A stretch of DNA of 50,436 nt from a virus: the IMG/VR virus record IMGVR_UViG_3300047548_000076, positions 1 to 50,436 of that record. The stretch is one strand, 5' to 3'. The first letter of the stretch is position 1, and every line of letters begins with the position of its first letter. The translations under genes were made by a program, and so were the position numbers. The notes below the pieces were generated by a model, which was not told the origin of the DNA, ran no database searches, and saw nothing but the letters and a program-made list of their open reading frames with translations. Positions 1 through 50,436 of this stretch are shown in pieces.

Positions 1-1
1 C

Positions 2-598
2 TACTATGGCTCAGTTGATTCTAAACAAGTTTATGAATACACTGAAGGAAAACCGCTAAGAGATTGGTGGAAACTACAGAAGGAATTACCAGAAAATTTT
101 TTGTTTGAGGTCTTGGAAACTTTTGATGACATAACACCAGAAGAACTTGTGAATAAAGAACGAGATCTTCAACTCACTATGAATGTTCTTTCTGAAGAAT
201 TCTTTAATCATAGTATAGCCACTAAAGGGTTTTGTTCTAAGAAAAGAAGTGAAGAAACCAAACGAAATGTTTCTCAGAAAACTAAACAATACTGGGAATC
301 GGAAGCTGGTCAGTTAAAGAAACAAAGGTTGTCAGAGCGAAATAAAAAGTTTCAATCAGAATGGATGAAAGAAAAGTGGAAGAACCCTTCTGAAGCAATG
401 ATTAACAAAACATATCACGGCAGACCAAAGGGTTCTAAGGATGTTGGCGAAAGACAATCAAGAAGCACTATACGGAAAGTTTGTTATGATGGTATTGTTT
501 ATGAGAACGCTGTTGAAGCATCAGAAGTATATGGAGTCCATCCTGTTACGATAAGAAGATGGTGTAAGGATAATATGAATAAGTGGAGTTATGTATGA
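2..598 (+). CDS. Homing endonuclease, GIY-YIG-like with NUMOD domains (5' truncated by window)
   Basis: The reading frame is open from the window edge, so the start lies outside. The first residues read YYGS, the core of a GIY-YIG-like nuclease fold, also seen in the endonuclease at 21936-22532. A NUMOD3-like basic stretch follows (KKRSEETKRNVSQKTKQYW), and a C-terminal NUMOD1-like helix-turn-helix (YENAVEASEVYGVHPVTIRR) probably contacts DNA. It abuts gene 47 with a 4-base overlap, a typical place for a free-standing homing endonuclease beside a conserved replication gene. The catalytic N-terminus is largely missing, so activity cannot be judged. Confidence 0.75.
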   Translation, partial: YYGSVDSKQVYEYTEGKPLRDWWKLQKELPENFLFEVLETFDDITPEELVNKERDLQLTMNVLSEEFFNHSIATKGFCSKKRSEETKRNVSQKTKQYWESEAGQLKKQRLSERNKKFQSEWMKEKWKNPSEAMINKTYHGRPKGSKDVGERQSRSTIRKVCYDGIVYENAVEASEVYGVHPVTIRRWCKDNMNKWSYV

Positions 599-1647
599 AA
601 GTTGCTATAATCACCGATACGCACTGGGGAGCGAGAAATGATAGTATGGCATTTATTGAGTATTTTGATAAATTCTATACCAATGTTTTCATTCCCAAGT
701 TGGTTGAAGAAAAGATTGATACAGTGTTAATGTTAGGTGATACCTTTGATCGAAGAAAGTATACCAATCATGTGTCGTTATCGCATGCAAAAAGAATTTA
801 TTTTGATCCATTAAGTAAATTGGGTATTACGGTTCATATGATTGTTGGAAATCACGACACCGCATATAAAAACACCAATGATATAAACTCTCCAGATTTA
901 CTTCTGCGAGAGTACGACAACATCAACGTGATTGATAAACCAACTACTATCAACGTAGGTGGTTTTGATATTTGTATGATGCCTTGGATTTGCCCAGAGA
1001 ACTACGATGCATCTATCGCAGAAATGACAACCACTAAAGCAGACATCTGTATGGGTCACTTTGAGATCGCAGGGTTTGCTATGTACAGAGGAATGGAATC
1101 ACATGAAGGATTACCTAAAGACCTTTTCGACAAGTTTGATATGGTTTTTTCTGGGCATTATCACCATAAAAGTGATGATGGGCATATTTACTACCTCGGA
1201 AACCCCTATGAACTTACTTGGCAGGATTACAACGATCCCAGAGGGTTTCACCTGTTCGATGTATCAAGTAGGAAACTCGAATTCATTAGAAACCCTTATA
1301 CTATGTTTGCCAGAGTCGAATACAACGACAAAGAGCAAGAGCCTGTCGATTTAGATGCACTTGATCTTAAGCAGACATATGTAAAGTTAGTTGTGGTTAA
1401 TAAAACTGACTATTATAAATTTGACAAATTCATTACTAAGTTGTATAATAAAGGATGTCATGAAATCAAGATTATTGAAGACATGTCTGAATTCCAAGAT
1501 GGCGAGATTGGTGAAGAAATCAATCTAGAAGATACGCTGTCTGTTCTTTCTCATTATGTCGATTCAATCGAAACAGATGTTGATAAAGAACAAGTTAAAA
1601 CATTCATGCGAACTTTGTACACAGAAGCGGTAAACATCGAGGTATAA
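595..1647 (+). CDS. 47: gp47-like recombination nuclease subunit (SbcD/Mre11 family)
   Basis: This is the calcineurin-type metallophosphoesterase subunit of the phage Mre11/Rad50 complex, which resects DNA ends for recombination-dependent replication. Metal-binding motifs are visible: D8-x-H10 near the start, LGDTFD around D49, GNHD at 85-88, and GHYHH later. Length is 350 aa against about 340 in T4. I chose ATG 595, which overlaps the preceding stop as ATGA and has GGAG at 586-589; an in-frame GTG at 583 would only add four residues. Its partner gp46 is encoded two genes downstream. Confidence 0.95.
   Translation: MKVAIITDTHWGARNDSMAFIEYFDKFYTNVFIPKLVEEKIDTVLMLGDTFDRRKYTNHVSLSHAKRIYFDPLSKLGITVHMIVGNHDTAYKNTNDINSPDLLLREYDNINVIDKPTTINVGGFDICMMPWICPENYDASIAEMTTTKADICMGHFEIAGFAMYRGMESHEGLPKDLFDKFDMVFSGHYHHKSDDGHIYYLGNPYELTWQDYNDPRGFHLFDVSSRKLEFIRNPYTMFARVEYNDKEQEPVDLDALDLKQTYVKLVVVNKTDYYKFDKFITKLYNKGCHEIKIIEDMSEFQDGEIGEEINLEDTLSVLSHYVDSIETDVDKEQVKTFMRTLYTEAVNIEV
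1421..1449 (+). promoter_or_regulatory. Candidate sigma70 promoter inside gene 47
   Basis: TTGACA at 1421-1426 and TATAAT at 1444-1449 with a 17-bp spacer: both hexamers match the E. coli consensus exactly. It lies in the last third of gene 47 and could supply extra transcript for the 1648 gene and gene 46. It is within coding sequence and could be fortuitous. Confidence 0.45.
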
Positions 1648-1947
1648 ATGCAACAACTTGAGATTAAGTATTTCTTTCCATTGACGGAACAGATACCACT
1701 TGATTTAGATTATACACCATGCATTGAATTCCAAAACGCAAAGAATGCTAGCGTGGTTATCAATAATACTGGTCTGGTTCTTAGTGTTGCTAATGGTGGA
1801 ACAACTTGGGCATCAGTTTCTAACATCCAACCATCATTCTGTATTGACATTGATCAAACACCATTAACAGTGATGTCTAAAAATAAACCCAACATCTTTA
1901 GAAAATATCTCTATAAGATTATGGGTGTGAAATGGAAGGCTAAATGA
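1648..1947 (+). CDS. Hypothetical protein between gp47 and gp46
   Basis: A 99-residue protein I do not recognise. Its ATG follows the gene 47 stop directly, and its end overlaps the gene 46 start as ATGA, so it is translationally coupled to both recombination subunits. The middle is rich in Asn, Val and Thr, suggesting beta structure, and the C-terminus is basic (KYLYKIMGVKWKAK). T4 also has small unknown genes (46.1, 46.2) here, but I see no sequence relation that I can claim. Confidence 0.8.
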   Translation: MQQLEIKYFFPLTEQIPLDLDYTPCIEFQNAKNASVVINNTGLVLSVANGGTTWASVSNIQPSFCIDIDQTPLTVMSKNKPNIFRKYLYKIMGVKWKAK

Positions 1948-3662
1948 TTACATTTAAATCTGTACAATGGTCAAATTTTCTATCAACAGGAAATTCACCT
2001 AACAAAGTTTTATTAAACAAGTCACCAACAACTCTTATCATTGGTAAGAATGGTGAAGGTAAGAGCACAATCTTAGATGCATTGTGCTTTTCGTTATTTG
2101 GTAAACCATTCCGTAACATCAACAAGGCACAGCTGGTAAATTCTATCAATGGTAAGAAGTGTCTCGTTGAAGTTGAATTCGAAGTCAATGGTAAAGAGTA
2201 TCGTATTGTTCGTGGTATCAAACCAAACATCTTTGAGATCTATCAAGATGATGAACTCTTAAATCAAGATGCAGCTGCACGTGACTACCAAAAGATTCTC
2301 GAGCAACAAATTCTGAAGTTAAACTACAAGACTTTCACACAAGTGGTTATCTTGGGTTCTGCTTCTTTCGTTCCATTTATGCAGTTGCCATCAACCCAAC
2401 GTCGTGACGTTATTGAAGACATTCTTGATATTAGAATCTTCTCCACGATGAATCAGTTGCTAAAGGAAAAGGCAAATGATACTAAAACCCAAATTACACG
2501 AATTGAGTCGGAGTTGTCCAATGCTAAGGCGAAAGTCGATGCGCAGCAGACTCTCATCAAGACTATCACACAAGCAAAGGCAGACGTTATTGTCGGTCTA
2601 CAGAGTAAGATTGATGCGAACAATGGAGCAGTCCTTCAGGCACAATCTGAAATCCAACAGTTGGTGTCCGATATTGCAGAACTCTCAACTCAGATTGCTT
2701 CGAAAGATAAACTGGTTGATGACATTGATAAAGCCAAAACTATCAAAGCGAAAATCAATCAAAAGGTGGAGACATGCGAGCATCAGTCGGAATTTTTTGA
2801 AGAGAATTCGGTTTGTCCGCAGTGTTCACAGGATATTCCCGAGGAATACAAATCAAAAATCATCCACGATCTGCACATGAAGATGCAGGACAGTAACCAA
2901 AAGATTGAAGAACTGGAAACTGTCCTTGGTGGATTGAATACTAAGTTAAAGAATATCAATGCAATCGTTGATCAAATCACCGATAAGAACATTGAACTTT
3001 CTACTAAAAACTCTACAGTTGCTCTGTTGAACAAACAGATTAAAGAACTTGAAGAAGAGATCGCTACACACAATGCAGACACCACTAACGTGGATGAGGA
3101 AAAGCGTAAGTTGAAAGAAATGGCTAAGGAAGCCATGGATAAGATTGCTGCGAAGACTCAATTGTCTGAGCGTAAGAATCTTGAGGAAGTCGCTTCTGTT
3201 CTACTCAAAGACACTGGTATCAAGACAGCAATCATTCGTGAATACTTACCAGTTATGAACAAACTGATTAACAAGTATCTTAACGCAATGGATGCTTACA
3301 TTCAGTTTGAACTTGATGAAGCGTTCAATGAAACAGTAAAGTCTAGATTCCGAGATGAGTTTACATACGCAAGTTTCTCTGAGGGTGAGAAGATGCGTAT
3401 CGACTTGGCAATTCTATTCACTTGGCGTCAGATTGCTAAGATGAAGAACTCTGTGAACACAAACCTGTTACTCCTAGATGAAATCTTCGACTCATCATTG
3501 GACACAGCTGGTACAGATTACTTCCTAAACCTAATGAATAGTTTCGGAGAAAACACAAACATCTTCGTTATTTCCCACAAAGGCGACCAGTTGTTCGATA
3601 AGTTCCGTAGCGTGATTAAGTTTGAAAAACGCAATGACTTCTCTGTGATAGCCAAAAACTAA
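1944..3662 (+). CDS. 46: gp46-like recombination nuclease ATPase subunit (SbcC/Rad50 family)
   Basis: An SMC-like ABC ATPase that partners gp47 in end resection and join-copy recombination. Seen: Walker A GKNGEGKST at residues 34-42; long coiled-coil arms from about 170 to 400; a zinc hook CPQC at 291-294 in the middle of the coil; signature SEGEKMR from 479; Walker B LLLLDE ending at D512/E513. Length 572 aa is close to T4 gp46 (560). All catalytic elements are intact. Confidence 0.95.
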   Translation: MITFKSVQWSNFLSTGNSPNKVLLNKSPTTLIIGKNGEGKSTILDALCFSLFGKPFRNINKAQLVNSINGKKCLVEVEFEVNGKEYRIVRGIKPNIFEIYQDDELLNQDAAARDYQKILEQQILKLNYKTFTQVVILGSASFVPFMQLPSTQRRDVIEDILDIRIFSTMNQLLKEKANDTKTQITRIESELSNAKAKVDAQQTLIKTITQAKADVIVGLQSKIDANNGAVLQAQSEIQQLVSDIAELSTQIASKDKLVDDIDKAKTIKAKINQKVETCEHQSEFFEENSVCPQCSQDIPEEYKSKIIHDLHMKMQDSNQKIEELETVLGGLNTKLKNINAIVDQITDKNIELSTKNSTVALLNKQIKELEEEIATHNADTTNVDEEKRKLKEMAKEAMDKIAAKTQLSERKNLEEVASVLLKDTGIKTAIIREYLPVMNKLINKYLNAMDAYIQFELDEAFNETVKSRFRDEFTYASFSEGEKMRIDLAILFTWRQIAKMKNSVNTNLLLLDEIFDSSLDTAGTDYFLNLMNSFGENTNIFVISHKGDQLFDKFRSVIKFEKRNDFSVIAKN

Positions 3663-3664
3663 CG

Positions 3665-3693
3665 CTAGATCCCTGTATCCATAAGGGTTCTAG
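3665..3693 (+). terminator. Hairpin after gene 46
   Basis: CTAGATCCCT pairs with AGGGTTCTAG around a 9-nt loop: a 10-bp stem with one T-T mismatch. There is no clear T-run after it (CCCTCCAAAAAG), so rho-independent termination is uncertain. It sits between the gene 46 stop and the next promoter. Part of it recurs in inverted orientation at 6210-6228. Confidence 0.45.
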
Positions 3694-3708
3694 CCCTCCA
3701 AAAAGTGC

Positions 3709-3737
3709 TTGCCTTTTATCTTGTTTTAGTGTATAAT
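3709..3737 (+). promoter_or_regulatory. Sigma70-like promoter
   Basis: TTGCCT (3709-3714), 17-bp spacer, TATAAT (3732-3737). The flanking words AAAAAGTGCTTGCCTTTTAT recur almost unchanged before 6314, so this is a repeated promoter design. It drives the small gene at 3763 and probably the VWA protein behind it. Confidence 0.75.
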
Positions 3738-3762
3738 TCTCTTATTGAATGGGAGATTTGCA

Positions 3763-3954
3763 ATGGAACAATGGAAAGACTTTGATGATTTTGAATTGGC
3801 TTGTATTTGTGCAGACTATGGTTATGAAGACCGACTAGAGATAAGCGATATCCTCCCTGTTAGGCTTGCAAACCGAGCCGAGATTGAGCAGTTGCTAACC
3901 GAAGTAGAACATGATATTGCATTCCCTGTTGACATTAATTGCGAATTAGTGTAA
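3763..3954 (+). CDS. Small acidic hypothetical protein
   Basis: A 63-residue acidic protein of unknown function (begins MEQWKDFDDFELACICADYG). ATG 3763 is chosen because it follows a GGGAG motif at 3750-3754 and lies 26 nt after the -10 box; an upstream TTG would sit on the leader. It is the first gene after the promoter, and its stop codon overlaps the -10 box of the next promoter. Confidence 0.65.
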   Translation: MEQWKDFDDFELACICADYGYEDRLEISDILPVRLANRAEIEQLLTEVEHDIAFPVDINCELV

Positions 3955-3957
3955 AAT
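3929..3957 (+). promoter_or_regulatory. Sigma70-like promoter before the VWA/metallopeptidase gene
   Basis: TTGACA (3929-3934), 17-bp spacer, TAAAAT (3952-3957). The -10 box contains the stop codon of the preceding small gene, and the next ATG is 30 nt downstream with GAGGAA before it. Confidence 0.65.
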
Positions 3958-3986
3958 AGTCGTATATTGAGATTGAGGAATATATA

Positions 3987-6188
3987 ATGGAAATGCGAGC
4001 AAACGATCTATCTGCAAAACTGCTGGCTACTGAAAACCTTTCAGTTATTCGTGCCAATGCAAAGACTGCATCATTTGACATCAAGTCACGTGTCCTAACT
4101 CTACCGATGTGGAAAGAGATGACTCCCGAAGTGGAGGATATGCTTATCGGTCACGAAGTTGGTCACGCACTCTATACTGGCGAACAGTACATCGAACCTC
4201 TCCGTGAGAATCCTAAACTCATGGGCTACATGAACATCGTTGAAGATGTCCGTATTGAGAAACTTATCAAGCGTAAGTATCCTGGACTCCGCAAACGCAT
4301 GAACGAAGGTTACAAGCAACTGAACGATCGTGACTTCTTTGGTGTAAAATCTCTCCAAAGTTTTGATCATCTTCTGTTGATTGACCGTATCAATCTATAC
4401 TTCAAAGTTGGCTTCCAATGTGGTGTTAAGTTTACACCCGAGGAGAAGGTATTTGTCAATCGTGCTGAACGCACTGAAACTGTTGAAGACGTAATTCAAC
4501 TTGCTCAGGACATCTATGCTTTCGCCAAGGAACAAGCCGAGCAGAAGAAGCAACAACGTCTTGCACGTGGCGAAGATCCAGAAGATGAAGATGAAGAAGA
4601 TCCAATTTATGGTGACTATGACATCGACATGGATGGTGACTGGGATCAAGAAGAATCTGATGACGAGTTGGATCCTATGTCTAAGAACGGTAAGAATCGT
4701 GAAAACGATGAACAAGCTGATCCAGAAGACGACATCGAAGCAAAAACCGACCGAGTCTTCCAAGACAAGTTGTCTGACCTTGCTGACAATAACACCGAGT
4801 ATCACTACTGGAAATTCGATACCATTTATTTCGAAGATCCTGTTGTTGGCTACAAAACTATTCTCCGTGACACCAAGTCGCCTGAACAGTGGCAAGCTGA
4901 AGACGAAGTCCAGAAGTATGACTACAATACTCGCTACATGTCCGATGAAGAGCGTAAGGAATACTACGCTAAGATGACTTCAGAATTTGACACGTTCAAA
5001 AATGAGTCTCTTCGCACTGTGAACTATCTCGTCAAAGAATTCGAGATGAAGAAATCTGCCACTGCCTACAAGCGTACACAAACTTCTAAAATCGGTTCTT
5101 TGGATATGCGTAAAATCTATGCCTATCAACTGCAAGATGATTTGTTCAAGCGTGTGACTACTCTGCCACAAGGTAAGAATCACGGCATGATTATGCTTGT
5201 TGACTGGTCTGGTTCTATGGATTCTGTTTTGCGTGACACTCTTAAGCAGGTTGTTAACCTTGCTATGTTCTGCAATCGTGTTCAGATTCCATATCGTGTG
5301 TTTGCATTCACCACTGCTTACGAACGCAACCGTAACGATGTAACAGATACTGAACGACATGAGCGTTATATTCGTGAACGTGACTTCATGATGAAGAAAC
5401 AAGATCAGACTGGTAACATTCTTTCCAATGCTCGTGGCTTCCATATGCTTGAATTGTTCAGCAACCGAATGACTACCAGCGAATTCAACTCTATGGCTCG
5501 TCGTGTCCTCGACTATCGTTTCCACTGGAATGCTGGTATGGGCACTAGTGGTACTCCGTTGAACGAATCATTGGTGTGGGTTTACAATACTATTGGTGAT
5601 TACATCAAGAAGAACAATATCGAGAAGATGACTTTCATTACTCTTACTGATGGTGAAGGTGGTTCTCTACATAATGTCACTCGTGGTGGTACAACTCTAG
5701 ATGAATACACCAGCAAGATTATTGATGGTCAGTATAAGCGTGTCAAGATGCGTCACTTCATCAAAGATGAACAAACCCAAAAGACTTACGAAATCACTAG
5801 TGATTCCACTAAGCAAACTGGTACGATCATCCAGATGATTAAGGATCGTTACAATGTTACCACTGTTGGTTTCTACATCTGTGCAAACCACAAGGGTGCT
5901 TTGCGTTCTGCTATCCACGCTAACATCCCTGAATTTAATGGCGATGCTTACACTCTGATTGACTCTTGGAGAAAAGACTTCCGTGAGAATGCATTCGCCA
6001 GTGTCAAGAATACTGGTCGTGATGAGTTGTTTATCATCCCTCAGAACTCTACCAAGATCAATGAGGGTGAGTTGGAAGTTAAGGCTGATGCTAAGGCTGC
6101 AAGTATTGCTCGCAACTTTAGCAAATACCTGAACACTAAGAAGACTTCTCGTGTTCTTCTGAACCGATTTGTGGCTCTCGTAGCCTAA
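3987..6188 (+). CDS. CobT/VWA-like protein with N-terminal zinc-peptidase motif
   Basis: A 733-residue two-part protein. Near the N-terminus is a zincin motif GHEVGH (H56, E57, H60) followed by NIVEDVRIE, where the last Glu could be a third zinc ligand. An acidic linker runs from about 195 to 250 (EDPEDEDEEDP and similar). The C-terminal half is a von Willebrand A domain with the MIDAS motif DWSGS at 406-410 and TDGEGG from 554. This build matches CobT-type partners of MoxR/CobS AAA+ ATPases, and just such an ATPase follows at 6314. Aquatic T4-like phages commonly carry the ATPase under the name CobS. A cobalamin role is doubtful; a chaperone-like or protein-processing role is more plausible. 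Confidence 0.85.
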   Translation: MEMRANDLSAKLLATENLSVIRANAKTASFDIKSRVLTLPMWKEMTPEVEDMLIGHEVGHALYTGEQYIEPLRENPKLMGYMNIVEDVRIEKLIKRKYPGLRKRMNEGYKQLNDRDFFGVKSLQSFDHLLLIDRINLYFKVGFQCGVKFTPEEKVFVNRAERTETVEDVIQLAQDIYAFAKEQAEQKKQQRLARGEDPEDEDEEDPIYGDYDIDMDGDWDQEESDDELDPMSKNGKNRENDEQADPEDDIEAKTDRVFQDKLSDLADNNTEYHYWKFDTIYFEDPVVGYKTILRDTKSPEQWQAEDEVQKYDYNTRYMSDEERKEYYAKMTSEFDTFKNESLRTVNYLVKEFEMKKSATAYKRTQTSKIGSLDMRKIYAYQLQDDLFKRVTTLPQGKNHGMIMLVDWSGSMDSVLRDTLKQVVNLAMFCNRVQIPYRVFAFTTAYERNRNDVTDTERHERYIRERDFMMKKQDQTGNILSNARGFHMLELFSNRMTTSEFNSMARRVLDYRFHWNAGMGTSGTPLNESLVWVYNTIGDYIKKNNIEKMTFITLTDGEGGSLHNVTRGGTTLDEYTSKIIDGQYKRVKMRHFIKDEQTQKTYEITSDSTKQTGTIIQMIKDRYNVTTVGFYICANHKGALRSAIHANIPEFNGDAYTLIDSWRKDFRENAFASVKNTGRDELFIIPQNSTKINEGELEVKADAKAASIARNFSKYLNTKKTSRVLLNRFVALVA

Positions 6189-6198
6189 AACTAAGGAA

Positions 6199-6232
6199 CT
6201 ACCCCTGCAAACCCTTATGGATACAGGGGTAG
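6199..6232 (+). terminator. Hairpin after the VWA gene
   Basis: CTACCCCTG (6199-6207) pairs perfectly with CAGGGGTAG (6224-6232) around a 16-nt loop. Little T-run follows (ATTTCTGC). It closes the transcript before the next promoter. Bases 6210-6228 are the exact reverse complement of 3671-3689. Confidence 0.55.
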
Positions 6233-6249
6233 ATTTCTGCAAAAAGTGC

Positions 6250-6278
6250 TTGCCTTTTATTGCGATTTAGGGCATAAT
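6250..6278 (+). promoter_or_regulatory. Sigma70-like promoter before the AAA+ ATPase
   Basis: TTGCCT (6250-6255), 17-bp spacer, CATAAT (6273-6278). The upstream word AAAAAGTGCTTGCCTTTTAT is nearly identical to that at 3700-3719. Confidence 0.75.
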
Positions 6279-6313
6279 TATGTTATTGTGATTGATTATG
6301 AATGGAGTGAATG

Positions 6314-7474
6314 ATGGCAAAAGTTGATACCCAGTTCCGTGCAGAGTTTGAATCCAAACTGTACGAAATGTTCCCTGATGTTGCAACCGAGAAGACGGTA
6401 TCCCGTCCGCAACTGATGGAAGTTATGTCTGCCCTAAAGACAGAGAAATTCCCCCTTTGGATGATGAAAGAAAAAGTCGGTCGTGGTCTGTACGCCATTG
6501 ATGGTGGCAAACCTGCACCTGTTGTTGGCAATACTGCAGTGAAGGAAGAACCTGTGCACTCTTATCGTGTTGATTACACTAATATGGAATCCCTCGTACC
6601 GAAGAAGGATCCTAACTACGTTGCATTCGGCAACCACACCGACTTGGAAAACATTATCAAGTCTGGTATCTTTTACCCTGCATACATCACTGGTCCAACT
6701 GGTAACGGTAAGTCCACGATGGTCGAGCAGATTTGTGCCAAGCACAAGAAGCCACTCATCCGTGTTAACCTTAACATGATGACTGACGAAGAACAACTGA
6801 TTGGCTCCAAGACGCTAGAGAATGGCAACGTGGAGATTGTCGAAGGTCCAGTCCTTATCGCTATGCGCACTGGCACCACTCTACTACTTGACGAAATTGA
6901 TGCTGGCTCTGCTAACACTCTGCTTTGCCTGCAACCGATTCTCGAAGGTAAGCCATACTACTTCAAACTCAAGAATGAGATGATCATTCCTGCAGCTGGC
7001 TTCAACCTTATCGCCACTGCAAACACTAAGGGTAAGGGTTCAGACGATGGTCGTTACATCGGTACTAACATCCTTAACGAAGCATTCTTGGAGCGTTTCG
7101 CTGTAACCTTTGAGCAGGAATACCCATCTGCTAAGGTAGAGATTAAGATTGTGAAGAATCTGATGGATTCATATCAGTGTGCTGATGATGAATTTGCAGA
7201 GAACCTTGTAAAGTGGGCTGATTCAATCCGTCGTACTTTCGAGGATGGTGGTGTGGATGAAACTATTACGACTCGTCGTATGACCCACATTGTACGTGCC
7301 TTTGCGATTTTCAAGAATCGTACTAAGGCAGTGGAACTTTGCTGCAATCGTTTCGACTCCGCAACTAAGGATGCATTCCTGAAGTTGTACGACATGGTTG
7401 CAAACCCTCAACCTGAACCTGTAGCGACTCCCGAAGTTGTTGCGAATCCAGAGAGCGAAGAAGTTCCCTTCTAA
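6314..7474 (+). CDS. MoxR/CobS-type AAA+ ATPase
   Basis: A AAA+ ATPase of about 386 aa. Walker A GPTGNGKST lies at about 127-135 and Walker B LLLDEIDAG at about 190-198, followed by a sensor-1-like ATANT segment. The N-terminal 60 residues form a separate module (WMMKEKVGRGLYAID) that also appears in the protein at 7613. Two ATGs are adjacent (6311, 6314); 6314 is better spaced from GGAG at 6304-6307. MoxR ATPases act with VWA proteins as protein remodelers, so the upstream gene is the likely partner. Phages of this type often have it annotated cobS, but cobaltochelatase activity is not supported by context. Confidence 0.9.
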   Translation: MAKVDTQFRAEFESKLYEMFPDVATEKTVSRPQLMEVMSALKTEKFPLWMMKEKVGRGLYAIDGGKPAPVVGNTAVKEEPVHSYRVDYTNMESLVPKKDPNYVAFGNHTDLENIIKSGIFYPAYITGPTGNGKSTMVEQICAKHKKPLIRVNLNMMTDEEQLIGSKTLENGNVEIVEGPVLIAMRTGTTLLLDEIDAGSANTLLCLQPILEGKPYYFKLKNEMIIPAAGFNLIATANTKGKGSDDGRYIGTNILNEAFLERFAVTFEQEYPSAKVEIKIVKNLMDSYQCADDEFAENLVKWADSIRRTFEDGGVDETITTRRMTHIVRAFAIFKNRTKAVELCCNRFDSATKDAFLKLYDMVANPQPEPVATPEVVANPESEEVPF

Positions 7475-7509
7475 GAATGGAGAGAATGGAAATTCTTGGA
7501 GAAAACAAT

Positions 7510-7528
7510 CCCCTACAGGGTGTAGGGG
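7510..7528 (+). terminator. Short hairpin after the AAA+ gene
   Basis: CCCCTACA and TGTAGGGG form a perfect 8-bp stem with a 3-nt loop. The tail is CATTGCAAAA, not T-rich. It occupies the same place (gene end, then hairpin, then promoter) as the hairpins at 3665 and 6199. Confidence 0.5.
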
Positions 7529-7543
7529 CATTGCAAAAAAGTG

Positions 7544-7572
7544 TTGTCTTTAATTTGAAATTAGGGTATAAT
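7544..7572 (+). promoter_or_regulatory. Sigma70-like promoter
   Basis: TTGTCT (7544-7549), 17-bp spacer, TATAAT (7567-7572), preceded by AAAAAAGTG as in sister promoters. The next ATG (7613) follows AAAGGAATATATT. Confidence 0.75.
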
Positions 7573-7612
7573 AATACCTGTGGTAGTTGAAAATTCTTGA
7601 AAGGAATATATT

Positions 7613-8101
7613 ATGTTGAAATTTGCAAACCTGTCCCTCGCCCAAAAGCGTTTCGTCGTTGCAGTGCTCGAGTCTAATCCTCAGTACAAGAAAGATCCTC
7701 AGATTACTCTGAAGGAATGTGCTGCAATCTATTACACTCTCCGTGACCAGCGCACTGGTGCGAAGAATGAGAAGATCGGTTATCCTAACTGGCTCTTCAA
7801 CAAGAACAAGGTTGAGCGTGGTGTTTACCAGCTACCTGTTCCTACCGATGCAGAACTCGCTGCATACACCAAAGAACTTAGCGACAAGCTGACTGCTCCA
7901 GTTGCTAAGGCTAAGGCTAAGGTAGCCAAACTCGCAAAGGCTAAGACTGTTAAGGTTAAGACTCCCAAGGTTGAAGCCGAAGCAGAAGAAGCTGAAATCG
8001 AGTCCACTCGTCTTCAAAAGATCATCGAAGAATCTGAAATGGTTGACGAAGATGTAGAAGACTTCAACCAGATTCTCCGTGAGAATGGTATCGAAGTCTA
8101 A
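7613..8101 (+). CDS. Lys/Ala-rich protein sharing a domain with the AAA+ ATPase
   Basis: A 162-residue protein. Residues 1-80 contain PNWLFNKNKVERGVYQLP, which lines up with PLWMMKEKVGRGLYAI of the neighbouring ATPase, so both probably carry the same small N-terminal module. Residues about 97-125 are a histone-H1-like Lys/Ala tract (KAKAKVAKLAKAKTVKVK), and the last 40 residues are strongly acidic. It has its own promoter and a terminator. A nucleic-acid or protein adaptor role within the ATPase system is inferred, not shown. Confidence 0.7.
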   Translation: MLKFANLSLAQKRFVVAVLESNPQYKKDPQITLKECAAIYYTLRDQRTGAKNEKIGYPNWLFNKNKVERGVYQLPVPTDAELAAYTKELSDKLTAPVAKAKAKVAKLAKAKTVKVKTPKVEAEAEEAEIESTRLQKIIEESEMVDEDVEDFNQILRENGIEV

Positions 8102-8117
8102 TCACTGAGTTTCATGT

Positions 8118-8145
8118 CGCTGGGGATACGCCATCGTCCCCAGCG
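8118..8145 (+). terminator. Rho-independent terminator
   Basis: CGCTGGGGA and TCCCCAGCG form a perfect 9-bp GC-rich stem with a 10-nt loop, followed by ATTCTTTTCATTT. Confidence 0.75.
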
Positions 8146-8181
8146 ATTCTTTTCATTTGATGGTTTTATAATGGAGATAAT

Positions 8182-8442
8182 ATGTCAAAGCAAGCAAAAC
8201 TACTTTCATACCTTTACACAGGTGCAGAAGTGACTGCTCGTCAGATCCAAGGATCGTTTGGTTTGAAGAATCCACATGGTGCTATCCACTCACTCCGTGA
8301 GCAGGGTCATTGCATCTACTCAAACAAAGCAGTCCTAGCTGACGGTACTGAGACTACCAAGTATCGTGTTGGTAAGCCATCACGTCGCATGGTAGCAATT
8401 GCTAACGCAGTTGCTGGCTCACAGCTGTTCACTCGCAGCTAA
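8182..8442 (+). CDS. Small winged-helix/HTH DNA-binding protein
   Basis: An 86-residue basic protein. Residues 15-45 (EVTARQIQGSFGLKNPHGAI) read as a winged helix-turn-helix, a form I recognise from many phage proteins that begin MSKQAK. It probably binds DNA and may be a transcription regulator. It stands alone between two hairpins (8118 and 8449). Confidence 0.65.
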   Translation: MSKQAKLLSYLYTGAEVTARQIQGSFGLKNPHGAIHSLREQGHCIYSNKAVLADGTETTKYRVGKPSRRMVAIANAVAGSQLFTRS

Positions 8443-8448
8443 TCAGCC

Positions 8449-8473
8449 AATGGGCATTCTTGTAGTGCCCATT
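8449..8473 (+). terminator. Hairpin after the HTH gene
   Basis: AATGGGCA and TGCCCATT form an 8-bp perfect stem with a 9-nt loop; only a short T-run follows (CACAGTTTAGTT). Confidence 0.45.
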
Positions 8474-8496
8474 CACAGTTTAGTTGAGGAGAGAAA

Positions 8497-8808
8497 ATGG
8501 CTAAGAAAGAACCTGATGGACGTAAATTTGATGGTGAGAAACTACGATACGATTTGATTCCACCACATGCACAACAAGCAATGGTAGAAGTTCTAACATT
8601 CGGTGCACGAAAGTATGCCCCCGATAATTGGCAACTTGTACCAGAAGCGAAGCGTAGATATTTTGCAGCACTTGAACGCCATGTATGGGCATGGAAGATG
8701 GGTGAGAAAGTAGATCCTGAATCTGGCATTCATCACCTAGCACACGCAATGTGTTGTCTGGCTTTTTTGTATGAGCACGATGTTAATTATTCGAAGGATG
8801 AAAAATAA
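8497..8808 (+). CDS. dATP/dGTP diphosphohydrolase-like protein (DUF5664-type)
   Basis: A 103-residue all-alpha protein resembling the N-terminal dGTP/dATP diphosphohydrolase family of phages. Typical features are GEKLRYDLIPPHA, VLTFGARKYAPDNW, and the helix ALERHVWAWKMGEKVDPESG followed by HHLAHAMCCLAFL. Members are MazG-like NTP pyrophosphohydrolases that shape dNTP pools. ATG 8497 is well placed after GAGGAGAGAAA. Its stop overlaps the next start (TAATG). Substrate specificity cannot be read from sequence. Confidence 0.7.
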   Translation: MAKKEPDGRKFDGEKLRYDLIPPHAQQAMVEVLTFGARKYAPDNWQLVPEAKRRYFAALERHVWAWKMGEKVDPESGIHHLAHAMCCLAFLYEHDVNYSKDEK

Positions 8809-9164
8809 TGGGTTGGTTTGATAAGGTTACATTGGCAGAAAAGAATCGTCGTATTGACGAACTTCAGAAAGACATTGAGAATCTGAAATACGCTAACGAT
8901 GTATACAAGAAGCGTCTTGAAACAGAAATGGCTAATGCTTCATTCGCTATCGACTGGGATGCGATGAATGTGTTTTCAATCGAGCGAGTGTGGGAGGATG
9001 GGCTACCCAAGACTATTCTTGGTTATATTATAGAAGAACCTGTTACTGTATGTGAAGGTGAAACTACAACAAAAGATGTTGTTCGTGAATGGAATCTATA
9101 TTGTTCCGCAGAGAAACACGAAGAACTCGTCAAAGAATTTAAGGAATGGGTGTCATCGAAATGA
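8808..9164 (+). CDS. Hypothetical protein with N-terminal coiled coil
   Basis: A 118-residue protein of unknown function. Residues 8-40 (NRRIDELQKDIENLKYANDV) look like a coiled coil. The rest is mixed and acidic, with LGYIIEEPVTVCEGE. It is coupled at both ends: TAATG with the diphosphohydrolase and ATGA with the membrane protein that follows. Confidence 0.7.
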   Translation: MGWFDKVTLAEKNRRIDELQKDIENLKYANDVYKKRLETEMANASFAIDWDAMNVFSIERVWEDGLPKTILGYIIEEPVTVCEGETTTKDVVREWNLYCSAEKHEELVKEFKEWVSSK

Positions 9165-9337
9165 TTAAGATTCTAATTCTATTCATTGCTTTCTGGGCAT
9201 GTATGACTGGCTCAGTTGGTCTATATCGTCAGATCAAAGGTTATGAGAGTTGGTCTAATGTTACAAATGGTGCGGTTGGATTGCTTATTACTGCAGTTCT
9301 GTTCGCTGTTGTTATTGGTTTAGTTGTTTTAATCTAA
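9161..9337 (+). CDS. Small two-helix membrane protein
   Basis: A 58-residue protein with two hydrophobic helices (LILFIAFWACMTGSVGLY and GLLITAVLFAVVIGLVVLI) separated by a short polar loop. ATG 9161 overlaps the previous stop; an earlier in-frame ATG at 9146 has no usable ribosome site. It directly precedes the prohibitin-like gene and may act with it at the inner membrane. Confidence 0.7.
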   Translation: MIKILILFIAFWACMTGSVGLYRQIKGYESWSNVTNGAVGLLITAVLFAVVIGLVVLI

Positions 9338-9349
9338 GGAGAAGTATTG

Positions 9350-10240
9350 ATGTTTACCATTGTTCTGTCGTTGTTTATCGCAATTGCTGGCGCAGTTGTT
9401 ATGTACTTTGTGAGTTCGTCTGATGTTGATTACAGCACACGAACAAAGACTGTGACATATCCGTTCCGCAAGTTTGCACCATTCACGTTCATTCTACCAG
9501 TTCTTGTTTTCATCTTTGAATCATTCACTGTTGTTCCTGCTGGTCACGTTGGCGTTCAAGTCACTCTTGGTGAAGTGAATCCCACTCCGCTGACTGAAGG
9601 TGTTCACTTTGTGAATCCAATCTCTTCAGTAAAGAATGTAGAAGTCCGTGTTGTTAAAACTGAATTGAAGAATGCTAATGCTGGTACTAAAGACTTGCAG
9701 ATTGTTCATACTGACATCGTTGCGAACTATCGTATTGCTGGTGAAAAAGCAGCAATGATGTATAAGGAATTCGGTCTTGACCTAGAAGGTAAGATTCTAC
9801 AACCTGCTATGAACGAATCATTTAAGGCAGAAACTGCACACTACAATTCTGAAGAACTTGTAACCAAACGTGCTGAAGTTAGTGCTAAGATTCACCAGAC
9901 TCTACAAGATAAAGTTGGTAAGTATGGTCTAACTGTTTCTGAAATCTCTCTAGTGAACTTCGGTTTCAGTCCAGAGTATCAGGCTGCAATTGAGCAAAAG
10001 GTTATCGCTACTCAGCAGAAACAAAAAGCCGAACAAGATCTAGAGCGTATCAAAGTTGAAGCACAATCTCGTATTGCACAAGCTGAAGGTGAAGCAAAAG
10101 CCATCGCTATCCAATCACAAGCGATTCAAACTGGCGGTGGTCAGAACTATGTTCAGTTGAAGGCAATTGAAAAATGGGACGGTAAACTACCTACTTACAA
10201 TGGTGGTGGTGCAGTACCCTTTGTTAACGTAGCAAAATAA
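9350..10240 (+). CDS. Prohibitin/SPFH (band 7) family membrane protein
   Basis: A 296-residue SPFH protein. It has an N-terminal transmembrane helix, a second hydrophobic stretch (FTFILPVLVFIF), then the SPFH domain beginning VVPAGHVGVQVTLGEV, and a long Ala/Glu-rich helix near 215-250 (EQKVIATQQKQKAEQDLERI). ATG 9350 follows AAGGAGAAGTATTG. Host prohibitins/HflK-C form rings that control the FtsH protease; phage homologs are widespread in aquatic T4-like phages, with untested roles. Confidence 0.9.
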   Translation: MFTIVLSLFIAIAGAVVMYFVSSSDVDYSTRTKTVTYPFRKFAPFTFILPVLVFIFESFTVVPAGHVGVQVTLGEVNPTPLTEGVHFVNPISSVKNVEVRVVKTELKNANAGTKDLQIVHTDIVANYRIAGEKAAMMYKEFGLDLEGKILQPAMNESFKAETAHYNSEELVTKRAEVSAKIHQTLQDKVGKYGLTVSEISLVNFGFSPEYQAAIEQKVIATQQKQKAEQDLERIKVEAQSRIAQAEGEAKAIAIQSQAIQTGGGQNYVQLKAIEKWDGKLPTYNGGGAVPFVNVAK

Positions 10241-10242
10241 AT

Positions 10243-10271
10243 TTGCTTTGAAACACGTTTTCAGGCATAAT
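10243..10271 (+). promoter_or_regulatory. Sigma70-like promoter before the clamp gene
   Basis: TTGCTT (10243-10248), 17-bp spacer, CATAAT (10266-10271), 43 nt before the gene 45 start. The clamp gene therefore has its own promoter as well as possible read-through. Confidence 0.7.
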
Positions 10272-10313
10272 CTATTATACATAGTAATGTAGTTTTAATT
10301 GACAGGAGAAATA

Positions 10314-10973
10314 ATGAAACTAAGTAAAGAAACCGTAGCCCTATTTAAGAACTTTGCTGGCATCAACAGCAACCTACTTCTAAAGAGTGGCTCCAAACTA
10401 GCAACGATCTCTGCACAGAAGAACGTCATGGCAGATGCTACTGTTGCAGAAACATTCCCTGACTTTGCCATCTATGATCTAAATGAGTTCTTGGGTGCGA
10501 TGTCATTGTTTGACGATCCAGATCTAGACTTCCAAGAGAAGTATGTTTCAATCAGTCAAGGTTCAATGAAGATTAAGTTCTTCGCTGCAGATGCTTCTGT
10601 TCTAGTTGCACCACAAAAGGCTATCACTTTCCCTGAGGCAGAAATCAACTTCCAAATCACTGCTGATAAACTTCAGATGATTAACCGAACTGCATCTGTT
10701 CTACGTGCAGCTGACGTATCAATTGTTGGTGATGGTTCAACTGTTACTGTAGTTGTTGGTGATAAGAAAAACGCAACTGGTAACTCTTTCAGCGAACCTG
10801 TTGGTACAACTGACAAGACCTTTAAGGTAAACCTAAAGGTAGAAAACCTAAAGATGCTTCCAGGCGATTACAACGTCAGCATCTCAAGCAAGAAAATCTC
10901 TCGCTTCCAATCAACCGCTACTGATCTAGTTTATTACGTCGCCGTTGAAGCTGACTCTTCATTCGAGTTTTGA
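10314..10973 (+). CDS. 45: gp45 sliding clamp
   Basis: A 219-residue trimeric clamp, close to T4 gp45 (228). The start MKLSKETVALFKNFAGINSN is strikingly like T4, as are DFAIYDLNEFLGAMSLF and the ending VAVEADSSFEF. It tethers gp43 and serves late transcription in T4. ATG 10314 follows ACAGGAGAAATA; an upstream in-frame TTG (10299) falls before that ribosome site. Three other proteins in this window end in candidate clamp-binding peptides (see findings). Confidence 0.97.
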   Translation: MKLSKETVALFKNFAGINSNLLLKSGSKLATISAQKNVMADATVAETFPDFAIYDLNEFLGAMSLFDDPDLDFQEKYVSISQGSMKIKFFAADASVLVAPQKAITFPEAEINFQITADKLQMINRTASVLRAADVSIVGDGSTVTVVVGDKKNATGNSFSEPVGTTDKTFKVNLKVENLKMLPGDYNVSISSKKISRFQSTATDLVYYVAVEADSSFEF

Positions 10974-10978
10974 TTAAC

Positions 10979-10994
10979 GGGGAGTTCGCTCCCC
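10979..10994 (+). terminator. Terminator with TTCG tetraloop
   Basis: GGGGAG-TTCG-CTCCCC followed by TTCTATATT: a compact T4-style hairpin with the extra-stable UUCG loop, immediately after gene 45. Confidence 0.75.
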
Positions 10995-11013
10995 TTCTAT
11001 ATTATGGTATATT

Positions 11014-11301
11014 ATGAACAAACGGAAGGATCAAATTGCTCGTGTAGACCGTAGAGTTCTACCGAGAGAAGAAATATACGTAACAGATTTATGGGGTGGT
11101 CGTCAAGTTAAACAGATATGGTGTAAACATCATAGACGTTATGAGGATTGTCGTTTATTCTTTTATGAAAGTTCTGCTAAAAGTAAACATGAACACGAAT
11201 TGCGTGACATGTGTATTGAAGCGTGGGAGTTGACTAATGGAAAAGTTAAGTTCTCACCAGAACCTTACCGTGCAACATTGACAGCATTTTTTAAGGATTG
11301 A
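11014..11301 (+). CDS. Hypothetical protein between gp45 and gp44
   Basis: A 95-residue basic protein of unknown function, with IWCKHHRRYEDCRLFF and KSKHEHELRDMCIEAWE. The Cys/His spacing might bind a metal, but no standard finger is clear. It ends two bases before the gp44 ATG, so it is probably cotranslated with the clamp loader. T4 places rpbA near the clamp gene; I see no similarity to it. Confidence 0.65.
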   Translation: MNKRKDQIARVDRRVLPREEIYVTDLWGGRQVKQIWCKHHRRYEDCRLFFYESSAKSKHEHELRDMCIEAWELTNGKVKFSPEPYRATLTAFFKD

Positions 11302-11303
11302 TT

Positions 11304-12257
11304 ATGATTGAAAGTCGTGAGAATCAGTTTTTGTGGGTTGAACGCTACAGACCTCAAAAGATTGATGATTGTGTTCTGCCAGAAGCACTAAAGAAAACAT
11401 TTAAGGAATACATCGCACAAGGTGAATTGCCATCTTTCCTATTCAGTGGGACAGCTGGTGTAGGTAAAACAACTGTAGCAAAAGCACTATGTAACGAGAT
11501 TGGCGCAGAGTATATCATGATCAACGGATCTGACGAAGGTCGTTCGATTGATGTTCTCCGTACAACAATCAAGTCTTTCGCATCAACTGTCTCATTGACT
11601 GATGCTAAGAAAATCGTTATTATTGACGAAGCAGATTATATGAACGCCAATACTGTTCAACCTGCGCTTCGCTCATTCATTGAAGAGTTTAGCCAAAACT
11701 GCCGATTCATCTTCACTTGCAACTTTAAGAATCGTATCATTGAACCACTCCACAGCCGTTGTGCTGTGATTGAGTTTAAGATTGATGCAGCTGATAAGCA
11801 ACAAATTGCTGCTCAGTTCTTCAAACGTGCCACTCAGATTCTAAAGTCAGAAGAAGTTGAGTTCGATCCAAAGGTCGTAGCCGAACTAATCACTAAACAC
11901 TTCCCAGACTATCGTCGTATTCTAAACGAACTACAACGCTATTCTGTTTCAGGTAAGATTGACTCTGGTATCCTAGTCAATATGTCTGAAGAGTCTTTCA
12001 AGTCATTGGTTCGTCTAATGAAAGAAAAGGACTTTGTGGAAGTGCGTAAGTGGGTCGCTAAACAGTCTGATGCAGACACGGCAACTCTATTCCGTGAGTT
12101 TTATGACACAGCCACACAACACATTGAACCAAATAGCATTCCACAACTCGTACTGTTACTAGCCGACTATCAATTCAAGTCAGCTTTTGTAGCAGACCAC
12201 GAGCTAAATATTATGGCTGCACTAACCGAGATCATGGCGCAGTGCAAATTTAAGTGA
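11304..12257 (+). CDS. 44: gp44 clamp loader ATPase subunit
   Basis: A AAA+ clamp loader subunit of 317 aa (T4: 319). Seen: WVERYRPQKIDDCVLP at the start; Walker A GTAGVGKTT at 49-57; DEAD box at 108-111; arginine finger in SRC at R152. With gp62 it opens the gp45 ring and loads it at primer ends. ATG 11304 has AAGGA upstream; an in-frame TTG at 11298 overlaps the preceding stop and is less likely. Confidence 0.97.
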   Translation: MIESRENQFLWVERYRPQKIDDCVLPEALKKTFKEYIAQGELPSFLFSGTAGVGKTTVAKALCNEIGAEYIMINGSDEGRSIDVLRTTIKSFASTVSLTDAKKIVIIDEADYMNANTVQPALRSFIEEFSQNCRFIFTCNFKNRIIEPLHSRCAVIEFKIDAADKQQIAAQFFKRATQILKSEEVEFDPKVVAELITKHFPDYRRILNELQRYSVSGKIDSGILVNMSEESFKSLVRLMKEKDFVEVRKWVAKQSDADTATLFREFYDTATQHIEPNSIPQLVLLLADYQFKSAFVADHELNIMAALTEIMAQCKFK

Positions 12258-12264
12258 GGTTAAT

Positions 12265-12597
12265 ATGGAATTCTTAATTCTATTTGTAGTTGCTGTAGTT
12301 TTTTTTATTTACGGTGCTATTGGTGGTTGGAATGCTAGGGAAAGACACGCTCTTAAAGTCACTAAACAACTCGTTAAAGAAGTAGAAAAGAATCTTGAAG
12401 AAGAGAAGAAATCTCTAATTCAAATTACCATTGAACAACATGGTGAAATGTTTTATGTCTACAAAAAAGACGATAAGACTTTCATGGCACAAGGTAAGAC
12501 TAAGGCAGAACTAGAAGATGCTCTAACTGCTCGTTATCCAGGAAAGAAGTTCGCTGCATCTGAAGAGGAACTACAGAAAGCAGGGTTGTTGTCATGA
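12265..12597 (+). CDS. Single-pass membrane protein between gp44 and gp62
   Basis: A 110-residue protein with an N-terminal transmembrane helix (LILFVVAVVFFIYGAIGG), a coiled coil (residues 28-50), and a small cytoplasmic domain with FYVYKKDDKTFMAQGKTKAELEDAL. Function is unknown. It interrupts the usually adjacent clamp-loader genes and overlaps gp62 by four bases. Confidence 0.75.
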   Translation: MEFLILFVVAVVFFIYGAIGGWNARERHALKVTKQLVKEVEKNLEEEKKSLIQITIEQHGEMFYVYKKDDKTFMAQGKTKAELEDALTARYPGKKFAASEEELQKAGLLS

Positions 12598-12977
12598 CAA
12601 CACCATTTGATTTTCTAAATGCGATTAACTTAACCAAGAAAGACCTGATAGCAGAAGACCCATTGAACGAGAAGGAATATCTTCCTTACATGATCAATCG
12701 TGGTCTATCATATTTCCCCGATACTGTTCTTTATGCGAACGAGATGAATCAGCGTTATGATGCACCGAACGCATGGCAGTTTCAATTTTTCCTAAATAGT
12801 ATACCAAAGAAAAAGAGGTTCAGTAAATGGCACAAGAAGGACGCTGAGACTGAATCTTTTCGTTTGGTACAAGAATATTTTGGTTATTCGAATGAGAAGA
12901 CTAAGGAGGCACTAACGATTCTCACCGATGACCAACTGACTATGATAAAAGAAAAATTATACAAAGGTGGAAAATAA
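12594..12977 (+). CDS. 62: gp62 clamp loader small subunit
   Basis: A 127-residue protein at the gp62 position. The conserved block YFPDTVLYANEMN and FFLNSIPKKKRFSKW matches T4 gp62 (FPECMPAVYAMN, PRGKRYGKW). It is shorter than T4 gp62 (187), mainly through reduced ends, as in many marine relatives. It overlaps regA as TAATG, the same translational coupling as in T4. Confidence 0.9.
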   Translation: MTTPFDFLNAINLTKKDLIAEDPLNEKEYLPYMINRGLSYFPDTVLYANEMNQRYDAPNAWQFQFFLNSIPKKKRFSKWHKKDAETESFRLVQEYFGYSNEKTKEALTILTDDQLTMIKEKLYKGGK

Positions 12978-13402
12978 TGACTGTAGAGATGGTTTACTAC
13001 GACTGGACGCCTGAGTCGATGCTTGAAGTGAGTCTGCCAGAGCCAGACAACTTTCTAAAAGTGCGTGAGACTCTTACCCGTATCGGGATCGCTTCCAGAA
13101 AAGAAAATAAACTGTATCAATCTTGCCACATTTTACATAAGCAAGGCAGATACTTTATTGTGCACTTCAAAGAATTGTTTGCTCTTGATGGTAAAGAATC
13201 GAACATCACGAGTGGCGATGTCGAGCGAAGAAACGCTATTGCTGGATTGCTTCAAGACTGGGATCTATTAAAGATTCTTGTTCCGTCACAAGCAGACCAG
13301 AAAGCATCTTTGTCTCAAATTAAGGTGGTCTCTTATAAAGAAAAAGACCAGTGGGAACTTGTACCCAAGTACAATATAGGGGCTAAGAATAAGAGGTCTT
13401 GA
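12977..13402 (+). CDS. regA: RegA translational repressor
   Basis: A 141-residue mRNA-binding repressor. NFLKVRETLTRIGIA, LYQSCHILHKQGRYFIVHFK and WELVPKYNIG match T4 RegA nearly word for word; T4 RegA is 122 aa. The first 15 residues and the last 10 extend past T4's ends, and ATG 12989 is a possible alternative start. It represses early mRNAs, including clamp-loader messages, by covering start sites. Its last 20 bases overlap the convergent homing endonuclease. Confidence 0.96.
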   Translation: MTVEMVYYDWTPESMLEVSLPEPDNFLKVRETLTRIGIASRKENKLYQSCHILHKQGRYFIVHFKELFALDGKESNITSGDVERRNAIAGLLQDWDLLKILVPSQADQKASLSQIKVVSYKEKDQWELVPKYNIGAKNKRS

Positions 13403-13964
13403 CTTTACAATTATCAAAATGCCATCTTTTTGCCAACCCAACATTAGTTGATTTACCGCAATGAGGACATGTCAAGATAGTTTTATTCAAAGTAGAAGCT
13501 GTTCCGTGTTGTTTATTTTTCATGGAAATTGAGTCTTTAGACTCCTGAGACATTTTCACTTTACGAGTAATCTTGATTCTACCTTCTATCCATCCTTTTG
13601 GGATTTGATCTTTGTGACATCTTTTTGTGATAGAACCATTGTTGATCCAAACTTTATCTTTGGTTGAACCCAGTGTTCCACTACCACCTTCGATAATGTT
13701 GTATCCATTTTTAATGGAATCGAATTGTTCTATGAAGAATTGCTCCATAGTCTTAAAGCAATGTTCTTTATCTAAAGAACAATAGATTTCTTCCCAGATA
13801 AAATTTTCCCAACCATGCGTCTTTAAAGCTGTATAAAATTTAGATTGGTGGGTAGTATAAATAGATTTATGTCTGCGCTTGCGAACTTTCCAATCTTTGG
13901 AAAATCCAATGTAGACTTTTTGATTTATTTTATTTGTTACTTTATAAATAGAATAATGGTTCAT
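13383..13964 (-). CDS. GIY-YIG homing endonuclease, antisense
   Basis: A 193-residue homing endonuclease. The N-terminal GIY-YIG core reads HYSIYKVTNKINQKVYIG, with a catalytic-type Arg-rich stretch (WKVRKRRHKS) after it and NGYNIIEGG further on. The C-terminus has a zinc-finger-like CPHCGK plus HFDNC. AAGGAG lies before ATG 13964. It is convergent with regA and overlaps its 3' end by 20 bases. A near-identical layout is seen for the endonuclease at 21936. Confidence 0.9.
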   Translation of the reverse strand: MNHYSIYKVTNKINQKVYIGFSKDWKVRKRRHKSIYTTHQSKFYTALKTHGWENFIWEEIYCSLDKEHCFKTMEQFFIEQFDSIKNGYNIIEGGSGTLGSTKDKVWINNGSITKRCHKDQIPKGWIEGRIKITRKVKMSQESKDSISMKNKQHGTASTLNKTILTCPHCGKSTNVGLAKRWHFDNCKVKTSYS

Positions 13965-14000
13965 GCTGGTATCTCCTTGTAGATATTAGAGTGGGTGATA

Positions 14001-14028
14001 TTGATGGTATCGTAACCCATGCTATTAT
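14001..14028 (+). promoter_or_regulatory. Possible sigma70-like promoter
   Basis: TTGATG (14001-14006), 16-bp spacer, TATTAT (14023-14028), in the space between the endonuclease start and the small gene at 14092. It is weaker than the other promoters; some promoter is expected because the preceding gene runs the other way. Confidence 0.35.
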
Positions 14029-14091
14029 TTAGTGTAATAGCGTTTTCAATATAACATCGGAATTTCACTATAACATAGGAAAGAAAGCGAA

Positions 14092-14262
14092 ATGAACGAT
14101 ATCATTAAACTAGAATTGACAGTTGACGAATGCAATACTATTCTCCGTGTACTCGGAAAGCACCCATTCGAAGAAGTCGTAACCTTAATCGGCAAGATCA
14201 AAGCACAAGGCGAGCCACAGGTCGCTGCAATGCAACAAGCAGCTGAAACACCAGCTGCCTAA
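14092..14262 (+). CDS. Small conserved phage protein (56 aa)
   Basis: MNDIIKLELTVDECNTILRV followed by a helical segment ending EPQVAAMQQ. This pattern (VDE-N-IL--LG, then KIKAQ-EPQ) is familiar as a short protein found in many unrelated phages; its role is unknown. ATG 14092 follows GGAAAGAAAGCGAA. The stop overlaps a CTAAATA late-promoter-like word. Confidence 0.75.
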   Translation: MNDIIKLELTVDECNTILRVLGKHPFEEVVTLIGKIKAQGEPQVAAMQQAAETPAA

Positions 14263-14265
14263 ATA
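14259..14265 (+). promoter_or_regulatory. Putative late promoter, CTAAATA
   Basis: CTAAATA is a variant of the T4 late -10 element TATAAATA, used by aquatic T4 relatives. It precedes the structured leader and the hsp20 gene. Confidence 0.4.
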
Positions 14266-14385
14266 GTTTAGCATCCCTCGGGATGGGAACGTAAGAATAG
14301 GCTCTACTACCTTAGGAGCGTCTTTACGCTGGCACGACGATACGGTGTCCCTGTAATACAGTAAGCAGGATTTAACTTAACATGG
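14266..14385 (+). ncRNA. Structured untranslated leader upstream of hsp20
   Basis: About 120 nt with no convincing gene. Visible pairing: CATCC-CTCG-GGATG (14272-14285); CGTAAGA (14290-14296) with TCTTTACG (14321-14328, one bulge) enclosing GCTCTA/TAGGAGC (14301-14306/14313-14319, one bulge); a small CTGT/ACAG hairpin at about 14351-14361. It lies between a late-type promoter word and a terminator-like hairpin, so a regulatory leader is likely. The words TAAATAG, TTTAG, ACG and CGTCTTTA recur in the 50340-50415 leader. Confidence 0.4.
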
Positions 14386-14422
14386 CTCTCTTCATTCGCT
14401 TCGGGTTTGCTAGAGAGTTTTT
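14386..14422 (+). terminator. Terminator/attenuator-like hairpin before hsp20
   Basis: CTCTCT (14386-14391) pairs with AGAGAG (14412-14417), with inner pairing ATTCG/CGGGT, and is followed by TTTTTCGC. Only 20 nt separate it from the hsp20 start, so hsp20 expression must read through it or be controlled by it. Confidence 0.6.
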
Positions 14423-14441
14423 CGCTTAATAGGAGAAAACT

Positions 14442-14918
14442 ATGAATCAAAAATTTATTCCAACATTCTTTGGTGACACTTTCAAGGACTTCGACAAGTT
14501 CTTCGTTGGCTTCGATGACCAACTAGTGAAGATGCAAAAACTTCATGACGACATCACCAAGAACATTCCAAACTATCCTCCATACAATATCAAGAAAGTT
14601 GATGACACTCATTACACAATTGAGATGGCAGTCGCTGGCTTTGGTCAGAACGAGATTGACATCGAGATTGATGGTGGTAAGTTAGTTGTCAAGGGTAATG
14701 TCACTTCAGCAGATGCTGATGATGGCTACCTATTCAAAGGTATTGCGGCTCGTGCATTCACTCGCACATTCGCACTCAACGACCAAGTTGAAGTAAAGGA
14801 CGCTGAACTTTTCAATGGTATGCTTAAGATTGCTCTTGAGCGTCTAATCCCAGAAGAAAAGAAGCCACAGAAAGTCGCTGTTAAGACTCGTGGTGAAAAG
14901 CAATTCCTGAACGATTAA
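14442..14918 (+). CDS. Small heat-shock protein (Hsp20/IbpA family)
   Basis: A 158-residue alpha-crystallin-type chaperone. The domain covers about residues 47-140: YNIKKVDDTHYTIEMAVAGF, then DIEIDGGKLVVKG, then RAFTRTFALNDQVEV and NGMLKIAL. Hsp20 genes are common in T4-like cyanophages and relatives, where they may protect proteins or assist assembly. AGGAG at 14431-14435 sets the start. The upstream leader with hairpin and attenuator is its probable control region. Confidence 0.9.
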   Translation: MNQKFIPTFFGDTFKDFDKFFVGFDDQLVKMQKLHDDITKNIPNYPPYNIKKVDDTHYTIEMAVAGFGQNEIDIEIDGGKLVVKGNVTSADADDGYLFKGIAARAFTRTFALNDQVEVKDAELFNGMLKIALERLIPEEKKPQKVAVKTRGEKQFLND

Positions 14919-14926
14919 TCGGGGGT

Positions 14927-14944
14927 AGGGGAGGCAACTCCCCT
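14927..14944 (+). terminator. Terminator with GCAA tetraloop
   Basis: AGGGGAG-GCAA-CTCCCCT followed by TTAGTATT, just after hsp20. The loop is of the stable GNRA class. Confidence 0.7.
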
Positions 14945-14952
14945 TTAGTATT

Positions 14953-15519
14953 ATGATTCCAAGAAAACTAACGATTCTTGATAGGGATAAACTTATCAGG
15001 CATCTTCACTCATTGCAGGCTGAAGACCGCAGACTTCGTTTCGGTGCACCAGTCAACGATGAGTACATTACTGCTTATGTAGAAAAGACTCTTGGTAAAC
15101 CAGAGAACAAATGGTTTGGTGTAGAAGAGAAGTGTGGTATTATCGCTGCATGTCATACAGCAAAACTGAACGACACCACTGCTGAACTTGGTTGCTCAGT
15201 AGACCCAGATTATCGTGGTAATGGTCTTGCTCAGAAATTGTTTGACAGAACAGTGATGTGGTTGAAGACACGAAACATTCGTACTGTCTATATGCACTGC
15301 CTATCTGAGAACGCTATCATGCGTCATATTGCTCGTAAGAATGATATGCAGGTAGTTTCTGAGTATGGTGAATCAGACGCCAACGTAGAAATTGCTCCAG
15401 CGTCACCATTTGATGCTGTACTTGATGCCTACGCAGATCGTATGGCTCTGTACGATATGGTTTATAGAACTCAACTAAACGCCATGCGTACTATGTTCGA
15501 GGGGATTGCTCATACCTAA
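14953..15519 (+). CDS. GNAT-family N-acetyltransferase
   Basis: A 188-residue GNAT enzyme. The acetyl-CoA-binding motif A is VDPDYRGNGLAQKLFD (R-G-N-G), preceded by AELGCS in strand beta4. The C-terminal 50 residues form an extra helical region (DAVLDAYADRMALYDMVY). The acceptor is unknown. It shows no clear relation to the GNAT-like protein at 30880. Confidence 0.85.
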   Translation: MIPRKLTILDRDKLIRHLHSLQAEDRRLRFGAPVNDEYITAYVEKTLGKPENKWFGVEEKCGIIAACHTAKLNDTTAELGCSVDPDYRGNGLAQKLFDRTVMWLKTRNIRTVYMHCLSENAIMRHIARKNDMQVVSEYGESDANVEIAPASPFDAVLDAYADRMALYDMVYRTQLNAMRTMFEGIAHT

Positions 15520-15530
15520 ATATAGGTATG
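15511..15530. repeat. 20-bp near-perfect palindrome spanning a stop and a start
   Basis: CATACCTAAATATAGGTATG: 8-bp arms CATACCTA/TAGGTATG with 4 bases between. It contains the acetyltransferase stop (TAA 15517-15519) and the next ATG (15528), plus a CTAAATA word. It could be an operator or an mRNA hairpin that masks the next start. Confidence 0.5.
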
Positions 15531-15734
15531 AAAGCAAAAGTAACCAAGAACATGATTTCATTTGTCCCTGTTATGAGGGGTGAGTGGACATTTAAAATAT
15601 CTGTTTGGAAGACCAAGCAGGTGTTGGTTATTGCACAGCATAATTTTGATTTGAACAAGATTTACGTTGAGTGTTTTCAAACACAAGACGCTGCAGCAGA
15701 TTTTATTGACAGATTATCAAGTGAGGAACTATGA
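15528..15734 (+). CDS. Small hypothetical protein
   Basis: A 68-residue protein of unknown function with beta-rich content (EWTFKISVWKTKQVLVIAQH). Its ATG lies inside a palindrome and has no clear Shine-Dalgarno sequence, so translation may depend on coupling with the acetyltransferase. It overlaps the next gene by four bases. Confidence 0.6.
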   Translation: MKAKVTKNMISFVPVMRGEWTFKISVWKTKQVLVIAQHNFDLNKIYVECFQTQDAAADFIDRLSSEEL

Positions 15735-16036
15735 AACCAGGAAGCATTGTAGTATTTAAATTAGTAAGTGGCGAAGAAATGATTGGTGAGGTATTTAATT
15801 CTTTCGCAGAGAAAGAAGAAATTAAGAATCCAGCCGTTGTTATGCTGCAGAGAACTCAAGAAGGTATGGGTGTGGCACTAATGCCATATATGCCTTACTG
15901 TGACGGTAATATCAATTTCCTCAAGTCTGCGATCGTAGCAGAAGGAGAACCGAGCCAGAATATGGTGAACGAATACAACCGTATTTTCGGTGCTGGGATC
16001 CAAATCGCCCCTGCATCCGCCCTCGCAACCCTCTAG
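15731..16036 (+). CDS. Sm/LSM-fold-like phage protein
   Basis: A 101-residue protein. The start PGSIVVFKLVSGEEMIGEVF followed by IKNPAVVML is the pattern of small phage proteins with an Sm-like beta barrel. Function is unknown; RNA binding is possible by fold only. It is the last gene before a strong terminator. Confidence 0.65.
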   Translation: MKPGSIVVFKLVSGEEMIGEVFNSFAEKEEIKNPAVVMLQRTQEGMGVALMPYMPYCDGNINFLKSAIVAEGEPSQNMVNEYNRIFGAGIQIAPASALATL

Positions 16037-16060
16037 GATACAGCGTCTAGCCTCCCTCCA

Positions 16061-16084
16061 AACCCTCTCTCGTAGAGGGTTTTT
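16061..16084 (+). terminator. Rho-independent terminator
   Basis: AACCCTCT and AGAGGGTT form a perfect stem with a 5-nt loop and a T-run (TTTTT, 16080-16084). This is the most canonical terminator in the window. Confidence 0.85.
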
Positions 16085-16123
16085 CGCATTCTAGAACCCC
16101 GAATTTACAGGTCAAATAAGGTG

Positions 16124-16152
16124 TTGCCTTTAATTGCAAATTACTGTATAAT
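16124..16152 (+). promoter_or_regulatory. Sigma70-like promoter
   Basis: TTGCCT (16124-16129), 17-bp spacer, TATAAT (16147-16152), following the terminator and leading to the SWIM and ligase genes. Confidence 0.8.
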
Positions 16153-16181
16153 AGATGTTATAGAGAGTTGAGGAAGATGCA

Positions 16182-16538
16182 ATGATTTTGGTAAAAGAAC
16201 TAACCCACTGGAAGGAAGTCAGCCGACAGCCTAACCATACCTATCTGATGTCAGATAATATGGAAAAGGTTTATGGCTACTTCAAGTGGAACAACCCGAA
16301 TGACTTCCAGATGCTACGCACTCCGTTGAAGATTGATACTCGTTATCGCAAGTTTAAAATCTTGCAAACTGGTTACAACTTTGCAGGAGAAGCGACTAAG
16401 ACTTGGACGATTGAGGGTTCCAAAGGCAACAAATATGTTGTCTCGCAAGATGAATTGGGGTATAATTGTTCCTGTGTGGGATACAAGTACCACGGCAAAT
16501 GTAAACATATTGATGAGGTGATGAATGAACTTGCATGA
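16182..16538 (+). CDS. SWIM zinc-finger protein
   Basis: A 118-residue protein ending in a SWIM finger: CSC at about 96-98, then CKH at about 106-108 (consensus CxC...CxH). The finger probably binds DNA or protein. It overlaps the ligase start by 14 bases, and the ligase's own candidate promoter lies within it. Confidence 0.75.
   Translation: MILVKELTHWKEVSRQPNHTYLMSDNMEKVYGYFKWNNPNDFQMLRTPLKIDTRYRKFKILQTGYNFAGEATKTWTIEGSKGNKYVVSQDELGYNCSCVGYKYHGKCKHIDEVMNELA
16438..16466 (+). promoter_or_regulatory. Intragenic sigma70-like promoter before the ligase
   Basis: TTGTCT (16438-16443), 17-bp spacer ending GGGG, TATAAT (16461-16466). It has the same design as the intergenic promoters and lies 59 nt before the ligase ATG. 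Confidence 0.55.
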
Positions 16539-17832
16539 GTTTTTTAACGATCTGGCTTCCAACAGTTCTCGCAACTACAAGATTGAGAAACTGGAAGAGA
16601 ATCGTGATAACCAACTGCTGATGCATGTTGTTCGTCTGGCACTTGATCCATTCACCCAGTTCTACATCCGTAAGATTCCCGCATACACTACGGACAAAAC
16701 TATCACCACTCTGCAGAATGCACTTGGTGGTCTGTACGATCTATCGTCACGCAATGTGACTGGCAATGCAGCGATTGAACATCTCCGCATGCTACTGTCT
16801 TCCCTTAGTGCTGATGATGCTAAGGTTCTTGAGCGTATTATTCAAAAGGATCTAAAATGTGGGGTTCAAGTATCAACCGCAAACGCAGTGTGGACTGGCT
16901 TGGTGAACGACTATCCAGTAATGCTGTGCAGCCAGTTCGAGCAGAAACTCGTAGACAAGGTGGAATTCCCAGCACTGGTACAAACCAAGATGGACGGAAT
17001 GCGATTCAACGCAATCGTTCGGGCTGGCAAAGTGGAATACCGCTCTCGCAATGGCAAAGAAATTCAACTGCTGGGAAATCTGGACGCTGATTTTATCAAG
17101 ATGGCTGGCGACATCGACTGTGTGTTCGATGGTGAGTTGTTGGTTAAAGAGAATGGTAAGATTCTTGATCGTCAGACTGGTAATGGTATTCTGAATAAAG
17201 CCAACAAGGGTACAATCTCTGCAGCTGAAGCAGCAAAGGTACACGCCACTGTTTGGGATGTGATCCCATTCATGCAGTTCTCTGATGGTGAATGTGGTAT
17301 TCCTTACGGTACTCGTTTTGAATCACTTTGTGTTCTGGTTGACACTCATCAGCCAGTGAAGGTTGGTCTTGTAGATTCGTGGGAAGTTGAAACCTACGAC
17401 GAAGCAAAGACTTTGTTTGAAGGACTGCTTGCTGAAGGTCAAGAAGGTATTATCCTGAAAGACAAGCGTGGCATTTGGGAGAACAAACGTGCAAAACACC
17501 AAATCAAATTCAAAGGTGAGATGGAGTGTGATCTCGAAATTATCGGAGTGGAAGAGGGCACTGGTAAGTATGCTGGAAAACTCGGTGCTGTACTATGTGC
17601 AACCCGATCTGAAAACGGGAAGCGTCTTACCGTCAGTGTTGGTTCTGGTTTCAATGATGCTCATAGAGATAATCTTTGGAGTATTCGTGATCAGTTGGTT
17701 GGTAAAATTGTGGCTGTAAAGTATAACATGCGAATCAAAAACAAAGCTGGTGAAGAATCTTTGTTCCTCCCAATCTTTGTTGAGGTTCGTGAAGACAAAG
17801 ATGTTGCTGACTCGTTGAGTGATGTAAAATGA
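16525..17832 (+). CDS. 30: ATP-dependent DNA ligase (gp30-like)
   Basis: A 435-residue ligase (T4 gp30: 487). The adenylated lysine is in KMDG at 155-158; downstream motifs include YRSRNGKEI, FDGELLV, GIILKDK and KIKFK-type basic strands. The N-terminal helical DNA-binding domain is present (LDPFTQFYIRKIP, KCGVQVSTAN). It seals Okazaki nicks. It is moved relative to T4, where gene 30 is not next to the polymerase. It overlaps the next gene as ATGA. Confidence 0.95.
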   Translation: MNLHEFFNDLASNSSRNYKIEKLEENRDNQLLMHVVRLALDPFTQFYIRKIPAYTTDKTITTLQNALGGLYDLSSRNVTGNAAIEHLRMLLSSLSADDAKVLERIIQKDLKCGVQVSTANAVWTGLVNDYPVMLCSQFEQKLVDKVEFPALVQTKMDGMRFNAIVRAGKVEYRSRNGKEIQLLGNLDADFIKMAGDIDCVFDGELLVKENGKILDRQTGNGILNKANKGTISAAEAAKVHATVWDVIPFMQFSDGECGIPYGTRFESLCVLVDTHQPVKVGLVDSWEVETYDEAKTLFEGLLAEGQEGIILKDKRGIWENKRAKHQIKFKGEMECDLEIIGVEEGTGKYAGKLGAVLCATRSENGKRLTVSVGSGFNDAHRDNLWSIRDQLVGKIVAVKYNMRIKNKAGEESLFLPIFVEVREDKDVADSLSDVK

Positions 17833-18140
17833 AAAAACTTTTGATTATGGCACTAGTGTCAACCAATGTGATGGCACTAGACTTTGATACTGAATGGGCT
17901 AAGTTCGATAAAGACTTTGCTCGATTGAGAGGTGTACAAGTTGCATTGGTTAATAAACCTGTTGTGACTAAACTAGATTCGCTACCAGAGGTTAACAGTG
18001 ATGTTAATGTTGTTGAGCGAGTAGATCCTAAGTCGCCGAAACGACTGGGTCGCAATCTAGAGAATCCTTACATGAAGGATAAACTAGAAAAGTTGTATAA
18101 CAAACCTGACACAGTTGTATATTCTTTGACATTGGAGTAA
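17829..18140 (+). CDS. Predicted exported small protein
   Basis: A 103-residue protein with a short signal peptide (MKKLLIMALVSTNVMALDF; cleavage likely after MA). The mature part is charged and has no recognised domain. It heads a run of three exported proteins (17829-19529), so a periplasmic or outer-envelope role is likely. Confidence 0.65.
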   Translation: MKKLLIMALVSTNVMALDFDTEWAKFDKDFARLRGVQVALVNKPVVTKLDSLPEVNSDVNVVERVDPKSPKRLGRNLENPYMKDKLEKLYNKPDTVVYSLTLE

Positions 18141-18147
18141 TTATATT

Positions 18148-18681
18148 ATGAAGAAACTTTTGATTGTTGCACTCGCAGTTATGGCTACTGCATGTAGTAC
18201 TACTAAACTGACTGAAGATAGTTCGCCAGAAGCCATCAAGTATACCCAAGACTTTGGTAAGGTTGAAGTGACCTACACCGAAAACACTTGGACAGAAATC
18301 AAATCAACTGGTACTGCTGCAGTTCCAATCAACGATGATGCTGGTCTTGAACAGGCTATGAACATCGCCACAATGCGAGCCAAGCGTAACATCGTTGAGT
18401 TTATGAACACCGATCTAAAGTCTGGTAAGACTGTTGACACTATCACAGATTCTCTTGCTAAGGAAGTCTCTGAAGACGACAACAAGACCAAGCAGAAAGC
18501 AGCAACTATCGCTACGAAAGTTTCAGAGAAGATCGCTGTTGATGCCAATGGTATTCTGAAGGGTGTTTACATCGCAGATCGTAAAGTATCCAGCGATGGT
18601 AAGGTTGTTGTGGTTGTGATGAAGGTTGATAAGCGTTCAATGAATGCAGCCAAGCAACTCCGTGCTGCAATGAGCCAGTAA
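18148..18681 (+). CDS. Lipoprotein, LPP20/FlgP-like
   Basis: A 177-residue lipoprotein. The signal peptide ends in a lipobox with Cys16 (VMATACS). The mature protein has an Ala/Arg-rich segment (NIATMRAKRNIVEFM), then a helix and a VVVVVMK strand near the end, as in LPP20-family lipoproteins such as FlgP. It probably sits in the periplasmic leaflet of the outer membrane. The family call is tentative. Confidence 0.6.
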   Translation: MKKLLIVALAVMATACSTTKLTEDSSPEAIKYTQDFGKVEVTYTENTWTEIKSTGTAAVPINDDAGLEQAMNIATMRAKRNIVEFMNTDLKSGKTVDTITDSLAKEVSEDDNKTKQKAATIATKVSEKIAVDANGILKGVYIADRKVSSDGKVVVVVMKVDKRSMNAAKQLRAAMSQ

Positions 18682-19529
18682 TGAAGAGCCTAATCCTCGC
18701 CAGTGCTTTGGTTTCGACCACTGCTCTGGCAGATCCTTTTATCATTGCGCAGGTTATTATTCCTCCGTTGATGTATGAAGCATATCGTGAGGATAAAGCA
18801 CCTGCTCAGAAAGATCCAGTCACAGTATTAGCCACTGGTGTTGGTAAAACTTGCGAACAAGCATTGGATAATGCTAAGGTTGTAGCAGTAGAAAAGGTTG
18901 CTGGTCTTTGGTTGATAGCCGAACGAAACACAGACGGAAAGAAGTACAATGAAAAGATTACTGATTATACAGGTGGTGTTATCAGTTCTTACACTATTGT
19001 TGATAATCAATGCACTAAGGTAACAATCGAAGCCAAAGTAGTTCCACGAACTAACAAGATTGTTACTGGTGGTGCAGAGGTTAGTCGAGAAACTCGCACT
19101 CATCTACAAGAACGATTGTATAATGAGCAGAAGCGTTTACTCGCAATCAAGGAGATTGATAATCGTAGCACTGCAATGTATTTCAAAATCAAAGACATTG
19201 AGTTGACACCACAGTGGATGATGTTCACTGGTGATGTTGGCTACCAAGAGAAGTGGAAGCAAGACTACTACGATGTAAAGAAGCAAGCAGGTAAGTTTAA
19301 CTTGGACTCGTTTGATAAACCCATCTTTGTGAATGTTAAAGGTTACGAAAATGGACGAGAAGTTTACAATCAAAAGTTCCAACTGAACTATGATTTAAAG
19401 TTGTTTGGAGTTAGGGACAACGGAGAAGTTGTAATCTACCCAGATCGCAAAGACAGAATTAAGTTGACATTTCCCGTTGATTCAGGTAAAATAATGGCTG
19501 TGGACAAATTTGAGGTTACGATACTATGA
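18681..19529 (+). CDS. Exported protein with FlgT-N-like domain
   Basis: A 282-residue protein with a signal peptide (LILASALVSTTALA). Residues about 50-115 read ATGVGKTCEQALDNAKVVAV followed by EKVAG and GVISSYTIV, the pattern of the N-terminal domain of FlgT-type periplasmic proteins. The C-terminal half is beta-rich. Together with the LPP20-like lipoprotein before it, it recalls the FlgP/FlgT pair of polar flagella. Why a phage carries it is unknown. Confidence 0.6.
   Translation: MKSLILASALVSTTALADPFIIAQVIIPPLMYEAYREDKAPAQKDPVTVLATGVGKTCEQALDNAKVVAVEKVAGLWLIAERNTDGKKYNEKITDYTGGVISSYTIVDNQCTKVTIEAKVVPRTNKIVTGGAEVSRETRTHLQERLYNEQKRLLAIKEIDNRSTAMYFKIKDIELTPQWMMFTGDVGYQEKWKQDYYDVKKQAGKFNLDSFDKPIFVNVKGYENGREVYNQKFQLNYDLKLFGVRDNGEVVIYPDRKDRIKLTFPVDSGKIMAVDKFEVTIL
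19464..19492 (+). promoter_or_regulatory. Intragenic sigma70-like promoter
   Basis: TTGACA (19464-19469), 17-bp spacer, TAAAAT (19487-19492), at the end of the exported-protein gene and 34 nt before the ATG at 19526. Confidence 0.5.
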
Positions 19530-19753
19530 TACTCGACAAGATTATTAAACAGAAGCGATTCTTCGACCAGAACTCGAAGAAGGATTTAGAAGCAGCAAAA
19601 GGTTTCTTTGCAACGCACAGTTGGAGACACACTGAGGGTTGTCCGTTTATTCTGGAGTATCCGTACCTTACAATTCCAGATATGATTAAAGATAAAATGA
19701 TTCACAAGACGCTAGGTATCGAATACGATCGTCGTCACCATTGGATGGGGTAA
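19526..19753 (+). CDS. Small hypothetical protein
   Basis: A 75-residue basic protein (ILDKIIKQKRFFDQNSKKDL) with AAKGFFATHSWRHTEGCPF. I do not recognise it, though this kind of short basic protein is common in phages. It is coupled to the preceding gene by an ATGA overlap. Confidence 0.65.
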   Translation: MILDKIIKQKRFFDQNSKKDLEAAKGFFATHSWRHTEGCPFILEYPYLTIPDMIKDKMIHKTLGIEYDRRHHWMG

Positions 19754-19759
19754 AATATA

Positions 19760-20191
19760 ATGAAAGTAGTTATCAATGCACAGTATGGTGGCTTCGGTCT
19801 TTCAAAGGAAGGATATGCTCGTTACTGCGAAATAAAAGGTATGCCATATTGGATTGAAGATGATGGTAAGTATGCTTCACTAGGTATCTTCACTTGCTGG
19901 CTTGTGCCAAAAGAAGAGCGTGTTGAAGATTTACCTGACGGTAAGTGGTTTGAGATGTCTATGGAAGAGCGTGTTGAGCACAACAAGAAGCATTCTGCGC
20001 AGACTCTTTACGATCGAGATATTGCTCGTGATGATCCAGCACTGGTTCAACTTGTTGAGGAAGATGCTGAGAAGTATGCAGGTCGTCATGCTACACTAAA
20101 GGTCGTAGAAATTCCTGACAATGTGCAATATGAAATTGCAGAATATGATGGCAACGAATGGGTTGCTGAAGTACACAGAACTTGGAGTTAA
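19760..20191 (+). CDS. Hypothetical protein, conserved phage type
   Basis: A 143-residue acidic protein beginning MKVVINAQYGGFGLSKEGYA, an N-terminal pattern I recognise from small phage proteins of unknown function. The middle has ARDDPALVQLVEEDAEKYAG, where an Arg-Asp-Asp-Pro motif precedes a helix. No catalytic motif is evident. Confidence 0.7.
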   Translation: MKVVINAQYGGFGLSKEGYARYCEIKGMPYWIEDDGKYASLGIFTCWLVPKEERVEDLPDGKWFEMSMEERVEHNKKHSAQTLYDRDIARDDPALVQLVEEDAEKYAGRHATLKVVEIPDNVQYEIAEYDGNEWVAEVHRTWS

Positions 20192-20192
20192 A

Positions 20193-20774
20193 ATGCGTGA
20201 AGAACTAGATGCAAAATTGGTAGAGAAGTATCCTACTATCTTTAAGAATCGTTTTGGCAACATGCAGGAAACTGCCATGTGCTGGGGATTCGAGTGTGGT
20301 GATGGTTGGTATCAAATCATCGACTCTCTGTGCGGACAAATCCAGCATCATGTTGACTGGAAACGTAAGCAACGTGTGTATGATCTAAAGCGTGCACGTG
20401 CTACTAAGAAAGGTCGTGATGCACTCATTAAGTTTTTGAGTGGTGGAAATCGTGCACCAACAGAATGGGAAATTGATCGTGCCGATGAAATCCTAGAGAA
20501 TGGTGATAGAGAAATCACACCTTACGTTCATCGTGTAGTTGCTCAGCAAGTGAAAGAAAAGTTTGGTGGGCTTCGTTTCTACTACTACGGTGGCGACAAC
20601 GAGGTTAGTGGTATGGTTCGCATGGCAGAATCTTGGGCAGCACATACTTGTGAAACCTGCGGAGATCGTGGAACGCTACGACATGGTGGTTGGGTTCGTA
20701 CTCTTTGTGATAAGCACGAAGAAGAATACCAAGCAAGGCAAGCAAAATACAGAAGTGAGGATGATGATGAGTGA
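20193..20774 (+). CDS. Hypothetical protein with C-terminal zinc ribbon
   Basis: A 193-residue protein. ATG 20193 comes just after the previous stop, with GGAG nearby. Conserved-looking blocks are WGFECGDGWYQIIDSLC, QQVKEKFGGLRFYYYGGD and a probable zinc site C-ETC-GDRG...LC-DKH. Proteins of this layout occur in many phages without known function. Confidence 0.7.
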   Translation: MREELDAKLVEKYPTIFKNRFGNMQETAMCWGFECGDGWYQIIDSLCGQIQHHVDWKRKQRVYDLKRARATKKGRDALIKFLSGGNRAPTEWEIDRADEILENGDREITPYVHRVVAQQVKEKFGGLRFYYYGGDNEVSGMVRMAESWAAHTCETCGDRGTLRHGGWVRTLCDKHEEEYQARQAKYRSEDDDE

Positions 20775-21105
20775 GTACAATCCAGATAAGTGGGTGATGC
20801 TAAAATTCACAACACCAAAGTATGTTGTGTATAAAGTTCTAGCATCTTGGTACGGTGGTTTTGCTACTGGAGACAGTTGGAAGTTAAACAGTGGCGTTAC
20901 CAAAGTTGAGAAGGATGGTGACTTGTATCGCTTCCATGGTTCAAGCGGTAGCGTCTATCAAGTCCACAAAGATACTTACGGTATGAGTGGTTACACAATG
21001 GGTGTTCTTGCTGGCTTCCAAAAAGATGTTGACGAAGCAGAGGATGTTACACTAGAATTGATGCCTGAAGAAACAAATTGGATGGAGTTAGATTATGGCG
21101 AATAA
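20767..21105 (+). CDS. Hypothetical protein
   Basis: A 112-residue protein of unknown function (MSEYNPDKWVMLKF). Of three consecutive in-frame ATGs (20761, 20764, 20767), the last is best spaced from GTGAGG. The sequence YKVLASWYGGFATGDSWKLN suggests a beta-barrel-like fold, similar in style to small conserved phage proteins. It overlaps both neighbours. Confidence 0.65.
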   Translation: MSEYNPDKWVMLKFTTPKYVVYKVLASWYGGFATGDSWKLNSGVTKVEKDGDLYRFHGSSGSVYQVHKDTYGMSGYTMGVLAGFQKDVDEAEDVTLELMPEETNWMELDYGE

Positions 21106-21385
21106 ATGGGTAATGGTTGAGTGTGTGTCAATGTTCCGTATGCGATACATGGTTGAAGTGCCAGAGGAACATCCAGAGTATGCACTCGATACAGTTGTTA
21201 TGAAAGAAGCCAAGGAGTTCTCTCAAGAACACTTGGATGAGGTTATTGTTTCTCATCGTGTGATGGATAGCACTGTTGAGGCTCTCGTTCAATGCGACTT
21301 GGACAATTCATATTGTTCTAGTTGGACTGATGAGCAGAAGATCAATGCTTTCTTTACTCGTGATGGTGAAAAGGTAGAATACTAA
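21095..21385 (+). CDS. Hypothetical protein
   Basis: A 96-residue acidic protein, MANKWVMVECVSMFRMRYMV, followed by VPEEHPEYALDTVVMKEAKEF. I do not recognise the family. It overlaps the previous gene by 11 bases and the exonuclease start as TAATG, so it is expressed with the exonuclease. Confidence 0.65.
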   Translation: MANKWVMVECVSMFRMRYMVEVPEEHPEYALDTVVMKEAKEFSQEHLDEVIVSHRVMDSTVEALVQCDLDNSYCSSWTDEQKINAFFTRDGEKVEY

Positions 21386-21954
21386 TGTTTTTATTTGACG
21401 TTGAAACTTTGGGAGTTGAATCAAACGCTGTAGTCCTTTCTGCAGCGATGGTTCACTTCGATCCAGAGATGCGACCTACATATCAAGACCTACTTGATAA
21501 TGCTTGCTTTGTTAAGTTCAACGCAAAGGAGCAGATGGATGTTGGTCGCACTGTATCCAAATCTACTCTTGAGTGGTGGAAAGAACAGCACGACTACGTT
21601 AAACAAGTTAGCCTAAATCCTTCTAGAGAGGACATGACTGTTGAGAACGGAATGCAAAAGTTCTACGACTACATGGCTAAGTTTCCAAACGCAAGTCAAC
21701 AAACCATGTGGGCACGTGGTTCACTCGATCAACTCGCAATTGATTCGCTCGCAGTTAAATTTGGCTTGCAAGAGATTACACGGTATAATATGTGGCGTGA
21801 TGTGAGAACTGCCGTGGATATTCTCTATGGCACAACCGATGGCTATGTAGAAGTGGATCATCCTCTCTTCAAACGCCACGAAGTGATCAAGCATCATCCA
21901 GTTCACGATTGCGCACTAGACGCTATGCAGTTGCTCTACGGTAAGAGTGTTTGA
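21385..21954 (+). CDS. dexA: DexA-like 3'-5' exonuclease (DEDD superfamily)
   Basis: A 189-residue DnaQ-fold exonuclease. Motif I is FDVETLG (D5, E7). The middle has TMWARGSLDQLAID, with a candidate second acidic residue, and the end has HHPVHDCALDAMQLLYG, matching the H...D of motif III. T4 DexA (227 aa) is the nearest functional analog and sits in the early region. RNase T-type activity cannot be excluded. Its last 19 bases overlap a convergent homing endonuclease. Confidence 0.8.
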   Translation: MFLFDVETLGVESNAVVLSAAMVHFDPEMRPTYQDLLDNACFVKFNAKEQMDVGRTVSKSTLEWWKEQHDYVKQVSLNPSREDMTVENGMQKFYDYMAKFPNASQQTMWARGSLDQLAIDSLAVKFGLQEITRYNMWRDVRTAVDILYGTTDGYVEVDHPLFKRHEVIKHHPVHDCALDAMQLLYGKSV

Positions 21955-22532
21955 CACTTATCGAAATGATACCTAGTCATATTACCACCCTTTCCTGTTT
22001 TACCACAGTGTGGACAAGTGACCAGTTTTAGAGTTTTGGATACCCCTCTTCTAGTATCTGACATCTTTTGTTTAGTTTCTAGTGAGTGGGTTTGACCTTT
22101 ACGAGATTCTGAGATCCTCTTTTTTCTTTCTTGGGATAGAGGATCTCGTTTAGAACCTTTTTGCCCTTTGCTAATGTTTTCACGATGTTCTTTGGTTAGT
22201 TTCTTTCCAAGATTACCGTGATGCCCTCTGCAATAGAATTTCTCGTCTGCGTTGTGTTGGTTTATCCATCTATCAGACTGAGCAGCTTTAACACGATTTA
22301 AGAACTTGGTCTCCCATCTTCTGGCTTCTTCTGGAGTATTAAATACTTTGCGAACAGAAACCTTAAATGCATCTTTACCGTGCTCTAAAATTAGTTGCTC
22401 TACAACTTTAGATGAGGTAAAATATGTGTTCCAAAGAGAAGATGGATGACACCCCTTACCATATCGAGAACCATAGTAATATTGGTCTGTAGCGGTGCAG
22501 TGGAGAAGGTATGTGAATGGAGTAGTTTTCAT
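21936..22532 (-). CDS. GIY-YIG-type homing endonuclease with NUMOD3 repeats, antisense
   Basis: A 198-residue homing endonuclease. The N-terminal nuclease core reads TYLLHC...YYYGSRYGKG. It is followed by three NUMOD3-like repeats (LTKEHRENISKGQKGSK, LSQERKKRISESRKG, HSLETKQKMSDTRRG) and a C-terminal finger CPHCGK...HFDKC. It is convergent with the exonuclease gene and overlaps its end by 19 bases. No Shine-Dalgarno is visible; TATAAATA lies a few bases upstream of the ATG. Confidence 0.88.
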   Translation of the reverse strand: MKTTPFTYLLHCTATDQYYYGSRYGKGCHPSSLWNTYFTSSKVVEQLILEHGKDAFKVSVRKVFNTPEEARRWETKFLNRVKAAQSDRWINQHNADEKFYCRGHHGNLGKKLTKEHRENISKGQKGSKRDPLSQERKKRISESRKGQTHSLETKQKMSDTRRGVSKTLKLVTCPHCGKTGKGGNMTRYHFDKCQTLLP

Positions 22533-22537
22533 ACTAC

Positions 22538-22545
22538 TATTTATA
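22538..22545 (-). promoter_or_regulatory. T4-type late promoter element TATAAATA (minus strand)
   Basis: Exact T4 late -10 consensus on the minus strand, ending 6 nt before the endonuclease ATG. A start site at the usual distance would fall at or just past the ATG, so the transcript would be leaderless or the true start lies further in. Confidence 0.5.
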
Positions 22546-22563
22546 ATTTTACGAAACTAATGT

Positions 22564-22743
22564 ATGGAAGAAAAACAATTTAAGAACCAATATATTGCTA
22601 CATTTTTAGCGACATATATGGCTTCTCGATATGACGATGACTGTATGAATGGGCATCAAAACGAACCATATAACCATCAACCAGTAGAAGATGCTATCTT
22701 CTTAGCCGATAAGGCATGGGAACAATTGAGAGAACAAGTTTAA
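22564..22743 (+). CDS. Small hypothetical protein upstream of polymerase (59 aa)
   Basis: A 59-residue protein beginning MEEKQFKNQYIATFLATYMA and ending DAIFLADKAWEQLREQV. The ending (DA-FLA--AWE) is familiar from short phage proteins of unknown function. Its stop overlaps the gene 43 start as TAATG. Confidence 0.7.
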   Translation: MEEKQFKNQYIATFLATYMASRYDDDCMNGHQNEPYNHQPVEDAIFLADKAWEQLREQV

Positions 22744-25247
22744 TGTCAGAATTTTACACATCAGCCCAACCATGGGGTGACAAGATCCTCGTTCGAGGAT
22801 ACCTCCATGGTCGTCCGTATATGCGTAAGGTAGATTTCTACCCTACGCTTTTTGTCACTTCTAAAGAGCCATCCAAGTATAAGACTCTGGAAGGTCAGTA
22901 TGTTGACGAAATGAAACCTGGAACTATTAAAGAGACCAAGGAGTTCGTCAAGAAGTACGAAGACGTAGTTGGATTCGCAGTTTATGGTAACACCAACTAT
23001 GCCTATCAATATATCAGCGATACCTATCCCGATGACATCAATTGGGATATGGAACAAATCAAAGTATTCACAATCGACATTGAGACTGCCACTGAGTCTG
23101 GTTTCCCAGATATCCGTAGTGCATCCGAAGAGATTCTATTAATCACTGTCAAGGATCTTCAGAAGAAGACTGTCACCACGTTTGGTTATTCACCAACTGG
23201 CGATTCCTACACCAACAAACGTAGCGATGTAACATATCAAGCATACACCAGCGAACTGGCTATGCTGAAAGACTTTATGGTCTGGTGGCAACAAAACTAT
23301 CCAGACATCATCACTGGTTGGAACACTGACTTCTTTGACGTACCATATCTAATCAATCGTATTGGTCGAGAACTGGGTGAGACTTTCGCAAAGAAAATGT
23401 CACCATGGGGTATCATAAACCAGCGAAACACATTCATCAAAGGCAATGAAGAACAGCATTATGATATTTCTGGCATTTCTCAGCTTGATTACCTTGAGTT
23501 GTACAAAAAGTATACCTACACCAAGCAAGAGTCGTACCGACTGGACTATATCGCAGAACAAGAACTAGGCGATAAGAAGAAAGAGAATCCAGGCGAAACC
23601 TTCCGTGACTTCTACACAGACTACTGGCAAGACTTCGTTGACTATAACATTCATGACGTTGAACTTGTAGACCGACTTGAAGACAAGATGCGTCTGCTTG
23701 AACTGCATTTGACTATGGCGTATCAGGCTAAGATTAATCCTGAAGATGTTTACTCTCAGGTTCGTATGTGGGATGCGATTATCTACAATCACCTACGTAA
23801 GAAGAACATCGTCATTCCAATGAAGGTTAGTAATGGTGGTAAGGATACTCAATTCGAAGGTGCGTATGTTAAAGACCCACTGATTGGTCAACACAAGTGG
23901 ATGGTTTCATTCGACTTGAACTCTCTGTATCCTCACTTGATTATGCAGTACAACATCAGCCCAGAAACTCTCACAAGCGAGAAGATTCCTGTGACTGTTG
24001 ATAAACTACTCGCACGTGAGATTGATACATCATACGCAAAGCGTAGAGATCTCTGTCTAACTGCAAACGGCTGGACTTATCGTCGTGATGTAAAAGGTTT
24101 CATGCCTGAGTTGATGGAACAGATGTATGTCAACCGCTCCAAGTTTAAGAAGCAGATGTTGAAGGTTGAACAGGAATATCAAAACGACAAGAGCAAGACT
24201 CACCTGTTGAAAGATATCTCTCGCCTAAACAACCTGCAGATGGCGATGAAGATCGCATTGAACTCTGCTTATGGTGCGATGGGTAATCAATACTTCCGTT
24301 ACTTCGATATTCGTATGGCTGAAGGTATTACCACTTCTGGTCAGTTGTCCATTCGTTGGATGGCGAACAAACTCAATGCCATGCTGAATAAGACTCTCAA
24401 GACAGAGGGTAAAGACTTCGTTGTTGCGATTGACACTGACTCAATCTATCTGACATTGGAAGAATTGGTTGAGAAGGTTGCCAAGGATAAAGACACCGAT
24501 GGTAAGATCAAGTACATGGATCGTATTTGCGAAGAAGTTCTTCAACCATTCATTGATCAGGGTTATCAAGAACTAGCCGATTACATGAATGCATACTCAC
24601 AGAAGATGGTTATGAAGCGAGAAGTTCTTGCCGATAAAGCCATCTGGACTGCGAAGAAGCGTTATGTTATTAACGTCCATAACTCTGAGGGTGTGCAGTA
24701 TGCGAAGCCAAAAGTCAAGGTCATGGGTCTTGAAATGGTTAAGTCATCCACACCTGCAGTTATTCGTGATAAGTTGCGTGACTCATTGCAGGTGATTCTA
24801 CACGGCACTCAAAGTGACCTACATAAGTATGTGATGGACTTCAAGAAAGAGTTTGATAAGATGCCAGTCGAGGATATCGCATTCCCTCGTTCTTGTAATG
24901 GATTAAAGCAGTATGCTGGTTCACCTGTCTATATGAAGGGAACTCCAATCCAAGTTCGTGCTGCATTACTATTCAATCATCACTGCAAGCGTAAAGGTAT
25001 TGAAAACAAATACCAGTCTATTCGTGACGGTGATAAGATTAAATTCGTATATCTACGAACTCCCAACCCCATCCATGAAGATGTGATTGCGTTCACTCAG
25101 GTTCTTCCGCAGGAACTTGGATTGCACGCATACATAGATTACGACAAACAATTTGAGAAGGTTTTCTCTGATGCACTCCAGATTGTTATTGAACCACTGG
25201 GGTGGAAGACAGCAGAAGAATCTTCATTGGAGGATTTCTTTGGGTAA
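22743..25247 (+). CDS. 43: gp43 family B DNA polymerase
   Basis: An 834-residue replicative polymerase with proofreading (T4: 898). Exonuclease motif I is D112-x-E114 (FTIDIET); polymerase motif A DLNSLYPHLIMQYNI begins at D391; motif B KIALNSAYGAMGNQYF follows; motif C DTDS is at 564-567. The C-terminus SSLEDFFG is the expected sliding-clamp-binding tail. ATG 22743 overlaps the previous stop. The gene is intact, with no intron or intein. Confidence 0.98.
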   Translation: MSEFYTSAQPWGDKILVRGYLHGRPYMRKVDFYPTLFVTSKEPSKYKTLEGQYVDEMKPGTIKETKEFVKKYEDVVGFAVYGNTNYAYQYISDTYPDDINWDMEQIKVFTIDIETATESGFPDIRSASEEILLITVKDLQKKTVTTFGYSPTGDSYTNKRSDVTYQAYTSELAMLKDFMVWWQQNYPDIITGWNTDFFDVPYLINRIGRELGETFAKKMSPWGIINQRNTFIKGNEEQHYDISGISQLDYLELYKKYTYTKQESYRLDYIAEQELGDKKKENPGETFRDFYTDYWQDFVDYNIHDVELVDRLEDKMRLLELHLTMAYQAKINPEDVYSQVRMWDAIIYNHLRKKNIVIPMKVSNGGKDTQFEGAYVKDPLIGQHKWMVSFDLNSLYPHLIMQYNISPETLTSEKIPVTVDKLLAREIDTSYAKRRDLCLTANGWTYRRDVKGFMPELMEQMYVNRSKFKKQMLKVEQEYQNDKSKTHLLKDISRLNNLQMAMKIALNSAYGAMGNQYFRYFDIRMAEGITTSGQLSIRWMANKLNAMLNKTLKTEGKDFVVAIDTDSIYLTLEELVEKVAKDKDTDGKIKYMDRICEEVLQPFIDQGYQELADYMNAYSQKMVMKREVLADKAIWTAKKRYVINVHNSEGVQYAKPKVKVMGLEMVKSSTPAVIRDKLRDSLQVILHGTQSDLHKYVMDFKKEFDKMPVEDIAFPRSCNGLKQYAGSPVYMKGTPIQVRAALLFNHHCKRKGIENKYQSIRDGDKIKFVYLRTPNPIHEDVIAFTQVLPQELGLHAYIDYDKQFEKVFSDALQIVIEPLGWKTAEESSLEDFFG

Positions 25248-25848
25248 GTATATTAAAGTATTGGAAACTGGGATTGATGTTTCTGGCATCAAGCAACAGT
25301 TGAGGGAATACGCCAGCGACTGGGGTGCACAAAAGAAAATGCAAGGTGTGCACGATCTAGTTGATGAGTATGGATTCCCAGAAGTTTCCGCAGGGGTGTT
25401 GCAACTCGTTATTGGTGTTGCTCATAATGCAGACGAATACGTTGGTGATAGTGAACTTTGTACTACCACCCCTGCTTTTCAACATCACACAGAGATTCTG
25501 AATATGTTATCCGCACTGGGTTTCAAAAATATCTCTCGTTGTGGCTTCCTATCATTACCAGTTGGTGGTACGGTAGGAACGCATATTGATAAAGGTAGTT
25601 ACTATCTTACAAGAGATCGTTACCATTTATCAATCCAAGGCAAGTATCGCTATCATGTTGGCGATGAAGACATTGTAATTGAACCTGGAATGCTCGTATG
25701 GTTTGATAATAAACAACCGCACGGAACAGAGAATCTTGGAGATGAAACACGCATTACATTTGTGTTCGATGTTAAGAATCCAGAATTAGTTGCCTTGCAG
25801 AACAAAAACGTGTATAATATTACTTCTGATGATAGGAGAATGGAATGA
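25240..25848 (+). CDS. 2OG-Fe(II) oxygenase, aspartyl/asparaginyl hydroxylase-like
   Basis: A 202-residue protein of the double-stranded beta-helix oxygenase type. Iron ligands are readable as HIDKG (His, Asp), then PHGTENLGDETRITFVFDV with the distal His and a 2OG-binding Arg; LSIQGKYRYHVGDEDIVIEPG lies between. The start is unusual: no ATG or GTG fits, but TTG 25240 has GGAGG at 25229-25233 with 6-nt spacing and overlaps the polymerase stop by 8 bases. The substrate is unknown. Confidence 0.78.
   Translation: MGKYIKVLETGIDVSGIKQQLREYASDWGAQKKMQGVHDLVDEYGFPEVSAGVLQLVIGVAHNADEYVGDSELCTTTPAFQHHTEILNMLSALGFKNISRCGFLSLPVGGTVGTHIDKGSYYLTRDRYHLSIQGKYRYHVGDEDIVIEPGMLVWFDNKQPHGTENLGDETRITFVFDVKNPELVALQNKNVYNITSDDRRME
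25790..25818 (+). promoter_or_regulatory. Intragenic sigma70-like promoter before thioredoxin/uvsX
   Basis: TTGCCT (25790-25795), 17-bp spacer, TATAAT (25813-25818), 26 nt before the thioredoxin-like ATG. It has the same design as the intergenic promoters. Confidence 0.6.
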
Positions 25849-26096
25849 AAATATTAAAATTTTACGCTGATTGGTGTGGACCATGTAAAGTCCAATCACA
25901 GATTATTAAGAATGCTGGTGATAAAATTACTACGCCAATTGAAGATGTGAACATTGACGAGAATCTAATGATGGCTCAGAACTTCCAAGTCCGTGGTGTT
26001 CCAACTATGGTACTCGTTGACAAAGACGAGAATGAAATCAAACGTCACGTTGGTGTTATGAAAGAAGACCAACTAATTGAATGGTTGAAAGGTTAA
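25845..26096 (+). CDS. Thioredoxin/glutaredoxin-like protein
   Basis: An 83-residue thioredoxin-fold protein with the active site WCGPCK at residues 10-15 and the cis-proline in RGVPTM. It could be a reductant for the phage ribonucleotide reductase (partly encoded at 48989), as T4 NrdC is. AGGAG at 25834-25838 sets the start, which overlaps the oxygenase stop as ATGA. Confidence 0.92.
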   Translation: MKILKFYADWCGPCKVQSQIIKNAGDKITTPIEDVNIDENLMMAQNFQVRGVPTMVLVDKDENEIKRHVGVMKEDQLIEWLKG

Positions 26097-26097
26097 C

Positions 26098-27159
26098 ATG
26101 AGTCTATTAGAAAAACTCCGCAAGAATACAACTATCAAGGACACCTCTGTCCTTGCAACATCAAAGTTCTTCACTAAGAAGGACATGATTGCCACTAGCA
26201 TTCCAGTGATCAACGTAGCACTATCTGGTCGTCTGGACGGTGGATTAACTCCAGGTCTTACAATGTGGGCTGGACCATCGAAGCATTTCAAAACTGCTTT
26301 CAGTCTGTTGATGGCTAAGGCATACTTGGACAAATACGAAGATGCTGTTATTCTATTCTACGATTCTGAGTTTGGTACTCCACAGTCTTATTTTGATGCA
26401 TTTGGCATTTCTACCGATCGTGTGGTGCACACTCCTGTTACTGATGTGGAACAACTCAAATTCGACATCATGCAACAACTTAACGGAATCGAGCGTGGCG
26501 ACAAGATTATGATTGTCATTGACTCCATCGGTAACTTGGCTTCTAAGAAAGAAGTTGAAGATGCCTTGGATCAAAAGTCTGTTGCTGATATGTCACGTGC
26601 GAAGCAGATGAAGAGTCTGTTCCGTATGGTTACACCTCACCTAACTCTCAAGGACATTCCTTGCGTAGTTGTTAATCATACATACAAAGAAATTGGTATG
26701 TTCCCTAAAGATATCGTTGGTGGTGGTACTGGTTCGTATTACTCAGCTGATAACATCTTCATCCTTGGTCGTCAACAAGAGAAAGATGGTACTGAAGTCA
26801 CTGGTTACAACTTTATCATCAACGTAGAAAAGTCACGTTATGTCAAAGAAAAATCTAAAATCCCTGTTAGCGTATCTTTTGATGGCGGTATTAGCCGTTG
26901 GTCTGGCTTGCTCGATCTCGCTCTTGAGTCTGGGCATGTGATCAAACCTAAGAATGGTTGGTATCAAAAGGTAGGTGAAGAAAAGAACTACCGTGAGAAG
27001 GATACTGAAACCAAAGACTTCTGGATGCCTATCCTAATGGACAAGACATTCTATGATTTCGTTAAGAACAAATACTCAATCGGTCAAGTTGATATGGTTA
27101 AGTCTGACGATCTTGACAAAGCATTAAATGATTTGGACTTTGAAGATGACGAAGAATAA
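26098..27159 (+). CDS. uvsX: UvsX recombinase (RecA family)
   Basis: A 353-residue strand-exchange ATPase (T4: 391). The P-loop reads GPSKHFKTA (59-67), with the GPSK form typical of UvsX. VILFYDSEFGTP, VIDSIGNLASKKE, CVVVNHTY and GGGTGSYYSAD match T4 blocks closely. The acidic C-terminus (LDFEDDEE) is also a UvsX trait. It drives recombination-dependent replication with gp46/47. Confidence 0.97.
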   Translation: MSLLEKLRKNTTIKDTSVLATSKFFTKKDMIATSIPVINVALSGRLDGGLTPGLTMWAGPSKHFKTAFSLLMAKAYLDKYEDAVILFYDSEFGTPQSYFDAFGISTDRVVHTPVTDVEQLKFDIMQQLNGIERGDKIMIVIDSIGNLASKKEVEDALDQKSVADMSRAKQMKSLFRMVTPHLTLKDIPCVVVNHTYKEIGMFPKDIVGGGTGSYYSADNIFILGRQQEKDGTEVTGYNFIINVEKSRYVKEKSKIPVSVSFDGGISRWSGLLDLALESGHVIKPKNGWYQKVGEEKNYREKDTETKDFWMPILMDKTFYDFVKNKYSIGQVDMVKSDDLDKALNDLDFEDDEE

Positions 27160-27481
27160 TCTACCAATTCAAATTATGGAGAGTCGTAGCAACGGCATGG
27201 AAGCAGTAAAGTTGCTCGATCCTCCATTTGATGGTATAATCTATACCTATGGTAAGGTTTCATTGGATGTGGATGAAGAGAATGACAAGGTTAATCTTGC
27301 ATTCGAATATGAGATTATTGACTATGCTGGTAAGGCTATGTCAGACATGAAACCATTTGAAACCTACATAGGTAAGATACTTGAAGAATTGATTCATCAA
27401 GGTATTGAAGAAAATAGTATTACATACACAGGCGGAATTGATGAGAATAGAACAGAAGATTCTAGCGAATCTGATTCATGA
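27146..27481 (+). CDS. Protein at the gp40 position (head vertex assembly chaperone candidate)
   Basis: A 111-residue acidic protein between uvsX and the helicase gene, where T4 has gene 40. Sequence: IQIMESRSNGMEAVKLLDP, DGIIYTYGKVSLDVDEEND, then ILEELIHQGIEENSITYTGG. The gp40 identity rests mostly on position. ATG 27146 lies inside the uvsX end; ATG 27176 is a possible shorter start. The gene overlaps the helicase start by 41 bases. Confidence 0.6.
   Translation: MTKNNLPIQIMESRSNGMEAVKLLDPPFDGIIYTYGKVSLDVDEENDKVNLAFEYEIIDYAGKAMSDMKPFETYIGKILEELIHQGIEENSITYTGGIDENRTEDSSESDS
27212..27240 (+). promoter_or_regulatory. Possible intragenic promoter before the helicase
   Basis: TTGCTC (27212-27217), 17-bp spacer ending GATGG, TATAAT (27235-27240). 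It is the weakest of the intragenic set and 200 nt upstream of the helicase start. Confidence 0.35.
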
Positions 27482-28829
27482 TGAGCATTATTGTCGAAAA
27501 GTTATTCCATTCATCAAGAAAGAATATTTTGCAGACAAGAAAGAATCCGTAGTTGCAGCAGAGATTGTAAAGTTTTTCAACGCATACAACAAGCCAGCAA
27601 CCAAAGAGGTTCTGCAGATTGAAGTTTCTAATCGTAATGATTTGACAGACAAAGAACTGGGTGAAGTTCAATCCTTCATCTCCAGTTTGTCACAAGAACC
27701 AGTTAATGAAGACTGGATGTTACAGAACACTGAGAAGTTCTGTAAAGACCGAGCAGTTTATAACGCAATCCTTAACTCCATCTCTATCATTGATGGTAGA
27801 GATAAACAACACACACAAGATGCTATTCCTTCTATCCTATCTGATGCTCTTGCCGTTTCTTTTGATAGTCACGTTGGTCACGACTACATTGAAGACCACT
27901 TGTCACGATTCGACTTCTACCATCGTGTCGAGGAGAAGATTTCTTTCGACTTGGATATGTTCAACAAAATCACCAAAGGTGGATTGAGCAAGAAAACTCT
28001 GAACATCGCACTGGCTGGTACTGGTGTTGGTAAATCGTTGTTCATGTGTCACGTTGCTGGCTCATGTTTGAATCAGGGTAAAAATGTATTATACATAACT
28101 ATGGAAATGGCAGAAGAGCGAATCGCAGAACGTATTGATGCGAACTTGCTAAACCTGACCATGGACGAGTTGAAGGTAATTGATAAGGATATCTACGAGA
28201 ATCGTATTAGTAAGATTTCTAAGAAGACTCAGGGTAAACTTATCATTAAAGAATATCCAACTGCTGGTGCTCATGCAGGTCACTTCCGTGCCTTGCTTGA
28301 AGAATTGAAGATGAAACGAGAGTTTAAACCAGACATTATCTTCATTGACTATCTCAACATTTGTGCTAGTCAGCGAATGAAACAAGGTGGCTCTGTAAAC
28401 TCTTATACATATGTAAAGGCAATCGCAGAAGAACTTCGTGGTCTTGCCGTTGAGTATAATGTGCCTATCGTATCGGCTACACAAACGACACGTGGTGGTT
28501 ATACCAATAGCGATCCAGGTTTGGAAGATACTTCTGAATCATTCGGTCTTCCAGCGACAGCCGACTTTATGTTTGCACTAGTGAGCAATGAAGAGTTGGA
28601 AGGTTTGAACCAGATTATTGTTAAACAATTAAAGAATCGTTATAACGACCCAAGTTTCTATAAGCGTTTTGTGGTCGGAATTGACAGAGCGAAGATGAAA
28701 CTGTATGATGTTGAAGCATCTGCTCAAGAAGGTTTGACTGATGCTGGGCAAGACGATGAACCAATGTTTGATAAATCAGCATTTGGTCGCAGACAAAGAA
28801 CAGAATCATTCGAAGGATTTAAGTTTTAA
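27441..28829 (+). CDS. 41: gp41 replicative DNA helicase (DnaB family)
   Basis: A 462-residue hexameric helicase (T4: 475). Walker A GTGVGKS is at 193-199, Walker B IIFIDYLN has D303, and VSATQTTRGGYTNSDPGLED is the typical later block. ATG 27441 has GGCGGA upstream; the ORF extends further 5' but without a ribosome site. It pairs with the gp61 primase encoded at 46541. Confidence 0.95.
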   Translation: MRIEQKILANLIHDEHYCRKVIPFIKKEYFADKKESVVAAEIVKFFNAYNKPATKEVLQIEVSNRNDLTDKELGEVQSFISSLSQEPVNEDWMLQNTEKFCKDRAVYNAILNSISIIDGRDKQHTQDAIPSILSDALAVSFDSHVGHDYIEDHLSRFDFYHRVEEKISFDLDMFNKITKGGLSKKTLNIALAGTGVGKSLFMCHVAGSCLNQGKNVLYITMEMAEERIAERIDANLLNLTMDELKVIDKDIYENRISKISKKTQGKLIIKEYPTAGAHAGHFRALLEELKMKREFKPDIIFIDYLNICASQRMKQGGSVNSYTYVKAIAEELRGLAVEYNVPIVSATQTTRGGYTNSDPGLEDTSESFGLPATADFMFALVSNEELEGLNQIIVKQLKNRYNDPSFYKRFVVGIDRAKMKLYDVEASAQEGLTDAGQDDEPMFDKSAFGRRQRTESFEGFKF

Positions 28830-28839
28830 GGAGAAAGAA

Positions 28840-30213
28840 ATGTCTATTGACACTGGAAGAAATGTTATTGTGAAGGTGCTTGACCAAGCAGAGGTTACAC
28901 CTCGTCCAGATTTGGTCGGCACTTGGTTGGATGAGCGTCATTATCATACGCTAGTTGAATACGATATGGATCTATATCTACCACCTAAATGTGCGATGGA
29001 TATGACCAACGACTGCGCAAAAGAATGTAATGGTTGCGATAAAGGTCTTGACGAACATAATATTGTTTTCAAGTTCCGTAAGAACTACTTCTCTGACGAG
29101 ATGGTTAAGTCAGCCTACGAAGGACTTCGTGATGCTGCACAGGAAACTCAGAACCGTGGAACTGCAGCTGGACCACGTGAAGGTAAATTAGGCAATCGTG
29201 AATGGGTTACTTCTTATCAGTGGGATGTTATTGACGCATTCAAAGATAACAAGGCTAACCTAATGGGTGAAGATCCAATCACTGCCATTCAGAAGAAGTA
29301 TGAAGGTGGTCGTGCTGACATTCCTAGCAATCGTGCACAGGTCTGGTCAATTGAGCGTGTTCGTGATGCAGCATTTGACTTTGATAAGTGGGTTGAAGAA
29401 ACTCGTAAACTAGAACCACATGCACAGGCTGACGAAGCAGAGTGGGTTGAAACAGAACTAATCTGTAAGACTACTTACGCTAACTCTGTGTTGTCTGGTA
29501 TCGCTGGTTGGTACGATCGTTATCCACGTATCCCATTTGGTCGTGCAACTTCTTACACTGAACAAAACCCAGAGAAGTTTGCCAAGTCATATCCTTATCT
29601 AAAGCATCTTGCTGAAGCGTTCAAGGAAATGTTACCATGGCGTTATGGTAATCAGATGCGTGCAGCAAGTAAAGTTGATAAGCGTTTCCTAGTACCAGAC
29701 ACTCCATTTTCAACTATTACTGTTAATCGTAACTTTAGAACGGCTGCTCACTATGACCCTGCGAACATGGAAGATGGTTTTGCTAATATCTGTGTGTTTA
29801 GTAACTCTGATAACTATAGGGGTGCTTATTTGGTGTTCCCTGAAATTGGTTATGCTGTAAACATCCGTCCAGGAGATCTACTGTTCGTTAACAACATGGC
29901 AGGTCTACACGGAAACACCGAGTTGATTCTTGACGACCCAAATGCTGAACGTATCTCTATCATTGCGTTCTTCCACGAAGGTATGTTGACACTTGGTTCT
30001 TGGGAGTATGAACAGACTCGTAAGGCATATGTTGAACACTGTAAGAATGATGTGAACCATCCTTACTATCGTCCACGTTTCAATGGTGTGTATCCAGGAA
30101 TGTGGGAAAGCCAAGAATGGTACAACTTCTGTGAAGCAAAACTTGGTCGTGCAGAACTTCTAAAGATGCATCCAGAAGCAGATAAAAACTCATTAGAGGA
30201 GTTCTTCGGATAA
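28840..30213 (+). CDS. TET/JBP-like 2OG-Fe(II) DNA base dioxygenase
   Basis: A 457-residue protein. The C-terminal oxygenase has the TET/JBP pattern: TITVNRNFRTAAHYD gives the iron ligands H304 and D306, IRPGDLLFVNNMAGLHGN gives the distal H357, and ERISIIAFFHEGM gives 2OG-binding R371. JBP proteins share the NRNFRTA-H-D and G-L-FP-----V--RPGD layout. Known members hydroxylate thymine or 5-methylcytosine in DNA. The N-terminal half has Cys pairs (C--EC-GC, residues about 51-66) that may bind zinc. The extreme C-terminus, NSLEEFFG, looks like the polymerase clamp tail. AAGGAGAAAGAA precedes the ATG; it is followed by TAATG coupling. Confidence 0.82.
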   Translation: MSIDTGRNVIVKVLDQAEVTPRPDLVGTWLDERHYHTLVEYDMDLYLPPKCAMDMTNDCAKECNGCDKGLDEHNIVFKFRKNYFSDEMVKSAYEGLRDAAQETQNRGTAAGPREGKLGNREWVTSYQWDVIDAFKDNKANLMGEDPITAIQKKYEGGRADIPSNRAQVWSIERVRDAAFDFDKWVEETRKLEPHAQADEAEWVETELICKTTYANSVLSGIAGWYDRYPRIPFGRATSYTEQNPEKFAKSYPYLKHLAEAFKEMLPWRYGNQMRAASKVDKRFLVPDTPFSTITVNRNFRTAAHYDPANMEDGFANICVFSNSDNYRGAYLVFPEIGYAVNIRPGDLLFVNNMAGLHGNTELILDDPNAERISIIAFFHEGMLTLGSWEYEQTRKAYVEHCKNDVNHPYYRPRFNGVYPGMWESQEWYNFCEAKLGRAELLKMHPEADKNSLEEFFG

Positions 30214-30893
30214 TGTGTGGTGTTGTAGGAGCAATCCTTATTGAACCCTCGAAAGAGGATTTGTTAATGCTTAATCGTGTTTTCCTCGAATCACAAATTC
30301 GAGGGAAGCATGCAACAGGAGTCGCCTATGTTAAAGGAGGTGAGTTGCACATAGATAAGCGACCCGTGCCAGCTGAGGAATTCCCGTTCAACTTCGCAGA
30401 ATATGTGAATGAAGATGGGAACCTCTATCTAATTGGACACTGCCGTTACAGCACTTCTGATTTAGAATACAATCAACCACTTGGTAATAATAAAACAGCA
30501 ATTGTTCATAATGGGGTAATCACTCAGGAACTACCAGAGAACTGGAACAAGATTTACGGTTACGATTGTATCACAAAGAATGACAGTGAGTTAGTTCTGC
30601 ATTCTGACGACCCACTACGAGAGTTTTCTCATATGTCTATGGGTGTTTGCAAACTAACCACTGATAAGAAGTTGCAACTTTATCGCAACGGCAAGCGACC
30701 ATTATACTTGTCTTCCATTCCTAATGGGTGTATAATTACTTCTACATCGGATATTGCCAACCGTGCAAAGGTTGGTGGTGCACCTGTGGAAGTTCTAATG
30801 AATCATTATATTACATTTGATGAGCAACTTGCAATGTTAATCGAAAGAGTCGATATTGCAGATGCCGTGGATTATCAACATGCTATTCGTTAA
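30213..30893 (+). CDS. Class II glutamine amidotransferase (Ntn hydrolase)
   Basis: A 226-residue glutaminase-type domain with N-terminal nucleophile Cys2 (MCGVVGAIL). Other class II motifs: RGKHATGVA, GHCRYST (glutamine-binding Arg), VHNGVI and a NDSE acidic motif. There is no synthetase domain attached, so it must donate ammonia to a partner. In the modification cluster it could amidate a base or a base-linked carboxylate. It overlaps the TET/JBP gene as TAATG. Confidence 0.85.
   Translation: MCGVVGAILIEPSKEDLLMLNRVFLESQIRGKHATGVAYVKGGELHIDKRPVPAEEFPFNFAEYVNEDGNLYLIGHCRYSTSDLEYNQPLGNNKTAIVHNGVITQELPENWNKIYGYDCITKNDSELVLHSDDPLREFSHMSMGVCKLTTDKKLQLYRNGKRPLYLSSIPNGCIITSTSDIANRAKVGGAPVEVLMNHYITFDEQLAMLIERVDIADAVDYQHAIR
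30708..30736 (+). promoter_or_regulatory. Intragenic sigma70-like promoter in the amidotransferase gene
   Basis: TTGTCT (30708-30713), 17-bp spacer ending GGGTG, TATAAT (30731-30736). It would serve the acetyltransferase-like and transferase genes downstream. Confidence 0.5.
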
Positions 30894-31521
30894 TTCAACG
30901 AGAGTTGAAGAGTTAATTAAACAGAGTCCAGCTGGTAAGAACACCAAGTTCTTATCGGCTGCACACTCATTGTGGTATCGCTTTAAGAATTATGAGAAAG
31001 CACCACCAATGGCATTTGAAGATAACGGTGAAATTGTTTGCTTAATTTTTGCTACTTTTAATCGGGATGGATATGCAAATCTCTACGAAATTGTTACTCT
31101 GGAAGGAAAGGAAGGCAAGGGATATGCGTCGAAGTGCTGGGATGCTTGGATCAAGTATGCCTGCGAAGAACGTAAAACTCAACGACTCAAAATCTCCTGC
31201 ACCCCAAGTTCAGTCAGCTGGCACTACAGAAACGGACTCATCTGGTGGGCAGTAGATCCTACTGGTTCACTCCGCTCTGATCAACCACTCTTCCCAACTA
31301 GAGCAGAACAAATTGCTTATCGTGATAATGCGATAGTTAATCCTCAGTCTGCTTTGCCACCATATAAAGCACGTGATCAATTCCGCAAGGAAGGGTTAGA
31401 CAATTACAAGTGGGGTGATAAAAAGAAAGCCAAGACACAAGCAGCAATTGACGCTGTTGGTAAAGCATGGCTTCGTGATGCACTGATGGAACAACCATCA
31501 CTAGAAGAATTCTTAAGATAA
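30880..31521 (+). CDS. GNAT-like acetyltransferase in modification cluster
   Basis: A 213-residue GNAT-like protein. The acetyl-CoA loop reads EGKEGKGYA (75-83), followed by WIKYACEERKTQRLKISC and a WHYRNGLIWW segment. The C-terminal 60 residues are basic and end in PSLEEFLR, a second clamp-tail-like peptide. Starts at 30856 (TTG), 30862 and 30880 are possible; none has a strong ribosome site, and 30880 gives the most family-like N-terminus. GNAT proteins recur in phage thymidine-hypermodification pathways, where some act on base side chains. Confidence 0.75.
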   Translation: MLFVNSTRVEELIKQSPAGKNTKFLSAAHSLWYRFKNYEKAPPMAFEDNGEIVCLIFATFNRDGYANLYEIVTLEGKEGKGYASKCWDAWIKYACEERKTQRLKISCTPSSVSWHYRNGLIWWAVDPTGSLRSDQPLFPTRAEQIAYRDNAIVNPQSALPPYKARDQFRKEGLDNYKWGDKKKAKTQAAIDAVGKAWLRDALMEQPSLEEFLR

Positions 31522-32537
31522 TGGATTATCGTTTACAAGAAAATCGTAGGGAAGCGTTCATTCGCTGGTATGCGTGGTCACTAAAGTATGATGATTGCGA
31601 CCCAGCAGTTTGGGCTACCAACTACTTAAACAAAAGATACGAGCACAATGACGAACAACGTCTATGGCTCTGTTGGTTGTATGGTAATACTTACTATCTT
31701 CCAACTGCATGGGTACTCATGAATGAGTTTCCTGACTTTGAATTGGCTACAGTAGATCGTATGGAACAGTGGAACACAGCTAACTATAAACGACTACGTT
31801 ATCAAACAGATACAAAATGGAACAAGGGTCATCTCCCATCTATGTTCGCATCTTATCAGAAGTTTATCGGAGATAAAACACAACGTGAGGTAATGGAATC
31901 ATATTATGGATACACTGAGGAAGAGAACTTTGATAACTTGTGGCAAAGCGTTAAGTCTGGCTTGCATAAGTTTGGTCGTTACAGTACTTGGTTTTATCTT
32001 CAGCATCTTAAGCATACCGCTGGTATTCGGATCAATCCTACTTCTCTCATGCTGGACGATTTTGATGGCTCTCGCTCTCATCGTAATGGATTACTTTATG
32101 CCCTCGCACAAGAGCACAATGTGGATCGAAAACTCACTGCTGTGGAGTATGCAAACCTTGAGTCACAAGCCTATGAGATTCTATGCGAGACGGAAGCAAG
32201 ATTTCCAGAACTCGCATCGTCTATAGATTATTTCACCATGGAAACTTGCTTGTGTTCATTCAAGAAGATTTTCCGTGAGAAGCATGGTCGTTATCTTGGC
32301 TACTACCTAGATCGTCAAGCAGAAGAAATTATGCAGTGTGAGAAAGATGGTTGGTATGGTATTGATTGGGAAGTTATGTGGCAAGCACGAAACGAAACCA
32401 TTGACCTACGACTAGACCACAAACGTGGTATTGATAAAGATAGATTCGCATCGTTCCTAAACAGTGGTAAACTTGAAGGTTTGGAATGGATGTTTGATGA
32501 TGAGCAACCTGTTTTGATTGGATTGGAGAACTTTTAA
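31521..32537 (+). CDS. Amino acid:DNA transferase-like protein (aGPT pyrophosphorylase family)
   Basis: A 338-residue protein. The block NDEQRLWLCWLYGNTYY, then NEFPDF (to about 73), then RYQTDTKWNKG and MFASYQKFIG, followed by GRYSTWFYLQHLKHTAG and RSHRNGLLYAL, is the recognisable pattern of phage amino acid:DNA transferases (also called alpha-glutamyl/putrescinyl thymine pyrophosphorylases). These replace the pyrophosphate on 5-pyrophosphorylmethyl-pyrimidine in DNA with an amino acid or amine. Identification is from remembered motifs, not a search. It is coupled by TAATG at both ends. Confidence 0.7.
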   Translation: MDYRLQENRREAFIRWYAWSLKYDDCDPAVWATNYLNKRYEHNDEQRLWLCWLYGNTYYLPTAWVLMNEFPDFELATVDRMEQWNTANYKRLRYQTDTKWNKGHLPSMFASYQKFIGDKTQREVMESYYGYTEEENFDNLWQSVKSGLHKFGRYSTWFYLQHLKHTAGIRINPTSLMLDDFDGSRSHRNGLLYALAQEHNVDRKLTAVEYANLESQAYEILCETEARFPELASSIDYFTMETCLCSFKKIFREKHGRYLGYYLDRQAEEIMQCEKDGWYGIDWEVMWQARNETIDLRLDHKRGIDKDRFASFLNSGKLEGLEWMFDDEQPVLIGLENF

Positions 32538-32941
32538 TGAATGATGATTTGACTGTTGGAAGTATTACTTCTGTTGGTAGCGATTATGGGGTTGTTACAA
32601 CTTCTGGTATTGTGCCGATGACTATGACCACTGCTTCGGCTTTGACAATCGCTGCACACGCACCAGTAGAAGATATTATGGACAAGTGGATTATGAATCG
32701 TGTGACCATTGACCATAAAGTGCAAGAACAAGAGTTGATGAAACTCAAAGAAGTTGCTCCAGACTATGCCAATGAGATCAAAGAAAACTTGGCTAAGAAC
32801 GCTGCAAGGGATATGATTAAGAAAATCACCTTCACGAAGAAACACGATAAGGATGCCGATGTGCACCACTTTATTGGTCGTGTGTGGTGTTTCACCGAGC
32901 AAGAACTAAAAGATTTTATCGAGGAAGTAAGAAATGTTTAA
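32537..32941 (+). CDS. Hypothetical protein in modification cluster
   Basis: A 134-residue protein I do not recognise. The first 45 residues are small and hydrophobic (DYGVVTTSGIVPMTMTTASA). The rest is a charged helical region (NEIKENLAKNAARDMIKKI), ending in HHFIGRVWCFTEQELKDFIE. It lies between the transferase and kinase genes and overlaps the kinase by 8 bases, so it is likely part of the same pathway. Confidence 0.7.
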   Translation: MNDDLTVGSITSVGSDYGVVTTSGIVPMTMTTASALTIAAHAPVEDIMDKWIMNRVTIDHKVQEQELMKLKEVAPDYANEIKENLAKNAARDMIKKITFTKKHDKDADVHHFIGRVWCFTEQELKDFIEEVRNV

Positions 32942-33539
32942 AGATAATGTCGGCATCTCAGATAAACTAACCTTTACTATGAAGACCAATCCTATGAAAA
33001 CTAGAAAACTAATCGCAGTTGGTGGAAGTCCAGGAACTGGTAAGACCACTCTTTTCCGTAAGTTTATGGAAGGTAAGAAGTGGATCGAATGCGAACCAGC
33101 AAAACTAATCTCGGCTATGTATTGCGAGGAACTAGACCTATACATCCTAGGTAAGTATCAAGAAGGTGAGACTTTCGCTGGTACGGATCGCCTATCAATG
33201 GCAGTCCAGCCAGAAGTCCATAAGTGGATCCAGACCAATAACTGTAACATTCTCTTCGAAGGCGACCGAATCTTTAATCAGTCTTTCTTGGAATTTGCGA
33301 TGGGTCTACCCGATACCGATCTCCAGATCGTTATGCTAACCGCACCTAAGGACATCCTAGAACAACGCTATAAGGATCGTGGATCAGAGCAGTCCGACCA
33401 ATTCCTAAAAGGTCGGGAAACTAAATATAGCAAAATCCAATCAAATTTTGAGTTGATGCCCTATATTACTGAGTTTGCAAATACTAACTTAGAGGAGCAG
33501 GGAAAGGTGTTGGCGTTTCTGGAGAAGCAATTCCAATGA
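32934..33539 (+). CDS. P-loop kinase, candidate 5-hydroxymethylpyrimidine DNA kinase
   Basis: A 201-residue nucleotide-kinase-like P-loop protein. Walker A GSPGTGKTT lies at about 31-39; LGKYQEGETFAGTDRLSMAV and NILFEGDRIF (Walker-B-like) follow; QRYKDRG may hold a lid arginine. In characterised phage thymidine hypermodification a P-loop DNA kinase phosphorylates the hydroxymethyl base before the transferase acts. Neighbouring genes make that role plausible; a free-nucleotide kinase is the alternative. Confidence 0.7.
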   Translation: MFKDNVGISDKLTFTMKTNPMKTRKLIAVGGSPGTGKTTLFRKFMEGKKWIECEPAKLISAMYCEELDLYILGKYQEGETFAGTDRLSMAVQPEVHKWIQTNNCNILFEGDRIFNQSFLEFAMGLPDTDLQIVMLTAPKDILEQRYKDRGSEQSDQFLKGRETKYSKIQSNFELMPYITEFANTNLEEQGKVLAFLEKQFQ

Positions 33540-33560
33540 TGTAACACTCCCAAAACTGGT

Positions 33561-34277
33561 ATGAATTACCTACAGACTTTAGACTTCGACTTCATGGAAA
33601 TGTTGAAATTTGAGGATCTGCCTTTTAGGGCTAAATTCATCCCATCCAAAATTTGGGGCGACTTAGATCGCTACAAGAATGACGCCACTGGCTTGAGGAA
33701 TTACTTCAAGAAGTGGCGTTTTCGCATTAGATTCCATAAAGAAAAACGACCAACCACTAAGATCTCTGTGGGTGGTGGCTACTATACAGATGAGGCTAAA
33801 TTAGAACTAGACATCTACACTAGCCCAGATACAACCTACAACCGATATAAGTTTAAGGATAGCGTCTGGAATCGCTTTAAGTTTAGACTGATTCAAGTAG
33901 CGATGCATGAGATCATCCACTGTCGTCAATACTATGGCAAACACGAAGACTTCACTAAGGGTAAGGTTTACTGGAAGAAGTCTGGTATCAAACGAATTGA
34001 CGATAACAGAGAATACCACGCTGGTAAAGACGAGATCGAAGCATACGCTCACTGTGTATACCTAGACTTTAGAATGCGTAAACCAAATGTACCTATCGCT
34101 ACATTGATTCGAAACGCTAAACAATACCATGTTTCTAAGAACCTTTCTGGCATCCAGAAGGTATTCCAGACAGATAAGCACAACGAAGTTATCCCACTGC
34201 TATTGAGAAAGATTCTCACTTGGGAACGTAAGTATCAACGACAGGAAAGACTTGTGAAGGCATCTCGTAAATCCTAA
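33561..34277 (+). CDS. SprT-like zinc metalloprotease
   Basis: A 238-residue protein with HEIIH at 116-120 (HEIIHCRQYYGKHEDF) and a downstream EYHAGKDEIEAYAH that may supply a third ligand. The layout resembles SprT/WLM-type metallopeptidases, which in hosts cleave DNA-protein crosslinks; the phage role is unknown. The ribosome site is weak. It is followed at once by a late-promoter word. Confidence 0.7.
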   Translation: MNYLQTLDFDFMEMLKFEDLPFRAKFIPSKIWGDLDRYKNDATGLRNYFKKWRFRIRFHKEKRPTTKISVGGGYYTDEAKLELDIYTSPDTTYNRYKFKDSVWNRFKFRLIQVAMHEIIHCRQYYGKHEDFTKGKVYWKKSGIKRIDDNREYHAGKDEIEAYAHCVYLDFRMRKPNVPIATLIRNAKQYHVSKNLSGIQKVFQTDKHNEVIPLLLRKILTWERKYQRQERLVKASRKS

Positions 34278-34280
34278 ATA
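34274..34280 (+). promoter_or_regulatory. Putative late promoter, CTAAATA
   Basis: CTAAATA overlaps the metalloprotease stop and lies 26 nt before the next ATG, a sensible late-promoter distance. It opens the block of head-type genes. Confidence 0.5.
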
Positions 34281-34305
34281 GTAAATTATACTAATAGGGT
34301 CAGTG

Positions 34306-35103
34306 ATGGCACAACAAGGTTTCCTTTACGAAGAAAACGCTTACAAAGCACTACAGCAATTCCACATCTCTACTGGTGGAACTGCAGGCGCATCACACGA
34401 CAAACCAGACCTCACTATTCAAAAGATTAGTCTTAAGCAGACTTCTGGATGCGAACTTAAAATCTCCACAACTGCAGCAGGTTCATTGGTTATGAAGTAC
34501 ACCGATGGTGTATGGTCATATGGTGAAACCAAAGGCGATCCAGAAAAAGTATTCTTAATGGCTCTTGGTGAAGAGTTCAATCTCCTACGAGAGATGAACA
34601 AACAGGGGTTGTATGGTAAAAACTGGCGTGGTAAAGTTCCACACCTACAAAATGATAAACGTGGTAAAAAGATTCTGTTTGAAGCAAAGACCAAAATAGA
34701 GGCATATAAGAAAGACATCGCCCAATTTGGTGGGCAGAACGAGGTTCACATTCCTGTTCATGCCAAAGCAATTTGCGACTACTACAACGCTAAGAGTTGC
34801 GACTACATTAATGTAGGTACTCATGGATTCTATCTGTTAAATAAACGAGATCCACTGAAGTTAAATAAGAAGTTAGTACCAAACATCCCAGATTTCGCTG
34901 ACCTTGCTTCTGCACGAATCCGTGTTCGTTGTCAACAGAAGAGTAGTAGTGGCGACTATCAATTCGTTATGACATTAGAGTTTAGTAAGATGAATAAATC
35001 ATACTATAATATTGCACCAGTTATGAATGCTGGTAATGTAAATATAAACATGACAGCATATCAAGACAACTATAACCAGAAGTTAATCGAGGCATTTGCG
35101 TAA
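34306..35103 (+). CDS. PD-(D/E)XK-nuclease-like protein
   Basis: A 265-residue protein. The segment HDKPDLTIQ followed by SGCELKIS gives a PD...ExK pattern typical of PD-(D/E)XK nucleases. The rest is mixed, with SSSGDYQFVMTLEFSKM near the end. It is the first gene after a late promoter and overlaps the next gene as TAATG. A nuclease packaged with, or acting on, DNA late in infection is possible; the motif alone is weak evidence. Confidence 0.5.
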   Translation: MAQQGFLYEENAYKALQQFHISTGGTAGASHDKPDLTIQKISLKQTSGCELKISTTAAGSLVMKYTDGVWSYGETKGDPEKVFLMALGEEFNLLREMNKQGLYGKNWRGKVPHLQNDKRGKKILFEAKTKIEAYKKDIAQFGGQNEVHIPVHAKAICDYYNAKSCDYINVGTHGFYLLNKRDPLKLNKKLVPNIPDFADLASARIRVRCQQKSSSGDYQFVMTLEFSKMNKSYYNIAPVMNAGNVNINMTAYQDNYNQKLIEAFA

Positions 35104-36374
35104 TGAGAACATTCAAAGAATTTCTACGAGAAGATTATCTAATTGAAGAAGAAGAACTTCTTCTCGAGATGGCTGCTGCTTCTGCAGCTGCAGCATCAGA
35201 TGACAAAGGTAAGATGCACGAGTTGCTACTTGCCAAGTATCTTCATCCAGAAACTAAACTTCCTGAACACCATCGTTCTGAGTCAGAAAACCCAGACCAC
35301 GCTGGTACACCAGAGCAAGTTCATGAGCGTTTGAAACATCAGATTGGTCCAGGTGCTTACAAAGAAATTGATATGCACGCAAAGCAAACTGCGCAAGCAA
35401 TCAAGCAACACCTAACTGACAATGGTCATATCAATAATGCGCAAGGTCATCATATCGGCAATGTCTTCTGGACTTCAAACGCTGATAAAGCAAACACTGC
35501 TGGTGACCACGAAAAGACTACTGGTGTTAAAGACGTAAACTCAAACGCTGACTTGATTGTTCGTATTCACGACAAGAACGGTAAGACATTAGGACACCAT
35601 GGCGTTTCTGCCAAGTATGGTTCACAAGAACCTAACTATCGCAATCCAGGTCTTGACTCACTAGAGAAGATGTCTGGTCTTCCAACTGGTACATTCGCAA
35701 AGCATATGACCGAGCATAAGGCTCGTATGGATAATCTACACTACTCTGGCTCTGCTGATAATCGTAACTATCAAACTAAGATTGATGAGATGGCTGCATC
35801 TGGTGGTTATGGTGCAGTTAGAGATGAGTGGGAGAAACACGAAAGAACTTTGGCTCAGGGTGGTAAGTTGAAGCCAAAGGATAAGTTGATGCACGCTAAC
35901 GCTACTGACTTCATCAAAGCACACGATGGTCTTCCAAAGAAATCACAAGATGAATTTATCCGTAAGGCTGCATGGCGAGCAAGCGAAGCAAGAAACTCTA
36001 ATGTCCATGCTCGTAAGCAGATCGCTAAAGAATTCCACGGTGCATTAACTAAAAAGTCACCAGACGAACTCGCAGAAATTATTCGCAGTTCAGTATCTCC
36101 ACAAACTCATATCCCTCACATCGTTGCGCACTCTAAGGTTAAGGATGATGGTTCAGCAGAATCAATCGTTAAACCAATGCACAATCTAGCAGATGATCAT
36201 CTATCACAGTTTGATTTAAGCACTCTATCTCCGCACGTTGGTGCTGGAACTTCTGTAACAATTAAGGCTAAGCATCTAAAGACTGGTAAGATGACCAATG
36301 TTGGACTAATGAACATTAAGTCTTCTTCTGGCGCACATAAAGGTGCAGTCGGTACATTTAAGTTGAAGTCATAA
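35103..36374 (+). CDS. Probable head-internal protein with capsid-targeting-like N-terminus
   Basis: A 423-residue protein, basic and His-rich. The N-terminus MRTFKEFLRE resembles the T4 internal-protein capsid-targeting peptide (MKTYQEFIAE) and ends in LxE, the prohead protease consensus. An ADLIVRI...GVSAKYGS segment could be a PD-(D/E)XK-like core, though this is uncertain. It probably enters the head and may be injected with DNA. Confidence 0.6.
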   Translation: MRTFKEFLREDYLIEEEELLLEMAAASAAAASDDKGKMHELLLAKYLHPETKLPEHHRSESENPDHAGTPEQVHERLKHQIGPGAYKEIDMHAKQTAQAIKQHLTDNGHINNAQGHHIGNVFWTSNADKANTAGDHEKTTGVKDVNSNADLIVRIHDKNGKTLGHHGVSAKYGSQEPNYRNPGLDSLEKMSGLPTGTFAKHMTEHKARMDNLHYSGSADNRNYQTKIDEMAASGGYGAVRDEWEKHERTLAQGGKLKPKDKLMHANATDFIKAHDGLPKKSQDEFIRKAAWRASEARNSNVHARKQIAKEFHGALTKKSPDELAEIIRSSVSPQTHIPHIVAHSKVKDDGSAESIVKPMHNLADDHLSQFDLSTLSPHVGAGTSVTIKAKHLKTGKMTNVGLMNIKSSSGAHKGAVGTFKLKS

Positions 36375-36375
36375 T

Positions 36376-38154
36376 ATGTTCACATTCCTAGATTTCTTAA
36401 TAGAAGAAGCACAAGAAGGTGCTAAGTTAAAGCACATTCACCACGCTGAAGACCGTCCAATCTTCCATGGTAAAGAAGGTTTCGCCCATGCTGAAGGTGC
36501 ATTGATGGGCGCACACCATCACATGACACAAGGTCTTCAATCAAACAAACTAACAATGAAGTATGATGGTAGCCCAGCAGTTGTGTTTGGTCACCACCCA
36601 GAAACTGGTAAGTTCTTCGTTGCTTCTAAGTCTGCTTTCAACAAGACTCCAAAGATTAACTATACGCCAGAGGATGTTGATAAGAACCACGGACACGCTC
36701 CAGGTCTTGCAGAAAAACTAAAACATTCTCTTGATCACCTACCAAAGATTGCACCAAAGACTGGCGTTTATCAAGGCGACTTGATGTACTCTGGTAAAGA
36801 TGTTACTCATAATAAAGATGGTTCTGCTTCCTTCACTCCAAACACTATCACCTATACAGCAAAGGGTGATAAAGCAGACGCTATTAAGAAGTCTAAACTT
36901 GGCGTAGTTATCCACACCAAGTATGAAGGCGACAAACTAAGCAACATGTCTGCTCATCATAATGTAGATGCCAGCGACTTTGGTCATCACCCAGACGTTT
37001 ATCACCACACTGCTGATTACGATTCAAAGGGTGCTAATTATAGCCAAGAAGCCAAAGACGCATTCGCTAAACATATGTCACAAGCACGAATGATCAATGC
37101 TAGTGGCGGTGTTAAGATGTATAAAGCAATCGAGAAGCATGGTGGCGAAGCAGGGCATCTTGGTACATACATCAACCAAACAGTTCGTGATGGCTCAACT
37201 CCAACTGCTGAAGGTCTACAAAAACATATTGCTGACAAGTATGAGAAAGTTGTTGGTAAACTAAAGACTGAAAAGGCACAACAAGCAAAACTTGGTGAAC
37301 TATCTGATCATCTAAAACATATTCAGAAACACGCTGACCACTATAACAAGTTCCTTGAGATGCATGGTCATCTACAGTCAGCAAAGAATCAACTCGTTAA
37401 ATCACTAGAAGCGAACGAAGGTTCATACGCTCACGCTATCGGTGGAGTTGCTTCTAAACCAGAAGGCTTCGTTTATAGCCACACTCACAAGGGTGTTACT
37501 GAGCCAACCAAGTTGGTTAATCGTGCAGAGTTCGCTCGTCAGAACCTATTGAAGTCTCGTCCAGGTGCTGAACCAAAAGACCAACATCATGTTATCGCAT
37601 TTGGTCGTATGAATCCGCCAACTGCTGGTCACGAACAAGTTGTCAATACTCTAAAAGATAAAGCCAAGGAAGTTAAGGGTGGACATACTCTAATTCTATC
37701 ACACTCTCATGGCACTAAAGATGGTAAGAATCCACTAAGTCCAGAGCAGAAGTTGAAGCATGCTAAGAATGCATTCCCTGGAACTAACATTGAAGTTGCT
37801 TCCAAAGATAAACCAACTCTACTACACCACGCTGTTGACCTATACAACAAAGGTGTGACTCATCTACACTTCACTGGCGGTTCAGATCGTGCAAGTATGG
37901 CTGATATGCTTAAGAAGTATAATGGTCAGAAGTCTGCTCATGGTTACTACAACTTCAAAGACATTCAGTTCCATTCTTCTGGAGAGCGTGACGAAGGTGC
38001 TAAGGGTGTCGCAGGTATCTCTGGCACTAAACTTCGTGAACTAGCATCTGGTGGCAAAAAGAAAGAATTCCATGCTGCTCTGTCTTCACAAATGAAACCA
38101 GAACACAAAGAAGAATTATACAACGATCTAAGAAAGGCTATGAAGAATGGCTAA
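36376..38154 (+). CDS. Fusion of ligase-type and NMNAT-like nucleotidyltransferases, probable head protein
   Basis: A 592-residue protein with three parts. The start MFTFLDFLIEE is capsid-targeting-like. The N-terminal domain has KYDG at 62-65 and VYQGDLMYS, resembling the lysine motif of covalent nucleotidyltransferases (DNA/RNA ligase fold). The C-terminal domain has FGRMNPPTAGHEQV (TAGH ending at H419) and ISGTKLR at 548-554, the HIGH and ISSTxxR-type motifs of NMN/cytidylyltransferases. Such NMNAT-like proteins occur in T4-like phages. It overlaps the next gene by 8 bases. Confidence 0.75.
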   Translation: MFTFLDFLIEEAQEGAKLKHIHHAEDRPIFHGKEGFAHAEGALMGAHHHMTQGLQSNKLTMKYDGSPAVVFGHHPETGKFFVASKSAFNKTPKINYTPEDVDKNHGHAPGLAEKLKHSLDHLPKIAPKTGVYQGDLMYSGKDVTHNKDGSASFTPNTITYTAKGDKADAIKKSKLGVVIHTKYEGDKLSNMSAHHNVDASDFGHHPDVYHHTADYDSKGANYSQEAKDAFAKHMSQARMINASGGVKMYKAIEKHGGEAGHLGTYINQTVRDGSTPTAEGLQKHIADKYEKVVGKLKTEKAQQAKLGELSDHLKHIQKHADHYNKFLEMHGHLQSAKNQLVKSLEANEGSYAHAIGGVASKPEGFVYSHTHKGVTEPTKLVNRAEFARQNLLKSRPGAEPKDQHHVIAFGRMNPPTAGHEQVVNTLKDKAKEVKGGHTLILSHSHGTKDGKNPLSPEQKLKHAKNAFPGTNIEVASKDKPTLLHHAVDLYNKGVTHLHFTGGSDRASMADMLKKYNGQKSAHGYYNFKDIQFHSSGERDEGAKGVAGISGTKLRELASGGKKKEFHAALSSQMKPEHKEELYNDLRKAMKNG

Positions 38155-38743
38155 GACATACAAGTTCTTTAATGACAAGATGGGTGGGGCTGATGTTACC
38201 CAACACATCGGTGTCTCTGGTGAAGTTTTCTACGATCCAGCAACTGGTTTCCTACGACTATCTGATGGTGTAACCGCAGGTGGTATTCTATTAAACATGA
38301 TTGGTCGTCAGGGTTATTGTCTAACTGCCTATGATACCACTCTTCAAGCAAACTCTGCTTCTGTAAATCTAGTCAAGTATAACACTCCAGTTATCAGCGA
38401 TGGTATTAGCATTGTAGATTTAACTAAGATTACATTTGCTCATGCTGGTAGATACAATATCCAGTTCAGCCTACAGATGGATAAGTTAGATTCTGGTACT
38501 GATGAATTTGAATTGTGGCTAGTCAAGAATGGAGTTAATGTTCCTTTCTCTAACACTAAAATGACTTCTGTGGGTAACAACGATAAGTTCGTGGCATCTT
38601 GGAACTTCGTTGAGGAAGCATTAGTTGGTGATTATTTTGAACTGGCATGGCATTCAAATGATACTGAAATGCGTATCTTCTATACCGATGCGACTACTCG
38701 CCCTGCTATCCCTTCTGCTATCCTCACAGTAACGCAAGTATAA
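38147..38743 (+). CDS. Structural protein with C1q/TNF-like C-terminal domain
   Basis: A 198-residue protein. The first part (DVTQHIGVSGEVFYDPATG, LRLSDGVTAGG) is the type of segment seen in virion-attached proteins. The C-terminal 120 residues form a jelly-roll-like pattern (ITFAHAGRYNIQFSLQMDKL, FELWLVKNGVNVPFSNTK) typical of C1q/TNF-like heads on phage fibers or decoration proteins. Likely exposed on the virion. Confidence 0.6.
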   Translation: MAKTYKFFNDKMGGADVTQHIGVSGEVFYDPATGFLRLSDGVTAGGILLNMIGRQGYCLTAYDTTLQANSASVNLVKYNTPVISDGISIVDLTKITFAHAGRYNIQFSLQMDKLDSGTDEFELWLVKNGVNVPFSNTKMTSVGNNDKFVASWNFVEEALVGDYFELAWHSNDTEMRIFYTDATTRPAIPSAILTVTQV

Positions 38744-39084
38744 TGAAAACATTACTCGCTTTTTTGACAGTTGCGCTTACTGGTTGTTCTTTTATTCTAC
38801 CAAGACCGCACGATCCAGTTATGTTTGACCAGATCGTTGCTATCCAGATTCAAGTCAATAAAGTAAACTGTTCTAATAAAGACTGGGGTAATTTACTTGA
38901 TCGTGTTCACCATCTAAAAGTTTATACAGAGTTGCGTGGCGACCCACAAGCCAAAGCAGTTGCTCAATTAGAAGAAGCACTACTAAAGGCACACAACTCT
39001 AAGAATGAGAAGTTCTGTGACTCTATCCTAAAACTAAACAAGACTCGTATCGAAGTAGTTGAAGATGCGTGGAAAGGACGATAA
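38743..39084 (+). CDS. Small lipoprotein
   Basis: A 113-residue protein with a signal peptide and lipobox LTGC (Cys15). The mature part has Cys46 and Cys93 (VNCSNKDW and FCDSIL), which could form a disulfide, and a helical region. It might be a periplasmic or virion-associated lipoprotein; a second spanin-like lipoprotein is encoded at 45776. TAATG coupling to the preceding gene suggests joint expression. Confidence 0.65.
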   Translation: MKTLLAFLTVALTGCSFILPRPHDPVMFDQIVAIQIQVNKVNCSNKDWGNLLDRVHHLKVYTELRGDPQAKAVAQLEEALLKAHNSKNEKFCDSILKLNKTRIEVVEDAWKGR

Positions 39085-39085
39085 A

Positions 39086-39322
39086 ATGAGCATTATGGAA
39101 GGTTTAAGAGAACAAGCAGGACTAGGTGGTCCAGCTGCTCAATTAGCAAACGAACTTCTAGTTATCACGGATAACTATGAACAGGGTCAATTAACTACTG
39201 AAGAGTATCAGTTCCTACTACAAGAGATCGCCGATATCCGTGCACAGCAAGAACTAGCCACTGATGAGATCGCCTGTCGATACATTATCTCTGCAGCCCT
39301 AACACTGGCATCCGCAATCTAA
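39086..39322 (+). CDS. Small helical hypothetical protein
   Basis: A 78-residue acidic protein, probably all helical: QLANELLVITDNYEQGQLTT followed by EYQFLLQEIADIRAQQE. ATG 39086 follows AAAGGACGATAAA; an in-frame ATG at 39065 falls in the previous gene. Function unknown; late context suggests a small structural or assembly protein. Confidence 0.65.
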   Translation: MSIMEGLREQAGLGGPAAQLANELLVITDNYEQGQLTTEEYQFLLQEIADIRAQQELATDEIACRYIISAALTLASAI

Positions 39323-39327
39323 TACTC

Positions 39328-39334
39328 CTAAATA
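39328..39334 (+). promoter_or_regulatory. Putative late promoter, CTAAATA
   Basis: CTAAATAAAGG begins just after the previous stop and lies about 25 nt before the next ATG (39359). Confidence 0.5.
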
Positions 39335-39358
39335 AAGGTAGGCGTAATTACTTAATTG

Positions 39359-41779
39359 ATGGATCGTATGAAAGATTATAGACAACTAATAAAAGAACTC
39401 CCGTCTAATACATTCGTTTGTGCTCTTGGTGAATTTAACCCACCAACCACAGCACACGAACTTCTAGTTAAGACAGTAAAGGTGGTAGCCGAGCAACGCA
39501 AGGCAGACCACTCCATCTACACATCTTCATCCGAACTAATTAGCGAAGAAAAGAAGGGTCAGTTTCTACAACTGATGTTCCCAAAGACTAAGTTCCAGTC
39601 GCTTGGAGAGGCTTTCTTCTCTGCCACTGTCAAACAACTTTCCGAGAAGTATCGTAAAGTTATCATCATCGCTGGTGCAGACCAGTTCGATGGATTCAAG
39701 AAACTAAAAGAATCTGCTAATGTCGAGATTATCTCCATTGGCACCAAAGACCCAGACGCTGATAATGCTAAGATGAAGCAATATGCGACTAAGGGTCTTT
39801 ATGAAGACTTCAAGAAACTCCTACCTTCCACCATTCGTGATATTGACGGTAAACGTCTAATGAATGAGATGCGCACAGGTATGCAGTTAGAACCAATCAA
39901 AGAACAACTCGTCTTAGTTAAAGACAAACTCCGTGAGAAGTATTTCAAAGGAGAAATCTTTAACATTGGCGACATCGTTGAATCAAATGGTCAGCAATAT
40001 CAAATCGTCAAACGTGGTTCAAATCATCTATTACTAAAAGAAGAATCGGGAGCACTCGTGTCAAAGTGGATTCAAGATGTAAAACAAGTTAAAGAAGCAG
40101 TTATCCAACCAAATGGTACAGATAAGATCGAACCTAATGCTCCAGAATCAGATACAGGTGCAAAGCAAGAAATGACTCCAAAAGGCAAAACAAAAGGTTT
40201 TCTAACCTTCTATAATTACAAAACTGGCGGAACTCCAACTGAGGGATCTCGTAGTGGTAATCTAAACGCAGTTAGCGGTGAGAATACTCGCACTGTTCGT
40301 GAAGAATGCGGTTGTGAAGAAGAAACAGAGGATGGTGTCAACGGTGAAGTTCAAGTGTTTGACCCAACTCATGTTGGTCACACTTTAGTACCAGCTGGTT
40401 CTCCACACGACATTCGTCGTATGAAAGTTAAGCATCACTTGGGTGAACAAATCATTGGAACTCAACACACTGGTTCAATGCACCACTCAAAGACTCCATC
40501 TACTGATAAGTTCCATGACAAAGAAGCAAAGGCAAAAATGCGTGCTTCCTTAGCATTAAAACATGCTAAGGAAAAGGAACAACTATCACACAAGCATGAA
40601 AAAGAAAAGTTAGCAATGCAGAATGAACAGTTGAATGTTAAGACTCTATCTGCAGAAGAAATCGCAGCAAAGCATAATGTTCCAGTTGAAGACATTAAAA
40701 AACAAATCGAAGCTGGTGTTAAGATTGAACACGAACACGCAACATCTGATAAAACTGCAGATGAAATTGCACGTGATCATTTAGCAGAACGTCCAGACTA
40801 CTACATTCGTTTAAAGCGTTTCGTTGAGGGTGTTCCTACTCCAACTGGCGATCTAAAAGATGCGTGCTGGAAGGGTTACACTGCTGTTGGCACTAAGAAG
40901 AAAAATGGTAAGACAGTTCCTAACTGCGTACCAGTAAATGAAGGTAAGATGGCTGAGATCGCTCAGGACATCGAAGACCATCTAGGTAAACATATTGATC
41001 ACTACAAGAAAACTGGCGGTGCTGAACACTTAGCGCATAAAGTTCTAAAGACTCATGAACATATCGCTAAACTACATGGTATGGAAAAGAAAGATGCAGC
41101 TGGTTTAGTTAATTCATATGTTGACTCAAGAATTAACGAAGAAACCACTGAGCAAAGTGAAGATCGTAAGAAACAATTAAAGCGTTTCCATGATCAAGCA
41201 AAAGACTCACGTATCGCTAGTCATATTCCAGAACCAACACAAAGCCTTCCAGGTTCTGAGCGTCCATTCGATCCATTCTTCAAAGAAGAAGTTCTAGATG
41301 AAATGGTTAACGAAGTTACTGACGAAGAGATTGAAGACCTATACGAAGAAGATGAAATCGTATTAGTTTACGAAGACACTGGTGAAGAAGTTGAGCACCA
41401 CCCAGAAGAAGCAATGATTGGTTTGATGGAAGTTCTATCTCGTCAAGAACGTCTAAAGGGTAAGATTCGTCTACGTAAGACAGTAGCAAAGCGTTCACGT
41501 TCTACTAAGATCGCACTAAAGCGTTTCTCAAATCCACAAACTGTTAACAAACGTGCTCGTCGTCTGGCAATCAAACTAATGAAGAAACGTATTCTTCGTG
41601 GACGCAACCCATCAAAGATTTCTGTTGGTGAAAAAGAACGTGTTGAGAAAATGATAGCAAAACGTAAGGACATTATTGACCGTATCGCTATCAAACTAGT
41701 CCCAAGAATCCGTAAGGTAGAGAAGGCTAGAATGTCACATGGTAAAGTAACAAAAGGAGCAATGCCAAGTGTCTTTTAA
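39359..41779 (+). CDS. Large head-associated protein with NMNAT-like N-terminal domain
   Basis: An 806-residue protein. Its N-terminus (from the second Met) MKDYRQLIKEL is capsid-targeting-like. GEFNPPTTAHELLV (H33) and a later IIIAGADQFDG match a nucleotidylyltransferase fold, close to the C-terminal domain of the 36376 protein. The middle is low-complexity and acidic with many Glu/Lys and candidate (I/L)xE cleavage sites. The last 120 residues are very basic (RARRLAIKLMKKRILRGRN), suitable for DNA contact. ATG 39359 lacks a clear ribosome site; 39368 is possible. Confidence 0.7.
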   Translation: MDRMKDYRQLIKELPSNTFVCALGEFNPPTTAHELLVKTVKVVAEQRKADHSIYTSSSELISEEKKGQFLQLMFPKTKFQSLGEAFFSATVKQLSEKYRKVIIIAGADQFDGFKKLKESANVEIISIGTKDPDADNAKMKQYATKGLYEDFKKLLPSTIRDIDGKRLMNEMRTGMQLEPIKEQLVLVKDKLREKYFKGEIFNIGDIVESNGQQYQIVKRGSNHLLLKEESGALVSKWIQDVKQVKEAVIQPNGTDKIEPNAPESDTGAKQEMTPKGKTKGFLTFYNYKTGGTPTEGSRSGNLNAVSGENTRTVREECGCEEETEDGVNGEVQVFDPTHVGHTLVPAGSPHDIRRMKVKHHLGEQIIGTQHTGSMHHSKTPSTDKFHDKEAKAKMRASLALKHAKEKEQLSHKHEKEKLAMQNEQLNVKTLSAEEIAAKHNVPVEDIKKQIEAGVKIEHEHATSDKTADEIARDHLAERPDYYIRLKRFVEGVPTPTGDLKDACWKGYTAVGTKKKNGKTVPNCVPVNEGKMAEIAQDIEDHLGKHIDHYKKTGGAEHLAHKVLKTHEHIAKLHGMEKKDAAGLVNSYVDSRINEETTEQSEDRKKQLKRFHDQAKDSRIASHIPEPTQSLPGSERPFDPFFKEEVLDEMVNEVTDEEIEDLYEEDEIVLVYEDTGEEVEHHPEEAMIGLMEVLSRQERLKGKIRLRKTVAKRSRSTKIALKRFSNPQTVNKRARRLAIKLMKKRILRGRNPSKISVGEKERVEKMIAKRKDIIDRIAIKLVPRIRKVEKARMSHGKVTKGAMPSVF

Positions 41780-42071
41780 ATCTTTTAAAACATTCCTTGC
41801 CGAAGATTGGCAAGACAGTAAATACAAAAACCCAGAGGGTGGTTTAACTAAGGCTGGAGTTGAAGCGTATAAGCGTGAAAATCCAGGAAGCAATCTTAAG
41901 ACTGCGGTTCGCACACCACCATCTAAATTGAAACCTGGAAGCGAAAAGGCTAAACGTCGTCTATCATTCTGTCGTAGAATGAAAGGTATGAAGAAGAAAT
42001 TAACTTCTGCTGAGACTGCACGTGATCCAGATTCAAGAATCAACAAATCACTAAGAGCATGGAATTGTTAA
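41769..42071 (+). CDS. Small basic protein, DUF6321-like, capsid-targeting-like start
   Basis: A 100-residue basic protein. GTG 41769 is chosen because AAGGAG (41753-41758) precedes it; the ATG at 41762 is in the upstream frame. The N-terminus MSFKSFKTFLAED is capsid-targeting-like (ends LAE). KYKNPEGGLTKAGVEAYKRE, RRLSFCRRMKGMKKK and RDPDSRINKSLRAWNC match a family of short phage proteins labelled DUF6321. Probably an internal head or DNA-bound protein. Confidence 0.7.
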   Translation: MSFKSFKTFLAEDWQDSKYKNPEGGLTKAGVEAYKRENPGSNLKTAVRTPPSKLKPGSEKAKRRLSFCRRMKGMKKKLTSAETARDPDSRINKSLRAWNC

Positions 42072-42072
42072 T

Positions 42073-42504
42073 ATGATTGAAGCAAGAACAGCATTGGCAG
42101 ATACGTTCTTCATGTATATGAAGGCACACTCATACCACTGGAATGTAGAGGGTATTAATTTCCCACAACTCCATGGTTTCTTTGGTGACCTATACGAAGA
42201 ACTGCATGGCTCGATTGACCCTATGGCTGAGCATATCCGTGCACTAAACGAATACGCTCCACGAAACATCGAAGAGATGTATGAGGATAAGACAGTGGAT
42301 TGCAAGAACTCTGCTAAGTCCGCAAAAGAAATGGTGTCAGACTTACTCCAAACTAACGAGCAAGTTGTAATTAGCCTAAATAATTTATTCACAGAATTAG
42401 AAAAGAAAAACGACCAAGGTTTCATGAACTTTGTCGCCGACCGATTAGATACACATAAGAAACATGGATGGATGCTACGATCTATCCTTAAAGATGGAGA
42501 GTAA
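42073..42504 (+). CDS. Dps-like ferritin-family protein
   Basis: A 143-residue four-helix protein of the Dps/ferritin type. AHSYHWNVEGINFPQLHGFF followed by LYEELHGSIDPMAEHIR matches the Dps signature; the ferroxidase-type residues H22, H34, D49 and E53 are all present. Dps proteins bind DNA and oxidise iron, protecting it from damage. It lies between head-internal proteins and overlaps the next gene as TAATG, but it lacks a capsid-targeting start. Confidence 0.85.
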   Translation: MIEARTALADTFFMYMKAHSYHWNVEGINFPQLHGFFGDLYEELHGSIDPMAEHIRALNEYAPRNIEEMYEDKTVDCKNSAKSAKEMVSDLLQTNEQVVISLNNLFTELEKKNDQGFMNFVADRLDTHKKHGWMLRSILKDGE

Positions 42505-42506
42505 TG

Positions 42507-43805
42507 ATGGCAAAACAACTGAAAGAGTTCTTAGAATCTTTTGAATTTAACCGTGCAGCAATTGCTAAGCAGCGTCTAGCAAACCTACGCCATTCTGGTC
42601 GTAGAGTTCGTGGCGCACGTATCGCTAACCTAATGCGTGCAGCTGGTTTAAAAGAAGAAGAAATGGATGAAACTGATCTAGACCAACTAGATGAAGTTCT
42701 AAATGCAGATGCTACTGCTTCTGACTGGATCCACGATTTCGTTCATTCTACTAATCCAAAGTTCGAAGGTAAGTCTAAGAAAGAGCGTATCAAAATGGCT
42801 CTTGGTGCTTACTATAATAAGGCTAAAACCAAGCAACAGAATGAAGAAACCGAACAGATTGATGAAATCTCTTTAGATACTATGAAATCAGCCAAAGAAA
42901 AATTGGGACATAAAGCAATTGAAGCACACTATGATGACAATAAGCGTTTAGCCAGACATTATGCACAAAGAGCTCTGAGTATGGGTTCAAAAATCAAAAG
43001 AAAAGAATGGAAACAGTCTAATGAAGAAACCGAACAGATTGATGAAATCTCTGGCGAATTAGCAAGTCGTTACCTACAAAAGAAACACGACCGAGATTAT
43101 GAAAAGACTGGACCTTATTCTTCTCGCCGCAAAGAATCACAAACTATGGATCAAGCAATTAAAGATGGTGCTAATACTGCAAGAGCATTAAAGCGTATTG
43201 GACCACTTTCAAAGATTGGTAAAAAGGTTAACGAAGAAACTGAAAATAAAAAAGATAAAAAAGAAGATCTTCCATTTGACCCAGATCCTCCAAAGAAGAA
43301 TCCATCTGCTACTGCTGGTAAATACGGACAAGGTTATTCTACCGCACGTCATCTAGCAAGACAAGGTATGAAGCAAGCGATGAAGGAAGAGTATGGTGTT
43401 GATATCTCTGACGAAATTGCTGATCAAATTCTGGAAGCAGCAAAGCAGTTCACTGGTCCAGTTAAGGTTCAGGTTCAATCAGATAAAGAAGCGCACGAAG
43501 AAAAGTGGGAGTCTGCTAAAAAGAAACCTGTTAAAGAACAATATGACGAAGAAGGTAATTTAATTACTATGCCTAAAACATATCAAGAATTCATGGAAGC
43601 GATGACCGCTACCAAAGTAGCACCTAATGTTACTCGCTACACTGGTGGTTCATATGGTAACGCTAAGGGTGCCAAGTATGGCAACACCGACTATGATAAA
43701 GAAACCCTCGACACAAAAGATGACGAAGGTACAGAAACTCAAAAACGAGGTCGTGGTAGACCAGCAGGATCCAAGTCTGGTGCTCGTGGACCTAGAATCA
43801 AGTAA
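42507..43805 (+). CDS. Repetitive head-associated protein with capsid-targeting-like motifs
   Basis: A 432-residue charged protein beginning MAKQLKEFLES, another capsid-targeting-like start. It contains two copies of NEETEQIDEIS (residues about 112 and 172) encoded by an exact 33-bp repeat, plus QLDEV. IDE and LDE fit the prohead protease consensus (I/L)xE, so it may be cut into pieces. From residue 355 MPKTYQEFMEAM strongly resembles T4's MKTYQEFIAEA. The C-terminus is RGRGRPAGSKSGARGP, an AT-hook-like tail. ATG 42504 and 42507 are adjacent; 42507 is better spaced from GGAG. Confidence 0.65.
   Translation: MAKQLKEFLESFEFNRAAIAKQRLANLRHSGRRVRGARIANLMRAAGLKEEEMDETDLDQLDEVLNADATASDWIHDFVHSTNPKFEGKSKKERIKMALGAYYNKAKTKQQNEETEQIDEISLDTMKSAKEKLGHKAIEAHYDDNKRLARHYAQRALSMGSKIKRKEWKQSNEETEQIDEISGELASRYLQKKHDRDYEKTGPYSSRRKESQTMDQAIKDGANTARALKRIGPLSKIGKKVNEETENKKDKKEDLPFDPDPPKKNPSATAGKYGQGYSTARHLARQGMKQAMKEEYGVDISDEIADQILEAAKQFTGPVKVQVQSDKEAHEEKWESAKKKPVKEQYDEEGNLITMPKTYQEFMEAMTATKVAPNVTRYTGGSYGNAKGAKYGNTDYDKETLDTKDDEGTETQKRGRGRPAGSKSGARGPRIK
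42840..42872 (+). repeat. 33-bp direct repeat, copy 1
   Basis: Bases 42840-42872 are identical to 43020-43052, exactly 180 bp apart and in the same frame, encoding NEETEQIDEIS. Similar shorter words (NEETTEQ, NEETEN) occur near 41137 and 43226. Confidence 0.9.
43020..43052 (+). repeat. 33-bp direct repeat, copy 2
   Basis: Identical to 42840-42872. Flanking sequence differs, so the identity ends sharply on both sides. Confidence 0.9.
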
Positions 43806-43823
43806 TCTTAAGGAGAAATAAAA

Positions 43824-44345
43824 ATGACACTATGGTCAAACACAGACGCAGCAAACAGCAAGCCAAAGAACCTATCATCTGATCAAAAAGATGCAACTGT
43901 TGGTATTGATGCCGTTGAAGCAGCAGCAAATGGTCTAACTGCAGGTTGGAACTTAAAGACTGTCGGTACAGGTGGTCGTGAAGGTCGTGTATTCCACGAA
44001 GTTCTAGTAGCGATGGGTTCAATGACTGGTGACAACGATACTGTTGCTCCAGAAATCACTATCTCTGGTCAACCATCTAACACTTCTGTTGTTGCTCCAG
44101 CAACTGCTACATTTAGCGTAACTGCTACTCGTACAGGTACTGGTTCATTGTCATACCAATGGCAGAAACAAGAAGGTGGTGCTGGTACTTGGGCTAACAT
44201 CACTGATGCAACTACTAACACTTACACTACTGGCGCAACAGCAGTTGAAGCAGATAACGGCGACAAGTATCGTGTTATCGTTTCTCTAACTGGCGCAGAG
44301 TCTGTTACTTCTTCAGCAGCAACTCTAACTGTTACAGCTGAGTAA
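43824..44345 (+). CDS. Ig-like domain virion protein
   Basis: A 173-residue protein. The N-terminal part (MTLWSNTDAANSKPKNLSSD, then GREGRVFHEVLVAMGSM) is typical of a virion structural domain in marine T4-like phages. The C-terminal 95 residues form an Ig-like domain: ISGQPSNTSVVAPATATFSV, LSYQWQKQEGG, NGDKYRVIVS. A decoration (Hoc-like) role is a reasonable guess. AAGGAGAAATAAAA is a strong ribosome site, which suggests high expression. Confidence 0.75.
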   Translation: MTLWSNTDAANSKPKNLSSDQKDATVGIDAVEAAANGLTAGWNLKTVGTGGREGRVFHEVLVAMGSMTGDNDTVAPEITISGQPSNTSVVAPATATFSVTATRTGTGSLSYQWQKQEGGAGTWANITDATTNTYTTGATAVEADNGDKYRVIVSLTGAESVTSSAATLTVTAE

Positions 44346-44358
44346 TAAATAACCATGA

Positions 44359-44379
44359 GAGGGGAGGTTGGCTCCCCTC
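44359..44379 (+). terminator. Hairpin terminator after the Ig-like gene
   Basis: GAGGGGAG and CTCCCCTC form a perfect 8-bp stem with a 5-nt loop (GTTGG), followed by ATTCATG. The stem sequence is close to the 14927 hairpin. Confidence 0.65.
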
Positions 44380-44395
44380 ATTCATGTGAGTAAGT

Positions 44396-44776
44396 ATGGT
44401 TAGTGAAAAACTAAATGAGAACAACTTTTTATTGTACGCAATGCATCACTACGATAATCCGCAGTGTCATTCAGTACAAGAGTTCGAAGAGGACATAAAG
44501 AAGTTCTTATACTTGAAGAAACTTTTATCTCGTTACAAAAATAACGGTGAGTTAAGAGAGCGTCTGATACTTAATCATATCATTGTTCTCTATAACATCT
44601 TCGGTGATGCTGCAACTCGCATGTTGTTTTATAAGATTGATGAAAGTTGTTGGGATATCCTAGTTACGTTCTTGGTCTATCTCAACAGAATGCCAGATTC
44701 TATTTCGGAGTTTGGTATAGTTTTATCTGATGTCAAATTGGATGAACACGTTATCGGAGTTCTAAGAAAGATATGA
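44396..44776 (+). CDS. Conserved phage protein (DUF7207-like)
   Basis: A 126-residue helical protein. ELRERLILNHIIVLYNIFGD followed by MLFYKIDESCWDILVTFLVY is a pattern I recognise from a small conserved family in T4-like phages of unknown role. It overlaps the next gene by four bases, and both are probably virion- or assembly-linked. Confidence 0.7.
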   Translation: MVSEKLNENNFLLYAMHHYDNPQCHSVQEFEEDIKKFLYLKKLLSRYKNNGELRERLILNHIIVLYNIFGDAATRMLFYKIDESCWDILVTFLVYLNRMPDSISEFGIVLSDVKLDEHVIGVLRKI

Positions 44777-45327
44777 ACCGAACAATAGACAATATTATTG
44801 CATACCGAATCTTGAAGATGTTAGTGCAACCATTCACTGACACTGAAGCATATCATCTTGGAATCATTGATACACATGGTAAAACTATACGAAAGTCTAA
44901 CAGCCTAACAACTGACGCTGAGAAGAATGCTTACAACTATCTCACTCGTCTTGTGTTTGGTCTAAAGAAGATTATCAATCGTCTTCCAGGTGGCGAAAGT
45001 AAATTGAAATCTCTAGTTGCTGCATTGTGGCTAGTTAGAGAGCAATATGAAATCGGCAACCGTATGACCAAGGCTGAGTTACAAGAAAAATTTGACAACA
45101 TGCTCAAAATGATGGATAATAGAGTGTCGTTGGTTGAAGAGGAGATTATTGTTACTAAGTTCCTTGATGAAGAGGGTGAGGGTGGTGGAGTAGCGAATGT
45201 TACTGGTGCTGCTGTCTCTACTAATGAACCTAAGATTATGCCTAAAGACGTTAAGAAATACAAGGCAGGACAAGCATCTACTATTGCTGGTATGGCTCGT
45301 CGTCCTAGCCCAGTAGGAACAAAATAA
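44773..45327 (+). CDS. Conserved phage hypothetical, virion-type
   Basis: A 184-residue protein. MLVQPFTDTEAYHLGIIDTH, NAYNYLTRLVFGLKKIINRL and PGGESKLKSLVAALWLV form a helical domain seen in aquatic phages. The C-terminal 50 residues are Gly/Ala/Pro-rich and probably disordered. Role unknown; it sits upstream of the lysis genes, coupled to them by TAATG. Confidence 0.65.
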   Translation: MNRTIDNIIAYRILKMLVQPFTDTEAYHLGIIDTHGKTIRKSNSLTTDAEKNAYNYLTRLVFGLKKIINRLPGGESKLKSLVAALWLVREQYEIGNRMTKAELQEKFDNMLKMMDNRVSLVEEEIIVTKFLDEEGEGGGVANVTGAAVSTNEPKIMPKDVKKYKAGQASTIAGMARRPSPVGTK

Positions 45328-45779
45328 TGTGGTTGTTATCATTCGTTCCAGATGCTCTATTGGCTCTGGTCATTAATGGTGTATTGATTGCAGGTATCGT
45401 AGGATTCACTGCATCATTCTTCTTTGGTTTTGTAGTTCGTTATCTACCAACCATTGCACCATATCGAATGATGATTCAAGTAGTAAGTATTATCCTTCTA
45501 GTTGCAGGTGTATATTTCAAAGGTGGTTACATTGTTGAGATGTCTTGGCGAGCAAGAGTCGCCGAAATGGAACAAAAGGTAGCACTAGCCGAAGAAAAAG
45601 CCAAAACAGCCAACGCTGAAATCAGAACTGTGTATGTTGACAAAGTAAGAGTCGTCAAAGAAACACAGGTTGTGATTCAAGAAAAGATTAAAGATGCGCA
45701 AGTGAAAATAGATTCTCAGTGTACAGTTGTGCCTGAGGTAGTAACAATCCTTAACGAAGCAGCAAAGGCGAAGAAATGA
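45327..45779 (+). CDS. Candidate inner-membrane spanin (Rz-like)
   Basis: A 150-residue membrane protein with three hydrophobic N-terminal segments (ALVINGVLIAGIVGF, FFFGFVVRYLPTI, VVSIILLVAGVYF), then a long coiled coil and a C-terminal end DSQCTVVPEVVTILNEAA that resembles Rz endings. The next gene, overlapping by four bases, is a lipoprotein, which is the usual i-spanin/o-spanin layout. Spanins fuse inner and outer membranes at lysis. Confidence 0.65.
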   Translation: MWLLSFVPDALLALVINGVLIAGIVGFTASFFFGFVVRYLPTIAPYRMMIQVVSIILLVAGVYFKGGYIVEMSWRARVAEMEQKVALAEEKAKTANAEIRTVYVDKVRVVKETQVVIQEKIKDAQVKIDSQCTVVPEVVTILNEAAKAKK

Positions 45780-46039
45780 AAAATTTAATTCTTCTACTGG
45801 CTGTGATAACACTAACAGGTTGTGTAACAACTCCTGTGCAACGTAATTTTCCAGATGCACCGAAGGAACTTCTGGAAGCATGTCCTGATCTTAAAACTGT
45901 TCCCGAGACTGCACAGCTGTCTCAAGTTCTTAAGGTCGTAGTTGATAACTATGGTCAGTATCATGAATGCCAGATTAAGGCAGATACTTGGGTTGAGTGG
46001 TATAAAACTCAAAAACAAATTTTTAATAGCGTGAAGTGA
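45776..46039 (+). CDS. Candidate outer-membrane spanin lipoprotein (Rz1-like)
   Basis: An 87-residue lipoprotein with lipobox LTGC (Cys16). The mature part FPDAPKELLEACPDLKTV followed by NYGQYHECQIKADTWVEWY is a pattern recognised for Rz1-type lipoproteins of T4-like and other phages. It is paired with the 45327 gene. Confidence 0.7.
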   Translation: MKNLILLLAVITLTGCVTTPVQRNFPDAPKELLEACPDLKTVPETAQLSQVLKVVVDNYGQYHECQIKADTWVEWYKTQKQIFNSVK

Positions 46040-46044
46040 CTGCT

Positions 46045-46482
46045 ATGGAAAAGATGATCACAACTACTGAATGTAAAGAGAAAAGAACCGTGGAACAGGA
46101 AAGAATCGCTAAATTGGAAACGAAAGTTGAAGCCATCCAAGAGGATGTAAAAGAAGTCCGTGAGGATATCAAAGAACTTCACTCACGTATCACAACTCAA
46201 ACGAGAGAAATAGTGGAAAAAATTGACGACTTCCAAACACGCATTGAACACAAGATGCAGGCGAGTGCGGTGGCGTCAAAAGATCAACACGAAGCAATCC
46301 AAAAGGCAGTTCAAGAGGACATCGCTAAAGTTGCAAAAACTCTAGACAATGATATTCAAGAAGTGACTAAGCGTGTAGATATCCTTGAAAGATGGCGTTG
46401 GATGATCGTTGGTGGATCTATCGTTATTGGTTACGTTATTGGAAACCTAGACATTCTTGCAAAGCTGCTTGGTGTAAAATAA
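46045..46482 (+). CDS. XhlA-like coiled-coil membrane protein (holin-region)
   Basis: A 145-residue protein with a long coiled coil (residues about 15-110, VEAIQEDVKEVREDIKELHS) and a single C-terminal membrane segment (WMIVGGSIVIGYVIGNL). This layout recalls XhlA-type hemolysin/holin-associated proteins, and it follows the spanin-like pair. A GTG at 46036 overlaps the previous stop and could be the start. A holin role is inferred from position. Confidence 0.6.
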   Translation: MEKMITTTECKEKRTVEQERIAKLETKVEAIQEDVKEVREDIKELHSRITTQTREIVEKIDDFQTRIEHKMQASAVASKDQHEAIQKAVQEDIAKVAKTLDNDIQEVTKRVDILERWRWMIVGGSIVIGYVIGNLDILAKLLGVK

Positions 46483-46485
46483 AAC

Positions 46486-46514
46486 TTGCTTTGTAATGTT
46501 ACATAGGGTATAAT
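46486..46514 (+). promoter_or_regulatory. Sigma70-like promoter before primase
   Basis: TTGCTT (46486-46491), 17-bp spacer ending AGGG, TATAAT (46509-46514), 27 nt before the primase ATG. It restores early/middle expression after the late block. Confidence 0.75.
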
Positions 46515-46540
46515 ACATACTCTATGGGTGGAGATTTATA

Positions 46541-47563
46541 ATGTTATTCATTGATGTTAAGTACGCCAACATGCTTGGTGGTCGCTTACGAAATTTCAAA
46601 CAAAAGAACGATTATCTCTGGAACTATTCGTGTCCAGTGTGTGGTGACTCATCTAAAAATAAGTTGAAGGCACGTGGTTACATCTATCGTGCTAAGCAAG
46701 ACTTATTCTGCAAGTGCCACAACTGTGGTTACTCTACAAATCTTGGTAATCTTATCAAGTACGTTGATGTTCGCCTGTATGACGAGTATGTTCTAGAACG
46801 ATACAAAGCAGGTGCGACTAAACACAACTCACATAAAGACGTAGCACCTATCATTCCGCAACCAAAGAAAGTTGAGTTGCTGGAGGATGATATTCTTTCA
46901 CCGTTGCAACGCCTAGATACATTAGATGTTTCTCATCCAGCCATTGAGTATTTGGTGAAGAGAAAAATCCCTCGTGATAAGTGGCATCTGCTCTATTTTG
47001 CTCCGAAGTTTAAGAAGTTTACGAATGGTGTAACACCCAAGTTTGTTGAACCAATCGAAGGTGAACACCCAAGGATGATCATCCCATACTTTACGAGAGC
47101 AGGTAAGTGTTTTGCTTATCAAGCCAGAGCATATGGCAACGAGGAACCTAAGTATTTTACGATTAAGGTAGACGAAACGGAAGAAAAGATTTATGGACTC
47201 GACAGAGTTGATTTCGGCAAACGCATTTATGTTGTGGAAGGACCAATTGATAGCCTATTCTTACCTAATGCCATTGCTGTGTCTGGCTCTAGTTTTGACA
47301 CACCCACTATCCGTCAGTTGCTTGCTAATGCAACAATCGTGATGGACAACGAACCTCGAAACAAAGAGATCGTTAAACAGTTAGAGAAGTATATCGAGTT
47401 AGGTTATTCTGTCTGCATGTTCCCTTCTACGGTTCAGCAGAAAGATATTAATGAAATGGTTTTGGAAGGTGGTCTGACACCCGATGAAATTATTGATCTC
47501 ATAAATACAAACACCTACACTGGTATGGAAGCGAAGTTGAGGTTTGTTAGTTGGAGAAAATAA
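46541..47563 (+). CDS. 61: gp61 DNA primase
   Basis: A 340-residue primase (T4: 342). The zinc ribbon reads CPVC at 31-34 and CHNC at 59-62. TOPRIM motifs are VVEGPIDSLF and ATIVMDNEPRN. It makes RNA primers and pairs with gp41. GGTGGAG precedes the ATG. It is separated from the other replication genes by the 28840-46482 block. Confidence 0.95.
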   Translation: MLFIDVKYANMLGGRLRNFKQKNDYLWNYSCPVCGDSSKNKLKARGYIYRAKQDLFCKCHNCGYSTNLGNLIKYVDVRLYDEYVLERYKAGATKHNSHKDVAPIIPQPKKVELLEDDILSPLQRLDTLDVSHPAIEYLVKRKIPRDKWHLLYFAPKFKKFTNGVTPKFVEPIEGEHPRMIIPYFTRAGKCFAYQARAYGNEEPKYFTIKVDETEEKIYGLDRVDFGKRIYVVEGPIDSLFLPNAIAVSGSSFDTPTIRQLLANATIVMDNEPRNKEIVKQLEKYIELGYSVCMFPSTVQQKDINEMVLEGGLTPDEIIDLINTNTYTGMEAKLRFVSWRK

Positions 47564-47566
47564 TCT

Positions 47567-48109
47567 GTGCATTATAGAAAGATTTGGGAATTGCATACTG
47601 GTAGATCTATCCCTGATGGGTATGAAATACATCATATTGATGGAAATAATCAAAATAATTCCCCAGAAAATTTGGTTTGTGTGACTATTGAAACGCATCT
47701 TCAAATACACAAAGATCAGGGCGACTGGGGTGCGGTTCAAGCAATATTGATGAGAATGTCGTATAGTAAAGAAGAAGTATCTATAGCTGCTGCTCTTTTT
47801 CAAAAGAAACTTATGGAAGAAGGTAGGCACAATTTTCAAAAAATTGACAGGGTTAAGTTATCAAAGAAAATTATAGAACAAAGAATAGCATCTGGTCTTC
47901 CTGCGTTTCTTGGTATACCAAATACTATTGAAAATTCTAGACGAGCAGGTAAAATTGCGGCAGAAAAGAATTCTGGTTTCTTGGATGTAAATTCCAAAAA
48001 TCACGGAAGTAAAGCTGTAAAGGGTACTTATTGGTGGACAAATGATAATGGAGAAAGAATTCGTTCAAATGTTTGTCCAGGTGAAACATGGAAAAGAGGT
48101 ATGAAATGA
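47567..48109 (+). CDS. HNH homing endonuclease
   Basis: A 180-residue HNH endonuclease. The HNH core is YEIHHIDGNNQNNSPENLV with later THLQIHKD. A basic middle and a C-terminal KGTYWWTNDNGERIR suggest DNA-binding modules. GTG 47567 has GGAGA upstream with suitable spacing. It sits between primase and thyX and overlaps thyX as ATGA, so it looks like an insertion between two conserved genes. Confidence 0.88.
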   Translation: MHYRKIWELHTGRSIPDGYEIHHIDGNNQNNSPENLVCVTIETHLQIHKDQGDWGAVQAILMRMSYSKEEVSIAAALFQKKLMEEGRHNFQKIDRVKLSKKIIEQRIASGLPAFLGIPNTIENSRRAGKIAAEKNSGFLDVNSKNHGSKAVKGTYWWTNDNGERIRSNVCPGETWKRGMK

Positions 48110-48795
48110 AAGTGCGATTGATTAGTTATTCTAAACCAACAGAAGAACTCTCTAACGAAGGTATTGAAACTGCGCAAGATCTAATAGCGTTTTGCGCCAG
48201 AGTTAGTAACCCTTCAAATCAATATAATACAGAAACTGCAGATAAACTAATACGATATCTTATCAAACATCAGCATTGGAGTCCTTTGGAACTTACTAGC
48301 GCATGTCTGGAAATTGACACAACACGAGATATTGCTCGTCAGATTCTAAGACACCGTTCTTTCTCATTCCAAGAGTTCAGTCAGCGTTATGCTGACCCAA
48401 CTAAGGATCTCTCATTTGTCCTGCGTGAAGCACGACTACAAGACGAAAAGAATCGTCAAAATAGTATTGAGATGGAACCGACTATTGGCAACGCTATGAT
48501 TGCGGATGAGTGGAAGCAACGACAGCAAGATATTCTACGACTTGTAGAAGACACATACACTTGGGCAGTTAAAAAAGGTATCGCTAAAGAACAAGCACGT
48601 GCTGTGCTTCCAGAAGGATTAACAGTTTCCCGTCTGTATATGAACGGAACACTACGTAGTTGGGTTCACTACTGCGAATTGAGAATGGCGCACGGAACAC
48701 AAAAAGAACACATGGATATTGCTAAAGAGATTGCTAATGTTATATCTGAATGTTTTCCAATGATGGAGGATTTGTGTGATAACCAAACGAATTAA
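48106..48795 (+). CDS. thyX: Flavin-dependent thymidylate synthase ThyX
   Basis: A 229-residue ThyX with the signature RHRSFSFQEFSQR at 82-94 (RHRx7S). Other blocks are WSPLELTSACLEI and the C-terminal RSWVHYCELRMAHGTQ. It makes dTMP using FADH2 and methylene-tetrahydrofolate. ATG 48106 follows AGAGG. It is a source of thymine, which could also feed base modification. Confidence 0.95.
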   Translation: MKVRLISYSKPTEELSNEGIETAQDLIAFCARVSNPSNQYNTETADKLIRYLIKHQHWSPLELTSACLEIDTTRDIARQILRHRSFSFQEFSQRYADPTKDLSFVLREARLQDEKNRQNSIEMEPTIGNAMIADEWKQRQQDILRLVEDTYTWAVKKGIAKEQARAVLPEGLTVSRLYMNGTLRSWVHYCELRMAHGTQKEHMDIAKEIANVISECFPMMEDLCDNQTN

Positions 48796-48955
48796 AGAAC
48801 TCGCTGAACAGGCTGCACAAGAAGTGAGAGTAGAACATAATAATCCTTACTGGCGCATGCAATACGAAATAGCAGAAGATAGAACTTTTTTGAAAAAGTT
48901 CGCTGAGTTAGTTGTTAGAGAATGTTTAGTTCCACATGTGCAGATAGAGATTTAA
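48776..48955 (+). CDS. Small hypothetical protein overlapping thyX end (59 aa)
   Basis: A 59-residue protein, MITKRIKELAEQAAQEVRVE, then a helical part ending CLVPHVQIEI. GTG 48776 has GGAGG at 48765-48769 with 6-nt spacing, a strong site. The N-terminus (RIKELAEQA) is familiar from many short phage proteins. It overlaps thyX by 20 bases. Confidence 0.7.
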   Translation: MITKRIKELAEQAAQEVRVEHNNPYWRMQYEIAEDRTFLKKFAELVVRECLVPHVQIEI

Positions 48956-48988
48956 TTGAATTACGATAATAAAGTTTGGAGTTAAGGT

Positions 48989-50335
48989 ATGGCAGATATT
49001 GTGCATGGCATTAAGGTAGACTATTCCCGCGATGGTTTGTTTGATGAATTAGGGAAGATCAGATTAAAAGAAAGTTACATGAAGGATGGTGAAGTATCTC
49101 CACAAGAAAGGTTTGCGTTCGTTAGTGCTGCTTTTGGCAGTAATCCCGATCACGCTCAACGCTTGTATGATTACTCATCGCAGCACTGGTTGTCTTATTC
49201 TACCCCCATCCTCTCTTTCGGTAGGAGCAAACGTGGTTTGCCAATATCCTGCTTCTTAAACTATATTGAAGATACAGCGGAGGGTTTAGTTGACAATCTT
49301 TCTGAAACTAATTGGCTTTCTATGCTTGGTGGCGGTGTGGGGATTGGCTTTGGTATTCGTTCAGCGGACGATAAGAGTACTGGTGTTATGCCGCACCTCA
49401 AGATTTACGATGCCTCTAGTCTTGCTTATCGTCAGGGGCGTACTCGTCGTGGCAGTTATGCTGCTTATCTCGATATTTCCCATCCTGATATTATTCCCTT
49501 CCTTGAGATGAGAAAGCCAACAGGCGACCAGAATATGCGTTGCCTGAATCTACACCATGGCATTAACATTCCAAATAAGTTTATGGAACTTATTGAGAAG
49601 TGTATGCTTGACCACGAAGCAGATGATTCATGGGAACTAATTGACCCAGCATCAAATGAAGTTCGTGAAGTAGTATCTGCTAAGGAACTTTGGCAACGTA
49701 TCCTTGAGATGCGTATGCAGACTGGTGAACCATACCTACACTTTATTGACCACTCAAACGATGCGTTACCCCAGTGGCTAAAGGACAAGGGACTAAAGGT
49801 TCATCAATCAAACCTATGTTCTGAGATTATTCTACCAACCAATGAGAAGCGTACAGCAGTTTGTTGCCTATCATCTTTGAATCTTGAGTATTATGACGAG
49901 TGGAAAGACGATCCTCTATTTCTTGCTGATGTTGCAGAAATGCTTGACAATGTTCTTCAGTATTTCATTGATCATGCTCCTTCCGCCATTAAGCGTGCAA
50001 AGTATTCTGCCCTTCGTGAGCGCAGCATTGGTATCGGTGCTTTGGGTTGGCATGCTCTTCTACAACGAAAGAACATCCCTTGGGAATCGAGCATGGCAGT
50101 CGGACTCAACAAAACAATCTTTGCAAACGTCAGAGGAAAACTAGATGCAGCGAATCAGAAACTGGGATTGGAAAGGGGTGAGGCTCCTGATGTCCAAAGT
50201 AAAATTCTTTTTGAAGATGATGCTGGCAATACCGTTGAGTTTAATTCTTCTGACTTTGTTACTGTTGTCAGAAATGGTGAAACGATGCTTATTCGTGCTT
50301 GTGCCGTCCTTGAAGGAGATGATCTGAAAGTTTAA
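48989..50335 (+). CDS. nrdA: Ribonucleotide reductase large subunit, N-terminal fragment (split nrdA)
   Basis: A 448-residue class I alpha-subunit fragment. Active-site residues are N275, C277 and E279 (SNLCSEI), the redox cysteines C88 and C292, and the FGRS...SCFLN entry. There is no N-terminal ATP-cone. Homology runs to GLERGEAPD (50191); the family then continues with a GTG-RN...AIAPNASSS part that is absent. Instead 50192-50332 encode a 47-residue unrelated tail (VQSKILFEDDAGNTVEF... RNGETMLIRACAVLEGDDLKV). The C-terminal catalytic half must be supplied by another gene if the enzyme works. Confidence 0.9.
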   Translation: MADIVHGIKVDYSRDGLFDELGKIRLKESYMKDGEVSPQERFAFVSAAFGSNPDHAQRLYDYSSQHWLSYSTPILSFGRSKRGLPISCFLNYIEDTAEGLVDNLSETNWLSMLGGGVGIGFGIRSADDKSTGVMPHLKIYDASSLAYRQGRTRRGSYAAYLDISHPDIIPFLEMRKPTGDQNMRCLNLHHGINIPNKFMELIEKCMLDHEADDSWELIDPASNEVREVVSAKELWQRILEMRMQTGEPYLHFIDHSNDALPQWLKDKGLKVHQSNLCSEIILPTNEKRTAVCCLSSLNLEYYDEWKDDPLFLADVAEMLDNVLQYFIDHAPSAIKRAKYSALRERSIGIGALGWHALLQRKNIPWESSMAVGLNKTIFANVRGKLDAANQKLGLERGEAPDVQSKILFEDDAGNTVEFNSSDFVTVVRNGETMLIRACAVLEGDDLKV

Positions 50336-50339
50336 AATG

Positions 50340-50347
50340 TATAAATA
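50340..50347 (+). promoter_or_regulatory. T4-type late promoter TATAAATA
   Basis: Exact T4 late -10 consensus, 5 nt after the nrdA fragment stop, on the + strand. Confidence 0.65.
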
Positions 50348-50422
50348 GGTTTAGGACGAAAAGGGTAGCTCCCCTGTCATACCAAGAATGACTAGTCCGT
50401 CTTTATCTACTTGGAGATATCA
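50348..50422 (+). ncRNA. Structured 5' leader before the next gene
   Basis: 75 nt without a gene. Possible pairings: GTCAT/ATGAC (50376-50380/50388-50392), GGAC/GTCC (50354-50357/50395-50398), and GTAG/CTAC (50365-50368/50407-50410). The last crosses the second, as in a pseudoknot. Helices are short, so this needs folding. It resembles the hsp20 leader in several words. Confidence 0.35.
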
Positions 50423-50436
50423 ATGAATAAACCATA
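50423..50436 (+). CDS. Start of next gene (cut by window edge)
   Basis: ATG 50423 with GGAG at 50413-50416 (spacing 6). Only MNKP is visible. By analogy with split nrdA loci it may be a homing endonuclease, but nothing in the visible codons proves this. Confidence 0.45.

Follow-up and report, generated by a model that had tools for sequence, protein, structure and literature searches.

The window analysed here covers 50,436 nucleotides (50 kb) and represents part of the genome of a T4-like phage. Positions 28840-33539 hold six tightly packed genes on one strand, the ends of which overlap or abut, and they encode a TET/JBP oxygenase, a class II glutaminase, a GNAT-fold protein, an amino acid:DNA transferase (ADDT), a small protein and a P-loop kinase. 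A Shine-Dalgarno-like AAGGAG is found upstream of 28840, and the cluster is located directly 3' of the gene for a T4 gp41-like replicative DnaB helicase (27405-28829, + strand; assigned from the sequence, with an annotated DnaB-like helicase of C48C1 as the homologue), which belongs to the context and lies outside the pathway. The window also encodes a flavin-dependent thymidylate synthase, ThyX (48088-48795, + strand; PF02511, E = 1.5e-41), by which the phage is predicted to produce ordinary dTMP. A preliminary description of this DNA had proposed a hypermodification cluster at 28840-33539, and its genes are all where it placed them, on a single strand. Four families of the cluster score above the Pfam cut-off, while the GNAT assignment rests on the predicted fold; with NCBIfam, no core enzyme received a name above cut-off. 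In addition, the synteny of the cluster is kept across dozens of loci that are under purifying selection, so the arrangement is not a matter of chance.

The first gene of the cluster (28840-30213, + strand) encodes a TET/JBP-family 2-oxoglutarate/Fe(II) dioxygenase of 457 amino acids (Tet_JBP, PF12851, 86.3 bits against a cut-off of 34.9, E = 1.8e-24; phrog_24024, 2e-140). The protein has the HxD...H iron ligands and the Arg for 2-oxoglutarate. These residues, H304, D306, H357 and R371, had been pointed out before and prove to be invariant in 22 homologues, including those of DLP_6, Cr30, C48C1 and S-CBWM1; moreover, human TET2 is a hit of the TET profile (E = 1.3e-8), and the alignment brings the HxD and His...Arg regions into register. 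The enzyme is predicted to hydroxylate the 5-methyl group of thymine in DNA.

The second gene (30213-30893, + strand) encodes a stand-alone class II glutaminase (GATase) with an N-terminal Cys and no synthetase domain, which is above the cut-off of the GATase_6 profile (PF13522, 36.3 bits against 27, E = 6.6e-9) and is predicted to be an ammonia donor. Class II motifs had been noticed earlier; the nucleophile C2 and the motifs R78, H99-N100-G101 and N123-D124, with the Asn/Gly oxyanion motif among them, are all invariant among the homologues, and the N-terminus gives weak matches to PurF, AsnB and GlmS models. PF13522 is too insensitive for whole records, in which known members were missed, so a glutaminase profile of our own was used instead. 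With this profile no glutaminase was detected in the phages Cr30 and Zemanar, though both have the TET, ADDT and kinase genes; thus ADDT chemistry does not in general depend on a glutaminase.

The third gene (30880-31521, + strand) encodes an acyltransferase-like protein of 213 amino acids when read from the ATG at 30880, which is probably the true start and corrects the earlier call. The GNAT assignment of the preliminary description stands as far as the fold is concerned: the AlphaFold model (pLDDT 82.5) has GNAT acetyltransferases as the best Foldseek matches in the PDB (E ~3e-6, probability 1.0, TM 0.4-0.6). However, Acetyltransf_1 (PF00583) reaches only 20.1 bits against a cut-off of 20.7, so the product is called a GNAT-fold protein here and not a certified member of the family. 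The canonical Arg/Gln before the GxG is missing, and the mean column identity over 27 homologues is 91%. The protein is predicted to N-acylate the amine installed on the base.

The remaining three genes include those of the two enzymes (31521 and 32934) whose placement in unrelated families would have counted against the earlier proposal, and profile searches placed both in the expected families. The ADDT, alias aGPT-Pplase2 (31521-32537, + strand), matches PF18724 with 77.6 bits against a cut-off of 26.2 (E = 1.5e-21; phrog_3271, 1e-52), a profile which matched in none of 14 control genomes, and it was aligned with the homologues of Cr30, Cygsa01, Zemanar and Montesquieu. It is predicted to exchange the oxygen of an activated hydroxymethyl group for an amine or amino acid. 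The P-loop kinase (32934-33539, + strand) belongs to the Ploopntkinase3 family (PF18751, 35.2 bits against 27, E = 1.2e-8) with a conserved Walker A, GGSPGTGKTT, and a conserved FEGDRIFNQSF; its homologues adjoin the ADDT in Zemanar and lie a few kb from it in Cr30, and it is a predicted 5-hydroxymethyluracil-DNA kinase. Between them lies the gene of a small protein with no assigned function (32537-32941, + strand), which has a variable N-terminus rich in Gly, Ser and Thr and a conserved C-terminal half. Family searches with this protein gave no convincing match, its structure model is poor (pLDDT 61), and its gene was not found in six of the related clusters (L035, L036, L046, L047, L063 and L075).

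The constancy of the core and the variation around it can be counted in 44 IMG/VR loci that span the helicase to the kinase. TET and the glutaminase stand ahead of the transferase in all 44, the glutaminase always between TET and ADDT. The slot for tailoring enzymes, on the other hand, is occupied by the GNAT in 35 loci and by an amidoligase-like protein in nine, the two never occurring together (0/44). Either protein could acylate an amine, but a simple functional equivalence is not proved, because the amidoligase-class clusters often hold a second GNAT. Single loci carry a tryptophan-halogenase-like flavoprotein, a radical SAM enzyme or a glycosyltransferase as extras. Furthermore, distant Bacteroidales-associated contigs (L099 and L101) keep the glutaminase, ADDT, P-loop kinase and GNAT and have no TET.

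These observations point to a pathway by which a T4-like phage would hypermodify its thymine after replication, to which we give a probability of about 0.75, each chemical step being a prediction. ThyX would supply ordinary dTMP and, after replication, TET/JBP would oxidise some of the thymines in DNA to 5-hydroxymethyluracil, as the enzyme family and the genome content suggest. By analogy with the characterised thymidine-hypermodifying phages, the P-loop kinase would then act on the DNA and phosphorylate its hydroxymethyl groups, after which the ADDT would put a nitrogen nucleophile in place of the phosphate. Ammonia from the glutaminase may serve directly as this nucleophile to give 5-aminomethyl-deoxyuridine, or may amidate a carboxylate of the coupled amino acid, and the GNAT would then acylate the amine. 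The leading guess for the product is an N-acylated deoxyuridine derivative of the 5-(aminomethyl) type, with the GNAT as the acylating enzyme. Bases of this kind would probably protect the phages against restriction and other bacterial defences; virion DNA of DLP6 has been exposed to 18 restriction enzymes (PMC5349666), which is not counted as evidence here.

The preliminary description had left the choice between thymine and 5-methylcytosine (5mC) as the substrate of oxidation. The search for methyltransferases and hydroxymethylases was extended to related genomes: the C5-methyltransferase profile PF00145, which matches in 10 of the 14 control genomes, found nothing in the window and the 11 related records searched. 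The near-full-size relatives of 161.7, 161.9 and 170.6 kb, of uncertified completeness, had neither PF00145 nor the thymidylate-synthase/hydroxymethylase fold PF00303. The latter was absent, too, from the mycophage Zemanar with its minimal ParB-TET-ADDT-kinase operon, and it was found in Cygsa01 and Montesquieu, ADDT phages of the hmdU-pool type that served as positive controls. As far as the relatives show, this speaks against the nucleotide-pool (hmdUTP) route and supports the earlier proposal that oxidation occurs in DNA rather than at the dNTP level. ThyX, moreover, is present in the window and conserved in the relatives. Thymine in DNA is therefore the likely substrate, and the choice leans strongly toward it. 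It is quite improbable that TET instead oxidises 5mC of the phage DNA to 5hmC for activation and decoration, along the lines of the cytosine systems linked to TET in metaviromes. Phage TET enzymes are reportedly active on 5mC, the best solved relative of the TET profile is the 5mC dioxygenase TET2, and the substrate could come from the host or from an unrecognised methyltransferase; nevertheless, the lack of a C5-methyltransferase in the window and the 11 related records and the conservation of ThyX argue against cytosine, as does the ADDT, which is known from thymidine pathways. The kinase is likewise known from such pathways, the 5hmdU DNA kinase step having been described in M6, ViI and phiW-14 (PMC6449724).

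As for the glutaminase, it could be supposed that this enzyme and the GNAT serve a separate small-molecule or cell-surface pathway and that the base is made by TET, ADDT and kinase only. PurF/GlmS/AsnB-type domains are generic, and Cr30 and Zemanar do without a detectable glutaminase, but the invariable position of the gene in the 44 spans and the recurrence of the glutaminase-ADDT-kinase-GNAT set in the remote Bacteroidales-associated clusters, the glutaminases of which are ~32% identical, make this quite improbable. A stronger contender, which concerns the glutaminase step only and which we still consider somewhat less than an even chance, is a variant of the main pathway in which the ADDT attaches an amino acid, whether acidic or of another type, whose carboxylate the glutaminase then converts to an amide, so that ammonia is not the ADDT nucleophile. 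ADDTs are said to use free amino acids. Moreover, SP10-type phages are on record as having alpha-glutamylthymine (PMC5977210), and phage DNA is modified by CmoY-type amide ligases, some of which have a glutamine-hydrolysing domain (PMC12783734); the commonest architecture, however, the window included, has no ATP-dependent synthetase beside the glutaminase.

Under the thymine hypermodification reading, a widespread group of T4-like phages would arrive at amino- or amide-decorated DNA by way of thymine oxidised in the DNA, and not from nucleotides hydroxymethylated in the pool, with a swappable slot of tailoring enzymes beside a fixed core. The exchange of capping genes among related wild phages suggests a family of DNA bases that have yet to be seen. 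In its fullest form, which is speculative and less likely than not, the conserved core would use glutamine-derived ammonia and TET oxidation to yield 5-aminomethyl-deoxyuridine in DNA, and the amine would be capped by exchangeable acylating modules, either the GNAT with acyl-CoA or an ATP-dependent amidoligase with a carboxylate, with extra chemistry including flavin-dependent halogenation, to give a combinatorial family of undescribed bases. The clusters thus offer candidates for new DNA bases, for DNA-labelling enzymes and for phage resistance to restriction, and the entry chemistry is testable now because Cr30 is an isolated relative with the TET, transferase and kinase genes.

In the phages M6, ViI and phiW-14, a transferase reportedly installs a nucleophile that is then tailored, by acetyltransferases among others, and 5hmdU is said to arise at the nucleotide level through a hydroxymethylase with the thymidylate-synthase fold. 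The window resembles them in its hydroxymethyluracil activated by a kinase in DNA, its transferase-installed nucleophile and its tailoring, as predicted above, but its relatives lack the thymidylate-synthase fold and it has TET/JBP, with the gene of a class II glutaminase placed after TET and ahead of the transferase. The carboxymethylcytosine system CmoA/CmoX/CmoY also places an amide side chain on a phage DNA base, and some CmoY homologues have a glutamine-hydrolysing domain; however, it acts on cytosine through a C5-MTase fold with a Cx-SAM handle, and the described system has no TET, kinase or ADDT (PMC12783734). The T4-like Caulobacter phage Cr30 has TET (43%), ADDT (29%) and a related kinase (38%), all within 9 kb, but differs in a canonical-looking ThyA, in the undetected glutaminase and in a nearby weak match to a TET-associated glycosyltransferase with an inositol-1-phosphate synthase. 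Mycobacteriophage Zemanar (gp1-gp4) and Rhodococcus phage Tonitrus, the latter described as having ParB, a TET-like JBP, aGPT-Pplase2 and a 5-hmU DNA kinase (PMC11955845), share the TET-ADDT-kinase core and both have ParB alongside, whereas neither a GNAT nor a swapped slot for tailoring is part of the operons described for them; in Zemanar, furthermore, no glutaminase was detected, and ADDT and kinase are only ~25-26% identical to those of the window. Since the TET-ADDT-kinase core is already precedented in these two phages, the cluster would represent a variant of thymidine hypermodification and not a new kind.

The cassette on the plus strand (28840-33539) consists of six closely packed genes, whose ends abut or overlap, for a TET/JBP oxygenase, a class II glutaminase, a GNAT, an amino acid:DNA transferase (ADDT), a small protein and a P-loop kinase. 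The TET/JBP oxygenase, the glutaminase, the ADDT (31521) and the kinase (Ploopntkinase3, 32934) exceed the Pfam curated cut-offs, in agreement with the preliminary description. Among solved structures, the TET profile matches human TET2 (E=1.3e-8), the motifs for iron and for 2-oxoglutarate being in register, and the active-site residues read earlier, H304, D306, H357 and R371, are invariant in 22 homologues. The glutaminase motifs noted earlier are likewise present, Cys2 and Asn-Gly being retained in all aligned homologues, and the protein carries no synthetase domain. The GNAT assignment stands for the predicted fold, since an AlphaFold model built from 27 homologues (pLDDT 82.5) resembles GNAT acetyltransferases, but not for the sequence score, which is below the Pfam cut-off. 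The gene at 32537 (134 residues) was assigned to no family by profile searches. Several phage TET/JBP proteins are misannotated in deposited records as "SNF2 DNA repair protein", a label which hides this family.

The window, a virus record of 50,436 bases and a fragment of a phage genome, shows the gene content expected where a T4-like phage encodes its replication proteins. Here gp47/gp46-like SbcD/SbcC, a sliding clamp, a clamp loader and a gp43-type polymerase were identified by PHROGs, a RecA-like protein, gp41-like helicase, gp61-like primase and NrdA by reading the sequence, and ThyX by Pfam. The cassette is flanked by the helicase on one side and by a run of variable genes on the other. 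The protein after the kinase (33561-34277) has a zinc-protease-like HEIIH (HExxH) motif, gave no match in a Pfam search and varies strongly among relatives.

Searching IMG/VR with the ADDT gave 80 loci, and TET, glutaminase and ADDT occur in identical order in all 44 spans running from helicase to kinase; because the ADDT served to select the loci, and helicase plus kinase to select the spans, only the presence of TET and of glutaminase is an independent observation. In all genes, nonsynonymous differences are far fewer than synonymous ones (sites of the latter kind being near saturation), and they are lowest in ADDT and GNAT. The slot between glutaminase and ADDT is occupied by the 213-residue GNAT in 35 spans and by an amidoligase-like gene in 9, never by both or neither (0/44 each). 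The amidoligase-like genes of loci L002 and L049 exceed the Pfam cut-off and those of a second subfamily match weakly or undetectably, the two subfamilies being homologous by profile comparison (probability 99.9%). On the helicase tree the switch requires at least two changes, and L002, a locus of the class opposite to the window's, is the window's nearest neighbour besides the near-copy L001 (support 93/81, below the starred threshold). The window TET protein is 82% identical to that of locus L063 and 74% to that of L049 but only 57% to that of L002, and therefore TET alleles also appear to move independently.

The amidoligase class co-occurs with a GNAT other than the 213-residue one, with a low-molecular-weight phosphatase-like protein or with a glycosyltransferase that matches weakly. 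In L049, a tryptophan-halogenase-family flavoprotein (10139-11614; PF04820, 7.9e-93) lies between ADDT and the small gene without a family assignment, a hint that DNA or a precursor may be halogenated or altered by some other flavin-dependent reaction. Additional genes, each confined to one locus or a few, encode a radical SAM enzyme (L077) and a second 2-oxoglutarate oxygenase (L034, L074, L075). In nine spans (L013, L018, L021, L031 and others) a protein of about 225 residues without a Pfam match is inserted between GNAT and ADDT, and may represent a mobile nuclease gene.

Neither cytosine C5-methyltransferase (PF00145) nor thymidylate-synthase/hydroxymethylase-fold (PF00303) genes were found in three relatives of 161.7-170.6 kb, of uncertified completeness and about the size of the isolates DLP_6, Cr30 and C48C1, and all three have ThyX. 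The PF00303 search does detect the divergent, hydroxymethylase-type genes of the ADDT phages Cygsa01 and Montesquieu. From these results, oxidation of thymine in DNA is the most economical entry step. The earlier proposal of oxidation in DNA without a hydroxymethylase is thus strengthened, and of its two substrates, T or 5mC, T is favoured.

In phages M6, ViI and phiW-14, 5hmdU in DNA is proposed to be phosphorylated by a 5hmdU DNA kinase (PMC6449724) before it is substituted; the further steps are reported by Lee et al. In the cassette, TET would stand in for the hydroxymethylase of that route. The glutaminase accompanies both tailoring classes, which suggests that it works with the core and not with either capping enzyme. 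We infer that ammonia may be the ADDT nucleophile, giving 5-aminomethyl-dU, which either GNAT or amidoligase could acylate. Against this reading counts that no glutaminase was detected in Cr30 or Zemanar, both of which have the core. A functional link between glutaminase and core is supported by contigs of Phocaeicola and Prevotella MAGs (L099 and L101, about 3900-9200), where ParB-like genes are followed by glutaminase-ADDT-P-loop kinase-GNAT-radical SAM; no TET was detected in these MAGs, only the L101 kinase passes the Ploopntkinase3 cut-off, and the GNATs show no detectable sequence relation to that of the window.

The window core is shared with mycobacteriophage Zemanar, which has a TET-ADDT-kinase operon, and such an operon has been described in Rhodococcus phage Tonitrus (PMC11955845). 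The cultivable Caulobacter phage Cr30 (L082:10001-18894) has a TET annotated "SNF2 DNA repair protein", an ADDT and a weak TAGT match near a gene for inositol-1-phosphate synthase, and this neighbourhood suggests that the base carries a sugar or inositol. No description of the glutaminase coupling or of the swapped slot was found in the literature searched, which lay outside the main primary papers. Lee et al. are said to have reported combinatorial tailoring genes in viral metagenomes in 2022. The TET-ADDT-kinase core being already known, the cassette is regarded as a variant of thymidine hypermodification and not as a new kind of system.
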